From: Sclerotinia nivalis
Lineage: Eukaryota > Ascomycota > Leotiomycetes > Helotiales > Sclerotiniaceae
NCBI GenBank assembly: GCA_029531795.1
Contig: JAPEIS010000004.1
Location: forward strand, 434,001-498,000
Reading direction: 5' to 3'
DNA: 64,000 bases
Made by a program: the position numbers and the translations under genes. The notes beneath the pieces were generated by a model, which had not been told where the DNA came from, did no database searches, and saw only the letters and a program-made list of their open reading frames with translations. Positions 1 to 64,000 of this stretch are shown here, one piece after another (the stretch's first letter is position 1; each line of letters starts with the position of its first letter).

Positions 1-102
1 TGATTTCTAAAAGTATATTTATAAACGATTAGATACTATTTCGAAACTATCGATAGCTTATCATTCTGAGATCGATAAACAAACGAAGAAAGCAAATACA
101 AT
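1..102. other. AT-rich flank of gypsy element A
   Basis: About 100 bases of AT-rich sequence left of element A. Removing A joins this flank to the sequence after 8257 through the shared ACTCG duplication. No gene is visible. Confidence 0.6.
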
Positions 103-107
103 ACTCG

Positions 108-241
108 TATCACAGTGGTGATAGGATGTATTATAATATGATGATATTCTATAAAGGAGGAAGAAGGTGTTGATTATATGGAGGATGGATACCTTAGGTA
201 TCCATACAGATTAACTAAAAACGGGTTACGAATTTATAACA
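108..241 (-). repeat. 3' LTR of gypsy element A
   Basis: 134-bp copy of the 146-bp family LTR; about 12 bp are missing near its middle compared with 8107-8252. It begins TATCACAG and ends ACGGGTTACG-AATTTATAACA on the plus strand, the last part a RIP-altered form of GAACCCGTGACA. Confidence 0.88.
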
Positions 242-1249
242 ATATCTCTTTCCTTAAAGTCTAATTTGTTCTTAAATTATTGATAAAACCTTTTGTAAAA
301 TAATCGTTTTAATAAAACTTTGTTTGGAATATCTAGATCTTCAAATTCCTGAGGTGTGAATCTACTCTTTGAATTTTAAGATTATTTAAAAATTTAGAAT
401 GTTATTTTTTTGTTCAAGTAAATTATACTTTCTTTTTTGTTGATCGTTGTAAGGTCTTTATAAGAATTGGAATTGATAATAATATTGTAATGTTTAAATG
501 ATTTAAGATCTATAATAATAATTTAGGTTTTTCGGAGTGTAAATGGTAATATTCGATTAAAGTTTTCTTATTACCTTTTAAATCTGATATTAATTGTTAG
601 ATTGATATATAGTATCTTTATTTGATTTGATAATGATGATTATTTTTGCTGTGATTATCGAGTATACTTTCAAATATCCATTTCTGAATTGAATTTTTTT
701 TTTCGTTTTCTTTTTTAAGTATTTTGTTTTTTGTAGTTTTTGATTCCGATTCATTGATTATAGTTTATTCTAAGAAATAAAATATTGAATATATTGATTT
801 TAATAATGAATAATAAAATACTAAAAAGATTTGTATATTCTTTAATAATTTGATCAAGCAAATATATAAATAAACCTTTATTATTTTGTATAATCCAATC
901 TATTTGTTATCAAGCTTTTTTACTTTACGAAATGTTTTTATATTTTTTATATTTATATATACTTTTTGTTTTTTTATATATTATAATAAATCTGATCTAT
1001 TTTGATTTGTATATTCCATATAAATTGTAATAGATTGTTTCGTAAATGTTTTGAATTAGTTTAGGATATATTTTATTTTATTAGTTGTTTTGTTTTCTTT
1101 GAAAAATTTATATTTTTGAATTATTGTTATATTTGGAAAGTAGGATTTATTAGATTCTATATTTAATTGTAGATTAAAATTATAATTCGTAAAGAATGAT
1201 AAACAATTTATTATTTCAGAAATCAAATTGTTTAAAGCAAATTTCGTTA

Positions 1250-4200
1250 AGGATAATTATTTTATTCAATCGTTTTGACAAAAGTTTATGAATATATATA
1301 AATATTGTTTTAAAATTGAATTGATTTGTTTTGTTTGTTTATTTATTTATAAATAAAAAACTGAATTGTATTTAAAGGTTATTTTTAATCGTTCAGAAAA
1401 TTGTATTTAGAATTTTGATACGAATTGTATTCTTCGATTTAAAATGATATTTTCTGATAGATTATATAATATATAGATATGATTAATGAAAGTATTGATC
1501 AATTCTTTTATTATCAAAGATTTTGTATTTATAAACTATCTTATTTTTGTTAATCTATAAATAGTTATTAGTATATATTTGTATATCGAATTATAGTATT
1601 TATGATTTAGCAAAGGTATAATATAATTGATCGAAATATCTAATCAAAGTTGGAAAAGAATAAATAATAGTTTCAGGAAATCTAAAGAGTGTTAAGATCA
1701 CATAGGCAAAGAATCAATTAGTCGTAAAATAATAGCCAAACTTTTTATTACTTTTTTTTAATTATGAATAAGCTATCATTTTTAAGTTCAATCAATAAAG
1801 AGATATCAGAACATTTATAATTCGCTCCTATTCTTATCCTTTCATAAATAATACAAAGAAATTTGTTTACTAAACATTTCAAACTAATCGATAACATTCC
1901 TACGCTGATAATTCGAAATAAGAACGCCTCTGTATAGGTTTCTTGTTTTGTCGAAACTGTTACGTAGTCGTAACAAAGAGGATGATTTTGGGGATTTTGT
2001 TTGAATATAAAGTTTGTAAGTTTGAATATAAGTATATATTTTTTGATATATTTGTAATTATCAATAGTTTCTATAAACCAAAGCGATAATCTTTATATAA
2101 TCAGAATGATCAACGAAATTCGATGAATATATTCTGTATATAATTTGTATCTTTAGTTCGTTATTAGAAAGAATTTATAGTTTTTTTATAATAGTAAATC
2201 TTATTATTATAGATATAGTAATTTTGTATAATTATTCGTAGAATTTTTCTGAATTCTTTTGATTATTTGATTGTGAAAGGGTTTTTAATTGTTGATATTA
2301 ATTGTTTAATTATATCTAATCTGTTGTATATTATATCGATAAATTCATCGATAAATTTATTTTCGAATAATATTATTCAATCTATTATAATTAATAAAAG
2401 ATCATTTGTAAGTTTTTTATATAATCTATATCGAATTTATCAATAAATAAAACAATATACTTTTGGTTTTTTAGATATTTATTATTAGAATCAGAACTTT
2501 TAGATCAATTCTTTTGTTAACAATTCAAAACATTTGAATAGATTGTTTTAATTCTCAAACAATAAACGATTCGGAAATTATATTGAAGTAGAAACTCTAA
2601 TTATTATATTTGATATTGATTTAATCCTTTTGTTATTATAAAGTATTCTAGATTTTTATAATCAATTAAGATTTCGAATTCCTATTGGAATCTTTATAAT
2701 TTCAATTGCTATTCCTTTATTGATTTAATAATAACTAATAATTCTTTATTATAAATTTCATAATTATATTCAATAATTGAATATTTCGAAGAAAAGTAGA
2801 CTATTGATTGTAAAATATTGTTGTTATTATATTAAGAAAATATTTTTTCGAAATCCAATTTGAAGTATTTATTTTTAATATAGTTTTCTTATTATAATTA
2901 AAATAAACAAATACTGAAACTATTGTAAATACATTTTTCAAATTCTCGAATACTATTATATAATCATTCTTTTATTATCAAATTATTTTCTTTTCATAAA
3001 AAATCATTTAAAGAATAATAGATCTTTGAAAAGTTCTTTATAAATCGATAATAAAAGTTTGCAAAATCGAAGAATCATTATAGATCTTTAATGGATATTA
3101 ATTGTACTCAAAAAATAATAATTGATACTTTATTCTGATTTATCTTTATATCTTCAATTGTAATTATAAGATCTAAGTATTTTATAGATATTGTTTCGAA
3201 TTTATATTTATTAATATCGATTTGTAAACCAGCATCTTGTAATTTCTAAATTATATTATGAATATATTTCCGATATTGATTTTTATTTCCAAAATATATA
3301 AGAATATTATCGAAATATATAATATAATATTTATCCAATTCATTAAACAAAATATAATTAATATAATATTGGAATAATACTAATATATTATAAAGATCGA
3401 AGAGTATAATTAATGATTCAAATAATCCAAATCGAATGATAAAAATAGTTTTTTATTTATTGTTTTCTACAATACAAAGTTTGTTGAAAATAATGATAAT
3501 ATCTAATTTAATATAGATTTTTATATTACAAAAAGTATCTAGAGTTTTTTGAACGATTGATAAAGGATATCGATTCTTAATAATGTCATTATATTATTCA
3601 ATTTGTAATAATTTTGACAAATATAGATCCTTCTATTAGATTTGATTATTAAAAGTAATAAAATTACATTTTGTAATCTTGATTTCCAAATGAAACTTTT
3701 GGTAAAATTGTCGTCGATTCATTTTCAAATTATTTTTAATTCAAAAAAGAATAAAAAACGATTTTTGAAATATAGAGATTCTTTTTTAGATATCAATTCT
3801 ATTTTATAATTCTATATTCGATATAAAGGAAATATATCTATATAACAAAATAGAAAAACAAATAATTTGTTTTGAAACTATAAAGAGAGTTTTTTTTTAT
3901 CTTATTATCATTGAAAGATGATTTATTATTGAGGAATTTCTTGATATCTATTTTTCGAAGGTATTTTGATTGATAACAATAATAAACAAAATCGTAATGT
4001 TTTGAAGAAACTTTGATTAATGTATTAACGATATTATCTTTTCTATATAATATATTCTTGAAATCCTATTTTTGAAAAATTAGAATTATTGTTGTTTTAT
4101 ATAAATGTTTTTGTTGAATAATTTCTTGTATTCGATTTATTTTCTTTTATATAAAATATATAATCTTTATTTTATTTTGTTAATAAAAGAATATAAAACT

Positions 4201-5950
4201 AGTAGTTTGTAATTAACGAATGTTATCTAAATCTAATCTTATATTAGAAATAGTTTCGGTTCGCTTTTTTAGAATTGAAATTGATAATAATAATAAGGGT
4301 TTATTCTTTGATTTTGGTTAATGTTGTTCAGCAATTTTTTGTATAGATTTGTATTAGATAAAATATTAATTTGGTATTATTTAGATTTGAAACGATATTC
4401 TTTTATATAGTAATAGTTTATATTGGGTATCAAAGTCTTATCGATTAATAAATCGATTTCAAAATCTTCTATAGATTTATAATCTTTATCTATGAAAACT
4501 GATTTATTATAATCTTACCTCAATAGTTTTTTTAAACCGGTTTTAAAATTTTGAGTATATATTTTGTTATCTTTGTTTTTATCTTCAATAAATAATAATA
4601 GATATCGAAAAGGATTCTTTTTTGTTTCAAAAAGAAAAGTTTTGATTAAAGGTAATACATTAAAAACTTTATCGATAAATAACTTTATAGATATACTACT
4701 TTTGTATATTTGATCTATATATATTAACGAAAGGATTATTAATATTTATATTAGATCGAATATACTATAAAAATAATAATATATTATATAATATTAGAAA
4801 CTGAAAGAGAAAATTATATTCTGTTAATTTATATATAAATTATAGCATTGTAATTATAATAATCCGAAAATAACTGAAGTTTTTTTGGAAAGTTTTATAA
4901 TAAAGAATAATTATATTTCTTTATATTGTTCTATTATTATATCTATTACAAAATAATCAATAATAATATCTATAATATTTCCATTTGCCAAACGGAGCTT
5001 ATAACAATATAATAAAGATTGAATTAGAATATTGTTTCAATCAACAAAAGAATAATCAACGAATATCTTTTCTGAATATTTGCTATCAATTAAATTGATT
5101 ATGTTAAAAGAAGAAAAGTGTATTGAGAATATAATAATTTGAACGAATAAAGATTTATTATTTATAAAATTGAATTGTAAAAGTTCTTTGCTAATTATTG
5201 TTTATTATATCCATTCCGTATCTTTTGATAACCTTTGCGAACGATTTATTACAAAGATTAAACTTTTCCCGAATACTTTTGAATAGATATAGATAATAAT
5301 AATATTGTATTACATAGAAATATATTAAATACGTTTTCTAATAATACTAATACTTCTTTTTCAACGAAATTATTGAATATATTAAAATATTGTTATTGAT
5401 AATTATTATAACTCTGATAATTATTTCGTTAAAGACTATTGTAATCGATTGAATTAAAAAAACAATATTATTGAATTTGAAATTGTACTTGATATTTTTC
5501 TTAATAATAACTACTTCGATTGATTGAACTACCAAAACAGTATTGTTGATTTTGTTATTATAATTGATAACTATTTTATAAAATAACTACTTTTGTAGGA
5601 ATTCCCTTTATATACATTTGTATTTCTTATAGTATCGATTTGTTTCTTTGTTTTGTAATCTGCAATTCAATAATCGAATTGTTTACAAAAATAATATAGA
5701 TTATAAAAATATTTGTATTCTCTTTGTATTTACTTCAGAATTCTAATTACATCGAAATCTATAAAATCGTTTTGAATATAAAATACTAACAATACTTAAT
5801 ATTGAATATAAATTGAATCAGATTTCGAAGAGTTTATATTGTAATATTCGTTATTCTAACTGTTTTGATTTTATATTTGAAATTTCTTTTTCCATTCTTC
5901 AATATCAATAAATTCATAAAAATTTGAATCACTCTTTATTAATACTTTTA
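1250..5950 (-). pseudogene. Degraded gag-pol of gypsy element A
   Basis: Remnant of the polyprotein, recognised by its match to element D and to gypsy polymerases. Minus-strand reading near 3300-3340 gives YFDNILIY, where active elements have Y-x-DD; the second catalytic aspartate has become asparagine. Integrase homology lies around 1250-2290 and is split by the solo LTR. Reading toward the element's 5' end, similarity to D continues to about 6020 and resumes after 7040. No frame stays open for more than about 60 codons. Limits are approximate. Confidence 0.7.
1690..1975. mobile_element. Solo LTR, 286 bp, inside element A
   Basis: The segment begins TGTTAAGATC and ends CGTAACA, giving short inverted ends (TGTTA/TAACA), and is bounded by the 5-bp duplication AAGAG at 1685-1689 and 1976-1980. 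The matching part of element D (near 24,940-24,970) lacks it, so D preserves the empty site. Length, TG...CA ends and 5-bp duplication fit a solo LTR from another retrotransposon family, left by LTR-LTR recombination. It interrupts the integrase region of A. The parent family is not identified. Confidence 0.75.
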
Positions 5951-6020
5951 ATTCGTTAATGACTTTTTGTTTCATTACAAAAACTATCTTTCGAAAAGTT
6001 TTGTTATTAAATATACTCAA

Positions 6021-6124
6021 ACGAGCTTTGACTCCGGCCCTTTCGGGGCTAAAAATAACAATGGATTCGCTACGCTCCCCATAGTTATTTTTTACGCCCC
6101 TTAGGACCTACGACCAGCTCGTGC
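6021..6124. repeat. GC-rich imperfect hairpin
   Basis: A foldback about 104 bp long. Its outer arms are ACGAGCT and AGCTCGT. Inner arms GGGGCTAAAAATAACAATGG and CCATAGTTATTTTTTACGCC pair almost fully around a short loop (ATTCGCTACGCT). It is strikingly GC-rich for this block. GC-rich hairpins of this style occur in fungal mitochondrial intergenic DNA, but that link is only a suggestion. Confidence 0.65.
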
Positions 6125-7039
6125 TGCGCAGCCTATTAGATATCTATAATTTAAAAGAATTTCATTTTCAATTAATTATGAATTTTGAAGCTATTCAGAG
6201 TTCGAAGCAAAGCGAAATGGTCTATGCGTCGAATTATGCACTAAAATGTGGGGTAATTTTCACATGACCCTTTCGAACCCTGAATTTGAACTCTGAATAT
6301 GAATATGAATATGAATATAAATATGAATTTAAATATATACCCTTGTCTCAAACACCCCAAATCCGACTCTCTAATTAAAACTCTTCAATTAAAACTCTTC
6401 AATTAGAACTCTCCAATTCAACTTTTCAAATAAACTCTCTAATTAAAACTCTTTAATTAGAACTCTCCAATTAGAACTCTTCAATTAGAACTCTCTAATT
6501 TAACTTTTCAAATAAACTCTTTAATTAAAACTCTCCAATTAAAACTCTCCAATTAAAACTCTTCAATTAAAACTCTCTAATTCAACTCTCTAATTCAATT
6601 TTTTAAATAAACTCTTCAATTAAAACTCTCCAATTCAACTTTTTAAATAAACTCTTTAATTAGAACTCTCCAATTCAACTTTTCGAAATATTTTGATCTT
6701 TCTTATCGCACCCCTCGATCTATTGAACCAATCAGAATCGTTCTTGAACTTTTCAACCTTCAATCTCGATTCTTTTCATTCATTCAATCGATCTCAAATC
6801 CTTCAATTAATTATTATTCTACAACAATCGATTACAAAAATATAAAAAATATATCATTAGAAAGCCCTCAATTAACTAATTATAATTCTACTTTCCAATA
6901 TCATTTTATCAATTCTCTTCAATTATAATATTGCTCGATATCATCAATTCCCTTTAAGTTGTTCCCGCACAGACCTTACGTACTTTCTAGACCAATAAGA
7001 ATCGAGTTATGAAAGGTGTTTTAAAATATGTATGTTAGG
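6022..7039. other. Unidentified ~1.0 kb insertion in element A
   Basis: Sister element D lacks this block, and homology to D stops near 6021 and restarts near 7040, so it is an insertion. It is not TA-converted like its surroundings: the left end is a GC-rich hairpin, the middle is an array of ~13-bp units, and the right third holds a twice-occurring phrase (ACCAATCAGAATCG near 6728; ACCAATAAGAATCG near 6993). I see no open frame, no clear terminal repeats and only a doubtful duplication (TCAAA/TTAGG, which differ only by transitions). It could be a non-autonomous element or organelle DNA. Confidence 0.6.
6370..6685. repeat. Minisatellite, ~13-bp units
   Basis: Over twenty imperfect units of the form AACTCTYYAATTA run nearly head to tail, with variants such as AACTTTTCAAATA inserted at intervals, giving a loose higher-order pattern. 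It lies inside the unidentified insertion. Confidence 0.8.
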
Positions 7040-7917
7040 ATATCTCAATTATAATAAATAAAAAAAAACAAGATCTTTTTGTTCATTCTGAATTTGTTGA
7101 ATTTGATTGCTATCTTATATTCAATATCAATTGAAATATAACAATTATCGAATTTCTTTAGAAATATATTTATAATAATAAATTCCGATATATCATTTAT
7201 AATTCCTTTTATATCTTTTCGTTTTTCTTATTAGATTATTCCTTTCAAAAAGAAGATTATATATAATAATTTCTTTTATTCTGTATTGAAAATTATAGTA
7301 TTGTTTTTCTAATAGATATATAAATCCATCTTTCAATCATTGTATTTGTTTTGTTAAATTAAAAGATTTGTTTTTTTATCTTTGAATAGTTTAGGATTCT
7401 TCGTAATTTGTTGTAATTGATAGATTAATATAAAAGGATTTGAATCGATAAATGATTAATCAAATTGTTCTCGAAAAATAAAGTTCTGGATTATTAATCT
7501 AATATTGATTATATTATTTAATTACAGATCTTCTTATAATATATATATCTTTTGTTAGTATTGTTTTGTTTGAACTAATATCTGTTTTGTAAAACCGAAT
7601 AAATATTATATATATAAAACAACTTTAGAGTTCTATATATTGATAAATATATCGAAAATAGAAATTGGATTTTTAAAATCTTTATTTTTAACATTGAAGA
7701 ATTCGTATACAAATTATTAATAATTGAAGAAAATAGATTTAATATACTTTTGAAACTCAAGTATCATCTTTGATTGGACTAAAGGTACTGATGATTCTAA
7801 TGAGATTGATTAAATAATATTTGATATAATGATGAATTTTTTAAAACAGTTTTAAAAACTAAGATATAATTGTAAAGTCTTTGATTTCGATGATAGAACG
7901 ATATAATATTAATCAAA

Positions 7918-7968
7918 TCGAGATCTAGATTTGAATCTGGATCTGGATCTGAACCTAGGTTTGAATCG
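7918..7968. repeat. Hexanucleotide repeat in the leader of element A
   Basis: Imperfect copies of GATCTG/GATTTG in the untranslated leader, between the 5' LTR and the first coding homology. The same repeat is in the leader of element D (20017-20077), so it belongs to the family. Confidence 0.7.
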
Positions 7969-8106
7969 AATCAATATATTGTTTATTGTTTATCGATATA
8001 TTATTGATTGAAGTTTCTGAATGTTTTTGTAAAATTGATTATTCATAGTAAAATTAGATTATCTTTTCTATTCAATAGTAGAATCTTTATGAAGAATAGA
8101 ATATAC

Positions 8107-8252
8107 TATTACAATAATAATAGGATATATTATAATATAATGATATTCTACGAAAAAGGAAAAAGATACTAGAAAGAGCGCCGACTATATAAAGGATGAA
8201 TGCCTTAGACATCCATACAGACTAGCTAAGAACGGGTTACGAACCCGTGACA
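8107..8252 (-). repeat. 5' LTR of gypsy element A
   Basis: 146-bp LTR. In element orientation it starts TGTCACGGGTTCGTAACCCG and ends CTATTATTATTGTAATA. It contains the palindrome ACGGGTT-ACG-AACCCGT and a TATATAG motif that is a plausible promoter. Same length as both LTRs of element D. Confidence 0.9.
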
Positions 8253-8257
8253 ACTCG

Positions 8258-9044
8258 AATAATATCTCCGCTTATATATATTCTATCTATAAGATAATTG
8301 ATTCGAATAATTATTAATCATCAAATTCTCAATTAACTCTATTTAATTTAAAAATTTCTATCTATTGTTATTCTTTATTAATTATAATTTCTATTTTCGA
8401 ATAAATTTCGAATCCGTTGTATTCTTCAATCGCTTTGAAATCCTAAATGCTAAGGAATTCGTTAAGAAGATAAAATCAATTATCGATCATCTAAAAACCG
8501 AATTGATTATTAATCAAATCCGTTATTCGAAGAATATCGATTTCCGTTGTTTGCTTGTTCGCTATTATTAATCTAAAATCTAATCTAATTTAATATTAAG
8601 AATATCCGAGTTCTTTATTCCCAAAAGAAGTTAAACTGAAAGAACTTAAATTCTTTCCAAATCCTGAAAATTATAAACTTATATATTTATAAATTAAAGC
8701 TCCCGGCCTTTATAAAGAATCATTCAATCTTTTATATTAATCTATTACATTCCGTTAACAATGATTTTGTTTCTGATTAATATAACCCATTTTTTTCTTT
8801 TATCGAAATCGGAAATATAAAACAATTCGATATAAAGGAAATCCTGGATTCCCATTAGGAATATCGAGATTGTACAATCTTTACTTGAAATATACTATTC
8901 GCTAAATAGATTACAATATATCTATCAAAAAATCTATAAAGTATTTGAAGAATATTCAAGAATTGATCTATAATTATCATTGTTATTATCCTGATAAGTC
9001 TAGTCCCTTTAATCGTTTCAACAAAGTTCGATCCTAAAAAGAAG
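8258..9044. other. AT-rich spacer between elements A and C
   Basis: About 790 bases with no recognised element ends. A 68-codon frame at 8365-8571 and a 67-codon minus frame ending at 9058 have no recognisable motif, and the second runs into the LTR of element C. This stretch was originally continuous with 33861-34394; it may be a still older, unidentified repeat. Confidence 0.5.
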
Positions 9045-9049
9045 GGTAT

Positions 9050-9182
9050 AGTAAACACGACGGAAACGGATACAAAATGATAAATTGAAGTTGCGTATTT
9101 TTTATTAAACTAGGTTGAGTTGGAGTAGTTATATAGACCCTTTTGGAGTCATGTTATCTGTCTCCTTTTTGGTACAGTATTT
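9050..9182 (-). repeat. 3' LTR of gypsy element C
   Basis: 133 bp; the plus strand begins AGTAAACACGACGG and ends GGTACAGTATTT. Every difference I see from 33723-33855 is a transition. It contains TTATATAGACCC on the plus strand. Confidence 0.8.
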
Positions 9183-9799
9183 AGACCGGAATTGAAGCAA
9201 TATATGTCCCTGTATATCTTTCTTATTTATAGGTTTTTTGAAGCTATGTATATATTGTTTTCTTATTAAATGAATTAGAAGTCTTCTTGTGAAATGATAT
9301 TTCTCTAGCTTTTAGTTTAGTATACTATTTTTACTTTTTTAATTAATAAAAAAAAAAGAAATGGATTATATTAAAATAATATCGTTTTCGGTTTATATCT
9401 TTTTGCTATAAATATGGAAAGATTTTAAAACAATTTAATGTTTAAAACCTTTTATGAATTGAATTGAAAATAAAGCCTAGATTTGGTTGAAGAAAATGGT
9501 CGAAAGTTTGAAAGGAAAATCACAAGATTGTTTACTGAAAGTGGTCTAGTTAGGAATAAATTTATTGAAGTTTTCTAGATTCAAAAGAATCATTGTTTTG
9601 ATAATCCTTTTATTCTTTTTGGAAATCATAATAGTATTAATTCTTCAAAAACAGATTGTTGAGGTTCAAATATATTTTTGTCAATTAATCGGTTAGTTGA
9701 AGTTTTGATCTTGTGTAGATTCGATTAGATTCTTCTGATTTTGTATATAATTTAGGTTTTGTTAAAATCGAAAGTGTATTTCATATGATCTTTTCATAA

Positions 9800-12700
9800 T
9801 TTGTATTTTGATTTGAAAATGTTTTTGTTGTTATTATGGGTTATTTTCCTTTTCGGGTTGTCAAAAGCTTTTTCCATTTCGTAAAATTGGAGGAAGAATT
9901 GTTTTGAAAATATCAATTTGTAAATTCTAGTATTCAGGAATGCTTTTTTCGAATAAGGTTTGTAAATGGCCTGTTTTAGATTTAAAGGGTTTTAGATAAT
10001 CGATATAAAAGGATCGATGAATAGATTTACTATTGATTTATTATAGTTGATAGGATTTCTGATGATTTTCTACAGGACCAATTATTACAAATGAATTACA
10101 ATAAATTAAATGAAATTTCTTTTTAATAGATGCTTTATTATAAAGTATAATTATTTGATCAGGATCGAAAATTGTATAATTTCGAATATCTATATTGTGT
10201 TTTTCTTTGGTTAATATTTTTTTCTAATCAGATTATTATAAGATTTCTTGTTGAATTAGCTTTTTGTTATATATAAAATCGAAGATTTTTGATTGATAGA
10301 TTTCTTTTGGAAAGTCTTTATCAAAGTTTATAATATTGAATAAAAAGTTTTGGATTTCAAGATATTGATTTGAAAGGTATTTGATCTTCAGATATTCTAC
10401 AGATTGATATCTAAAAAGGATTTTATAAAAAGAATATCTTAAATGATCGATTTCTTATATATTGAATAAATTGATTGAAATTTGAACTTTTATAAACCAA
10501 TTTTCGATTTCTGAATTAATCTTTTTGAGGATTCTTTGAAAAAGATTGTTACCTTTTTCAATTATATTAAAGGATTTCTTAGCTTCTATAATTGTAGAGA
10601 TAAATAATATTTTGGTTTCTTTAACAAATTGTTTAACTATTTTATTTTCGAAATGAATATCTGGATTATAAAATCCTCCGATCAGAATTCCAAAGGTATT
10701 GAAAATCCAATTTAAGTATTTTATTGTTTCAACATTTGTTGTTTCAATTGTTGGAAAAACCTAAATATAATATAAAAAGTAATTGATTATAAAAAGGATA
10801 TAAGAAAAATAAATAAAACCTTTTTTATTGAATATATTATCATCGAAATCTATTGATTGAATAATAATATCGATTTTGATAAGTTTCTAAATTATTGGTT
10901 AGATTATTTTAAGGATTTCAGCTTTATTGATTGGGGTAGATAAAAAAGGTTCTATAAAATCGAAACTAATAAAAGTTAAAGGATAATCAATTTTATAAGA
11001 TTTGAGATGGGATATCCTTTGTTGTATATTATGCTTGGTATATTTTATACAATTTTAGATATATTGTTTGATATTAGTAATTAGTATTAATTATCAATAA
11101 TTCTTAAGTTTTTTGATTATAAATTTTGTTGTATAATGATCTTCTAAATTATAAACGAAAATTAATATTTTTAAAACTTCAGATTTGAGGATGTATCGTT
11201 TATCAATCCTATAGAAAGAAAAATATAGTTTCCTCTCGAGTATATGAAAGTTCTTGATATATCTAAGAAAGATTGCTTTCTTTAATTTGAAAAGGTTTTC
11301 AGAAAAAGTTTGAATTATTATATAAATATATATAAAAGAATATTATAGATCTTTATTATATTTATTTACAATTGGATTATATTGAATATTATTGGAAATA
11401 ATTATAAGATGATTAGTAATTATTGATTTTTTCAATAATAATGTAGAGAATATATTCTGACCTTTGAGATTTAGTTGTTTTTGTAGATATTAAGTTTTTT
11501 GAAGGCAAAAAAGTTCTTTGTAATTTTTAATATTGTTTTTCCAAATCCATTTGGGATTGTTTATATTATATTATAATTCTTCTAAAAAGTCTAAAAGGTT
11601 ATTTAACTTGTAATCAAGATTCGGGAAAATAGTACAAAAAAGAATATCCACGATTTTGTTACAAATTTCCAGGATATAAATAATAATGATATTGAAAATG
11701 AAAAACTTCATTGTTTAACGAATATATATATCTTTAATTTAAAAATTAAAAGAAAGGAAATTAATAAATAACAAATAATCAATAAAGATTATATAATCTT
11801 CAATAGATCTGAAATAATAATAATATTTTCTAACGAATTCAATAATAACAAGTAATTCGTATTTATAGGTATTATAATTTCTTTATATTTTGATTAACAA
11901 AAAGGAATTATATAATATAGAATATTCTATTAGATATCCAATATTCTATCTTAAAAGGTAATGTTTCTAAATAATAAAATATCCTGATACAAAAATACTT
12001 GAATCTGTATATATTTGAATTAAAAGAATATAATCGATATTATAGGAATCGATTATTTCTAAGCATTTCTTTTACAAAAATTCGAAAACTAATTGTTTAT
12101 AAGTTCCTCATTATTATTCCATTTTTTCTATAAAATAAGAAAAAGGATAAAAGATCTCAGCGAAATTCTTAATACTTTTACAAATCATTTGTATTATAAT
12201 TAGAAAACTTCGAATTTTAGTTTGATTAATAGAAACTAGAAAATTCTTGATTTTGATTGCTTTAATAGGTTTGGTAATTATAATATTATCAGTTTTATAA
12301 AGAATTCCTAAAGTTTCTATTTGATCGATAAAGATATATAATTTTTTGAAAGATAAATATAGTTAAGCGAAATCAAAACAAGGAAGAATGTGATTAACTA
12401 GATTAAAATAAACTTCTTTTAGAATTACAAAACCTGAAAAGATATCATCAATATAAAATTTGATCAATACTAGATTGTTTTCAATATTAGATTCAAATAT
12501 AAAAGGATATTCTCTATCTATTGAATTATTTTAAAAAAAAAGGAATATAACTGAAAACTATATAGAGAAATTCAAATATAGAAAAACAAACAATTTAAAT
12601 ACCTTATAGAATTTTGATAGATTATATCTAAATTGAATCTTCTATAGAAAAAACAAAATAATAACGATCTTTTGAATAAAAAAATATACTCTAATAAATA

Positions 12701-15700
12701 TATTTCAAATCGAATTGTAAATATACTTTATAATTAGAATAAAAAAGAAATTTATAAATATCTTAAAATAAAATATAATAATTGTCTAGCATCTGTTCTA
12801 TAATTTTCGAATAATCGAAAACTATATATTTTTCAAAACCAGATTTATAAAAAGAAAGATTTTTGAGATATTCAATATCTAGTTTATCAACCACTAATAA
12901 TATTATTGATCAATCAGAAAGTTTATCATTAGCTACTATAATATATTTATATATATAGTATTTATACCCTTTAGATATAATCTTATTAAACCAAAACATC
13001 TATTGAGAATTGTATTTAGATCTTTTTCTATTTTTATAAAGAAGAATATTTGGTTTGAATTATACTCAATAAATATAAAAAGAAGTAGAAGGAATATAAA
13101 CTAGTTCTGTAGCGTTTAAATCTCTATAAATATAAAGAAATCGAATAACTCTTAATCGAAATTTATTTATTGTTAAAAGATCTATATCGATTTCATTCTT
13201 CTAAAACTATTTATTTATAATATCTATTAAATTTATAGATATTTCTCAAAGAATCGATCTTTTATCTGTAAAATATATATATGTTTTTGAAAGATTCGAT
13301 TGAAAAATAAAAACTTGATTGATCGAAATATATTGATCTTTTTCTTAAGGAAATAATTTGAAGTGTTTGAAATCCATTTTGAAAGAAAAATCGAATTGAT
13401 ATAGAATTTCGATTAATATATATAAATTATCTATTTGAAAAATTGTATTAAAAGTATACAATAATTGAACTTTCGAAAAGGAAGATATAATATAATAACG
13501 ATATTTCCGATAATCGAAGCTATAATCTTGATTTTCAGTAAAAATCTCTGAAAAGGCATTTTCTTCGAAACTATCTAATAATTGAAGGAGTATATCTTCT
13601 ACTGAATAAGACAATTTGGATTATATAAACCTTTAAAAAGATCGAATATATAAAAAGTTTTTATTTTGAATTCCTTTAAATCATTTTATACTAATTTTCG
13701 AAAAAAAAGAAAATAGTTTTGAATTATACTGAAGACTCAAAAGTTTAAAAAGTTTTGTAAATTGTTCGAATCTGAATAATCACCTTGAGATTCTGAAATA
13801 AATTCAGAAAGGGAATCAGATACTTCTTCGAATACTTTTTCGGAATCTATTGAATTGGAAGAGTCTTCTGATGAATTAGATTTTTGTTGATCTTCAAATC
13901 GTATTGTTTTTGGAATTGATTTGGTATTAAATGCAAAATTATCAATATTTCTACCAGCAATTTCGAATTCTATTGAAATCTCAATATTGAGGATAGCTAT
14001 TTGATACTTTGGATCAACTGGATATAGAATGAATTAATAAGAAAAAAATTATTTAAATTTTGAAATCTGAATAAGTATTCTTTTTTTATCCAAATCTTCG
14101 TCTTCAATAGAAAGAATAGAATTAAAGATATCAATATAATTTTTGTTTGTATAAAACTATAATAGACTTAACAAAAGAATCTTCTAATTCTTATTAGGAT
14201 TACTTTCCTTATTAGAACAAATGAAAGTATAAATAATTCATCAAACCCTTTCGATTACAAAATCAATAATAATACATTCTTTTAAACCTATATCTATTCT
14301 ATTAATAATTCCTATAGAAATATTACTATTAGATTGAATTCTATATCGATATAAATTTAAATGATCAACGAAGATAGAAAAAACAATATTGCCATCAAAA
14401 TCTTAATCAACTATACAATTGGATTTACCTATAATAATCTCTATTGAAAATGATCCTGATAAAATATATATTCCCTTAATTCAGAAAGAACAATCTTTAT
14501 CTACAATACAAATAATGATTAGAATAATTGAATAATCTATAATATTAATCCTATCTAGATCAATCATTTGTTGATCGTTTTTGAAGAAAACATTAAAACT
14601 TGATAGATTGTATTTAGGATCCTTCTATTTATAAGAGAAATATTATCAAATTTGATTAAAAGAAAAATGAATCAGATAATTCTGAATAAATCCATATCGA
14701 ATTGAATATACTAGTTCAAGATCTGAGTTCATAATTGAATTCTGATTTAATTGATCAAATTGATCAAATTGACCATTTTGATCTGGGTTACCCTAATCTT
14801 TATTCTGAATTGAAACTAAAAAAGTTGAAGAAACTTCTGATTTATAAATAATTATTAGTTTCTTTTTTCTAATTAAGTTTTCTCGAATAATAAAGTGTTT
14901 GAAATACTTAACAGTATTTGAAGAGATCTAACAAAAATCTAAAAGATTAATTCTTTTAGAATCTAATATAAAATATTGTATAAATATTTTATAATCTATT
15001 GGTCTTTATTTTTATCTACCAATAATATTAGAAAATGGTTTAGAATTTCTAAAGTATCTTTTATAATTGTTAACAAAAGTTGTATACTTAAAAAAAGGGA
15101 TAAATAATCGAACTTCCGATGATAATAGTTCAGCTTGATAAACTTCTAGAGAAGAAATAGAAACTTATAATTATGAAAATATTATTGATATTTAAGAGAT
15201 AGTATTTTTGTTTCGATTATAAATATGAAATACAAAAAGGTTCTTGTTCTGTTTACGAATTTCTTTCTATAATTAAAAAAAAAGACAGATATCTTTAAAT
15301 TCTAATGAAATAATAAAACGGAATCTCTTTCATTATAAAACTATTATATAAAAAATAATTTTGTTTTCAAGATTTTCTTTATTGTTGATATCATCTGAAT
15401 TAATTTCTTTAACAAAACTTTGTTCAAATATTTGTATAAATTTAGTCGAATTATTGAAAGATCTTTGATCTGAATAATCTAAAGAATTATCGAATTCGTT
15501 ATCTGGAATAATACTATAAAAGATAGTATCTGAATTATAGATATTATTTAACTGAAAAAGAATATCTTTATTAATTTTTGGTTTTTTATAGTAATTGATA
15601 CAAACTCGATCTAATTTTCTCGAACTAATTGTATCAATTTGATTGATACCAGATTTTTTTATAAATTAATCCTTTATAACGATATAAGAAAGATTACTAA

Positions 15701-15845
15701 TAATAATACTCTTAGATAAAATTATAATACAAAGAATTATTTATTACTATATTGATAAAAGATTTCCAATACATTTAGATTTAAAATATTTATATTTTTT
15801 ACAATCAAAACAGAAAGGTTTTTTACTTGGATTATATTCTTCTAT
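9800..15845 (-). pseudogene. Degraded gag-pol of gypsy element C
   Basis: Minus-strand remnants of a gypsy polyprotein. The knuckle at 15771-15812 reads C-x2-C-x4-Y-x4-C, where functional gag knuckles have C-x2-C-x4-H-x4-C; the His-to-Tyr change is what a C-to-T mutation in a CAC/CAT codon gives. The reverse transcriptase keeps YIDDI at 12441-12455, followed by recognisable thumb and connection sequence (for example FLVSINQTKIRSFL, then KNFAEIFYPFS) to about 12110. Stops interrupt all frames. The 5' part of gag continues beyond the Fot1 and D insertions (18032-18361, then 32385-33700). Confidence 0.7.
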
Positions 15846-15846
15846 A

Positions 15847-15888
15847 ACCGATATCCCTATATCGTGCACAACCCCACATCTTGCACGC
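15847..15888 (+). repeat. Left inverted repeat of the Fot1-type element
   Basis: 42 bp; contains ATCGTGCACAACCCCACATC then TTGCACGC. Matches 40 of 42 positions of the complement of the right end. Confidence 0.93.
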
Positions 15889-15917
15889 ACTTTTAATTTT
15901 ATAAAATATCAACCACT

Positions 15918-17863
15918 ATGGATGGATACAGCGATGATATGCTTTTAGAGGTCTGTATGGAGTTCGCATTAGTTCAAATTAAAGGTGTAGAGCATTCTAA
16001 ATATACTCAAATAGCTAATTTCTTCAAAATCAATTGTTCGACGCTTTTTCGGCGCTATAGAGGCAAAACCATCTCTTGCAGTATTGTATATGCTGAAACT
16101 CATCAATCTCTTTCAAAAGAGCAAGAAGAGGTTTTAATTGATTAGATCAATAAGTTAATACAAAGATCTATGCTTTCTATAAGCTGTATAGTCAAAACTT
16201 TGCAGAAGAGATTATAGGTTGCTTTCTAGAGAAGAATTGGACAGCAAATTTTGTAAAAAGGTATAAAATATGTTTTCAAAGTCGGTATCTCTGATGTATT
16301 GATAATTTGTATATGAAAGCTGATAATGTTGTTATATTTGAGTATTTTTATAATCTGGTTTGAGTTATTTTATATTGTTGTTGAATTTTATTATTTAAAA
16401 GAGTTATGCTAATATTTTTATTTTTTTTATTTAATTAACAAAAGTAACTATAAAATACGATATATCATCGAAGAATATATACAATTGGAACGAAAAAGGC
16501 TTTCTTATTGGTTTGGAAAGAACTATAAAGAGGATAATGAGTATTAGTATATATAATCGTAGTAAAGCTACGAAAGCTAGGTAGGATGGATCAAAAGAGT
16601 TTATTATTCTTTTAGTATATATATGTATCGATGAAACAGTTATTCTTTTTATTTTAATTTATAAAAGGGAATCTGGGGATCTATAGGATATATAGATTGA
16701 TGAGATAGGAGTGAAGGATTAGATTTATTTTGAAGCTTCAAATAATGGATGATCATCGAATATATTCGGTTTTATTTGGTTTACCAAGATCTTTCAATAT
16801 TATATTTGTTCAAAAGCAGGGAAAGGATATTATCTATTGATTGTAGATGATTATTTTAGTTATATGAATATAGAATTTATATCGAAATATAATGAATTGA
16901 AGATCATTTTATTGATTCTTCCTTTCTATTCTATATATCGATTACAATTTCTTGATATAAATTACTTCCTTTTTCTTTCGACGAATTATAGTATAGAACT
17001 CAATAATCTGATATACAAAAGCAAGGGTATCGTTGAAATATCGAAATGTAATTTTTGGATGATATTTAAGATAGTTTGAGTTCAATCTGTTATTATTTAT
17101 AATATTCTGAAATCTTTTGAAAAAGTAAGTATTTATCCTATAAATAAAAATATTATTATTTGTAGTATCGAATCTAAAAAAGCCTTTATGTTATTTATAT
17201 CGATACAATTTGTAGGGAATAAAATAAAGATATTATATATGATTAAAACTTTTTGTTATTTCAAATTAGAGTTTCATTTCAAATAAGATCCCGATATCAT
17301 TCAGAAGCTTTTTAAGGCTACATTTACAAATACAACTAATATTAATATCCAATTGTATAAAGCAAAGGATTTAAAAGAAATTTTAAAGATCGAAAAAAAG
17401 AAAAGGATCTGTTCCAAATGTTTAAATTTTGTAGGGAAAGAAGGCGGGAATGCTTTTTTATACTTCCTTTTGCAAATTGAAAAAGCTAAAGTTTACCAAT
17501 CGATTAAAGCATTAATTGTTGAATAGAAAAAGAAAGCTAAGAAGCAAAAAAAAGCTGAAAAGAAAGTTGAAAAGGAATAAAGGGATAAAGCGATTAAAGA
17601 AAAGATAATACAAAGGGAGATTGATCGTCAAATTGTATGTAATACTAAGGAAGAGGTAAAAAGAGCTCGGAAATCATTAATACCTTTTATTAAAAGAATT
17701 CAAATGATTTTAAAACGTTCTTATACTATAAACTTAGTATCTAAAAAAGCTATAAAGGATTACGATATTATAGAGGTTGATAAATTAATAATAGAAGGAG
17801 AAAGGGGGGTATTGCATTCAAGGGTTGGACGATACATCAAGATTTCGTCGAAATTGATAAAGT
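15918..17863 (+). pseudogene. Fot1/pogo-family transposase, broken
   Basis: The first 75 codons are open: MDGYSDDMLLEVCMEFALVQ, then a pipsqueak-type helix-turn-helix (SKYTQIANFFKINCSTLFRR) as in Fot1 transposases. Stops follow. A DDE-domain piece is open at 16837-17079: LIVDDYFSY stands where the family has LIVDGHGSH, so the Gly and His after the second catalytic Asp are changed to Asp and Tyr, and it continues to ELNNLIYKSKGIVEISK. The lysine-rich C-terminal region reads through about 17330-17863. A full-length member has about 500-600 residues. The protein cannot be made from this copy. Confidence 0.85.
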
Positions 17864-17988
17864 AAAGATTTTTTGATTCTATTGGATAATATTATATCTT
17901 TTCATATATCAAAAAAAATCGTAGTTTTATATTTTATAAATTATAATTAATATCGAATTTTGAAGTGATCATAGTTATGATATGGGGG

Positions 17989-18030
17989 GCGTGCAAGATG
18001 TGGGGTCGTGCACGATGTAGGGATATCGGT
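17989..18030 (-). repeat. Right inverted repeat of the Fot1-type element
   Basis: 42 bp, ending GTAGGGATATCGGT. The two mismatches with the left end are C/T and G/A. Confidence 0.93.
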
Positions 18031-18361
18031 TACTATTTACAATAAAATGTTTTGAAATCTTTAGATTCAGTAAATTGATTTGTTAAATTTGATTGAAGAT
18101 CTACTGAAGGTTATTGTTCTATTCTTATCAATTATTATTATTGCAATTGTTATTTCCATCTTTATTTTGATTTCATGAATTATTAGAATTGTAATTTCCT
18201 TCCGAACTATTCTTTTTAAAAGTAGGTTTTGATTTTAATTGTTGGAAAAGAATTTCGAACTTCTATTCTTTAATAAAACCTTTAAATTTGATATTGGATA
18301 TACTATCTATAAGTTTTTTAACAATCTCATTGTTTATAAATGAATCTTGAAACTCTATATT

Positions 18362-18507
18362 TGTCACGGGTTCGTAACCCGTTTCTAGCTAGTCTGTATG
18401 GCTGTCTAAAGCATTTATCCCTTATATAGTCGGTGCTTTTTCTAGTATCTTTTTCTTTCTTTGTAGAATATTATTATATTTTAAAGTATTCTATTATTAT
18501 TGTGATA
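18362..18507 (+). repeat. 5' LTR of gypsy element D
   Basis: Starts TGTCACGGGTTCGTAACCCG, ends TTGTGATA, with TATATAG at 18423-18429. About 30 of 146 positions differ from the 3' LTR; all are transitions. Confidence 0.92.
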
Positions 18508-18510
18508 GTA

Positions 18511-19871
18511 CAGTAACCGAAAACACGTAAATATAAATTTTTACGCGTTTCATTCTTACAATCTATATTCTATTTATTAATTATACCATTACAACGCACT
18601 CCATTAAAATCAATTGATAATAATAATGTTCCTCAAAAGTATCTTAGCCTATATGATCGTGATAGAATTATTGGAAAAGCCTCAGAAAGTGCAGGATCCA
18701 TTAAAATTGCGAATAATCTTGGAATAATCTGTATTATTATATATAACACTATTAAGATGAATCAATTACACAATAAAGATAAATCCTTATTCAAAAAACT
18801 CTAATAAAAGTGTTATTCAGAAAGAAACAAATATATAGTAATATAGTATATATGTTTATAGCCCAAATTGATCTATTAGGAAACTATTACAGCTTATAAA
18901 CTTGATTTCAAAAAGGATATTATCAAAAGGATCTTTTATATATATAAAATAGATAATTGAAGAACTAGAAAGAGGCCTAAATTTACATTAAAATATACAC
19001 TTAAACGATTTGTATAATATCTAATGTGGAGGGGCCTTATAATGAAGGAATAAAGCTTAATCTTCTAATCGGATGAATGCTTTATAGAGTAGAGGCGGGG
19101 TAAAAAACAGGAATGGGTTTTCCGCTCTTCTTCTCAAAAATAGAATCGGAATATAATTTAAATATATTCTTCAAAAAAGAATATAAAGGTTATAATCTAA
19201 GGAGGCTTTTGTGATACCGGAAGAAACAATCTCTATATTATGAATAGAAATTTTGAATCCAAAAAGTTTGGGTATAGTACCAATTCATATTTGGAGGTGT
19301 TTGATACAGAAATCGAATCTATTTTCGAAGGATTGGATTCAGGGTATCAATTTATACAAGATAATGCTTTTATATATATTGTTCGCAAAATAAAAGTATA
19401 ATTTCGAAAGAGGGATATCTTATTAGTTCAAGATTGGCTTCCTTATAATCCTGATCTAAATTCTATAAAGTATATTTGATAGCATCTAAAAGTATATATT
19501 TTTGAGATGTTTCTTGATCTTGTTATAGATAAAAGCACTTTAGAATATACTAGATAAAGATTGAAGAGTGTTTTACAAGCAGTTTGGAATACATTGGATA
19601 ATAGGTTATTCGAAAAATTGGGGGCTAGTATATCGAATAGAATAAAGGTCTGTATCACAATTGATAACTGATATACTAAATATTGAAGGTTTAAAGTAGG
19701 GTAACAATATAATTTTTTTATATTATTAAAATATATATATAGATCTCAAATATATCAAAATTTTATATTAAAATAATGAAACGTTAATTTAATAAATAAG
19801 ATTGAATAGAATAATATTGATAAATAATTCCGGGTGAAATCCGGCCGGCCATTATCTGTGCGTAAGTACTG
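18511..19871 (+). mobile_element. Tc1/mariner-like transposon, RIP-degraded
   Basis: Starts CAGTAACCGAAAACACG and ends GCGTAAGTACTG, flanked by TA at 18509-18510 and 19872-19873. The inverted ends share only CAGTA clearly. The insertion point is confirmed by element A, whose leader reads straight through the site (complement of 8091-8110) with one TA. It lies two bases beyond the 5' LTR of D, where the primer-binding site would be, so it would block replication of D. Confidence 0.85.
18600..19690 (+). pseudogene. Tc1/mariner-family transposase, broken
   Basis: Plus-strand fragments in order: N-terminal DNA-binding piece (DRDRIIGKASESAGSIKIAN), then SDECFIE near 19065 (first catalytic Asp), QDNAFIYIVRKIK near 19355-19395 (second Asp) and DWLPYNPDLNSIKYI near 19430-19480, where the final catalytic Glu is replaced by Lys. 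Spacing fits the DD-x34-E layout of fungal Tc1-like transposases. Several stops interrupt it, so it is inactive. Confidence 0.85.
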
Positions 19872-20016
19872 TATATTCTAATCTTTATAAAGATTCTGTT
19901 GTTGAATGGGAAAGATAGTCTAGTTTTATCAAATAATTAATTTCACGAAATATTCGGAAACTTCGATTATTAATATATTGATAAACAATAAACAATACTT
20001 TAATTCGATTCTAATC

Positions 20017-20077
20017 TAGATCTAAATCTAGATCTAGATTCAGATCTAGATTCAGATTCAGATCCAGACCTCGATTT
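20017..20077. repeat. Hexanucleotide repeat in the leader of element D
   Basis: Runs of AGATCT/AGATTC units (TCTAGATCTAGATTCAGATC and similar) between the mariner element and the coding part of D. The counterpart in A is 7918-7968. Confidence 0.75.
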
Positions 20078-23000
20078 AATCAATATTATATTGTTATATA
20101 CTCGAAATCAAAGATTCTATAATTATACTTTAGTTTTTAAGATTGTCTTAAATAATCTATTATTATATCGGATATCATTCAATCAATTTTATTAAAATTA
20201 TTGATATTTTTAATTTGATTAAAGATAATACTTGAATTCCGAAAGTATATTAAATTTGTTTTTTTTAATTATCAATGATTTATATATAAGCTTTTTAATA
20301 TTGAAGATAAAGATCTTAAAGATTCAATCTTTGTTTTCGATATATTTATTAATATATAGAATTTTGAAATTGTTGTATATATATAATATTTGTTTAGTTT
20401 TATAAAACGGATATTAGCTTAAATAAAGCAATATTGATAAGAAATATATGTATTATAAGGAGATTTGTAATTAAATAATATAGCTAATACGAGATTAATG
20501 ATTCAGAACTTTGTTTTTCGGGAATAATTTGATTAATTATTTATTAATACAAACTCTATTGTATCAATCTATCGATTATGATAAATTACAAAGAATTTTA
20601 AATTGTTCAAAAATGAAAAAACAGGTTTTTTGATTCGATAAAGTGAATATAAAGATTGGAAAATAGGTTTATATATTTATTGGAAAAACGATTCTATAGT
20701 TTTCGATATAGAATAAAAGAAATTGTTATATATAATTTCGTTTTTGGAAGGAATAATTTGATAAGAAAGATGAAAAGATATTGAAGGAATTATAGATAAT
20801 ATATCGGAATTTATTATTGTAGATGTATTTCTAAAGAAATTTGATGGTCTTTATATTTCAATTGATATTGAATATAAGATAACAATCAAATTCGATAAAT
20901 TCAAAATGGACAAAAAAATCCTATTTTTTATTTTTTTTTAATAATTGGAATATTTAAATATATTTAATAGAAAGATTTCTTAAGAAATAGTTTTTGTAAT
21001 GAAATAAAAAGTTATTGATGAATTGAAGATATTAATAAAAGACGATTCAAATCTTTGCGAATTTATTAATATTAAAAAATAAAAAAAGAAGTTTTAAATA
21101 TAGAATCAAAATTGTTAGGATAACGAATATTATAATATAAACTTTTCGAGATCTAGTTTAATTTATATTCAATAATAAATATTATCAGTATTTTATATTC
21201 AAAACGATCTTATAGATCTCGATGTAATTAGAATTTCAAAACAAATATAAAAAGAGTATGAATATCTTTATAATTTATATTATTTTTATAAACAATCTAG
21301 GTATCGAATTGTAGATTGTAAAGCAAAGAAATAAATCGATATTATAAGAAATGTAAGTAGATATAAAGGTATTTTTTGTAGAAGTAGTTATTTGAAAGGT
21401 AATCAATAATACTATTCGAGTAATTCAATTAATTGAGATAACTATTAATGAGAAGGATATTAAATATAACTTCAAATTTAATAATATTATTCCTTTAATT
21501 CAATTAATTATAGAAGTTTTTAATAAGGTAATTATTAAGATTATAATAATCATCAATAATAATACTTTAATATATTTATTAGGTTCGTTGAAAAAAAAAT
21601 ATTAATATTATCAAAAAGTATATCAAATATATCTTCCCGCAATATAATATCATCGTTACCTATATTTATTCAAGAGTATTTAGGAAAAGTTTAACTTTTG
21701 TAATAAATCATTTGTAAAGGTTATCAAAAGATATAAAATGAATATAATAAGTAATAACTAATAAAGAACCTTTATAGTTCAATTCTATAAATAACAAATC
21801 TCTATTTGTTCAAATTATTATATTTTCAATATACTTTTCTTCTTTCAATATAATCAATTTGATTGATAATAGATATTCAAGAAAAGTATTCATTGATCGT
21901 TCTTTCGTTGATCGAAACAATATCTCAATTCAATCTTTATTATATCATTGCGAATTTTGTTTAACAGATAGAAATATTATAAATATCATTATTGATTATT
22001 TCATAATGAATATAGTAATAAAACAATATAAAGAAATATAATTATTTTTTATTACAAAATTTTTCAAAGAAACTTTAGTTATTTTCGGGTTATTATAATT
22101 ATAATACTATAATTTATATATAAATTGATAGAATATAATTCTTTTTTTCAATTTTCAATATTATATGATATATTATTGCTTTTATAGTATATTCGATTCA
22201 ATATAAGTATCAATAATCCCTTTACTAATATATATAGATCAAATATATAAAAGTAGTATATCTATAAAATCATTTATCGATAAAATCCTTGATGTATTAT
22301 TTTCAATTAAAATTTTCCTTTTTAATATAAAAAAGAATCCTTTTCAATATTTATTATCATTTATTGAAGATGAAAATGAAGATAACAAAATATACATTCA
22401 AAATTTTAAAATGGTTTTAAAAAAGCTATCGAAACAAGATTATAATGAATCAATTTCTATAGACGAAGATTATAAATCAATAAAAGATTCTGGAATCGAT
22501 TTACAAATCGATAAGATCTTGATATTTGGTGTAAATCATTATTATATAAGAATTTATAATAAAAAAACATGATTTCAAATACAAATAATATTGAATTGAT
22601 ATTCTATTCAATATAAGTTTATACAAAAGATTGTTGAACAATATCGGCTGAAATTAATACTAAAGAATAAACCTTTATTATTGTTATCAGTTCCAATTCC
22701 AAAAGAGCAAATCGAGATTACTTCCAATATAAGATCAGATTTAAATAATATTTATTAATTACAAGCTATTAGTTTTATATCTTTTTGTTAATAAAATAAA
22801 ATGAAAATTATATATCTTATATAGAAGGAATTAGATTAAACAAAAAAAACTATTTAATAAAAACGTTTATATAAAACAATAATGATTTTAGTTTTTCAAA
22901 AACAAGATTTCAAGGATATATTATATAGAAAAAGCAATATCGCCGATATATTAGCTAAAATATCTCTGAAGCTTTAGGATTTTGTTTATTATTGTTATCA

Positions 23001-25174
23001 ATTAAAACATTTTCAGAAAATAACAGAAATAAATATTGAGAAATTCCTCAATAGCAAATCACTACTCAACGATAATAAGATCAAGGAAAAGTTTTTTTCG
23101 TAGCTTCAAAACAAACTATTTGTTTTCTTATTTCGTTATATAGATACATTTTCTTTATATCGAATATAGAATTACAAAATAAAATTAATATTTAGAAAAG
23201 AATCTCTATATTTCAAAAATCGTCCTTTATCCCCTTTCGAATTAAAAATAGTTCGAAAATGAATCGATAACAATCTTGTCAAAAATTTCATTCGAGAATC
23301 AAAATTACAAAATACAATCTTATTACTTCTAACAACCAAATCTGATAAAAGGGTTTATATCTATCAGGATTATCATAATTTAAATAATATTATTATTAAG
23401 AACCGATACTCTTTACTAATTGTTCGAAAAACTCTGAATATTCTTTGTAATACAAAAATCTATATCAAATTAGATATTATTACTATTTTCAATAAATTTT
23501 GTATTGTAGAGAATAACGAATGGAAAATCGTTTTCATTATTCGATTTGGATTATTTGAATCATTAATTATATTTTTTGGTTTTTGCAATATATTAGTATC
23601 ATTTCAATACTATATTAATTATATTTTGTTTAACAAACTGAATAAATACTATATTATATATTTCGATAACGTTTTTATATATTTTGAAGATAAGAATCAA
23701 TATTGAGAATATATTCGTAATATAGTTTAAAAATTGTAAGATGCTGATTTATAAATCAATATTAATAAATACAAATTCGAAACAATTTCTATAAAATATT
23801 TAAGCTTTATAATCACAACCGAAGGTATAAAAATGAATCAAGATAAAATATCAACTATTATTTTTTGAGTACAATTAGTATCTGTTAAAAATTTACAACG
23901 ATTTTTTGATTTCGCGAATTTTTATTGTTGATTTATAAAAGACTTTTCAAAGATCTATTATCCTTTAAATGATCTTTTGTAGAAAGGAATAAATTGACAA
24001 TAGAAGAACAATCATATAATAATATTCAAGAATCCAAAGAAAGCATTTATAACAATTCCAATACTTGTTTATTTTAATTACAATAGAAAAACTATATTGG
24101 AAATAGATATTTCGGATTGAATTTCGAAAAAGGTATTTTTTCAATACAATGATAACAATGTTTTACAACTAATAATATACTTTTCTTCGAAATATTCGAT
24201 TATTAAATCAATAAAAAAATGATAATCGGAATTACAAAGATCTCAATAGAAATTCGAAATCCTGATTGATTATAAGAATCTGGAATACTTTACAATAATA
24301 AAAGCATTAAATCAATATCAAATATAATGATCAGAGTTCTTATTTTAATATAATTTCCGAATTGTTTATCAACCAGGAATCAAAACAATTCGGCTAGATA
24401 TTTTGAACCATTGACAAGAGAATCGATCTGATAATTTTAATCCCAATAATAAACATTTAAAAAACCAAAAACACATTATTTTATCTACTGATAGATTCGA
24501 TATAAATTTATACAAAGAACTTATAAATAATTTTTCATTAATTATAATAAATTAAACAATACTATTTGAAAATAAATCTATCGATGAATTTATTGATATA
24601 ATATATAATAGATCAGATATAACCAAACAATTAATATCAATAATCAAAGATCTCTTTACAATCAAATAACTAAAAGAATTCAGGAAAATCTTACGAATAG
24701 TTATACAGAATTGCTATATTTACAATAATAAGATTTACTATTATAAAAAATTATAGATTCTGTCTAATGATGAATTAAAGATACAAATTTTATACAGAAC
24801 ATATTCATCGGACTCTGTTGGCCATTCTGATTATACAAAGATTATTGATTTGATCTTCAGAAACTACTGATAACTATAGATGTATCAAAAAATAGATGCT
24901 TATATTCAAGCTTGTGAACTTTCTATTCGAATAAAATCCCCAAAATCATCCCCTTCAGGATTCCTGAAACCATTGTCTATTCCTTTCCAATTATAATCAG
25001 ATATTTCAATCAATTATATTACACCTTTGCTAGATTATAAACACTACAATTCAATATACAAATACATATTAATAATTGTTTGTAAATTAACAAAAATGAA
25101 ACATTTTATAAATACAAGATCTCTAACAATAAAAGAATTAGTTAATATTTTCATCAATTGCATTTATATATTAC

Positions 25175-25382
25175 TGTCGGGATTACAGTCATATGATCAT
25201 GAACCGTAGTTAAATCATATGATCGTATTAGATCATGTGATCATAAGGGATTGTACGAGTTTCTTCAAATATATATTTGAAGAGTTCGTTTTTTCAATAT
25301 AGATAGTAACAATTAAGAATCAAGTTTTATTAAATAGACTAAAGTACTTTACACTTTGATCCTTATTATTTCGATACTAATA
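25175..25382 (+). repeat. 5' LTR of the copia element
   Basis: 208 bp, starts TGTCGGGATTACAGTC. Less mutated at its left end than its partner, which starts TATCGGAATTATAATT. Confidence 0.92.
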
Positions 25383-25849
25383 TTAATTAGTGATATTACA
25401 AATTAGGGGATTTGAATATCTTTAAGGAATATTGTTTTCCTGAAGGATCTTTTGAGAATTAGTTGAATCAATTTGAAGAGATATCAATTTCCAAATAAAT
25501 GGATATTGTTTCTATTTGGGTATCAAGAATACTGTTTTCTTGTTTTGCTAGGATATTGGTATACTAATGAGTTAATTCTGAATATCGTTTTCAGAAGGAA
25601 ACTCAAGGGAGTTCGATTGTTATTGTAGTAGTTAGATTTCTGTGTTTATTATGTATTTTGTATACGAATTACAATACAAATATATTCTTTTTCTTTTTTT
25701 TGAAATATATTCTTTTAAGAATCTACAATTTAATAAACAATTTAAACAATATACTTTTCTATTTCATTTTCCTATTCCTTCCAAAAATATATTATTTACG
25801 AATCCGAAAACAACAACAATATATCTAGAAAGATCTTTATTATAGATAT

Positions 25850-28800
25850 GCTAAATCCATTATCTGATGGTTATGATTATTCTGTTGCAAAGAAGAAATT
25901 CAGAAATTGGATTGTTGTAAGAAAGGATGAATACAGAAATGTTGAAGTTATCAACGATTATATTATATTTAAATATTTTTAATATGATAAAGAACAAATT
26001 ATCGATTACGATCTTATAGAAATCCTATAGAATGATTTCGGAGGTTTCAAATTAAAACATTTCAATGTTGTTGATAAAATAGAACTTCAAAAATTTAGAA
26101 AAGTTCTATATATTAATAAAGTATTTGTATTGAAATATAATATAGAATTTGATTAAGTATTCTATATTATTATAAGGATAAAAGATTATATTTTATAAAT
26201 AGAATAATAGATCAAAGAATATCTAAAAGATAATAGTATTTTATTATCTAAGTTTCGATCAGAAAAGGGTTTATATTAGATCGTTATAGATTACGATCGA
26301 AATATTAAAGAAGATTTATTTTTAAAAATATCTTAATAAAAAGAAGAAAAAGAAAAAAAAAGAAATAATTTAAACGAATAATCCGATATTGATAATAGCG
26401 AAAAGAAAAAGAAAGAAGGAAGAATAGAAAATAATTATCAATTATTTATCAATCTTTTAAGGATCTATAATGATAATGAAAAATATAAAGAGGATAATGA
26501 TAATTTTGATTACAAATTTTCAATCTTTTGGGAAATGATATGATAAATAGAAGTTCTAAGAGAATTATTTTTTAAAGTATTCTTTATTATACTTAAAAGA
26601 AATGTATTCGAATTCTTCTATATCAATTATACAAAACTATCAATTACCTTCAAAGAAATATATACTTTTGTCAAACAAAATTTCGAAAGAGATCAATATC
26701 ATTGTTATATATTATACAAATAAAACAATACAATTCTAAAAAAGATTCAAAAGAAAAATAAAAACAAATCCTTAAATGATTGTTTAATATTAATGATTAA
26801 AGATTTACATCAATTACAATTAAAATTTGAATCAAAGATACATTCAACAAAACATCTTTATATACGATTAATACAAATATATAAAAATATTCTGGTATAT
26901 AGTATAGTATATATAAATGCAAAAAAGGGTATATCAAGGTTTATCAATCAATTGAAACAATTCATTAATATTTGGGAAAAGATTAATAAAAAAGATAAAG
27001 ATTCAATATTCTTTATTGATCGAAAATATCATTATAATTATTGATACGATTCCTACTTTCGAAACAACTTTCGAAATTGTAATCTAAAATATTGGATTTG
27101 CAAAAAGAAAGAATATTGTTTTATCAAATATTCAAAAGAAGAATAAAAAGAATCCAAATAGCAATATAGAGCGAAGTTTAGAAAAGGTAACAATTATACT
27201 TTTAAATAATATTTCAATCAATAATTAATAAATTATGAAAAAAAATCAATCGATAATGAAAACGAATTCGATAAGGAAATGGGAGCCTTTTTCGCAAATC
27301 TAGAATTCAATAATAATGAGAAGATCGATGATAGTTTCTTCATTAGTTCAGGATTTATCAATAAAAGGGAAGTATTCAATCAATTAGTTAATCAATCCTT
27401 TTGTTATATAATAATCAAAGAAATTAAAATTGAATTATTTTATAAAGAACAAATCTATATTAGTAAAGAGTTTTATAATATATATATCAATACAAAAACT
27501 ACAAAACTTTCAATAATAGGATTCGATCAATATTAAGTATAACAAAAGATATCCCATATCGAATACAATCCAAAAACAATCGGAATAGCGAATATCAAAT
27601 TTGAAAAAGGAATTGCAATTTCAATAGAATCATTTTTTATTATACTATTATTCGGAATAATAGAATTTCATATTCTTAAAGTAGATATTCCATTCCTATT
27701 AAGTTTAGCAAATATAAATTGATTCAAGATTTTCTACAATAATATTATTAATAAATTAATTATATTAATACAAAACTATCCAATTATTCGATGATTTAAT
27801 TATGTTTTCTTAATCTGGAAGATCAATATTAATACATTTATTCAGGAATTAATCTGATATAATGAATACTATATGATTAACATCGAACTTCGTCAATTGT
27901 ATCGACAATTCGATCATCCTTCTGCAAAGAGATTCCATCGAATTCTACAATGAACAGATTATAAAGAAGATCACAACGTTATCAAGTATCTTATCAAATA
28001 TTATGAACACTATCAAAAATATAGAAAATCGCCTAGAAGATTCAAATTTATACTACCTGAGAATACTGAATTCAATTATTCTATTATAATTGATATTATA
28101 TATATCAATAGGAAACTCGTTTTTCATATAATAAACGAAGCAATTTGTTATCAAACAGCTCGATAGCTAGAAAATATCTCTGCGAAATATATATAGAATA
28201 AAATTAAAGAATGCTGAATTGATATTTATATTGGATCGTCTAAATATATTGTTTACAACACAGGAAAGAACTTTATAGTAAAAGAATTCATACAATAATT
28301 ATTATTACAAAGGGTATATCTATAAAAGCATACAATTTTATCAATATAATAGAATGTTATTATCATCTACTCCAAAAAGTTTATATTATATTAAATCAAG
28401 AACTCAAAAATACAGAACTTATAAATACGATATTACTCCAAATAACTATCAAAACTGTAAATGATATAATAGGATTTGATGGAATCATACCTACTTTATT
28501 AATATTCAATATCTACCCTCGAATAAATAAAATCAATCTACCAATCGAAACTATTATTCAATATACTAATACTATTCGGAAAGCTATAAAAGAAATACAA
28601 AAAATCCAAATAGAATATCAAATACAGAAAGTATTAAAACAACAAAACGAACCTTTTATTTCAAAAGTTTATACATTATCTATCAATTCTGATGTTTTAG
28701 TATAAAAAGAAGATAAAGAAAACAATCGATCTAAAGAATGAATTGAACCTTATAAACTATTAACTATAAAAAGAAAAACATATTCAATTCAATTTCCAAA

Positions 28801-30740
28801 TAGATCAACAAGATTCAGATCTACTATTGTACAACCATTTTATACTGAACCAGAACCAAAAAAATCAGAAGAAATCAATAATAAAGAAATCGACAATAAT
28901 AATAATAAGGAAATTGATAACAACAACAACAACAATACCATTATAATAGAAACTCCCCTGCAATTTACATCTCCAACAATATCAATACTACAATCTAAAA
29001 CACCACCATCAAAAGAACAATTAAGAACCCGACTTCGAAAGAAGGTAAAAAGCAATTTGATTAATATAATCAATATAATCAATTCCAATAATAAAACCAA
29101 AACAAACAAAAAACCATTACCCCAAATTATAGCATTCCTTTAAGAAATAAAAAAAGAAGAGTTTCTAGATCTACTTGATGAAATATTCATCGAAAATGGA
29201 GATCCATTTTTTTGATATATCGAATCACATCAAAAAAAAGCTTAATGGACTTATGGAAAATAAAGTTTTCGAAGAAATTAAAGAAAATGATATCCTTAAA
29301 GGAACAAGAATCTTCAGATTACAATTTGTTGATGAAATAAAATACGAAAATATAAAAAAAGCATTCTCAAAATCAAGATTAATGATCCAAGTATATCATA
29401 ATAAAGAAAAAACCAATGTTTTAATATAATCATTTACACTCCAAAAAGTTGAGCAATATATTATCATAATATTTACAACAATATTGAAAAAGAGTATAAA
29501 AACTGATATTCTTTTATAAGATATTATATAAGTATATATATAATCAGTTACAAATCTGAATAGGATATTCTATATTCGACCCCCAATAGAATTCAAGCTA
29601 TCAAAAGAAGTACTATAGCGTATTGTCAAATCATTATACGACATCCCTGAAACCGGAAACCATTGGTTTGGAATATATCATAGCCATTATTAAGAAAAGT
29701 TAGGAATGATACAATCAACCTTTGATCTTTGTTTATTATATACAAATAAAAAGGGCTTTGGTATTGTAGGATTACAAATTAACGATATATTTATTATAGC
29801 CGATAAAGAATTTGCAAAACTAAAACAAAAACAATTAAAAAAAACGAATTTTATAATAAAGAAATAAGAATATCTATCAAAAGATATATCTTTCAAATTC
29901 AATAAAAATATGATTTCTTTGAAAGACGACAAATTCTACCTTAATCAAAAGAAACAATATGATAATCTGAAATTAATTATATCAGAAAACTCAGATTTGA
30001 AAAAAACGAAAGGCAAAATCTGTACGAATATTATCTTTAAGGATTAATATATTGTTTAATATATTTGAGGAATATATATAATTATTATTTGTCAATCAAA
30101 AGCTTCTTATTATCTTTCAATCGCTATCTAAATGATTAATCCGAAATAAAACGATATCAAAAAACTCAACAAAACTATTAAATAACAAATGGAAAATTCA
30201 TCAAAAAGACTTACTTTTGTATTATTTGATTTAAATAATATAAGAATAATTACTTTTACAAATATATCCTTTACTAATAATACAAATATATCATCTCAGA
30301 TTGGATATATGATTTGTCTAATAAATAAAAATAACAATATCAATATTATTTATTAGTCCTTTGTTAAATACAAAAGAATAACAAAAAGTATTCTAGTATT
30401 TAAACTATACAGATTAGTTTTAGACTTTGATATAAAGATTACAATCAAAAACATTATTAATGTTATTATTCAATTAGAAAAATAAATCCCTTTTTTTGTA
30501 TACATCGATTCTAATTTACTATTTGAACTACTCACCAAACTAGGCTTTATTATAAAAAAGAAATTTATAATCGATATTCTTTCGTTATGACAATCCTACA
30601 AACAAAGAGAAATTACTAAAATCAAATAGATCGACAAAGGATCGAACCCTATTGATACTATAACTAAAGATAAATCCTATCAAACATTAAAAGAATTAAT
30701 CGATACAAACAAGATTATTATCAAAAAAACGAAATAAATA
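25850..30740 (+). pseudogene. Degraded copia gag-pol
   Basis: Fragments in order: gag with a knuckle region at about 27078-27119 (CNLKYWICKKKEYC, where a first knuckle Cys appears changed to Tyr); protease piece ending TKTTKLSIIGFDQY at 27492-27533, in place of a DTGAS-type active site; integrase at about 27880-28300 (ELRQLYRQFDHPSAKRFHRI, then FNYSIIIDIIYI and SAKYI); reverse transcriptase at 29590-29900 (LYDIPETGNHWFGIYHSHY, FGIVGLQINDIFII, where the catalytic TDD is IND); RNase H at about 30200-30720 (ENSSKRLTFVLFDLNN, IGYMI, LRQSYKQREITKIK). Open pieces of 80-90 codons survive, but no complete frame does. Confidence 0.9.
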
Positions 30741-30802
30741 AAAAAAGAGAATTAAAGAATTAAAGAAATTCGGATCACATAACTTTTTAAAGAAATTGCC
30801 AG

Positions 30803-31010
30803 TATCGGAATTATAATTATATAATTATGAACCGTAATTAAATCATATAATCATATTAGATTATATAATTATAAGGGATTATACAAACTCCTTCAAATAT
30901 ATATTTAAGGAATTCGTTCTTTCAATATAAATAGTAACAATTAAGAATCAAGTTTTATCAAATAGACTAAAATACTTTACACTTTGAACCTTACCATTTC
31001 GATACCAACA
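30803..31010 (+). repeat. 3' LTR of the copia element
   Basis: 208 bp, ends CGATACCAACA. Compared with the 5' LTR I find transitions and a single A/T difference (TTGAACC versus TTGATCC). Confidence 0.92.
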
Positions 31011-32233
31011 ATTATATAATCTCCCGGAAAATATCATTTCAAATCGAGGAATGCAATTTGTATCAGGATTCTGGATACAGCTTTCTGAACAATTAGAAGT
31101 AGCCCTTAAACACAGCTCAGCGTTTCATCCATAGATAAACAATCAAACAAAACGAATCAATTTAATTCTAGAATAATATTTATATATATTCATAAACTTT
31201 TATCAGAATAATTGGATGGAATAATTACTATTGATAGAATTTGCTTCAAACAATTTAGTTTCTGAAATAACAAATTATTTGCTATTCTTTACGAATTATA
31301 GTTTTAATCTACAATTGGATATAAAACCTAATAAACCTTGCCTTTTAGATATAATAATAATTTAAAAATACAAATTCTTCAAAGAAAACAAAATAGCCAA
31401 TAGAATAGAATATATTCTGGATCAATTCAAAGTATTTACAAAATAATTTATTGTAATCTATAAGGAATATACAAATCGGAATAGATCAGATTCGCTATAA
31501 TATATAAAAGAACAAAAAATATATATAAATATGAAAAACATAAAAATATCTTATAAAACAAAAAAGTTCGATGATAAATGAATCGGACTATACGAAATAA
31601 TAAAGATCTATCCGTATATTTGCTTGATCGAATTATCAGAAAATATACGAATTTTCCCAATATTTCATTATTCATTATTAAAATCAGTATATCCAAAATC
31701 TCATTTTTCAAAACAAACTTTAATTAACGAATCGAAATCGAAAACTATAAAAAACAGAATTCTCGAAAGAAAAAACAAAAAGAAAGAATCAATTCAAAAA
31801 TAAATATTTGAAGATATATTTAATAATTACAATAAAGATAATTATCATTATCAAATCAAATAGAAATACTACATACCAATCTAACAATCAATATTAAATC
31901 TAAAAGGCAATAAAAAGATCCTAATCGATTACCATCGTTTACACCCTGAGAAATCTAAACCACTATCATAAATCTTAGATCATCTAAATATTGCAATACT
32001 ATTATTAGCTCTAGCTTCTATAAAGATTTTACAATGATCAACAAAAAAGAAAATACAATTTACTTGAATAAAAAAAATAGTATTTCAAATTTTAAAACAA
32101 TCTTAAAATTTGAAAGGTGATCTCACAATTCAAGAATTTGGGGCGTCTGAACAAGATTTTGCTTAAATAATTGTTTTTCAAAAAAGTTTTATCAATAATT
32201 TAAAAACAAACTAGACTTTAAGAAAGGAAATAC

Positions 32234-32379
32234 TATTACAGATTCGTAACCCGTTTTTAACTAGTTTGCATAGCTGCCTAAAGCACCCATCCCCTATATA
32301 GTCGGCGTTCTTCTTAGTATCTTCTTCCTTTTTTATAGAATATCATTATATCTTAAAGCACTCTACCACCACTGTGATA
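32234..32379 (+). repeat. 3' LTR of gypsy element D
   Basis: 146 bp, starts TATTACAGATTCGTAACCCG and ends CACTGTGATA. The preceding 12 bases are purine-rich, as expected for the plus-strand primer. Confidence 0.92.
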
Positions 32380-33722
32380 ATATTTCTTTTAATACTTTGA
32401 ATTGTATAATAACTTTCAACAAAAGATCGATAAATAATATTATTGAAAATAAAATAATTGTGAAAAGTTGAATTGATTAATTCTTTAACAAAGTTAAAAA
32501 TTAGTTTTTCTTGAATAATTGTATTAATGATATCAAGGTTTTTCTCAGAAACAGGAATATCTTTGAATTCTATATTGTATTAGATATCCTTTATTCGTGA
32601 ATAATATTTCTCAAAAGTTTCGTTTTTAGCTTGAACAAATAAATTCATTGAATCCATTACATTCTGAATTATATTTTCATTATTATAAAAAAGATAACAA
32701 TTTAGAAAAATCTTAATAAAAACAAATTCGTTTTCCTGAATAGCTATTTCGATATCTTCAAAGATAGTTTTGAAATCAATATAATTATTTATTTAGATTT
32801 GAACTTTCCTCTTAAATTTCAATTGAATTATAATGAAAAAAACAAATAATTTATAAATTGGATCTCTAATGATTCATTTAATAATAATTTTGATTATATT
32901 TAGTTATATAGAATTTAATATATTACAATAATCGAATTCAGATATTGAATCGATATTGATTTTGTTTCAAAACTTTTCAGTTTTAGTATTATCAAATATC
33001 GATATACTTGTAGTTTGAAAATTCGAATTGAAAAAATTAAAGGAAAAAGATAAAAGTATAATAAAAAACGAATTGAACTTTTTCAAATAATTCAATAAAA
33101 GATATATTTCAAATCCTAAAAGTTTTATTTATAAAGATTCTGAAAAATTGTAAATCGAAAAGAAAAGTTCTTCAATAAAAGATATATAATATATTTATTC
33201 TTGTAAATCAAAATTAAAAAGATATTAATAAAAACGAGTAACAATTTATCAATATTTAGAATAAATTTCGGAATCAATCTTTAAATTGAATCTTTTATTT
33301 CTCAACTATAAAAAATATGAATATTTCGAAGATTCGAAATTAAAAGAAAGTTCGATATCAAAAGATTAAAGGTTTTGATAAAAAAGCGATACTGAATTTA
33401 TTCCTAAAAATGCAATTATTATATTAGATTAAAATCTTTGAAAAGGGATATTTTGATACAATAAAAAATTGATACTTTAAACAAATCAAAAATCGGGGAT
33501 TCTATATACAAATGAATAGTTCTGTAGATAACGAATCTATATTATAATAACTTTATTTTGCTTCCTTGAAATGATCGAATTGTTGAAGCTTATAATATCA
33601 ATTAATAATTCTAAAAAGAAAATTCAAAAAATAATTTTTCGAAAAGAAAATAAAGTATGAATCTGTAAACAGAAAGATATTAACAATATATTAAATATCT
33701 ATAAATCCTTATATAGATTACC

Positions 33723-33855
33723 AATAAACATAACAGAAACGGATACAAAATGATAAATTGAAGTTACACATTTTTTATTAAATTAGATTGAATTAGAGTG
33801 ATTATATAGACCCTTTTGAAGTCACGTTACCTGCCTCCTTTTTGATACGGTATCT
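33723..33855 (-). repeat. 5' LTR of gypsy element C
   Basis: 133 bp, plus strand begins AATAAACATAACAG and ends GATACGGTATCT. The duplication GGTAT follows. The base after the LTR in element orientation begins GGTAATC, a possible but weak primer-binding site. Confidence 0.8.
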
Positions 33856-33860
33856 GGTAT

Positions 33861-34394
33861 TATTATAGAATCTCTATATAAAATATACAGAAACTATTCA
33901 GTTTCCGATTTATAAGGATCGGCCCTTGATTAAATATAGATTAGCTTTTATCAAAGCTAATACTATATATAAATATATTTAAGAAACTGTTCCTTTTATA
34001 GAATTATAACTCTTTGAGTTATATCTTATTAATAAAAGTTATATCTGTTATCCTGTCTGTCGCCTCTGTAATATAAAGATGATGTTTCGATTTATTGAAA
34101 AACGATGATTTATAATACAATCCAATTGATCATCCTTATTTATATATTCTATCTAAAAATCTTTTTAATAACAAAATATCAAAAGTTCTTTATATATTTA
34201 TAATAATTATAATAATCTTCATCTTCTTTTCAAAAGCTATTTCTATATTGTAAATAAAGATTATAGTTAAATTCATAACGAATCTTTTTAAAAAAACTCT
34301 ATTATATTGAGAGCTGATTATCCCAAACAAAACTGCTATTCAAATTAAATATCTTGCTATTATTCTTTCCAAGCCCTTCGCAATACATAAGATG
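33861..34394. other. AT-rich flank at the edge of the transposon block
   Basis: Continuation of the DNA into which element C inserted. No element ends, open frame or RNA gene seen. The base composition changes sharply to its right. Confidence 0.55.
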
Positions 34395-34399
34395 AAAGC

Positions 34400-34503
34400 T
34401 GTCACGGGTTCATAACTCTATCGAGTAGTGTTGATACCGATCAAACTACTTCTACCCTTTTAGGGGTTTCGTGGCCTAGTGGTAGAGTTCTAGCCCCGTG
34501 ACA
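34400..34503. mobile_element. Solo LTR, 104 bp, with long inverted ends
   Basis: Starts TGTCACGGGTTCATAACTCT and ends AGAGTTCTAGCCCCGTGACA, flanked by the perfect duplication AAAGC (34395-34399 and 34504-34508). The two ends pair over about 27 positions, far more than the usual TG...CA. The first 15 bases match the start of the LTR of elements A and D apart from one base. It is not RIP-mutated. It contains TGGCCTAGTGG, which resembles a tRNA A box, but no tRNA can be folded here. Confidence 0.78.
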
Positions 34504-34619
34504 AAAGCAATCAATCTTCAGGATCGGACCAACGCTTTGTTCTTTTTCCCCACCTTGGAGAGCATTACGACCTCCACTAGTTTCCAGCAGGATGGATAAT
34601 GATGGAGCTCTATTTTCAA

Positions 34620-35261
34620 GTAGGGAGAAAGGGGTGCTTGCACAGTTGGAGGTTGGGTTTGGTAGGTATTTTGATAATTTGGTTTTGATCACCATCGAGG
34701 TATAATACTGTATTGATGCTCACTGGCTTTTATAGGAGGTAATTCTGGTGGTGGCGGGATTGAAATGCTCTCTCGTCTAGCGGGCCGGAGCCGCGCACTC
34801 GAGGTTGTACTAGGTTCTGATCGTATAGATGCTGATACGGCAGCTCTTCATGGATGTAAGATGTTCAAACCCCAATAATTATCTGCTCTACGGACCTGGT
34901 TGTAATCCGGAACGGAGGTTATCATGCGTGGATGCCCCTGACAAGATATAAAGGGATAAATCGTGCAATCCCAGACTCAGAATTCGACTCCTTCGTCGAC
35001 AACTTTGCACGCCGCGTAGCAGGTTGGGATCATTTAGCCATAGCCGCATCTAAGAAGCTCATAAATGAGCGTACGGGATTTCCCACCGCTGTCCAGCAAC
35101 AAGAGAGCTTCAACTCGTTCTTGGCATATGTAGCTCAGGGTGCGGTGCCTGCGAGATTGAAGGCTATGTCTGCTGCAGGGTTGCAGAGAGATTTGGATTT
35201 TGAAATCTATTTACACGAGGAGGAATTGAGGTTTGTGGGGGACGGGCCTTGGAATGTTTAG
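34620..35261 (+). pseudogene. Enoyl-CoA hydratase/isomerase (crotonase), 5'-truncated
   Basis: The 3' half of a crotonase-family gene. Three exon pieces splice cleanly: to 34661 (SSREKGVLAQLEVGFG), 34736-34855 (GGGGIEMLSRLAGRSRALEV) and 34946-35261 (GINRAIPDSEFDSFVDNFAR, then KKLINERTGFP), with introns of 74 and 90 bp that have GT-AG ends. About 160 residues remain; the family needs about 260-290, and the N-terminal half with the first oxyanion-hole segment is absent. Upstream of 34620 the sequence stops resembling the family, about 115 bases from a solo LTR. The remaining coding sequence has no internal stop, so the loss may be recent. It could also be an expressed truncated gene. Confidence 0.75.
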
Positions 35262-36650
35262 CTGCAATGAGATGTGATCTAATTGGATTTCTGGTGGGTA
35301 TTGGGGCGGGTGTATATGTTTGTCCGGATGGGTATTCTGGACTACGTATACGTCCGCATCGTTCGATCTACCAAGGTCCTCATGCCTGGGGGATCTTGAA
35401 GAAAGTAACATAGGTTCTTACCTAGAAGATAATGAACTCCACTAAGAGACCAGCTATTCGAAGTTTCGCAATAGTTGCTTTTCCTCATTGAAATTTTGGA
35501 CATCTATAATATAATATCAAAGATGATACTTAATGATTTGTCTGAAAACTCAAGACTATACCTCAATCTGCTCCCATCATTACAGCAATCTATTTAATTG
35601 TCAAGATAGATGATATTTGAAAATACAATATAGTAAGTTCCTTATTTACTATCTAAGATTATCCATTCATAGTTATATAATTAATTTTTTTGGTCTCTTT
35701 GTAATTAGTAATGTTACTGGTTTAACTTTACGATATATTGCATAAATCATTTTTAGATTGATGTCTCTTACCAGATGACCTAAACACGAGTCTTTATTTC
35801 TCTGCTAGTAGATCATTCCATGGCAAATATCCTTGTCTTAGTTCTGTCCTTGCTAATACAATCGATGATCTATAATGCAACCTTTATCGGCTGATCAAAA
35901 TATTATGCAAGACTAATTAGACTCATACTCAGTAAAGACTTGCCTGATGAAATAGAGAATATAATTATGATTATTAATCTAATACCGGATATTATTATCA
36001 ATCTGATAGTGAGTATGGATTGGGCACATATACGGGAGTATTGGAGTAGATGACAAATGGAAGGATTAAAATATCGGTATTTGCTACTTTTGATATACTG
36101 TTGTACCTTCTTCGTCTTCTAGAAATTCTATCTCCTTCAAAGCAGTTATAATCTCCGATGAGTCAAGATTATAAGCAAATATGGTGTCCTTCAAAATCAA
36201 GATAGTTTGGGAGGAGAACTCTTCCTTGTAATATAATTTCGAGTATATAAATATATTATTAAAATTATAAATATAATAAATTTTTTGTTTAAAGGTTATT
36301 AAAATATTACTTCATATGAAATCTGTATTTTACTGTCTCGATTAGTGGCTGTGGAGACGAATGATATAATCATTATAGTTTGAATAATTAACACTATCTA
36401 TAATTGTAGTATTATTTCTTTATAGAAGTGAAATAGGATCTTCGAATACTGATATAATGACTATAGTTTTGGTATTAGACCTTATAGGATTCTCAAATTA
36501 TTTATAGAAGTAGCTATTCTATTTTTGCGCAAAATGCTAGTATAGTACAAAGCAGGGAGGGTAATTGGGATAATATTTGAAAAATGTAATTTTTGTCAGT
36601 AGATCGGATTTACTTTGACCGACCATAAAATCAGAAGCAAGGCAGCATAT
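35262..36650. other. AT-rich intergenic DNA
   Basis: Nearly 1.4 kb with no credible frame, RNA gene or element ends. Composition is intermediate between the transposon block and the gene space, with A/T-rich stretches near 36240-36290. Confidence 0.5.
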
Positions 36651-37026
36651 CTAAATCATTGCAAACAGAGGGTAAATGTCGTAGACAGGAAGAGTTCCAT
36701 CGGTATTCTGGTGATGGTATTGTGTTTTATGACGTGTAAAATCGATGGAGACGAGGGAATAACCAGGGAGAAAATCGGGTTTGTAGTCAGCTAAAAGGGT
36801 GACACTGTTGGGGCAACATAGAATATTGGAAAATTCCAAGAAGCATATAGCTGTTTGATATTCTTTGGTGATAATGAATTGTTCTGTTGAGGTAGATGAA
36901 GCACATTTGGCTGTCCTCTTGCACGGAGCGGATTTGGCAGATATTGTCGAAACGAAATCAAAATGTTATATTTATGGTTGATGAAACCAAAACAGCTAGC
37001 ATAAGAATAAAATATTCGAAAGCCAT
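36651..37026 (-). pseudogene. Small secreted protein gene with one frameshift
   Basis: The minus strand starts at 37026 with MAFEYFILMLAVLVSSTIN, a typical signal peptide, and then meets a stop within a few codons. Shifting frame by one base at the four-base A run 36960-36963 opens a reading frame to the stop at 36651: DFVSTISAKSAPCKRTAKC, then ICFLEFSNILCCPNSV, ending YPLFAMI. The combined product would be about 125 residues, secreted, with five cysteines in the mature part and no recognised domain. No intron boundary can explain the shift. It may be an indel mutation in a secreted-protein gene at the edge of the repeat block, or an assembly error in the homopolymer. Function unknown. Confidence 0.5.
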
Positions 37027-37696
37027 AGAAGTATAGTGACTTGCTTCTAGTAAGTTAAGACATAGCGATCATTCAACCAACTAGCATGGTATGCCTTTCA
37101 CGGGTCTCGTTGAACCTCAAGGAGTTTTTCCTAGATGCTGCCACAGGGGTATAAGGGTTGATTTATTACTGCATCATCTAAATTCATCATTCTAATTTTT
37201 TAGATCGAATAATCATTTCCGACACCGATCGAACTCCAAATATTGCTTCCGGGCATCGGTTCTGCTTTCGCGAAGCGGGAGCAAAACCGATGACCAACTT
37301 CACACTTTATCAGGAACACCCAAAACAACAACGAAATACCAAATCTTCCATTTCTCATTCAAATATCTTCCAAAAAAAAAAGAATTTACAACAAAAAAAG
37401 AATTTACAAAACCCGATTTCAACAACCGCACTAGGCTGCAACATTTCAAGATATCATCAGATTACTCTTTCATTGTTGCCGTATCTCTATACCATGGCCG
37501 TCAACAGAGGAACAACCGATGTGATGTAGTACGACAGGTGAATCACCTTAAGACATATTCTTTTGCCCACTACAAAGGATACCCAATTCATCCATGTACC
37601 CACAAAATCACGATAGATCGAACACAACACAACATCCATAGAGACACCATAGCTTTTTAAGGACACCACTGAGGAAACCGAACCAGACAAGGGGAA
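37027..37696. other. Intergenic DNA
   Basis: No supported gene. It has a short A-rich repeat (AAAAAGAATTTACAAC twice near 37377-37410). A 79-codon frame at 37290-37529 has low complexity and no motif. Confidence 0.45.
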
Positions 37697-37996
37697 ATGG
37701 ACAAAAAACCCGCCGAATCAAAATTTAGCGAATCCCAACTCGCAGCTCTACTAATCTTATACAAAAAATGGGATGAAATCAAAGCTAGGGATGGAATACC
37801 GTCTATCGCCGTTGACAAGACCAATTCACACCACGGTTCGTACGTCAAACCTATAACAGATCTCGACAGAGTCTGGACGGAAATAGTCGGTTTGAGAAAG
37901 CTTATGGGATGGGAATCAGATAATGGACAAGGAAGGGAGAAATGGTGCAAATGGTATAACGAGCGTGAGGGTAAGGATTTTGAGCATTGGTGTTGA
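37697..37996 (+). CDS. Hypothetical protein, 99 residues
   Basis: A single-exon frame starting MDKKPAESKFSESQLAALLI and ending GKDFEHWC. The ATG has a good context (GGAAATGGAC). The protein is charged, rich in Lys, Trp and Glu, with a probable amphipathic helix (residues 10-30) and no signal peptide or membrane segment. I do not recognise the family. A 114-codon frame overlaps it on the other strand (37657-38001), but its composition (Ser, Leu, Pro, His) looks like a shadow. It sits alone in gene-poor DNA next to the transposon block, where lineage-specific genes are common. It may be a real orphan gene or a chance frame. Confidence 0.45.
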   Translation: MDKKPAESKFSESQLAALLILYKKWDEIKARDGIPSIAVDKTNSHHGSYVKPITDLDRVWTEIVGLRKLMGWESDNGQGREKWCKWYNEREGKDFEHWC

Positions 37997-40900
37997 AGCA
38001 AACCTTAGCAGGGATCGGGTGAAGGGGTCAGATATGAATCTTTAGCCGTTATACAGTGATTTTGGGAACCAACCTGGTATGATGGCAATTAGGTCGTTGA
38101 TCTGAAGAATCTGTGAGTACAAGATTGATTGCCCATAGGCCCCAGACTCTGGAGCTTCGGCATAATCAAATTCAAAATTCTGCGCACCATAAACATTTCG
38201 AAAACGTGTGATTGAAGCGGAAACATTGGTAAAAGCTCCTGAATTTGAACGTGATTTCCTTCTTATTGTTTTAAGGTTTCAGTCCGCCCTCTTTCCCATT
38301 TTCCATTCCACATCTTCACGACAAAACTACTGAGTCCTTTCAGTACCAATGTGAGCAAGACATAAGATTCAAACACATATCAAATACCGCCCATCAACAC
38401 TTGGATACCAAATACGAACATCAGGACCAATGAACAACTTAAAGAAACTGCAACTCACCAATTTGGAGAACTTGGTCGAGGAGGCGACAAGGGTGTTCGC
38501 CAGAGATAGAAATGGAGATATTTGATGAAGGAAGTAGAGAAGATGCAAGAGAATATGGGTTGGAACAGATAGAGTAGCTCGACGCTGCCAGTACGGTGGG
38601 GGGGGGGGAATTGGTGTAAGTGGGGCTAAAGTTTGCGGGATTGGCTGGGAGAATATGAAGTTTCGCTATTTGAAGCCGCCTTAGTGTTCGGTCATGCTCA
38701 TCAAAGATCAATAGTGGCAAGGAAAAGAAAGGAAACGAAAGAGAGAATTAGTGATGTGAATCAGGGCAGATAGGAAGGCTAAACCAAATGAATCACAACG
38801 AAGTAGGAATGAAGAAATGCAACACCAAATTACGTCGAATATTATAGGTCTAAAGTATGCAATTACCACATCACAATTAAGAATCGAAATGGTGACCACG
38901 TGAATGGTCACTAGACCTTGAAACAAAGAACATGACAGGAGAAGTTATGAACTGGAGCTTAGAGACAGCCTATTTATTCTGATGTAAACATTTGTAATTG
39001 CAGTTTGAAGTTCTATGGTTAAGCTCATCTGAGTGGAGTGTCGCCAATAATGACAATGTTTTAAGAGCAACACGATGCAGCCCACGACCATGCAGGAACA
39101 ACCCTGTGATTTTTGCATTTCAGCTATGACGATCTCCCGCATTTTGTTGGCATGGAAGTTGGATGTAATTATGCAGCCCCCAAGGTTCTCTGTTAGTGGC
39201 ACAATTGGGCATTTGGTTACTTGATTTCAGATGGTCGCATGATGCAGAAGGAAACCTCATTATGGCCTGCTACTAATACAGCTCATCGAACATGATGCTG
39301 ACTTCAGACAAACCCGAATTGAATTCTTGCATAAGTTAGGTCAGAATTGGAAGGTTAGAAAGCTGTGAGGGGTTAGTCTCGAGCAGCCGAAATGTAAACA
39401 GCTATGGTTTTGAATGGTGGGGAGCAGTTTGGAGTGATGATAGTGCGTACTCATGAACCATGAAGACTTTTTGAGTCCGGTATGGTTTTCTCTCTGCCTA
39501 GATTGTGCGTTCGCCTTTTGGACAAGACACCATAAACAACGAGGATATATCGATAGATACCTAACGGATCTATAGAATTTGCAGGGGTTGAAGGACTGAA
39601 GGTCGGGTTGTTTCCATCGTTCAAGATTCCAGATGTCGAAAGGAATCGTATTCGTAGCGCGCGGGCCAGGTAGGCGTCATTGTGGCTTTACGTTTGACAA
39701 CTGGGCGAAGATGATGCATTGATCGTGAATTTTGGCTGGTTACTGCTGGTTGGAATGATATGCTGTGTTGTGGCTGGTTATTAGGATAGTTTTGGAAAAA
39801 CTGTTGCGCCAAGGCGAAGAGGTCGGAGATGGCTGTGGCTGTGTGTGCCATGTTCCGCAAGGTGGAAAAGGATACTAATCCTCCCCCAGGTTATTGTAAG
39901 GAAACATGTAGAAATACGAAAACGATAATCTCCTTTGTCGCAGCCTTGTTCTCTATGAATGAAGGTAAGACTTGCGTGCAAGTCGTCGTAATCAATTTAC
40001 TTGGTTCCCTTCAGTCACGCCATATGCCACACTCGAAATCGATTTTCAGACCGATCGTGCACGTGTGGTGAAAGGGACCCAACTTTGAAGTGCTTGGACA
40101 TTGTGACTAGCAAAGAGAAGAAGCTTGCCGTCATAAAAAAATCGATGTTAGAATCCTTGAATTTCAGTATTCGTGCAGATGATCATATATTAGCATAATG
40201 GATGGAAAGATTAGAGACCCAGCACTTGAGATGCACAAGAAATCAAGGTCCAGATGGTAAGTCCAGGAATGCCAAATTAATCAGATCAACATTCTTCCTG
40301 GTGCAAATCATTGGCTGTGGAAGTTTAACGTCGTATTGTGTATCCCGACGAAACCGAAAATGGGACAATGGCACCACATCCGAGAATGAGGATATTTAAT
40401 TGATGGTCAATTATTCGAGCAGATGTGTTATTGATTGAATTCCTTGGTTGCACAGTATTTGTACTGACTTTCGTAGGTTCAAATCGTGGGGGAAGCAATA
40501 CTGGCACCTAGCAATATTGTCCGTGGAGGATGAGGAATCAATCATTATTGAGCATTTTTTGGGAGAATTCGATTGATGCTTCTTGGCTAAAAGTGGCAAT
40601 TTTCAGAAATAGATTCAGTCTTCCGTTCCTGAAAAGACGACTTGATGAGCTTTTTCGATGAGAGCCAGTCGCCAAGTAGAAAGTGTCTCCTGAAAAAGAA
40701 AAAGATGATTGGGTGTGGAAGATTGTTTTCCAGGTTCATACCATGTTTCGGCGCAACCATATCAAATCGTTCAAGTGGTTGGATGAGATGGCACCCAAGA
40801 ATTCTTAACTCCTAGACTCCCGAGCCCCTTCTAACCTCATTTGTATCCAGAGCATCAAATTCGATGCATACCAGAAGATCGTATCGTTGTCATTACAGCG

Positions 40901-42197
40901 CTATTATTCTATTATTTGAGCTTGACGCTGAAGAGTCTCAGATATTTGCGCTTATTAAATTCCTTGGTAAAATTAATGAATGGATAATAAATGAATAAGT
41001 AAATACATGAATAATATCAATGATTAAAAAATGTTGAACCGGAGAAATTTCAATTATCTTTTCCATTTCTCGTCGACTTATCAATTCTTGAAATTACATG
41101 ACCTACGAACTCAGCGTTTTATCCCTTGTTATGCTTTACATTTCTTTGGCACCCCAAACCAGTCCTCAACAACAACATAGAGCACGCACTCCCCGAAAAT
41201 ATCCCTTTGTAACTCTTAATACAACTTTTGACCCAAAGGGAAAAAGAGTCCGAAGAGCTCAAAACTCAAAACACTTGAGTGCTCTGTTACCAATCTATCT
41301 CAATCTCAATCTCAATATCTCTACTCCGTACTCCGCAGGTAATTGATTGGCAGGAAAGCTAAGAACTATCTGTCTGAGGGAGGTGTGTTGGATCAAGGGA
41401 ACAAGGAAGAAGCAGAGATACCCCGGTCAAAAGGTACTAAGAAGTTCTTCCGACCTTCCGATACGAGACTATCAAAAAAGACCTCTACCCAGAACCATCC
41501 AAGGATTCTCCATTATTCAATTATTATCCACTTTGTTACAGTTTCTGAGGTTGTCTCCACCAAGATTATCTTCCTTTCTCTCACTACTCATCTAATAACT
41601 TATACCACCGCCATATCTCTACTTTTTCTTTAGAGATATACAACAAACCCAACCTCTCTTTCGTTTTCATCCACGCATAGAAGCTGGAGGTATTCTACTA
41701 GACCTACCACCACCGCTGTTTAATGAGAAAATGATCAATTAATGAATTATCGAACATGATACCTGATTGTCATAGCTACAATCCTTTGAGTCGTGGTTGA
41801 TTATAACTCGATATCATTTGGCAGCGGAGATCAAATCTTCGGACGAATTACCTCTGACCAGCAATTCACTACCCTTTCGCAACACTATAGCACCACAAGC
41901 TTGACCATCGATTTACGTCATAAATCCTCAACCGTATCTAGATTGAAGAAAGACATAAGGGCACATTCGAAGACGTTGACTCTTTTGATCCATTGGGTTG
42001 GAGCTTAGGAGAACGAACCTACATTGAAGAGTTTCCAGAGACCGCCGATTACAGTACTTTCAATCCCAACAAGGAATAAATATCAAACCTACTCGTTTTC
42101 GACCTAACATTTTTCAACGCCTACTTCGCTGAGGGGTTCGCATATACCCATTTCCTCAAAGATTCTCCATATAATAATTAATATAACCATTTCGACA
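37997..42197. other. Gene-poor 4.2 kb upstream of the TRP-like gene
   Basis: Many short frames on both strands, none above 100 codons and none with a recognisable motif or splice continuation. An 11-base G run lies at 38598-38608. From about 41100 the sequence becomes C/T- and A-rich on the coding strand, as in fungal promoters and 5' leaders, so the last 1 kb is probably the regulatory region and leader of the gene at 42198. No RNA gene was seen. Confidence 0.5.
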
Positions 42198-45036
42198 ATG
42201 GCACGAAAGCACTCCGTCATGGCGTTATGGTCCACCGCGTTATGCTCTTCTCTCGCCATTCTTAGTACAATCTCGCCGGCCTCTGCGACTTCAAGTGCTG
42301 CATATGTGACAGGGACAAACTCCGCGGGAGAGACAATTCAGCTACTTGACAGTCGAACACCGGCTTTGTTCACAGGGAACTTTGGAGATTGCATGGGTGG
42401 ACAGAGTTTAATCAATGTTACGACATTCGACGCGGCTTACTATGCCGATAACATGACCGTTTTGTTTCATCTAGCTGGTAACACAAATTTACAGAATGAG
42501 TCAGTAATGAGTAGGTTTTCCTCGAAAGATGACTGGTAGGAAGTTGGCTAACCTTGAAATTAGTACATATTGGTGTGCAAGCTTGTAGGTAGAATGATCT
42601 TTTATGAAGATGTGATACTAATGTTTGACTCAGACGGAGAGGATAGATTTGATTTGACCTTCAATCCATGTAACGCAAATTTCGCAAGGTGTGTACGATT
42701 TTTTTTAATACCATGACTTGACTAACGAGTACAGTCTATGTCCCATGAATAGCAGCAAACCAATCAATGGCGAAGCTATTATTCCAGTATCTGCATCCGA
42801 TGTATCAGGAATTCCTGCTATAGCTTTGGTGATTCCAGATTTTGAAGGTTCTGCTACTCTACGGGTATTTTCGAATAGTAGCCAAACGGAGATTGCTTGC
42901 TTTCAAGCTGTCATGAGGAATGGTGCATCATTTTCCCACCCAGCCGCTGTCAGCTCAGTCTTGGGAATATTCACAGCGATTGCAGTATTCTCTTCGTTTG
43001 CCACGGCCATATATGGAGTTAGCGTACCGCATATTAGAACTCACTACGCCCACTCTTTGTCAGTCTTGGTGGTGTTCGAAGTTTTTCAATCGATTTTCCT
43101 CTCTGGAGCTTTATCAGTGGACTGGCCCAGTGTCTTGCCGGCATTCTGGAGTAACTTTGCTTGGTCGGCAGGGCTGATTTATACCCCATCCATGATCAAG
43201 TCAGTTAACAGCTTCACTGGAGTATCCGGAAATTCAAGCCAAGTCGGTGGTGCGGGGTCTTCTACCATTAATAATAACGGCGGGCTGCAACAACAAATTT
43301 ATGGACGTTCTTTGAAAAAGTTGCAAGAGTATAGCCACTGGTCCAAAATGGCAAGAGGAAATGAGATGGTCAAGAGAATAGGGACATTGACAAAACGTGC
43401 GACCAGCGACAATTCCACTAAAGGGTATGACTGGAATGGAACTCCCGTTGGAGCTGGATTGCCACTGCCTGGAAGCTGGTCCAATTTCACAGGAACACTC
43501 GCAAACGTTGATATCCCGGCACAGGATGCTTTTTTGGTTGGTTTTTTATGGTACCTGATCTTAATTGTTATTCTTGTTGCCTCCGCAATTGCCCTCAAGT
43601 TTATTTTGGAAGCATTGAGCAAGATGAAATGGATGAAGGAAGATCGGCTCGTGTTGTTCAGGAATAACTGGGTTAAATTCACTGGGCTCATTGTTCTACG
43701 ATCGATGCTCATTGCATTCTTCATGATGATGACATTGTCCCTCTATCAATTTTCCTATGGGGGTACAACAGGCATCATCGCCATTGCAGCCATCATCTTC
43801 ATAATATTCTTCTTCGGAATTCTAGCTCTTGCCTTCTACGCTTGCTACTTCAGGCTCAGATTTGGCAATTACGCCTCGTCTCCCGATCGAATACACTTTC
43901 AACGAAAGAAAGTGATGAAATTTCTCCCATGGTACGGGGCTATAAGAGAGAGTAGCATGGAAGAAGGCGATAAGGCAAAAACCTCCGGTTCAATATCTTT
44001 CTTCCGCGTGCATTATATTGACCAGGATAAGGAGAGACAGAGTGTACACCAGGATGAGGAATATACTGAACGTTTTGGTTGGCTCTCGGCTCGATATAGA
44101 AGAACCCGTTGGTGGTTTTTTGCATTTTGGGTTATTTATCAATTCGTCAGAGCTTGTTTCCTTGGAGGTGCTCGGGCTAACCCGGCTGCACAAGTATTCG
44201 GCAACCTTGTCGTTGAGATCATAGCCTTCATTGCTATGATATGGCTCAACCCGTTCGAGGGCGTCCGTAATACAGCTTTGGCAGTTTACATGCTTGGTAT
44301 CAGTAAGGTTGCTACTGCAGGTCTATCGGTCGCATTCCTACCACGATACAATGTTGCACGCATTCCGACCACGGTTATTGGTGTTATCATAATCGTCATC
44401 CAAGGGTTCTTAACTATTGGCTTGCTCATACTTATCGTTCTCGGGGCCATTTCAAGCTACATGTCCATCATGCGCAATCGCGAGGAGTTCAGACCACGTC
44501 ACCTACAAAACATCCGCACGAAATATTTCCACCATTTGGAACTAAAGGCCGTTGATCTTCCGCCACCACCACCACCGGAGCCTGAAGAGCCAAAGGAACC
44601 ATATTTCAGCGTAACTCAAGTTCGTCGAGCCCCTAAGATCGAAGACGAGGATATTGTGCCGGAGATGCCGGAGATGAAAGGAAATCGAGATCCGAATACG
44701 TCACAGCACTCGTTACCTATGGCTGGTCGAAGCAGAGCCGCTAGTATGCGCAGTCAACATTCAGGCTATGGCAACGTCCCATATGGAGCTCGAGTTCATC
44801 GAGCAAGTTGGAGTTCCAAGGACTTCCAAAACTGGCAGCAGGACGAGATCACCAGAGGCGATTCTCCATTCAATACACCATCGAGACGAGCGAGTGCGCA
44901 CCATACTGCTAATAATTCTATTTCTATGGCTCCACTTGTACGTCCGAAGATGTCACAGACGAGCTTAAGGCCAAATACACCGAAAAAAGAGAAAACGGCT
45001 CAATATGCGGATCAGAGGGTGGGTAATGCAAGTTAA
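42198..45036 (+). CDS. TRP-like / flavin-carrier family membrane protein
   Basis: Four exons: 42198-42510, 42564-42584, 42634-42688, 42735-45036, with introns of 53, 49 and 46 bp; total 896 residues. Exon 2 is only 21 bases; with it the junctions read VMIHIGVQAYGEDRFDLTF, which fits the conserved core of the ML-like domain, followed by NPCNANFASLCPMN. Layout: signal peptide 1-29 (ending SPASA), lumenal ML-like domain about 31-200, then about nine membrane segments from residue 205 (VLGIFTAIAVFSSFATAIYG) to about 760, and a cytosolic tail with a proline run and many Ser/Arg. This matches fungal FLC/Pkd2-type proteins, which act in the ER, Golgi or plasma membrane in calcium signalling, flavin transport or wall integrity; the substrate cannot be told from sequence. 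Confidence 0.9.
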
Positions 45037-45807
45037 GCAGAAGTAATTCTGTTACGAATTTATGACAGGTGAACATGGGAAAATGAACAACTGCAGGAGG
45101 TGTAGTTGAGGCGTCTGGCGCGTAGCCTTCATCACAGTGTGTATAGATGAAGGTTTACTGTTGAATTTACTGGATTTTGCATTCTAGCTAGCACCACCGA
45201 AGGATTATAAACCTTGCATATGTTGAAATATAAAGGCATAGGTATAGCATGGTATGGATGGAGTTATGGGGATTACAGCGCGTAAATATCTATCCTTGTG
45301 AGTTACAGCTCTGAGCGAGTTAATCCAATTAACAAAAATAACAACAAATTTTCTATTCAATGACTTTATTATTCTTGAATGCTGGTGCTTTGTTCTTCTT
45401 TGGTAAAACGTTGTGCTGATAATACCACCTCATTTCTCCAAATATTTCATTTTGAACGTTTTTGGGCTTTTTTGTATCTTCACTTTTTCAAGCGAATGGA
45501 ATGATCAGACAAGAAAGAGTGCGACTTCCTCTCTTGGAAATTATCTCAATTTCTCAACAAAATTTCTCACGAAATTTCCTCTCTACATCTCATTACTATA
45601 CTCTCAATCACTCTTTCTCCTCTATTTTTCAATCACGCCACATTTGTACTTTTCCTGTACTTCGCAATACCACTTCAGACGACTTCCTCTTTCGGACGAC
45701 AATTATCGAAGTATCGAAAGCCAGTGGCGTTTTTATGCGCGTGCGCATTCACAATCTGTCGCAATTCACGCTCAGTGAAGTCAATTAAGTTTATTGAATT
45801 GTGAAAA
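45037..45807. other. Intergenic: 3' end of the TRP-like gene and promoter of rec8
   Basis: About 770 bases. The second half is C/T-rich (many TCTC/CTTTCTC runs), a usual fungal core-promoter feature. Overlapping 108-121-codon frames at 45413-45788 are low-complexity and I do not call them genes. Confidence 0.5.
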
Positions 45808-48133
45808 ATGTTTTACAGTCATGAAAGTACGTCTTCTATATACGCTCAACTCTTCCCTCCATAATTCACCATTTTCACGCATTGCTTCTCTGTCGTATTA
45901 CACAAATTTTTCATAATTATTTCCTAAAATCATCTCTAGTTCTCACGTCTCGGAAACATGGCGTCGCAACCGTCTGGCTCGTTGCGACCCTAGGCAGCAA
46001 ATCATCTACTAAGAAAATCACTCGGAAAGCCATTCTTGATGTTGATGTCAAGAAAGCCTGTAATACGATCCTCGAACCTGACGCGCCTATGGCATTACGT
46101 CTGCAGAGCAATTTGTTGTATGGCGTTAGTAGGGTCTACGGTCAGCAAGTCGGATATGTTTTGAGTGATACTATCCATGTTGAGCAGGGTCTGAGGAGTT
46201 TGGGAAAGAAATTGGTGGGAAGTTTGGACTTGGACGGTGTGAAAGTCAAGTGAGTTTTGTGCAGTGTGGAGCAGAGTCACCATGAGCGAAGCTGATTTTT
46301 GTGAAAACAAGACCAGCTCAATTGATGCTAATGGATGATCCTGCATTTGATCCTGACATGCCACTTCCGGGTCTGTTTCCAGATTGCGATTTCAATATCG
46401 ATGCCGATGATTTGCAAAACCGGGATTCGCAACTTTCATTATCGATCAATTCACAACGTGGACGAAGTATCTCCATTTCTTCTTCGCAAGGCGCTTCGAT
46501 CCTAGGTCTGAATATATCTTCGAGTCTCAGTGCAGGTGGCTACCAGCTCCCTTTCAACGATCCATTCGTCAAGTCATCCGCACAGAAATCCGGCGCACAT
46601 GGGAATGAGTTTGAAGGTGAAGCTATCTTGTTTGAAGATAATGATATTTTTGAGTTTGATCAGGATGGAGAAATTAGGGATTTCACCGCTCAAGACATTG
46701 CGTCTCGAAGAGCAGCAAGTACAAGTGCGGCGCCAAGATTTGGTAATGATTCAGCTGCCAGTGCAAGAGTTCGCAAGGAGCATGACGATGCTAGAGCCCA
46801 AGCTGGAGACCACGGCCGTATATACGATGAAGATGATATGAATATGGTGTTTGGCGATGATGATGAGCCCCTGATGTTACCTGATGCAGAACCTTTCGCG
46901 GCATTTATGGGTGGTTCGGTACCTGTCCCTGGTCGTGAGCAGTCAATTTCACAGCCGGAAGATTCGTCATCTGAAAGCGCAGCGGCACCTTCACGTTCTC
47001 GAAAATCGAAGACCAAGAAACAACTTCCTATTGACCAAACTCAAGAGCTGAAGAATTCGGATCTCTCAAACTGGCAAAGAGAGTATGTCAGTACTCAAGA
47101 TGGTCTCAGTGCAGCAAAGCTGACAACTAAGGGACAAACATTGGCTAAGAAAAATGCTCTCATGTTCGTCATTGGAAACGGTCTCAATGGCGCTGGCATT
47201 GGTATTGGATCAACAAAGCTTCCAGGCCCTTTAAGTATATACTCAGGTGATGCACTCCTTGCGAAGATCACAGGACGGGTGTTTGGTTCTAGAAAACGTC
47301 AAGTAGACTCTGAAAGAGATGACAATGTTCCTAGCAAACGACTTCGCCATTCCTCCGATGAAGAAGTTCCTCGTGGTTTCGGCGGTGATAACGATTTCGC
47401 TGTTCAAGTTGATGATGAACCATTCGGCACTCCGGTTGAGGTGGAAAGGGGAAGAGATGCGGCAGACGCATTGGCCGATTATCCAAGCAGCGCAGTGATG
47501 CCTTGGAATTTATCTGCCAGCCAGAGAGCTCGTTCATCAAGTTTACGCCCCGCTGCTTCGCTTAGACTCGGTAGCAGAGGAGTTTCTGCCAGTCCTTTGG
47601 TGGGAAGAGGTAGTATTCTACCTGGTGGAGGCGATTTAGAAAAGTTCTCTTCACAGCAAGATGTCATTATGTATGGAAGAAGTGATGATATCAGTACTAA
47701 TTTGGGCGGGGGAAGTGGTGATGGCACGGATGTGGAAGAGTTGGCAGGTGACGACCAAGAGAAAAGGGAGTTCGAAATGTTTGGACCAGCCGCAAATGTG
47801 GATACGCAGACGGCAGGACAAAGCCAGTGGGTTAGAAGTATCATGGATACCGAGAGTGAGAATTTCCTCGATTTTGTCAGAATATCGATTGAAGAAAGAT
47901 TTAGCCAGGATGAAGATGTCTTTGGTGAGGATGGACAGTTGAAGGATAAGAAAGTGGGATTCGAAGAGCTGTTCGATCCGGAAATAAACAGTGAGGTTGT
48001 AGCAGCTCAGGCGTTCTTACACATATTGGCTTTGGCCACGAAAGGAAGAATTTGGGTTGATCAAGACGAGGGCGAGAGTCTGGATGCAGGTGGAAATGGA
48101 TTAGGTGGGGAAATTTGGTTAGGGTGTCTATAG
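45808..48133 (+). CDS. rec8: Meiotic cohesin kleisin Rec8
   Basis: Three exons: 45808-45826 (only 19 bases, MFYSHE plus one base), 45940-46249 and 46312-48133; 716 residues. The N-terminal Rad21/Rec8 domain reads MFYSHEILTSRKHGVATVWL, then KAILDVDVKKAC and PMALRLQSNLLYGVSRVYGQ, and the C-terminal winged helix ends with VAAQAFLHILALATKGRIWV. These are the Smc3- and Smc1-binding ends of a kleisin; the acidic, serine-rich middle is the usual separase and phosphorylation region. The phrase EILTSRKHGVATVWLVATLG matches the Rec8 branch better than mitotic Rad21/Scc1, which typically begins MFYSE-x-LLSK. Rec8 holds sister chromatids together in meiosis. The next gene (48639) is convergent. Confidence 0.88.
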
Positions 48134-48638
48134 TACTATTGTGAAAGGGCATGGCGTTCACCAATTCGGGCTTTGAACGAACATGATACGATTGGGTGGG
48201 CAGGGAACATTGTGCTGGGTATTCGCTATATGTCAACATCGTACGGTAGGGATATGAAAGATATTAAATCAATGGAATGGGGGAATGGTTTATGGATGCT
48301 ACAGTTTGCTATATTGATGGATGTTTTCCGAGGTACTTGTGAGGGATGAGTTATAATTGACCAATCATGCAAAGATGGAAAGAAAGGAGATGTAACATTA
48401 GCTTAAATTATATTTGCTTGCAGGATCTATCAAAAAATAGGTAGAAATACATCGACGAATAATGATATGCAGATGCATAAAAGTGACCACACACTCTTAC
48501 AGTATCGTGAGTCATAAAGCGTAGATAGTGCTAATGACACAAGAGTGCTAAAGGAATTGTGTGAAATGGTGTTGAACAACAAGGACAACTCTTCAATAAC
48601 AGCGCGAACACCTCGCATACTGCCTTCAGCTTTTCTCC
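48134..48638. other. Convergent intergenic region
   Basis: About 500 bases between the 3' ends of rec8 and the short-chain dehydrogenase gene. Nothing else supported. Confidence 0.5.
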
Positions 48639-49508
48639 TCAAGGCAAAATCTCCACCCCCCTCCAATCCCAACATCGCCCTCTACTCTCAATCCCTTTAG
48701 CCATTGCAACATCCCACATCTTCTCCACCGCAAACTCCGGACTAAACAACTTCCCCTCCTTAACACCACCCCAAAAATCCTTGGACAAGCCCGTCTTTAC
48801 CGTCCCGGGGTGATACGAAATAGCCAATGCATTATCCCCATGTCTCATTTTGAGAAAATTGTCAAACGTCTTCGTTAGCGAATTAATAGCGGCTTTGGAA
48901 GCTCTGTAACTATACCAGCCTCCGAGTGCGTTATCTGATGTGGAGCCGACTCGTGCGGACATGTTGAGCCAGAGGGAGTGGAGAGGGAGGTTTTTGGTGT
49001 GAGGAAATGAGGAGAGATCTAAGCGTTTCGGAGGGAGAAAGGGAGAAAAGTGTTTGGTGAGTAGCAGGGGACCAATGGTGTTAACGGCGAATGTGTGTTG
49101 GATTTGAGATTGATCTAATTGAGCGGGGGATTTTTCAGGGTAAAGAATACCGGGGATGGAGAACGCGAGACGCAGATGGTGGGTTGAAGGAGGGAAGAGA
49201 GATGAACATTTCTCAGCAGCGGTCGAAATGGTGGATTCGTCTTGGTGGTGTTAGGAATATGTAATTGAGATATGTGTTTTTGGAAAGGCGATTGATCACT
49301 TACTTGTGACATCAACCTCCAATACGGTCAACCTCTTAGGATCAACATCTAAATCGGTCAAAATAGACTTTTTAGTTCTCTCGACATCCTTTCTTGAAGT
49401 TGCTACGACGGGAAGTTGTGTATTCTGAAGAAGATGTCGAGTTAGATAGAAGCCTATTCCTCGGTTTGCAGGACAAACGAATGACCATGCCATTTCTTTT
49501 TCCTTCAA
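48639..49508 (-). CDS. Short-chain dehydrogenase/reductase (SDR)
   Basis: Two exons on the minus strand, 49304-49508 and 48639-49240, with a 63-bp intron (GTAAGT...CCTAACACCACCAAG); 268 residues. The N-terminus carries the Rossmann cofactor site as CPANRGIGFYLTRHLL near residue 12, with Cys in place of the usual first Gly. VLEVDVT and AVNTIGPLLL follow, then the catalytic part: Ser in LNMSARVGS and Y-x3-K in YRASKAAINSLTKT. The tail has YHPGTVKTGLS, typical of C-factor-like/carbonyl-reductase SDRs. It is expected to use NAD(P)H on an unknown carbonyl substrate. The start could be M1 (MKEKEMAW) or M6; M6 sits nearer the beta strand. Confidence 0.87.
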
Positions 49509-50034
49509 TTGTTTATGGTATTGTGAAGACGCTTATGGGTGTGGAAGAAAGTCATTCGGGGAATGGTGCTTTGTTTGATACAAAACTTTTGACAGCATCA
49601 TTGATTTATTTGGAAAGAGACATCCTTGCAAGCGCCGGGTGTGGCCTTGACTGGATTTATACTTTGACATCGGGAGGTCGATCCTTCAAAGTCATTGGAT
49701 TGCACTTTGGATCGGGATCGGGTGTGTGGGGTGGCTTTACATAGATGATTTTCCAAGTTCGAAGGGACGCGGAAAAAGGGGATGCGAGTGTTCTAGCGAG
49801 ATCAAACAAAAATTGCGAATCTATAATCACAAGGATGATAAGAGCTCATTACATATTTATGTCTTCAAGCCATTGTAGAAACTTAATTTTTTTTTTTAAA
49901 AAACGCTGAAGCAAAGTAATAAATGTTTCTTTCCATCCCAACACCATGCCTGCCAACATTTGTCGTTGCTAGCCAGTCCAAAATATAGATTATATTATAA
50001 TAGTAACAAAGATGAGATATCTTTCGATCATCTA
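49509..50034. other. Intergenic region upstream of the SDR gene
   Basis: A 116-codon plus-strand frame (49394-49744) overlaps the SDR exon antisense and has no motif. A nine-base T run is followed by A's near 49890. No other feature. Confidence 0.45.
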
Positions 50035-51342
50035 TCATAAAGTGACATCCTGAAAGCTAGCATTTCCCGGTGTCTGATTCCCGGAAATGTTCTCGCTCGA
50101 TTTGATCAAGTCATCTGCTGATACCCCGAATGGCGCTGCAGGTCGGAGAGCAAGTTTCTGTTGCTCTATATCCGAGGCTCGGGATTTTTGCTCTTCAGGT
50201 ACAGCTGTCTTTTCTGTCCCTAGCTTTTCTTTTCCTCCTTCCGAGTCGCTCTCGGAATCTTCTTCTTCTCGCTCCTTCTCTCTCTCTCCTTTATCTGGTT
50301 TAGGTGTATCTTTTGCGGGTGGAGTAGGAGGAACAGTTTGACCATTCGTACCGTTTGTGTTTGTGGGTGGGGGTGAATTAGGTGGAGTTGCTACTTGCTC
50401 TTTCCGTGGTTCAGCCTGTGCTGGTTGAGCTGGAGGTGCATTCGAAACTACTTGTCTCTGTTTTGGATCTGCATCAAGATAATATTGCCTAACACCCACA
50501 ATTCTTCCGCCTCTCTCACAACCCTCAACCCATTCCGGTCTTACGACTGGAATATTCATCTCAACAGCTTTCTCCCAAGCTATACCTCTTCCTTCTGTGG
50601 TCACAAAGTGTGTGGTGTCGATTCTCACAGTATCTGCTATCTTCGCCCCAATCCTCTCAACTGCCTTGATAAGACTCTCCTTCAATGCAGCAGGTAAAAC
50701 ACCAGGCGTAACCGTGATACCACTTAGATCCGTCATCTTATGTGTCTTTACAACCACCTTCTCGCTGCTAAAAGTCCCAGCACTTGTTCTCAGTACCAGA
50801 TGAAACGAATATTCCGTATCAACGGCCAAACCGCTAATCTTCGTGCTCAGCATCTGAGTGGGCCTTGGAATGTTTCCAGCCTTTTGTCCATTGCGGAAAA
50901 GGGAGAGGGAGATGACGTCTGCGGTTGCCAACTCAATAGGATCCCATTCTAAGACGACGGAAGTTTGTGTTGCATTGCGACAGCGAAGGACCGGTGCAGA
51001 CGGTTCTGATGCACCAAAGGAATTGAAGATAGAGTCTTGAAGAGCTAGGAATGACTTTTGGGATTTTTCTTCCGAGATTAGGTTTCGTGCAACGGTGATA
51101 TCGACGATGCTACCGGAGGAGATGTTGGGTGGGAGAAGAATAGATGGAAATTCAATCTGTGAGGAGTATTGTTAGTTATGGAGGTTGAGAAATGGCATGT
51201 GCAATGACCAAGTTGTGTGTATGCATGTACAGTCAATTGAATCAGTACCGTATTTAAAAGAATAACTTACGAGTCGTTTATCTTGAGTTAATAAGACGGC
51301 CACTCCGGCATCAACTTTGCCCACGGTGAGTGAAATCAACAT
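50035..51342 (-). CDS. CHS5: Exomer complex subunit Chs5
   Basis: Two exons on the minus strand, 51271-51342 and 50035-51156 (intron 114 bp); 397 residues. The N-terminus MLISLTVGKVDAGVAVLLT is the conserved Chs5 dimerisation segment, followed by RLIEFPSILLPP across the junction. A fibronectin-III domain spans about 75-165 (PVLRCRNATQTSVVLEWDPI, TEYSFHLVLRTSAG) and a BRCT domain about 168-255 (ITVTPGVLP, THFVTTEGRG, VRPEWVEGCE). The C-terminal third is Pro-, Glu- and Lys-rich and probably disordered. In yeast, Chs5 is the scaffold of exomer, which carries chitin synthase Chs3 and other cargo from the trans-Golgi network to the plasma membrane. Length fits filamentous-fungal members, shorter than the yeast protein. 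Confidence 0.92.
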
Positions 51343-51738
51343 GGCGAAAAGGATTCAACTCTTTTAATTTGTGTGCCAAAGGAAATGGAAATCTTTCAAG
51401 ATACGTTGCGACAGCTTTGCGATTGCGATCTTCCAAAGGTTTAGCCTGGAAGAGCTTCAATGTGAGCTCAGGCGGCGCTAATTGGCTGGATTTTGGTACA
51501 TAACCGCAAGCTGATGAAACATTTCTGAAGGGAAGTGATACCTACGCATTTCTGAGAAAAAAAAAGAAAAAAATACAGCTAGACATTTATATTTATATTA
51601 ATATTTATATATAGTATGATAGGGTAGCAAAATAAAGTTAGTTTGATCTGTTGAAGTAAGTTGTCAAAATGTAGCTTTTGTATTTTTTGGGTGTAGTATT
51701 CATTACAACTATTCTACTAAGATTACATTTATTTCTTT
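51343..51738. other. Intergenic region
   Basis: About 400 bases between the start of CHS5 and the end of the next minus-strand gene. Contains an A-rich tract (near 51555) and an alternating TTTATA tract (51586-51615). Confidence 0.5.
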
Positions 51739-52461
51739 TCATTTTTGACGATAGCTCATCCCACCAAATACCTTATTCTTCTTAAAGGGTTTCTTCTGTG
51801 GTGAGTTCACTGTTGTACCATTCTCTCCTCCCCTCACCCTATTTCCCGTCTGGGCTCTTTTCGTGTCATTGGCTCCCTTGCCTTGTTGGTTGAAATTCTG
51901 ATATGGATTTGTTTGGCGACTTCCAAACTCCTGCCCGGACTTTCGTATCATTGTGGCCACGGCCATCTCAGCTTGTTCTTGCAAAACATCCATCTTAGCA
52001 GTCAAAGACCTTTCTTTGGTAGATATTATCATCGTACCAACTAAATCCCCGTTCTTATTCCTTTCTACATCATTAGATACCTTTCTCCCTGACAAGTCGT
52101 AACCATGCCTCTTTAAGGCCTCTGTCATTGCAGTTCTGACCCTTCGTACCATATGGGTTCGTATAACTTTCTTGTTTCCTCCATTAAGCTTCGCACAATA
52201 AATAGAGATCCATAATGGAGAGGTTTTATTGGCGAAAAGGTGCTTAATGCGATAATGGTCCGGATTGTAAGTTTTTAATACCGCTGGAGCTTGATGAGAG
52301 GAATAGGCGTGGCGAGGAGACAGTCTATAAGAAAAACACTGATCATTCCCTGCTACACCTTTAAAGGATCCATAAGCTAGAGCTTCTGCTGATATGAGTT
52401 CGCCAGAGCGCATCATTTGCGAGAACTTGGCTTCCACAGCAATTACAGCTCTTGAAGCCAT
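51739..52461 (-). CDS. Conserved-looking hypothetical protein, 240 residues
   Basis: A single-exon minus-strand gene. The N-terminus MASRAVIAVEAKFSQMMRSG could be a mitochondrial targeting sequence (basic and amphipathic, though with acidic residues). The middle (about 85-150) alternates hydrophobic and basic residues (WISIYCAKLN, RTHMVRRVRTAMTEALKRHG), giving helix-rich, possibly RNA-binding character. The C-terminal 70 residues are Gln-, Asn- and Lys-rich (KKPFKKNKVFGG) and probably disordered. There is no membrane segment. I do not recognise the family; a ribosome- or RNA-associated role is only a guess. It is divergent from the eIF1A gene, with which it shares a 525-bp promoter region. 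Confidence 0.75.
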   Translation of the reverse strand: MASRAVIAVEAKFSQMMRSGELISAEALAYGSFKGVAGNDQCFSYRLSPRHAYSSHQAPAVLKTYNPDHYRIKHLFANKTSPLWISIYCAKLNGGNKKVIRTHMVRRVRTAMTEALKRHGYDLSGRKVSNDVERNKNGDLVGTMIISTKERSLTAKMDVLQEQAEMAVATMIRKSGQEFGSRQTNPYQNFNQQGKGANDTKRAQTGNRVRGGENGTTVNSPQKKPFKKNKVFGGMSYRQK

Positions 52462-52986
52462 TTGTGGAATGGATGTCTGAATTTGAGGCGATATTCTTCG
52501 TAAGAATCATCAACTACCAACTCATCTTGTTCTCTGCTTTATATGTGGTGAGAGTGATTTTGGAAGATTGAGTAAGTTCGAATGAGGCGACGGTAGTATT
52601 CGTGATAATAATCTGCTCTTAATTCATATTGTGCTGTATTTTCGCCAGTATAGTTCTAGATTCAATCAATAGCAATAGCAATGAAGCCGTAACAGAGCGA
52701 AGGCATTTGATCAGTTCGGACCGGAACTCTTTAGCGTGCCTACCTAGGCTTATACCCCACCACTAGTGACCACAATTATGACACTACCTATTATATTAGT
52801 ACTACTAGTTAGTACTTTTACTCCAGTCCAGAAATAATTAATTAATTGCTACTTAAATCGCCTCTTCTTCCTTCCTTCTTCATCCACCTCCACAATCCAC
52901 AACCAAAAAATAAATATCGCAAACCACAAAACTTTTCAAAGCAAGACCCAAAGAAAATTCAACAGTAAAGTAAAACACCAGTCAAT
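52462..52986. promoter_or_regulatory. Shared divergent promoter region
   Basis: 525 bases between the start of the 240-residue gene (minus) and eIF1A (plus). The side next to eIF1A is rich in C and A (CCTTCCTTC, CCACCTCCACAATCCACAAC) followed by AAA-rich leader, typical of strongly expressed fungal genes. A repeated TACTAGT motif lies near 52800-52815. Confidence 0.45.
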
Positions 52987-53672
52987 ATGCCTAAGAATAA
53001 GGGAAAGGTAAGACACCGTCGCATTTTCGTTTTCTATATTGAAAATATTCCACCCCACAATCTTGATTCAGGCTGACACGATTGCGAAAAATAGGGAGGA
53101 AAGAACAGGCGTCGTGGAAAGAACGAGAACGACAACGAGAAGCGTGAATTAACATTCAAGGAAGAAGGTCAAGGTAATATATCCCCTATTCTTTACTCCC
53201 TACAGCTGCCCTCCTGTCTATCTCTCCTTACCGCTTCAATTCTAAAGCGTTTGCATCGCACACATAACTAACCAACTATCCTTTCACAGAATATGCCCAA
53301 GTCATTAAGATGCTAGGAAACGGTCGTCTAGAAGCTCTCTGCTTCGACGGTACCAGGCGTCTCGCACATATTCGAGGAAAGCTCAGAAAGAAGGTCTGGA
53401 TCAACCAAGGAGACATTATCCTCCTCTCCCTCCGTGACTACCAAGACGAGAAGGGAGACGTCATCCTCAAGTACAGCGCGGACGAAGCCAGAAGTTTGAA
53501 AGCCTACGGAGAATTACCTGAGAGCGCAAAGATCAACGAGACCGACACTTACGGACAAGGCGAGGATGGGGATTGCAACTTCGAGTTCGATGACGATAGA
53601 GATAGTGGTAGTGACTCGGATGACGCTGCCGATGGAGGAAAGGGCAAGGAGATTGATATCGATGATATCTAA
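52987..53672 (+). CDS. tif11: Translation initiation factor eIF1A
   Basis: Three exons: 52987-53007 (21 bases, MPKNKGK), 53095-53173 and 53290-53672; 160 residues. The basic N-terminus reads [19 protein letters not shown], then the OB fold: [60 protein letters not shown]. The acidic C-terminal tail ends [10 protein letters not shown], the DIDDI-type end that contacts eIF5B. eIF1A binds the 40S A site and supports scanning and start-codon choice. Length and layout are standard. The first exon of seven codons makes automatic prediction of the start easy to miss. Confidence 0.96.
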
Positions 53673-54273
53673 ATTCATTGGGGATTGATGTGGTCCCCTC
53701 CACGAAGGTTGATTATGGTGGTTAGGGGGATGGAAAGAAAGACTGTCTTCTCTCTCAATCTCGTTGGATTTGGTCATTGTTTCACTCGCTGGATCCCGAG
53801 AACCTCGACAGGCATTTTTCCTTCTAGTGCTTCATTTGACTGGCGATATGTATATAGTGGGAGAGACGTTATACACATATTGACCAGGACTTCTATTTCC
53901 ATTTCTGCGTAGCGTAGACTGAAGGCTATCTGAATATCAAAGAAAATTTTTCTTGTTTTGAATATTTTATCTGTGATTCGTGGCTCGAATTAATACTTCA
54001 TCCAACTATCTGAACCCGTTGAATGCACAATCTCAATATCTGATGCGTAATATTTCAGTTTTTAATGTTCTTGATCGATTTGACTAAAACTCTTCACACT
54101 TGAGCTGCCATTTTCTCTATGCCATTCACGTTGTCCTGCAGCGGCCAATTTTGACTCGTAAGAATTTGACTGAATGCCTACCTTTAACTTGGCCATGGCT
54201 CAATATACGAACTTCATTCCATTTTTATTTCATTTCTCCCCTAAACTAAACAACCAATCGCACCACTGACCAT
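53673..54273. other. Convergent intergenic region
   Basis: 600 bases between the 3' ends of eIF1A and LAS17. No supported gene. Confidence 0.5.
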
Positions 54274-56335
54274 CTACCAATCATCATCTTCCGCTTCGTC
54301 ATCTGATCAAAATGTTAGCAAAGGATATAGAATCAAGATTATATATAGAGACTCACCACTAGCACTAACTTTCTGTTTTCTCTTGTTTAAAGCAGCTGCC
54401 AATGCATCTGCCAACCCTCCTCCGCCCCCAGAAGATGCACCAGCTGGAGGAAGTCCGCTGCCTGCAGGTCCCGTATCTGCTCCCGGAACCGCAGCTGCAC
54501 TTCTGTCTCTAATTTGTGATCGGTCAACTTTCCTGAGAGTTCCCATACCACCAGCTTTTTGAATGTTTGCCAATAAGTCTGCGCGGTCACCAGTAGGTTT
54601 GGGTGGCGCTGGAACACCTGAAGCATAGCCAGAATCGCGATTTGGAGGAGGTGGTGGAGGAGGAGCAGGCGGCCCATTTCCTGGTGGTGGTGGAGGTGGT
54701 GGAGGCCCGCCAAACGATGGCATAGGCGGTGGGGGAGGGGGAGGTGGAGGTGGCCCTCCAAATGAGGGGGGTGGACCCGGGGGTGGTGGTGGGGCTGCAG
54801 ACGATGGTATAGGAGGGGCTGCTGATTGAGGTAGGGGCGGTGGTGGTGGAGCACTCATTTGAGGCAAAGGGGGTGGAGGGGGTGCGGTGTCTCTCGGAGG
54901 TAAAGGTACAGGACGAGTAGAAGCAGGGGGTAAGGGCGGTGCGCTCGGAGATGCTGGAGTTTTCGGTGGTAAAGGGGGGGGAGGAATGTGTGCAGGTGGT
55001 GTAGCATGGGCACTATTCGATTGATGGATATCTCTAGGAGGCGGGGGTGGAACAGGGCCTCGTTGTGGAGTAGGGGGTGGTGCTGTTGTTCTTGTCCCAG
55101 TGAAAGGGGGAGGGACTCCAAATCTCGAACCTGATTCCCCTGGTTCGTACTCTTCAATAGGCGTTTTCGCAGGCCTTGGCGGTGGAGGTGGCCCTGGATT
55201 AGAAGAAGCATGTGCTCTAGAAGGTGCCCTGTCGTTGGTATGCGCAAACTTGCCAGCATCAGCGATTGGTGGTGGAGCTGCAAATCTAGGGGGTGGAGGT
55301 CCTCTGGGAGGTGAAGGCTCTCTTGGCGGTGTTGGTTCTCGAGGGATATCTGCTTTAGATCGCCGTGGTGCAGGAGGTGGAGGTGGAGCCCCTCGTCCTT
55401 GACCAGCCGTGGAACTTTGAGGACTATCGGACCGTGTTCGAGGGGCCGCGGGAGGTGGCGGTGGAGGAGGGGCTTTATTTCTTTGATTTTCAATGCCACT
55501 CGGTGCGGGTGTTATGCCTTGTTGAGATTGTTGGTCTAGAATATATTCGGCAATAAAATCTTGGTTATCTCTAATCATATCGTCTGTAATACCCATCTGC
55601 CTCAAGTCCTCGCCCCATGTTTCTCGCCAATGAGGATCGATCGCTTCCAAAGCTGCATACTCAGGCTGTCCTGACTTGAAGCTTCCACCATAATGCCCGT
55701 GGTTTTGTGGTGGATGCGCTGGTTGTGAGGGTGGAAGGACATAGCTTGGGGAATCGGGAGGAGTAGGTTGTATCGATGGAGCGGAAGAATGTCGGTGTCC
55801 ACCAAAGATTCCCCCAAGGAGACTATGTTTATGAACTGGAGCTGCGTCACCAAAAGGATTGGCTTTTGTAGCTTTACTAGCATTCTTCTCCCGATCATTC
55901 ATTTTCTTCATAAACGTTTTAGCTTCCTTCTCGTCCACGAAGGACAATCCAGCCAGACATTCTTCTGTTTCGAAGGTATGAAAGAATGTTCTATCCTGAT
56001 TATATGACCATGTATCATATATCTCCTGATCCCATATAACACCTCTATTCGCAGACTATAGTATAGGAAGTTAGCTTTTTCTAATCGATAAGATGTCGCG
56101 ACAAAGATGGAGGGGAACCACTGACTGAAACATCGACGAGTTTTATCCAGTAGGTATTTCCAACAAGATCGTTCGCAAGCACTGCTGCTCCCTGTAAACC
56201 AGTGTATGTCCATTTATGACGATCAGGATAAGCAACATATAGACGGGCCACCGCTACAGCCTGTATTTTGTTCGAGGCCTTTGGTACCATGCGTTTGACC
56301 GTCTCTTTATCATCATCCGACAATATCGAAGGCAT
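54274..56335 (-). CDS. LAS17: Las17/WASP actin nucleation-promoting factor
   Basis: Three exons on the minus strand: 56126-56335, 54357-56055 and 54274-54302 (introns 70 and 54 bp); 645 residues. WH1/EVH1 domain at about 1-125: ASNKIQAVAVARLYVAYPDR, then KWTYTGLQGAAVL and, across the first junction, IKLVDVS-SANRGVIWDQEIY. A conserved fungal helix region follows (IDPHWRETWGEDLRQMGITD). Residues about 225-520 are a proline-rich stretch with many runs of five to ten prolines, the binding sites of SH3 proteins and profilin. The C-terminus has a WH2-like segment (RADLLANIQKAGGMGTLRKV), a connector helix (LADALAAALNKRK) and, through the last small exon, the acidic end DDEAEDDDW that binds Arp2/3. 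It drives actin patches in endocytosis. No CRIB motif is visible, as in yeast Las17. Confidence 0.95.
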
Positions 56336-57371
56336 TTTTCAGGCTTGTGAGGTATCCACCAGCCCCGATAGACTTTTCCACTTTATGTAGTACCTGTCTT
56401 GCTCTTATGATTTGCACTTTGGTGAGAGTTTTGGAAATAGGGTTCGATCGTGTGGGAGATTGCTCTCGTGTTGGTCGCACTTCTCACACTTCTCACAAGC
56501 ATTGGAAAGTAGGGATGATTGTGCAATGATTCGTTTCCTATCGCAATGACTTGACTCGAGGTAGGGGTCTGGACCAAAAAGTAAAGCGAATGATACTGGT
56601 CCTTTAGGTAGCCAAATTCCGCAGCGATTATTATTATGTGCTTATTATTCACAATGATTTAAACGGTCAACGTCAAGTCAAGTTGGGCACAGATCATTGA
56701 GGGTAATTGCTGCTGCTACATTAAAAGCCAAGAAATTCAGCCACCGGTCGGGGCAAAGCCACGAAATGCTCCGAATCTCAAAGAATCGAATGGGGCATCT
56801 CACAATTCCACCCCAGTCTTGTTACCTTTATGAAAGTACGAATGCGAACTCCTTTCATATTACTTCTGTAACGCGCGTACTGGTCAAAGCCATCTACCTA
56901 GTATATCCTTTCAAATCACCCAATACGATATCACGACTTTATATTATGAGTAGGTAAGTACTTGAACATGCAGATTTAGAGGTTAATATGCTCAATAGAT
57001 GCCAGTGACCCAGTGACCAGTGACTGGTGATAAGATCTTACATTGTCGTTATCATGGAGTAACCGACTTGCAATGAAAGGGGGAGGCGAAGGGATTTAAT
57101 CACTCTTGCTTATGGGAATATCAACATGCACAGCAGACAATGCACATTGGATAAAGACAGAAGTTTCATTTCCTTGCTAATCATACATATGCCATAATGT
57201 ATTCATCACCATCCGTTTCCTTGACCATTCCACCTACGAACGCCAGCCATCCATGAGTCCTCGCTTCATTACAGTTCGTACGGAATGATCGCATAGTTCG
57301 TGTAAAGTTCTTAAAGTCTATTGAATCAGTTTAGTTTATCAGACAGAGTAGAACAGGCATACCGAAGAGCT
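56336..57371. other. Intergenic DNA upstream of LAS17
   Basis: About 1 kb. Contains a short repeat of GTGACC (CCAGTGACCCAGTGACCAGTGACTGG near 57001-57030). No gene supported. Confidence 0.5.
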
Positions 57372-57632
57372 TTACTTGTTCAAAGCAGCGGTCTTTGCTT
57401 GACGGTCCGCCTTTGATCCTTCTTGCTCTGGCATACTTTCAGGGACAACAGGCCCTGGGTTTGCCTCGTGATGACGGAATTGAACTTTGTCTCCTCTCAC
57501 TTCACCTTGATCATGAATAGGATGGTCGCTAGCATGGCTATCGGTTTTTGAGGATGAGTTCTTCATAACGTGCTCAGTTGCGGCACCTGCACTTGATTCG
57601 TGCTGGTGAGTTTCGTCTGGACCAGTTGGCAT
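57372..57632 (-). CDS. Small hydrophilic protein, 86 residues
   Basis: A single-exon minus-strand frame: MPTGPDETHQHESSAGAATE at the start, then HHEANPGPVVPESMPEQEGS and a Lys/Ala-rich end. Strongly hydrophilic, His-, Ser- and Glu-rich, without hydrophobic core, cysteine, signal peptide or membrane segment; it should be intrinsically disordered. This style resembles small stress-associated hydrophilic proteins of fungi, but I cannot name a family. Its start is 430 bases from the divergent RAD1/XPF gene. The 5' leader holds TTGTTTAATTGTTTAG-type runs. Confidence 0.65.
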   Translation of the reverse strand: MPTGPDETHQHESSAGAATEHVMKNSSSKTDSHASDHPIHDQGEVRGDKVQFRHHEANPGPVVPESMPEQEGSKADRQAKTAALNK

Positions 57633-58062
57633 GATGTTGAGATTATTGTTTAATTGTTTAGTTGGCTTTTGAGTAGATTCGTAGATTGGTAGTTTGTAGA
57701 ATTAGATTATTGCTTAAAAGGTCGAGTAAACATTAACAGGATTCTTTCATTCTCTATATAAGTCATATTGCCCCTCATGACGTAGGCGCCGTTCGAAGAC
57801 CGCGGGATGGTCTCTGGCTTTCTAGTTGTAGCTCAACCACCAATAACTACTAATATTTTTCAAGATTTCTACTAGGTAGTATATTGAATTAACCATTAAA
57901 AACACGTTATTTCTCCAGACTTTACCTAAAACAAAGCCAATCCGAACACTTGAAAGTAGGTACATGCGGAGATATCGTACGTGCTACTGAAAATCTACTT
58001 CTGACATCGTGTGTGGTTCGCGTCAACCTTCAAAATGATCAATGCGCCATGATCTCTCCAAA
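57633..58062. promoter_or_regulatory. Shared divergent promoter region
   Basis: 430 bases between the 86-residue gene (minus) and RAD1/XPF (plus). A half CRE-like TGACGTAG is at about 57779-57786. TATATAAG lies at about 57756-57763 and, read on the minus strand, is about 130 bases from the small gene. Confidence 0.4.
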
Positions 58063-60902
58063 ATGTCTTCATTAAACGGTGAACAGCAACCCGTGAAGCT
58101 GTCACTACCATTGGTAAATTATTCGATGTAGCTCCTCATGAGCGGAATGCTAATGAACTGCAGAAATATCAACAAGAGATATTTCAAGAGCTTCGACAAA
58201 AGGATGAACTTGTCGTCCTTGCTCGCGGTCTCGGCCTTTTAAGACTTGTTACGAACCTCCTCCACTCATATGATGCAGCGGGAAATAATCTCATAATATT
58301 GATTGGTGCAGATGATAGAGAGAATGGATGGATTGGAGAGGCATTGGCAGAGCATGCTGCCATTAGCATGGCTCCCAAAGCGCGGGGTCTTTCTGTAGTC
58401 AATACGGATCTCATGAGCGTCGGCACAAGAGAAAAGATGTATGCACAAGGAGGGATATTTAGTATTACATCTAGGATTCTTGTTGTTGATCTTTTGACCA
58501 ATCTATTGGACCCAGAAACTATTACAGGCGTGGTAGTCCTACATGCAGATAAGGTTGTAGCTACATCACTGGAGGCATTCATACTTCGGATCTACAGACA
58601 GAAAAATAAGGCTGGATTCCTCAAGGCCTTTTCGGATAACCCGGAACCATTTGCAACCGGATTCTCGCCACTGTCGACTATGATGCGAAACCTATTCCTG
58701 CGTAATGTCTCGATATGGCCAAGATTCCATATAAATGTTGCGCAAGCTTTGGAAGGCAAGAAAAAGGCCGAGGTCATCGAACTCGAAGTCTCAATGTCTG
58801 ATTCCATGCGAGATATTCAAAATGCCATAATGGAATGCGTAGAGGTTAGTATCGGAGAATTGAAGAAATCGAACTCCGGGTTAGATATGGATGACTGGAA
58901 CGTCGATAGTGCTTTGCATAAACAATTCGATATGGTCATTCGCAGGCAGCTTGATCCAGTATGGCATCGAGTCAGTTGGAAGACGAAACAGATTGTCAAT
59001 GACTTGACCGTCCTGAGAGGGATGCTACATTCTTTACTAACATACGATGCGGTTTCATTCAATCGTCATTTAGATATGATCCTTGCTGCACACCAACCTC
59101 CCGCAGGATCTACGAGGCAAAGCCAATCCCCTTGGCTATTTCTTGATGCGGCACACACCGTGTTCGATACTGCAAAGAGACGGGTATATACCGGCAAGGC
59201 TGCACGAACGGAGAATGTTGATTCTTTAAAGCCAGTGCTAGAAGAGCAGCCAAAATGGGCAGTACTTGCTGAAGTGCTAGATGAAATTGATCGAGACCTA
59301 TATTTCAACCCCGTCCCAGTGGATGATTCGAATGGCACGATCTTGATCATGTGTACAGATTCTGCTCAATGCTGGCAACTGCGGGAATATCTTCAAAGTA
59401 TGCACGCTCGTCCAGAAACGGACGAGGATAATGAGGATGAAGAACGGGAGCCGTCGGCGGAAATTATGATGAGGCGAAAACTGCGTAGCTACTTAGAGTG
59501 GAAGAAGAAGTTCGCCAAAATCAGCGCGGCTCTTTTCAATGAAAATCAAAATGCACTAAACGGTGCTAGCAACGCAAACAGTGTCACGAACAACTCCCGA
59601 GGTAGGGCTCCGGCGAATAAAAGGAGGAGAGTGAGAGGTGGTGCTTCGAGCTCAGGATCCACACGTGCTACAAATGGCAGCCTACAAGCTGCAGAAGATA
59701 AGCCTCTCGAGGTTGCTGAACTGATGTCAGAGATAAAACCCACGGAAGTGGAGTCATTACAAAAGGAAGAAGTCATTGCAGATCCTCTTGATGATATGAA
59801 AGATTACTATCAGCTTTATGAAATGAAGGATCTCGTAGTTGTTCACGCCTATGATGGGGATATGGATGAGCATATTCTCGAAGAGGTAAAACCGCGGTAC
59901 ATTATCATGTACGAACCCGACACATCTTTTGTTCGTCGGGTAGAAGTTTATCGATCTTCACATAACGATCGAAACGTCCGAGTATACTTTCTTTACTATG
60001 GTGGATCGGTAGAGGAACAACGGTACCTGTCATCTACTCGCCGGGAAAAAGATGCCTTTACCAAGCTTATCAAGGAGAAGGCCAATATGTCTGTTGTACT
60101 GACTCTCGATGCGCATGGTATTGAAGATCCACAAGAAGCCTTTCTTCGTACAATAAATACCCGTATTGCGGGTGGAGGACGTTTGGCAGCTACTGCTCAG
60201 CCACCACGGGTGGTAGTTGATGTCCGAGAATTTCGTTCCTCACTCCCATCTCTACTTCACGGTCGTAGCATAGTCGTAGTGCCATGCATGCTTACTGTCG
60301 GAGATTATGTTCTTTCTCCCAACATCTGTGTAGAGCGCAAATCAATCAAAGACTTAATCTCGTCATTTAAAGACGGCCGTTTGTACAATCAAGCCGAGAC
60401 TATGCTCGAACATTACAAGTCACCAATGCTACTCATTGAATTCGATCAAGGCAAATCTTTCACCCTTGAACCATTTGCTGATCTCTCAGGATCATTATCA
60501 TCCGTATCGGCCGCTAATGCATCATCCGATCTCCAATCCAAACTCGTACTCCTCACTCTCGCCTTTCCTAAGCTCCGCATAATATGGAGTTCTAGTCCGT
60601 ATCAGACTGCCGAGATATTCGAAAGTCTCAAAAGTCAAGAACCCGAACCGGATCCCATACAAGCCGTGAAAATCGGTTTGGAAGGTGGTGCAAGTGCGGA
60701 GGATCAAGCTTTTAACCGGGAGCCTCAGGATATGTTGAGAGCTGTACCGGGGGTTACAGGGAAGAATTTGGGTAATCTGGTGGTGGAATTGGGGAGTATC
60801 AAGGAGGTAGCTAATGCAAGTTTGGAGGAATTGGAGCCGGCGGTTGGGAAGGAGGCTGGAAGGCAGATTCATCGGTTCTTTAATAAAAGTGTGCTTGAAT
60901 GA
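58063..60902 (+). CDS. rad1: DNA repair endonuclease Rad1/XPF
   Basis: Two exons, 58063-58113 and 58164-60902 (50-bp intron with GCTAATGAACTGCAG at its end); 929 residues. The N-terminal half is the degenerate SF2 helicase-like region: LVVLARGLGLLRLVTNLLHS, then GVVVLHADKV. A Ser/Gly- and Arg-rich linker lies near 500-530. The ERCC4 nuclease domain starts at about 697 (VVVDVREFRSSLPSLL) with GDYVLSPNICVERKSIKDL at about 729-747, the G-D-Y...E-R-K-x3-D active site intact. A tandem helix-hairpin-helix ends the protein (LRAVPGVTGKNLGNLV). With Rad10/ERCC1 it cuts 5' of lesions in nucleotide excision repair and trims flaps in recombination (Neurospora mus-38, yeast Rad1). Upstream ATGs in other contexts at 58035 and 58042 were not used. 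Confidence 0.95.
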
Positions 60903-62315
60903 TGGCGCACGCGATGCACGAAATAGTTCGCAGGCTGTACCAAATCTAAATACAGCTACTAGATATCTAGTAGGCCTCAAACCTTCCTCAATAATTCAAT
61001 CCATGTTTGACAATCAAATTTCTTTTAAGCCTAACCTAGAGCTTAGACGAGAGTTATGTTTCGGTGTGCAATATGTTTCGTCCATCGCTTACGTGGCCAA
61101 GCTTTGGAGTAACACGAAGGAGCCAGCTAGCCTAAATGCTATGGTAAGTGATCATTTCCACTACCACAATTGACAGGCCATGCTGAGTATTAATGGATGC
61201 TACCAAACTCATCGTAGATACCAGACCACCGCGCTTCCAAATCAAGCAATCTGAGTTCCAGACACTGATACCATACTGATACCACACTGACTATGTTTCG
61301 TTTCGAAGCACAAGTACAACTCGACGTTATGTTTGCCAGAACCCACGTTTCGTTTTTCGCTCTCCTATCGTTTTTCCCATTAAAAATGTCTAGAATAGTG
61401 CGGAGCAATGGTCATTGTCACATATATGTAGTGTCACTTTTAGATTCCGAAGTGTGGTTTGGCGTTTATGAAATGGATGGAATGGATGAATTGGATGAAG
61501 TGGATGAAATTACGTGTATGCACTCACGACTCAAGAAATGTTGGGATAGCGCGATGTAACCAGATGTAGATGTAGTGGTGTGCGTATGTAGTTTCGCATG
61601 GAAATGTATTTATTTGATGAAGGGATTGAAACGCTATGAAGCTGGAAGAGAAACCTTGTACTGTATTTTATTTATCTATCGTATGTATCAAGGTCAAACT
61701 CCCTGTTCAACTTGTCTTGTAAGATAACACTGCTGTAGGAGAAATCTAGATCCCAAGAAAATTAGATGGAGAAACACGAGTAGATGATCTTCTCTTCCAT
61801 GTTGTACATTGTACTCAAGACAAGATGTCGGAGAAATGATTCCATTTCTTATGCCATGGAAAAATATCATCGCTGTGCTCTCTCCTCATCGCAATTTACG
61901 ATAAGCAAAACATGTCGATCCATAAAATTTTCAATCTTCCATTTTCTTGGATCTTTTTCTGTTTTTTCCTTGATCTTTCCACGTTGGGATGCAGAAACGC
62001 AACATCGACAGGGGACTTTACCTTACTGCACTGATTAAGAAGGAATCAAGCATGGACTTCTTGTTGTCGATGAACACATATTTTTCAATTTTTCCATTTT
62101 TCCAGGTAGTGGTGCGTAGTGGTACAAATGACAGGCCTGGGGAACTACGTCATAATAGGTCAATTAACATAATCAAACATGGAGAACAATCTCATCTCGA
62201 TTCTTCCATCCATACAAAGCCGATTTATTTCCCATCCAGTAACATCAAAATAAACATTAACCAGGGGTTCTATTCATGTGGCTGGTGACATCAAAATATG
62301 ATGCCACTGTGGCTT

Positions 62316-62323
62316 TGACGTCA
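62316..62323. promoter_or_regulatory. CRE/ATF-type palindrome TGACGTCA
   Basis: Perfect 8-bp palindrome, the binding site known for ATF/CREB-type bZIP factors in fungi. It lies about 750 bases upstream of the 66-residue gene. An 8-mer can occur by chance, but a second copy lies 326 bases on. Confidence 0.45.
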
Positions 62324-62641
62324 ACTTAGTTTCTTGTCTTGTTCCATCACAGACGCCACAATTACCACTCTAAACGCTATAACGGGAACTAATCCCCGTA
62401 ATCAGCGCCATCGTATACCTAAAACGGGCACTTTTCATTTCGACGCCATGCCTTGTTTTTTGATTTTATAGTTGGGATGTGATATATGATATAATGCAAC
62501 CAATCAAATTAAGAACTGTAGATGAGATATCTACATTTGGCAGGGGAGAAAGAAGCAAGGGAGAGAAGAAAGTAACAAGGTTGGGGTTGGTATCGGTATC
62601 GGCGAGCGAAAAGTGAATAAAGAAAATCATAGATCATAGAG

Positions 62642-62649
62642 TGACGTCA
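62642..62649. promoter_or_regulatory. Second CRE/ATF-type palindrome TGACGTCA
   Basis: Perfect copy in the context GTGACGTCACG, about 420 bases before the start codon at 63066 and 225 bases before the TATA-like motif. Confidence 0.5.
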
Positions 62650-62866
62650 CGCAGAGATCATTTTCAAAAATTTAATTCCCGAACATGGCACGGAGCAGGA
62701 GGGCCAGGGCAGGCACTTGTGTTTATTCATTTGAATAGGTATGGTATTGACGGGTCTTTTTGCCGTATAGTTATGGTATGACGCGATAAGGTGAAGGTGC
62801 CTTTTGATTGGAAAGGGTAGGATAGGATGTCAGCTTTTTGCTTTGAATCAGGTCGGAGGGAGGAAA

Positions 62867-62873
62867 TATATAG
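62867..62873 (+). promoter_or_regulatory. Possible TATA box of the 66-residue gene
   Basis: TATATAG about 195 bases before the ATG, followed by a C/T-rich run (TTTCTTTCTTTTTTCTCTCC) and an A/C-rich leader, the usual order in strongly expressed fungal genes. Confidence 0.45.
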
Positions 62874-63065
62874 GGCTGTGTTGTTCTCGTTGATTTCCAT
62901 TTCTTTCTTTTTTCTCTCCATATCAAATACACAAACATACAATACAATCAATCGATTCTATCAACAAACAAACCACCAATACAATAATCTCGAGATTCAC
63001 TTGAGGTTTCAATCAACAATCTACATATACCACTCAAAGTTACTACTCGGTAGAAATCAATCAAA

Positions 63066-63481
63066 ATGGGAGCCGTCGTCTCTTGTGTATGTCTACCCTT
63101 TCTTCCTGGTTCTATACGCCTTTCCATCGCGTTGATTTAATCATATCATATCACATTCTTAAGAACACAAGCTAACATCCTCAATAGATCACAGGCATGT
63201 TCCGCGCCATCGGTGCTGGTCTCATGTAAGTTCACTCCACAGATCTCACCTCCAAACCAACATTCCTACATCACCCCATCACCTCGCAATACCACAACCC
63301 CCGCTACAAAACCAACAAAATCCTAACCAAGCAACACAGGGCCGTCGTAAACGGAATTGGAGCAATCCTCACCGGAATCATCAACGCCATCGTCGCCTTC
63401 TTCGACGTTCTCATCTCCTGCTTGACATGCGGTAGCTGCGGCGGTAGGCGAAGAGGAAGACGAACAACGAGTACAGTTTAG
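63066..63481 (+). CDS. Small Gly/Cys-rich membrane-associated protein, 66 residues
   Basis: Three exons: 63066-63086 (MGAVVSC), 63188-63225 and 63340-63481, with introns of 101 and 114 bp and good GT-AG ends. The joined protein reads MGAVVSC-ITGMFRAIGAGLM, then a hydrophobic stretch of about 35 residues (GIGAILTGIINAIVAFFDVL), then CLTCGSCGGRRRGRR and a short tail. It begins M-G-x3-S, a candidate N-myristoylation signal, with Cys7 able to be palmitoylated; the basic tail would face the cytosol. Proteins of this pattern recur in ascomycetes as uncharacterised small proteins, as far as I recall. Function unknown. Gene finders easily miss it. The upstream region carries two TGACGTCA sites. Confidence 0.75.
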
Positions 63482-64000
63482 AGTGGTCCCTTGCCTTTGC
63501 GCAAGGGGCTGACTCTTTCTTTACTCTCGTCGACATAAACATAAAATTTAAACTTTATGGAGATGTGGGGGAAGGGGTGGAGTATGCATGCCGTGCGAGT
63601 TTGCTTTATGATACCTGAGGATGGATGTTGGATGAATGGATGAATGGCGGAGCAGGGCAGATGGAGAGAGAGAGAGAGAGAGGAGAGCGTTTTGCTTTTG
63701 TATTTTTCGATTCGCCTCGATACCCGGTTTCTTTTCTTCTAATAATGAATGGTGAGATGAGGGAGGAGTGGAGATCATGGATGGATGGTCGCTTGCGCTC
63801 GCGCTTGCATGTACTAAATAAAGATGAGAAAAGAGGAGCGGAGGTTTAATGATTATGATACACTATACACGATACACTATATCTTTCCGATTGTTTTATG
63901 TGAATGTGGATAATTGCAATCCTGGGGAAACACATCAACCTCAATTCTTGCAGTGTGAAACCATCCTCTTCATCCACACGGCGAGATACTCCATTCGAAT
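63482..64000. other. 3' region of the small gene and window end
   Basis: About 520 bases without a supported gene; 74-76-codon frames on both strands are low-complexity. Confidence 0.45.
63664..63684. repeat. GA dinucleotide microsatellite
   Basis: About ten GA units just downstream of the 66-residue gene. Confidence 0.85.

Follow-up and report, generated by a model that had tools for sequence, protein, structure and literature searches.

The window analysed here is a 64,000-nucleotide stretch of the Sclerotinia nivalis genome (C4:434001-498000; positions written in this way are contig coordinates), taken from an assembly of 50.3 Mb in 31 contigs. In 1-kb bins its GC content is 17-30% at window positions 1-34000 and 33-52% beyond. 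Long open frames are present in the part beyond position 34000, and a Rad1/XPF-like protein encoded there (58083-60899) is 96% identical to Bcrad1 of Botrytis cinerea and 94% identical to a Sclerotinia borealis protein. Within 8000-35000 there is no start-to-stop frame of 150 or more amino acids. A 104-bp element at 34400 was considered as a tRNA gene and this identity was rejected, ARAGORN with bacterial settings returning no tRNA in the window.

The AT-rich block of this Sclerotiniaceae fungus holds an ordinary, well-resolved nested cluster of transposable elements (Table 1). An earlier note, made from the sequence of the window, had described a stack of five insertions covering 24.8 kb with element C as its base. 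All five insertions are borne out, but the stack extends further: C is itself nested in another repeat, which we call E, and E also holds a second copy of the gypsy element D (D2) and another mariner copy. Counting E, C, D and mariner/copia, the nest therefore has four levels or more, and E together with its contents spans at least 36 kb (C4:431926-468073).

Table 1. Repeat features of the nested cluster, in window positions.
Feature	Coordinates	Strand	Paired LTRs	Target-site duplication	Basis and remarks
E, part left of D2 insertion	1-107	+			Runs on left of window; joined to 8253-9049 in 7/7 spanning alignments, gapless
D2, second gypsy-D copy, in E	108-8252	-		ACTCG, 103-107 / 8253-8257 (perfect)	Target-site duplication, similarity to D copies, alignment breaks, empty site
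E, 3' internal part	8253-9049	+			Ends in apparent polypurine tract (AAAAAGAAGG)
Target-site duplication GGTAT of C	9045-9049 (left), 33856-33860 (right)	.			Junction check and empty site
Element C, LTR retrotransposon, probably gypsy type	9050-33855	-	9050-9182 / 33723-33855, 133 bp each	GGTAT, as above	LTRs, target-site duplication, empty sites; split by Fot1-like element and D
Fot1-like DNA transposon, in C	15847-18030	+		TA, 15845-15846 / 18031-18032	Inverted repeats, DDE_1, other copies with TA flanks, empty site
Element D, Ty3/gypsy-type, in C	18362-32379	+	18362-18507 / 32234-32379, 146 bp each	ATATT, 18357-18361 / 32380-32384	LTRs, target-site duplication, empty site, RVT_1 match below curated cut-off
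Mariner-like element, in D	18511-19871	+		TA, 18509-18510 / 19872-19873	Adjoins D 5' LTR; TA duplication, empty site, other copies
Copia-type retrotransposon, in D	25175-31010	+	25175-25382 / 30803-31010, 208 bp each	ATTAC, 25170-25174 / ATTAT, 31011-31015	LTRs, target-site duplication, empty site
E, right-hand terminal segment (apparent 3' LTR, ~213 bp)	33856-34073	+			Empty site of C; related terminal units elsewhere

When the junctions were re-checked, the coordinates, target-site duplications and LTR lengths that the note had given for its five insertions proved exact to the base. Every insert lies beside its own target duplication, 5 bp long at the LTR elements and TA at the DNA transposons; the two copies of the copia duplication are one transition apart. 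Two random 5-mers from the block agree with a probability of 0.0042, so the three 5-mer matches at element ends, one of them with a single transition, are not due to chance. For 2-mers the corresponding value is 0.11, and the TA pairs, which are weak evidence when taken alone, draw their support from the ends seen in other family copies and from the empty sites described below. The paired LTRs were said to be identical in length, which holds for all three elements, but they are not identical in sequence: 113 of 133 positions agree in C, 114 of 146 in D and 177 of 208 in copia.

Empty sites were sought by joining the 150-bp flanks of an insertion with one copy of its target duplication and searching the same genome with the product. 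At the Fot1 site in C, the join was crossed with the insert absent in 40/40 scored rows (the best 40 of 53 candidates), and the same uninterrupted join was found in 40/40 at the D site in C (best 40 of 53), at the mariner site in D (best 40 of 258) and at the copia site in D (best 40 of 266). Because the joined flanks cross without the insert, the inserts are absent from the family sequence in these scored copies. The in-silico removal proposed in the earlier note thus gave the expected result, and the finding named there as its refutation, namely inserts that belong to the ordinary make-up of C or D in other copies, was not seen in any of the 40 rows scored at each inner site. For E at the C site, 38 of the 41 listed rows cross the join; of the remaining three, two are halves of the window's own copy and one is a partial row. 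In the spanning alignments of fetched loci the joins are gapless within 10 bp throughout (C at Fot1, 8/8; C at D, 7/7; D at mariner, 7/7; D at copia, 4/4; E at C, 5/5; E at D2, 7/7), and the halves of the host elements rejoin into uninterrupted family sequence.

These observations bear on two other accounts of the stack. The block is built of high-copy repeats, where assemblers err, and repeats from different places could have been wrongly joined. However, a false join would not yield matching target duplications at the element ends, the flanks rejoin gaplessly into family sequence at all six sites and the contig is 2.97 Mb long, so that we consider an assembly artefact highly improbable. All parts of the stack are also multi-copy families, as would be expected if the inserts were normal parts of larger composite elements moving as one unit; this we find even harder to credit, since the other copies among the matches listed are free of the inserts and since the filled junctions point the other way. 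When the C-D, D-copia and E-C junctions were used as queries (40, 40 and 41 rows listed, respectively), the sole full-length match among the matches listed was the window itself. Five listed rows overrun a filled junction by ~18-38 bases, none of them covering it fully (C7:685448, C3:1789933 and C3:1565651 at C-D; C4:382236 at D-copia; C1:6944056 at E-C), and others do so by fewer bases. Judged from the matches listed at these three junctions, the composite does not look as if it had been copied as a unit.

The empty sites therefore place C before D and D before mariner and copia, with Fot1 arriving after C. This is the order put forward in the earlier note, except that C, lying inside E, cannot be the first layer. 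The order between sister insertions (Fot1 versus D; mariner versus copia) is a matter of inference and is not fixed by the nesting.

Beneath C, the purine run AAAAAGAAGG meets a terminal unit of ~213 bp, and the duplication GGTAT lies astride their border. Relatives of this unit recur alone elsewhere in the genome. Since a purine run borders a terminal unit with solo relatives, E is probably an LTR element, with C inserted where the apparent polypurine tract and apparent 3' LTR of E adjoin. D2 has inserts of its own near 1683-1976 and near 6022-7052. Its LTR pair agrees at 66 of 146 positions in an ungapped comparison, a value set aside because the left LTR appears shortened. The further mariner copy, at C4:432583-433937, splits E shortly before the left edge of the window. 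A low-stringency search of 3.5 kb did not find the left end of E and gave matches resembling AT-rich noise. Units like the right end of E occur further left, one in the same orientation (L068:4133-4243; 80% over 111 bp) and one reversed (2470-2661 of the same locus); neither could be assigned to this E.

We consider it almost certain that the locus records nested insertion of E, C, D2, D and the Fot1-like, mariner-like and copia elements, followed by change of the repeat-induced point mutation (RIP) type. In such a history C, D2 and a further mariner copy would have landed in the base repeat E; C would in turn have received the Fot1-like transposon and D, and D the mariner-like and copia-type elements. 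Each insertion would have generated the usual target duplication, and repeat-induced C-to-T change afterwards would have broken the reading frames and driven the LTR pairs apart. The junctions, duplications, empty sites and transition bias are direct observations; RIP as the agent and the classes of C, copia, mariner and E are inferred.

The class of each element was examined in a Pfam search of ten stop-free pieces of the degraded frames, two of which gave relevant matches (DDE_1 and RVT_1); the pieces of C, copia and mariner that were searched gave none. Fot1/pogo-type and Tc1/mariner elements of filamentous fungi have a TA target duplication and inverted repeats. In the Fot1-like element the inverted repeats measure ~44 bp with the TA included; it also has a TA duplication and a DDE_1 transposase match (E=7.9e-5; 22.7 bits against a cut-off of 22), and is represented by seven further near-full copies and many parts. 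TA adjoins every end of these that is shown, and two copies align from base 3, their first bases differing. The mariner-like copy in the window ends CAGTA...TACTG with TA on both sides, and 17 further copies begin at base 7 or 8 and reach base 1321 or beyond. Of these near-full copies, 16/17 have the left end TACAGTAAC and 13/17 have TA directly after the aligned right end; their left terminal repeat includes ~17 bases that are missing from the window copy. Both elements thus resemble the fungal families in TA and inverted repeats, and the Fot1-like copy also in DDE_1, but the copies here are degraded and the left terminal repeat of mariner is shortened. The mariner transposase was read by eye, the single piece searched having no Pfam match. 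D combines an LTR pair and a 5-bp duplication with an RVT_1 match at 23263-23703 that is weak (E=0.001; 19.3 bits against a cut-off of 29.6); its integrase-like piece was judged by eye, with no relevant Pfam match, and the copia insertion falls in this region. Similarly, an integrase upstream of RVT_2 in the copia element is a reading by eye, and the two pieces searched had no relevant Pfam match. The degraded frames, gene order and termini suggest the copia and mariner labels.

Element C departs from the canonical LTR structure at its ends. In coding orientation its LTR reads AGATAC...TTTACT, so that the ends are AG...CT, and canonical TG...CA ends were found neither in the window, where the outer ends are fixed by GGTAT, nor in the fetched copies that include the ends. 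Some copies show AA or TT at these positions. A change from TG...CA to AG...CT is impossible through transitions at the first base. The fetched loci include L004 and L005, which form a probable second copy of C (C6:2010877-2019148) with ATTAT at both ends; the support from this copy, read at its two ends, is moderate, ATTAT also being common in the block (frequency 0.010). By eye there is no usual primer-binding site (the complement of a tRNA 3' end) after the 5' LTR of C, and the nearest conserved purine run, also judged by eye, lies ~35 bp before the 3' LTR without touching it. On the minus strand, pieces read by eye as reverse transcriptase (12366-12530) and then integrase (10458-10760) have no relevant Pfam match; together with the gene order and termini, such degraded frames make C probably of gypsy type. 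LTR families without TG...CA ends have been published, such as the TGTT and AACA subfamilies of Rosaceae (PMC5659011). C shares with the subfamilies described in that source the departure from TG...CA, but differs in being fungal, in its AG...CT ends and in that inspection by eye shows neither a usual primer-binding site nor a polypurine tract next to the LTR. From the handful of copies at hand it is conceivable, though doubtful, that C represents a lineage with true AG...CT LTR ends and non-standard priming of DNA synthesis; if so, its integrase would act on ends without the usual CA.

Differences within the LTR pairs are almost entirely transitions (C, 20/20; D, 32/32; copia, 30/31), totalling 82 transitions and 1 transversion. 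Between family copies the transition/transversion ratio is lowest in D2 (7) and E (12), stands at 14 in both C and D, and is higher in copia (34), mariner (64) and Fot1 (88). In the aligned fetched copies, C/T differences depend on context (CpA 0.495, CpT 0.494, CpC 0.419, CpG 0.324). The repeats therefore carry C-to-T transitions on both strands in a dinucleotide context, as RIP would produce, although classical RIP is strictly confined to CpA and the context here is broader. For transposable elements of Botrytis and Sclerotinia, PMC4352252 reports a C-to-T signature of CpA plus CpT. That work is genome-wide, and the Botrytis and Sclerotinia assemblies it lists are 38.2-39.5 Mb, whereas the present analysis resolves a single stack to the base in an assembly of 50.3 Mb. 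Ordinary methyl-cytosine deamination over time would also leave transition-only differences, and could account for the changes seen at CpG sites and for the relaxed context. We think it unlikely as the cause, given that CpA and CpT stand above CpG, that the ratios above reach 34, 64 and 88 in copia, mariner and Fot1 and 12-14 in E, C and D, and that the signature is the one reported for close relatives in PMC4352252; RIP is the probable agent.

Dating of the insertions by LTR divergence was ruled out on these grounds: with 82 of the 83 differences in the three pairs being transitions, as RIP would leave, LTR identity cannot serve to date them. Transversions were taken as a slower clock, because RIP makes transitions only. 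We compared the window copy of each element with its family copies at loci with at least 400 aligned bases, fetched by rank, and obtained median transversions per site of 0.0149 for E (n=5), 0.0089 for C (n=10), 0.0039 for D (n=16), 0.0024 for copia (n=13), 0.0015 for mariner (n=19) and 0.0013 for Fot1 (n=19). In one-sided rank tests C exceeds D (p=0.027) and Fot1 (p=4e-5), D exceeds mariner (p=0.0014) and Fot1 (p=0.0006), and copia exceeds mariner (p=0.0015); the tests for E over C (p=0.13) and D over copia (p=0.09) were not significant. D2 is a misfit, its median of 0.0155 (n=16) being no lower than that of E although it lies inside E, and it could come from a subfamily older than D. With the exception of D2, the medians fall from E through C, D and copia to mariner and Fot1, in agreement with the nesting; this is supporting evidence only, as family divergence is not insertion time, the loci were chosen by rank and all compared pairs share the window copy. 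RIP strand tracts were tried as a second chronology in 300-bp bins. The lean varies along the stack (0.83 plus and 0.20 minus in the left D LTR; 0.49 and 0.91 in copia at 30875-31010), but the changes of polarity have no clear match to element borders and some bins hold few copies, so this approach was abandoned.

Nesting of this kind is already well documented in fungi, and the stack is a clean new example. In Mycosphaerella graminicola (Zymoseptoria tritici), PMC4522978 reports 78 putative nested clusters, 7.5-63 kb in size, tabulates LTR base elements with verified target duplications, describes lowered GC and a RIP-like process in the genome, and also points to nesting in L. maculans, Epichloe, F. 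oxysporum, N. crassa and M. grisea. As far as they are set out in that source, the M. graminicola clusters resemble the present one in their nested elements, verified duplications, low GC and RIP-like process, but come from a different fungus and different families. A search of the open-licence literature, which was not specific to this locus, found no description of the present stack. The stack provides a resolved relative chronology of transposable element families in a fungus with RIP-like mutation, backed by empty sites within the same genome, and it shows that LTR identity is no clock here, while transversions between copies broadly track the nesting order.

The LTRs of element C (9050-9182 and 33723-33855 in the window) end in AG...CT rather than TG...CA, and the same ends are found at L004/L005, the two ends of a probable second copy of C elsewhere in the genome. 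In both cases, the AG...CT ends are directly adjoined by a 5-bp target-site duplication. Inspection of element C by eye found neither a usual tRNA primer site nor a polypurine tract directly adjoining the LTR. In element E, which holds C, the apparent border between the polypurine tract and the 3' LTR coincides with the C insertion point (9036-9049 / 33856).

Within C, the C-to-T changes of the two LTRs of gypsy-type element D (18362-18507 versus 32234-32379) favour opposite strands: 20 sites have T in the left LTR and C in the right, against six for the opposite case (left C, right T), and a further six have left G and right A. At 18511-18540, the mariner-like copy inserted behind the D 5' LTR retains its outermost CAGTAA but is missing approximately 17 bases of the left terminal repeat that are present in other near-full copies.

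Right outside the AT-rich block (1-34000) lies a 104-bp element, flanked by a perfect AAAGC duplication, which looks like a solo LTR or a small non-autonomous element. It contains A-box-like and B-box-like tRNA words, in reversed order; an ARAGORN search with bacterial settings predicted no tRNA anywhere in the window.

Coordinates of the 104-bp element and of two inserts in D2, a second D copy within E
Feature	Window position	Remarks
104-bp element	34400-34503 (34395-34508 with duplication)	ends TGTCACGGG...CCCCGTGACA
D2 insert, ~1 kb	6022-7052	absent from D copies L007-L009
D2 insert, ~290 bp	1683-1976	absent from D copies L010-L012

The larger D2 insert has a GC content above that of its surroundings (30% in 6001-7000) and includes short repeats resembling AACTCTCTAATTAAA, arranged in a run. 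The smaller resembles positions 326-614 of locus L008. Median transversion divergence from the D copies is higher for D2 (108-8252) than for D (0.0155 and 0.0039, respectively; p=0.0004), as if D2 belonged to an older subfamily than D.
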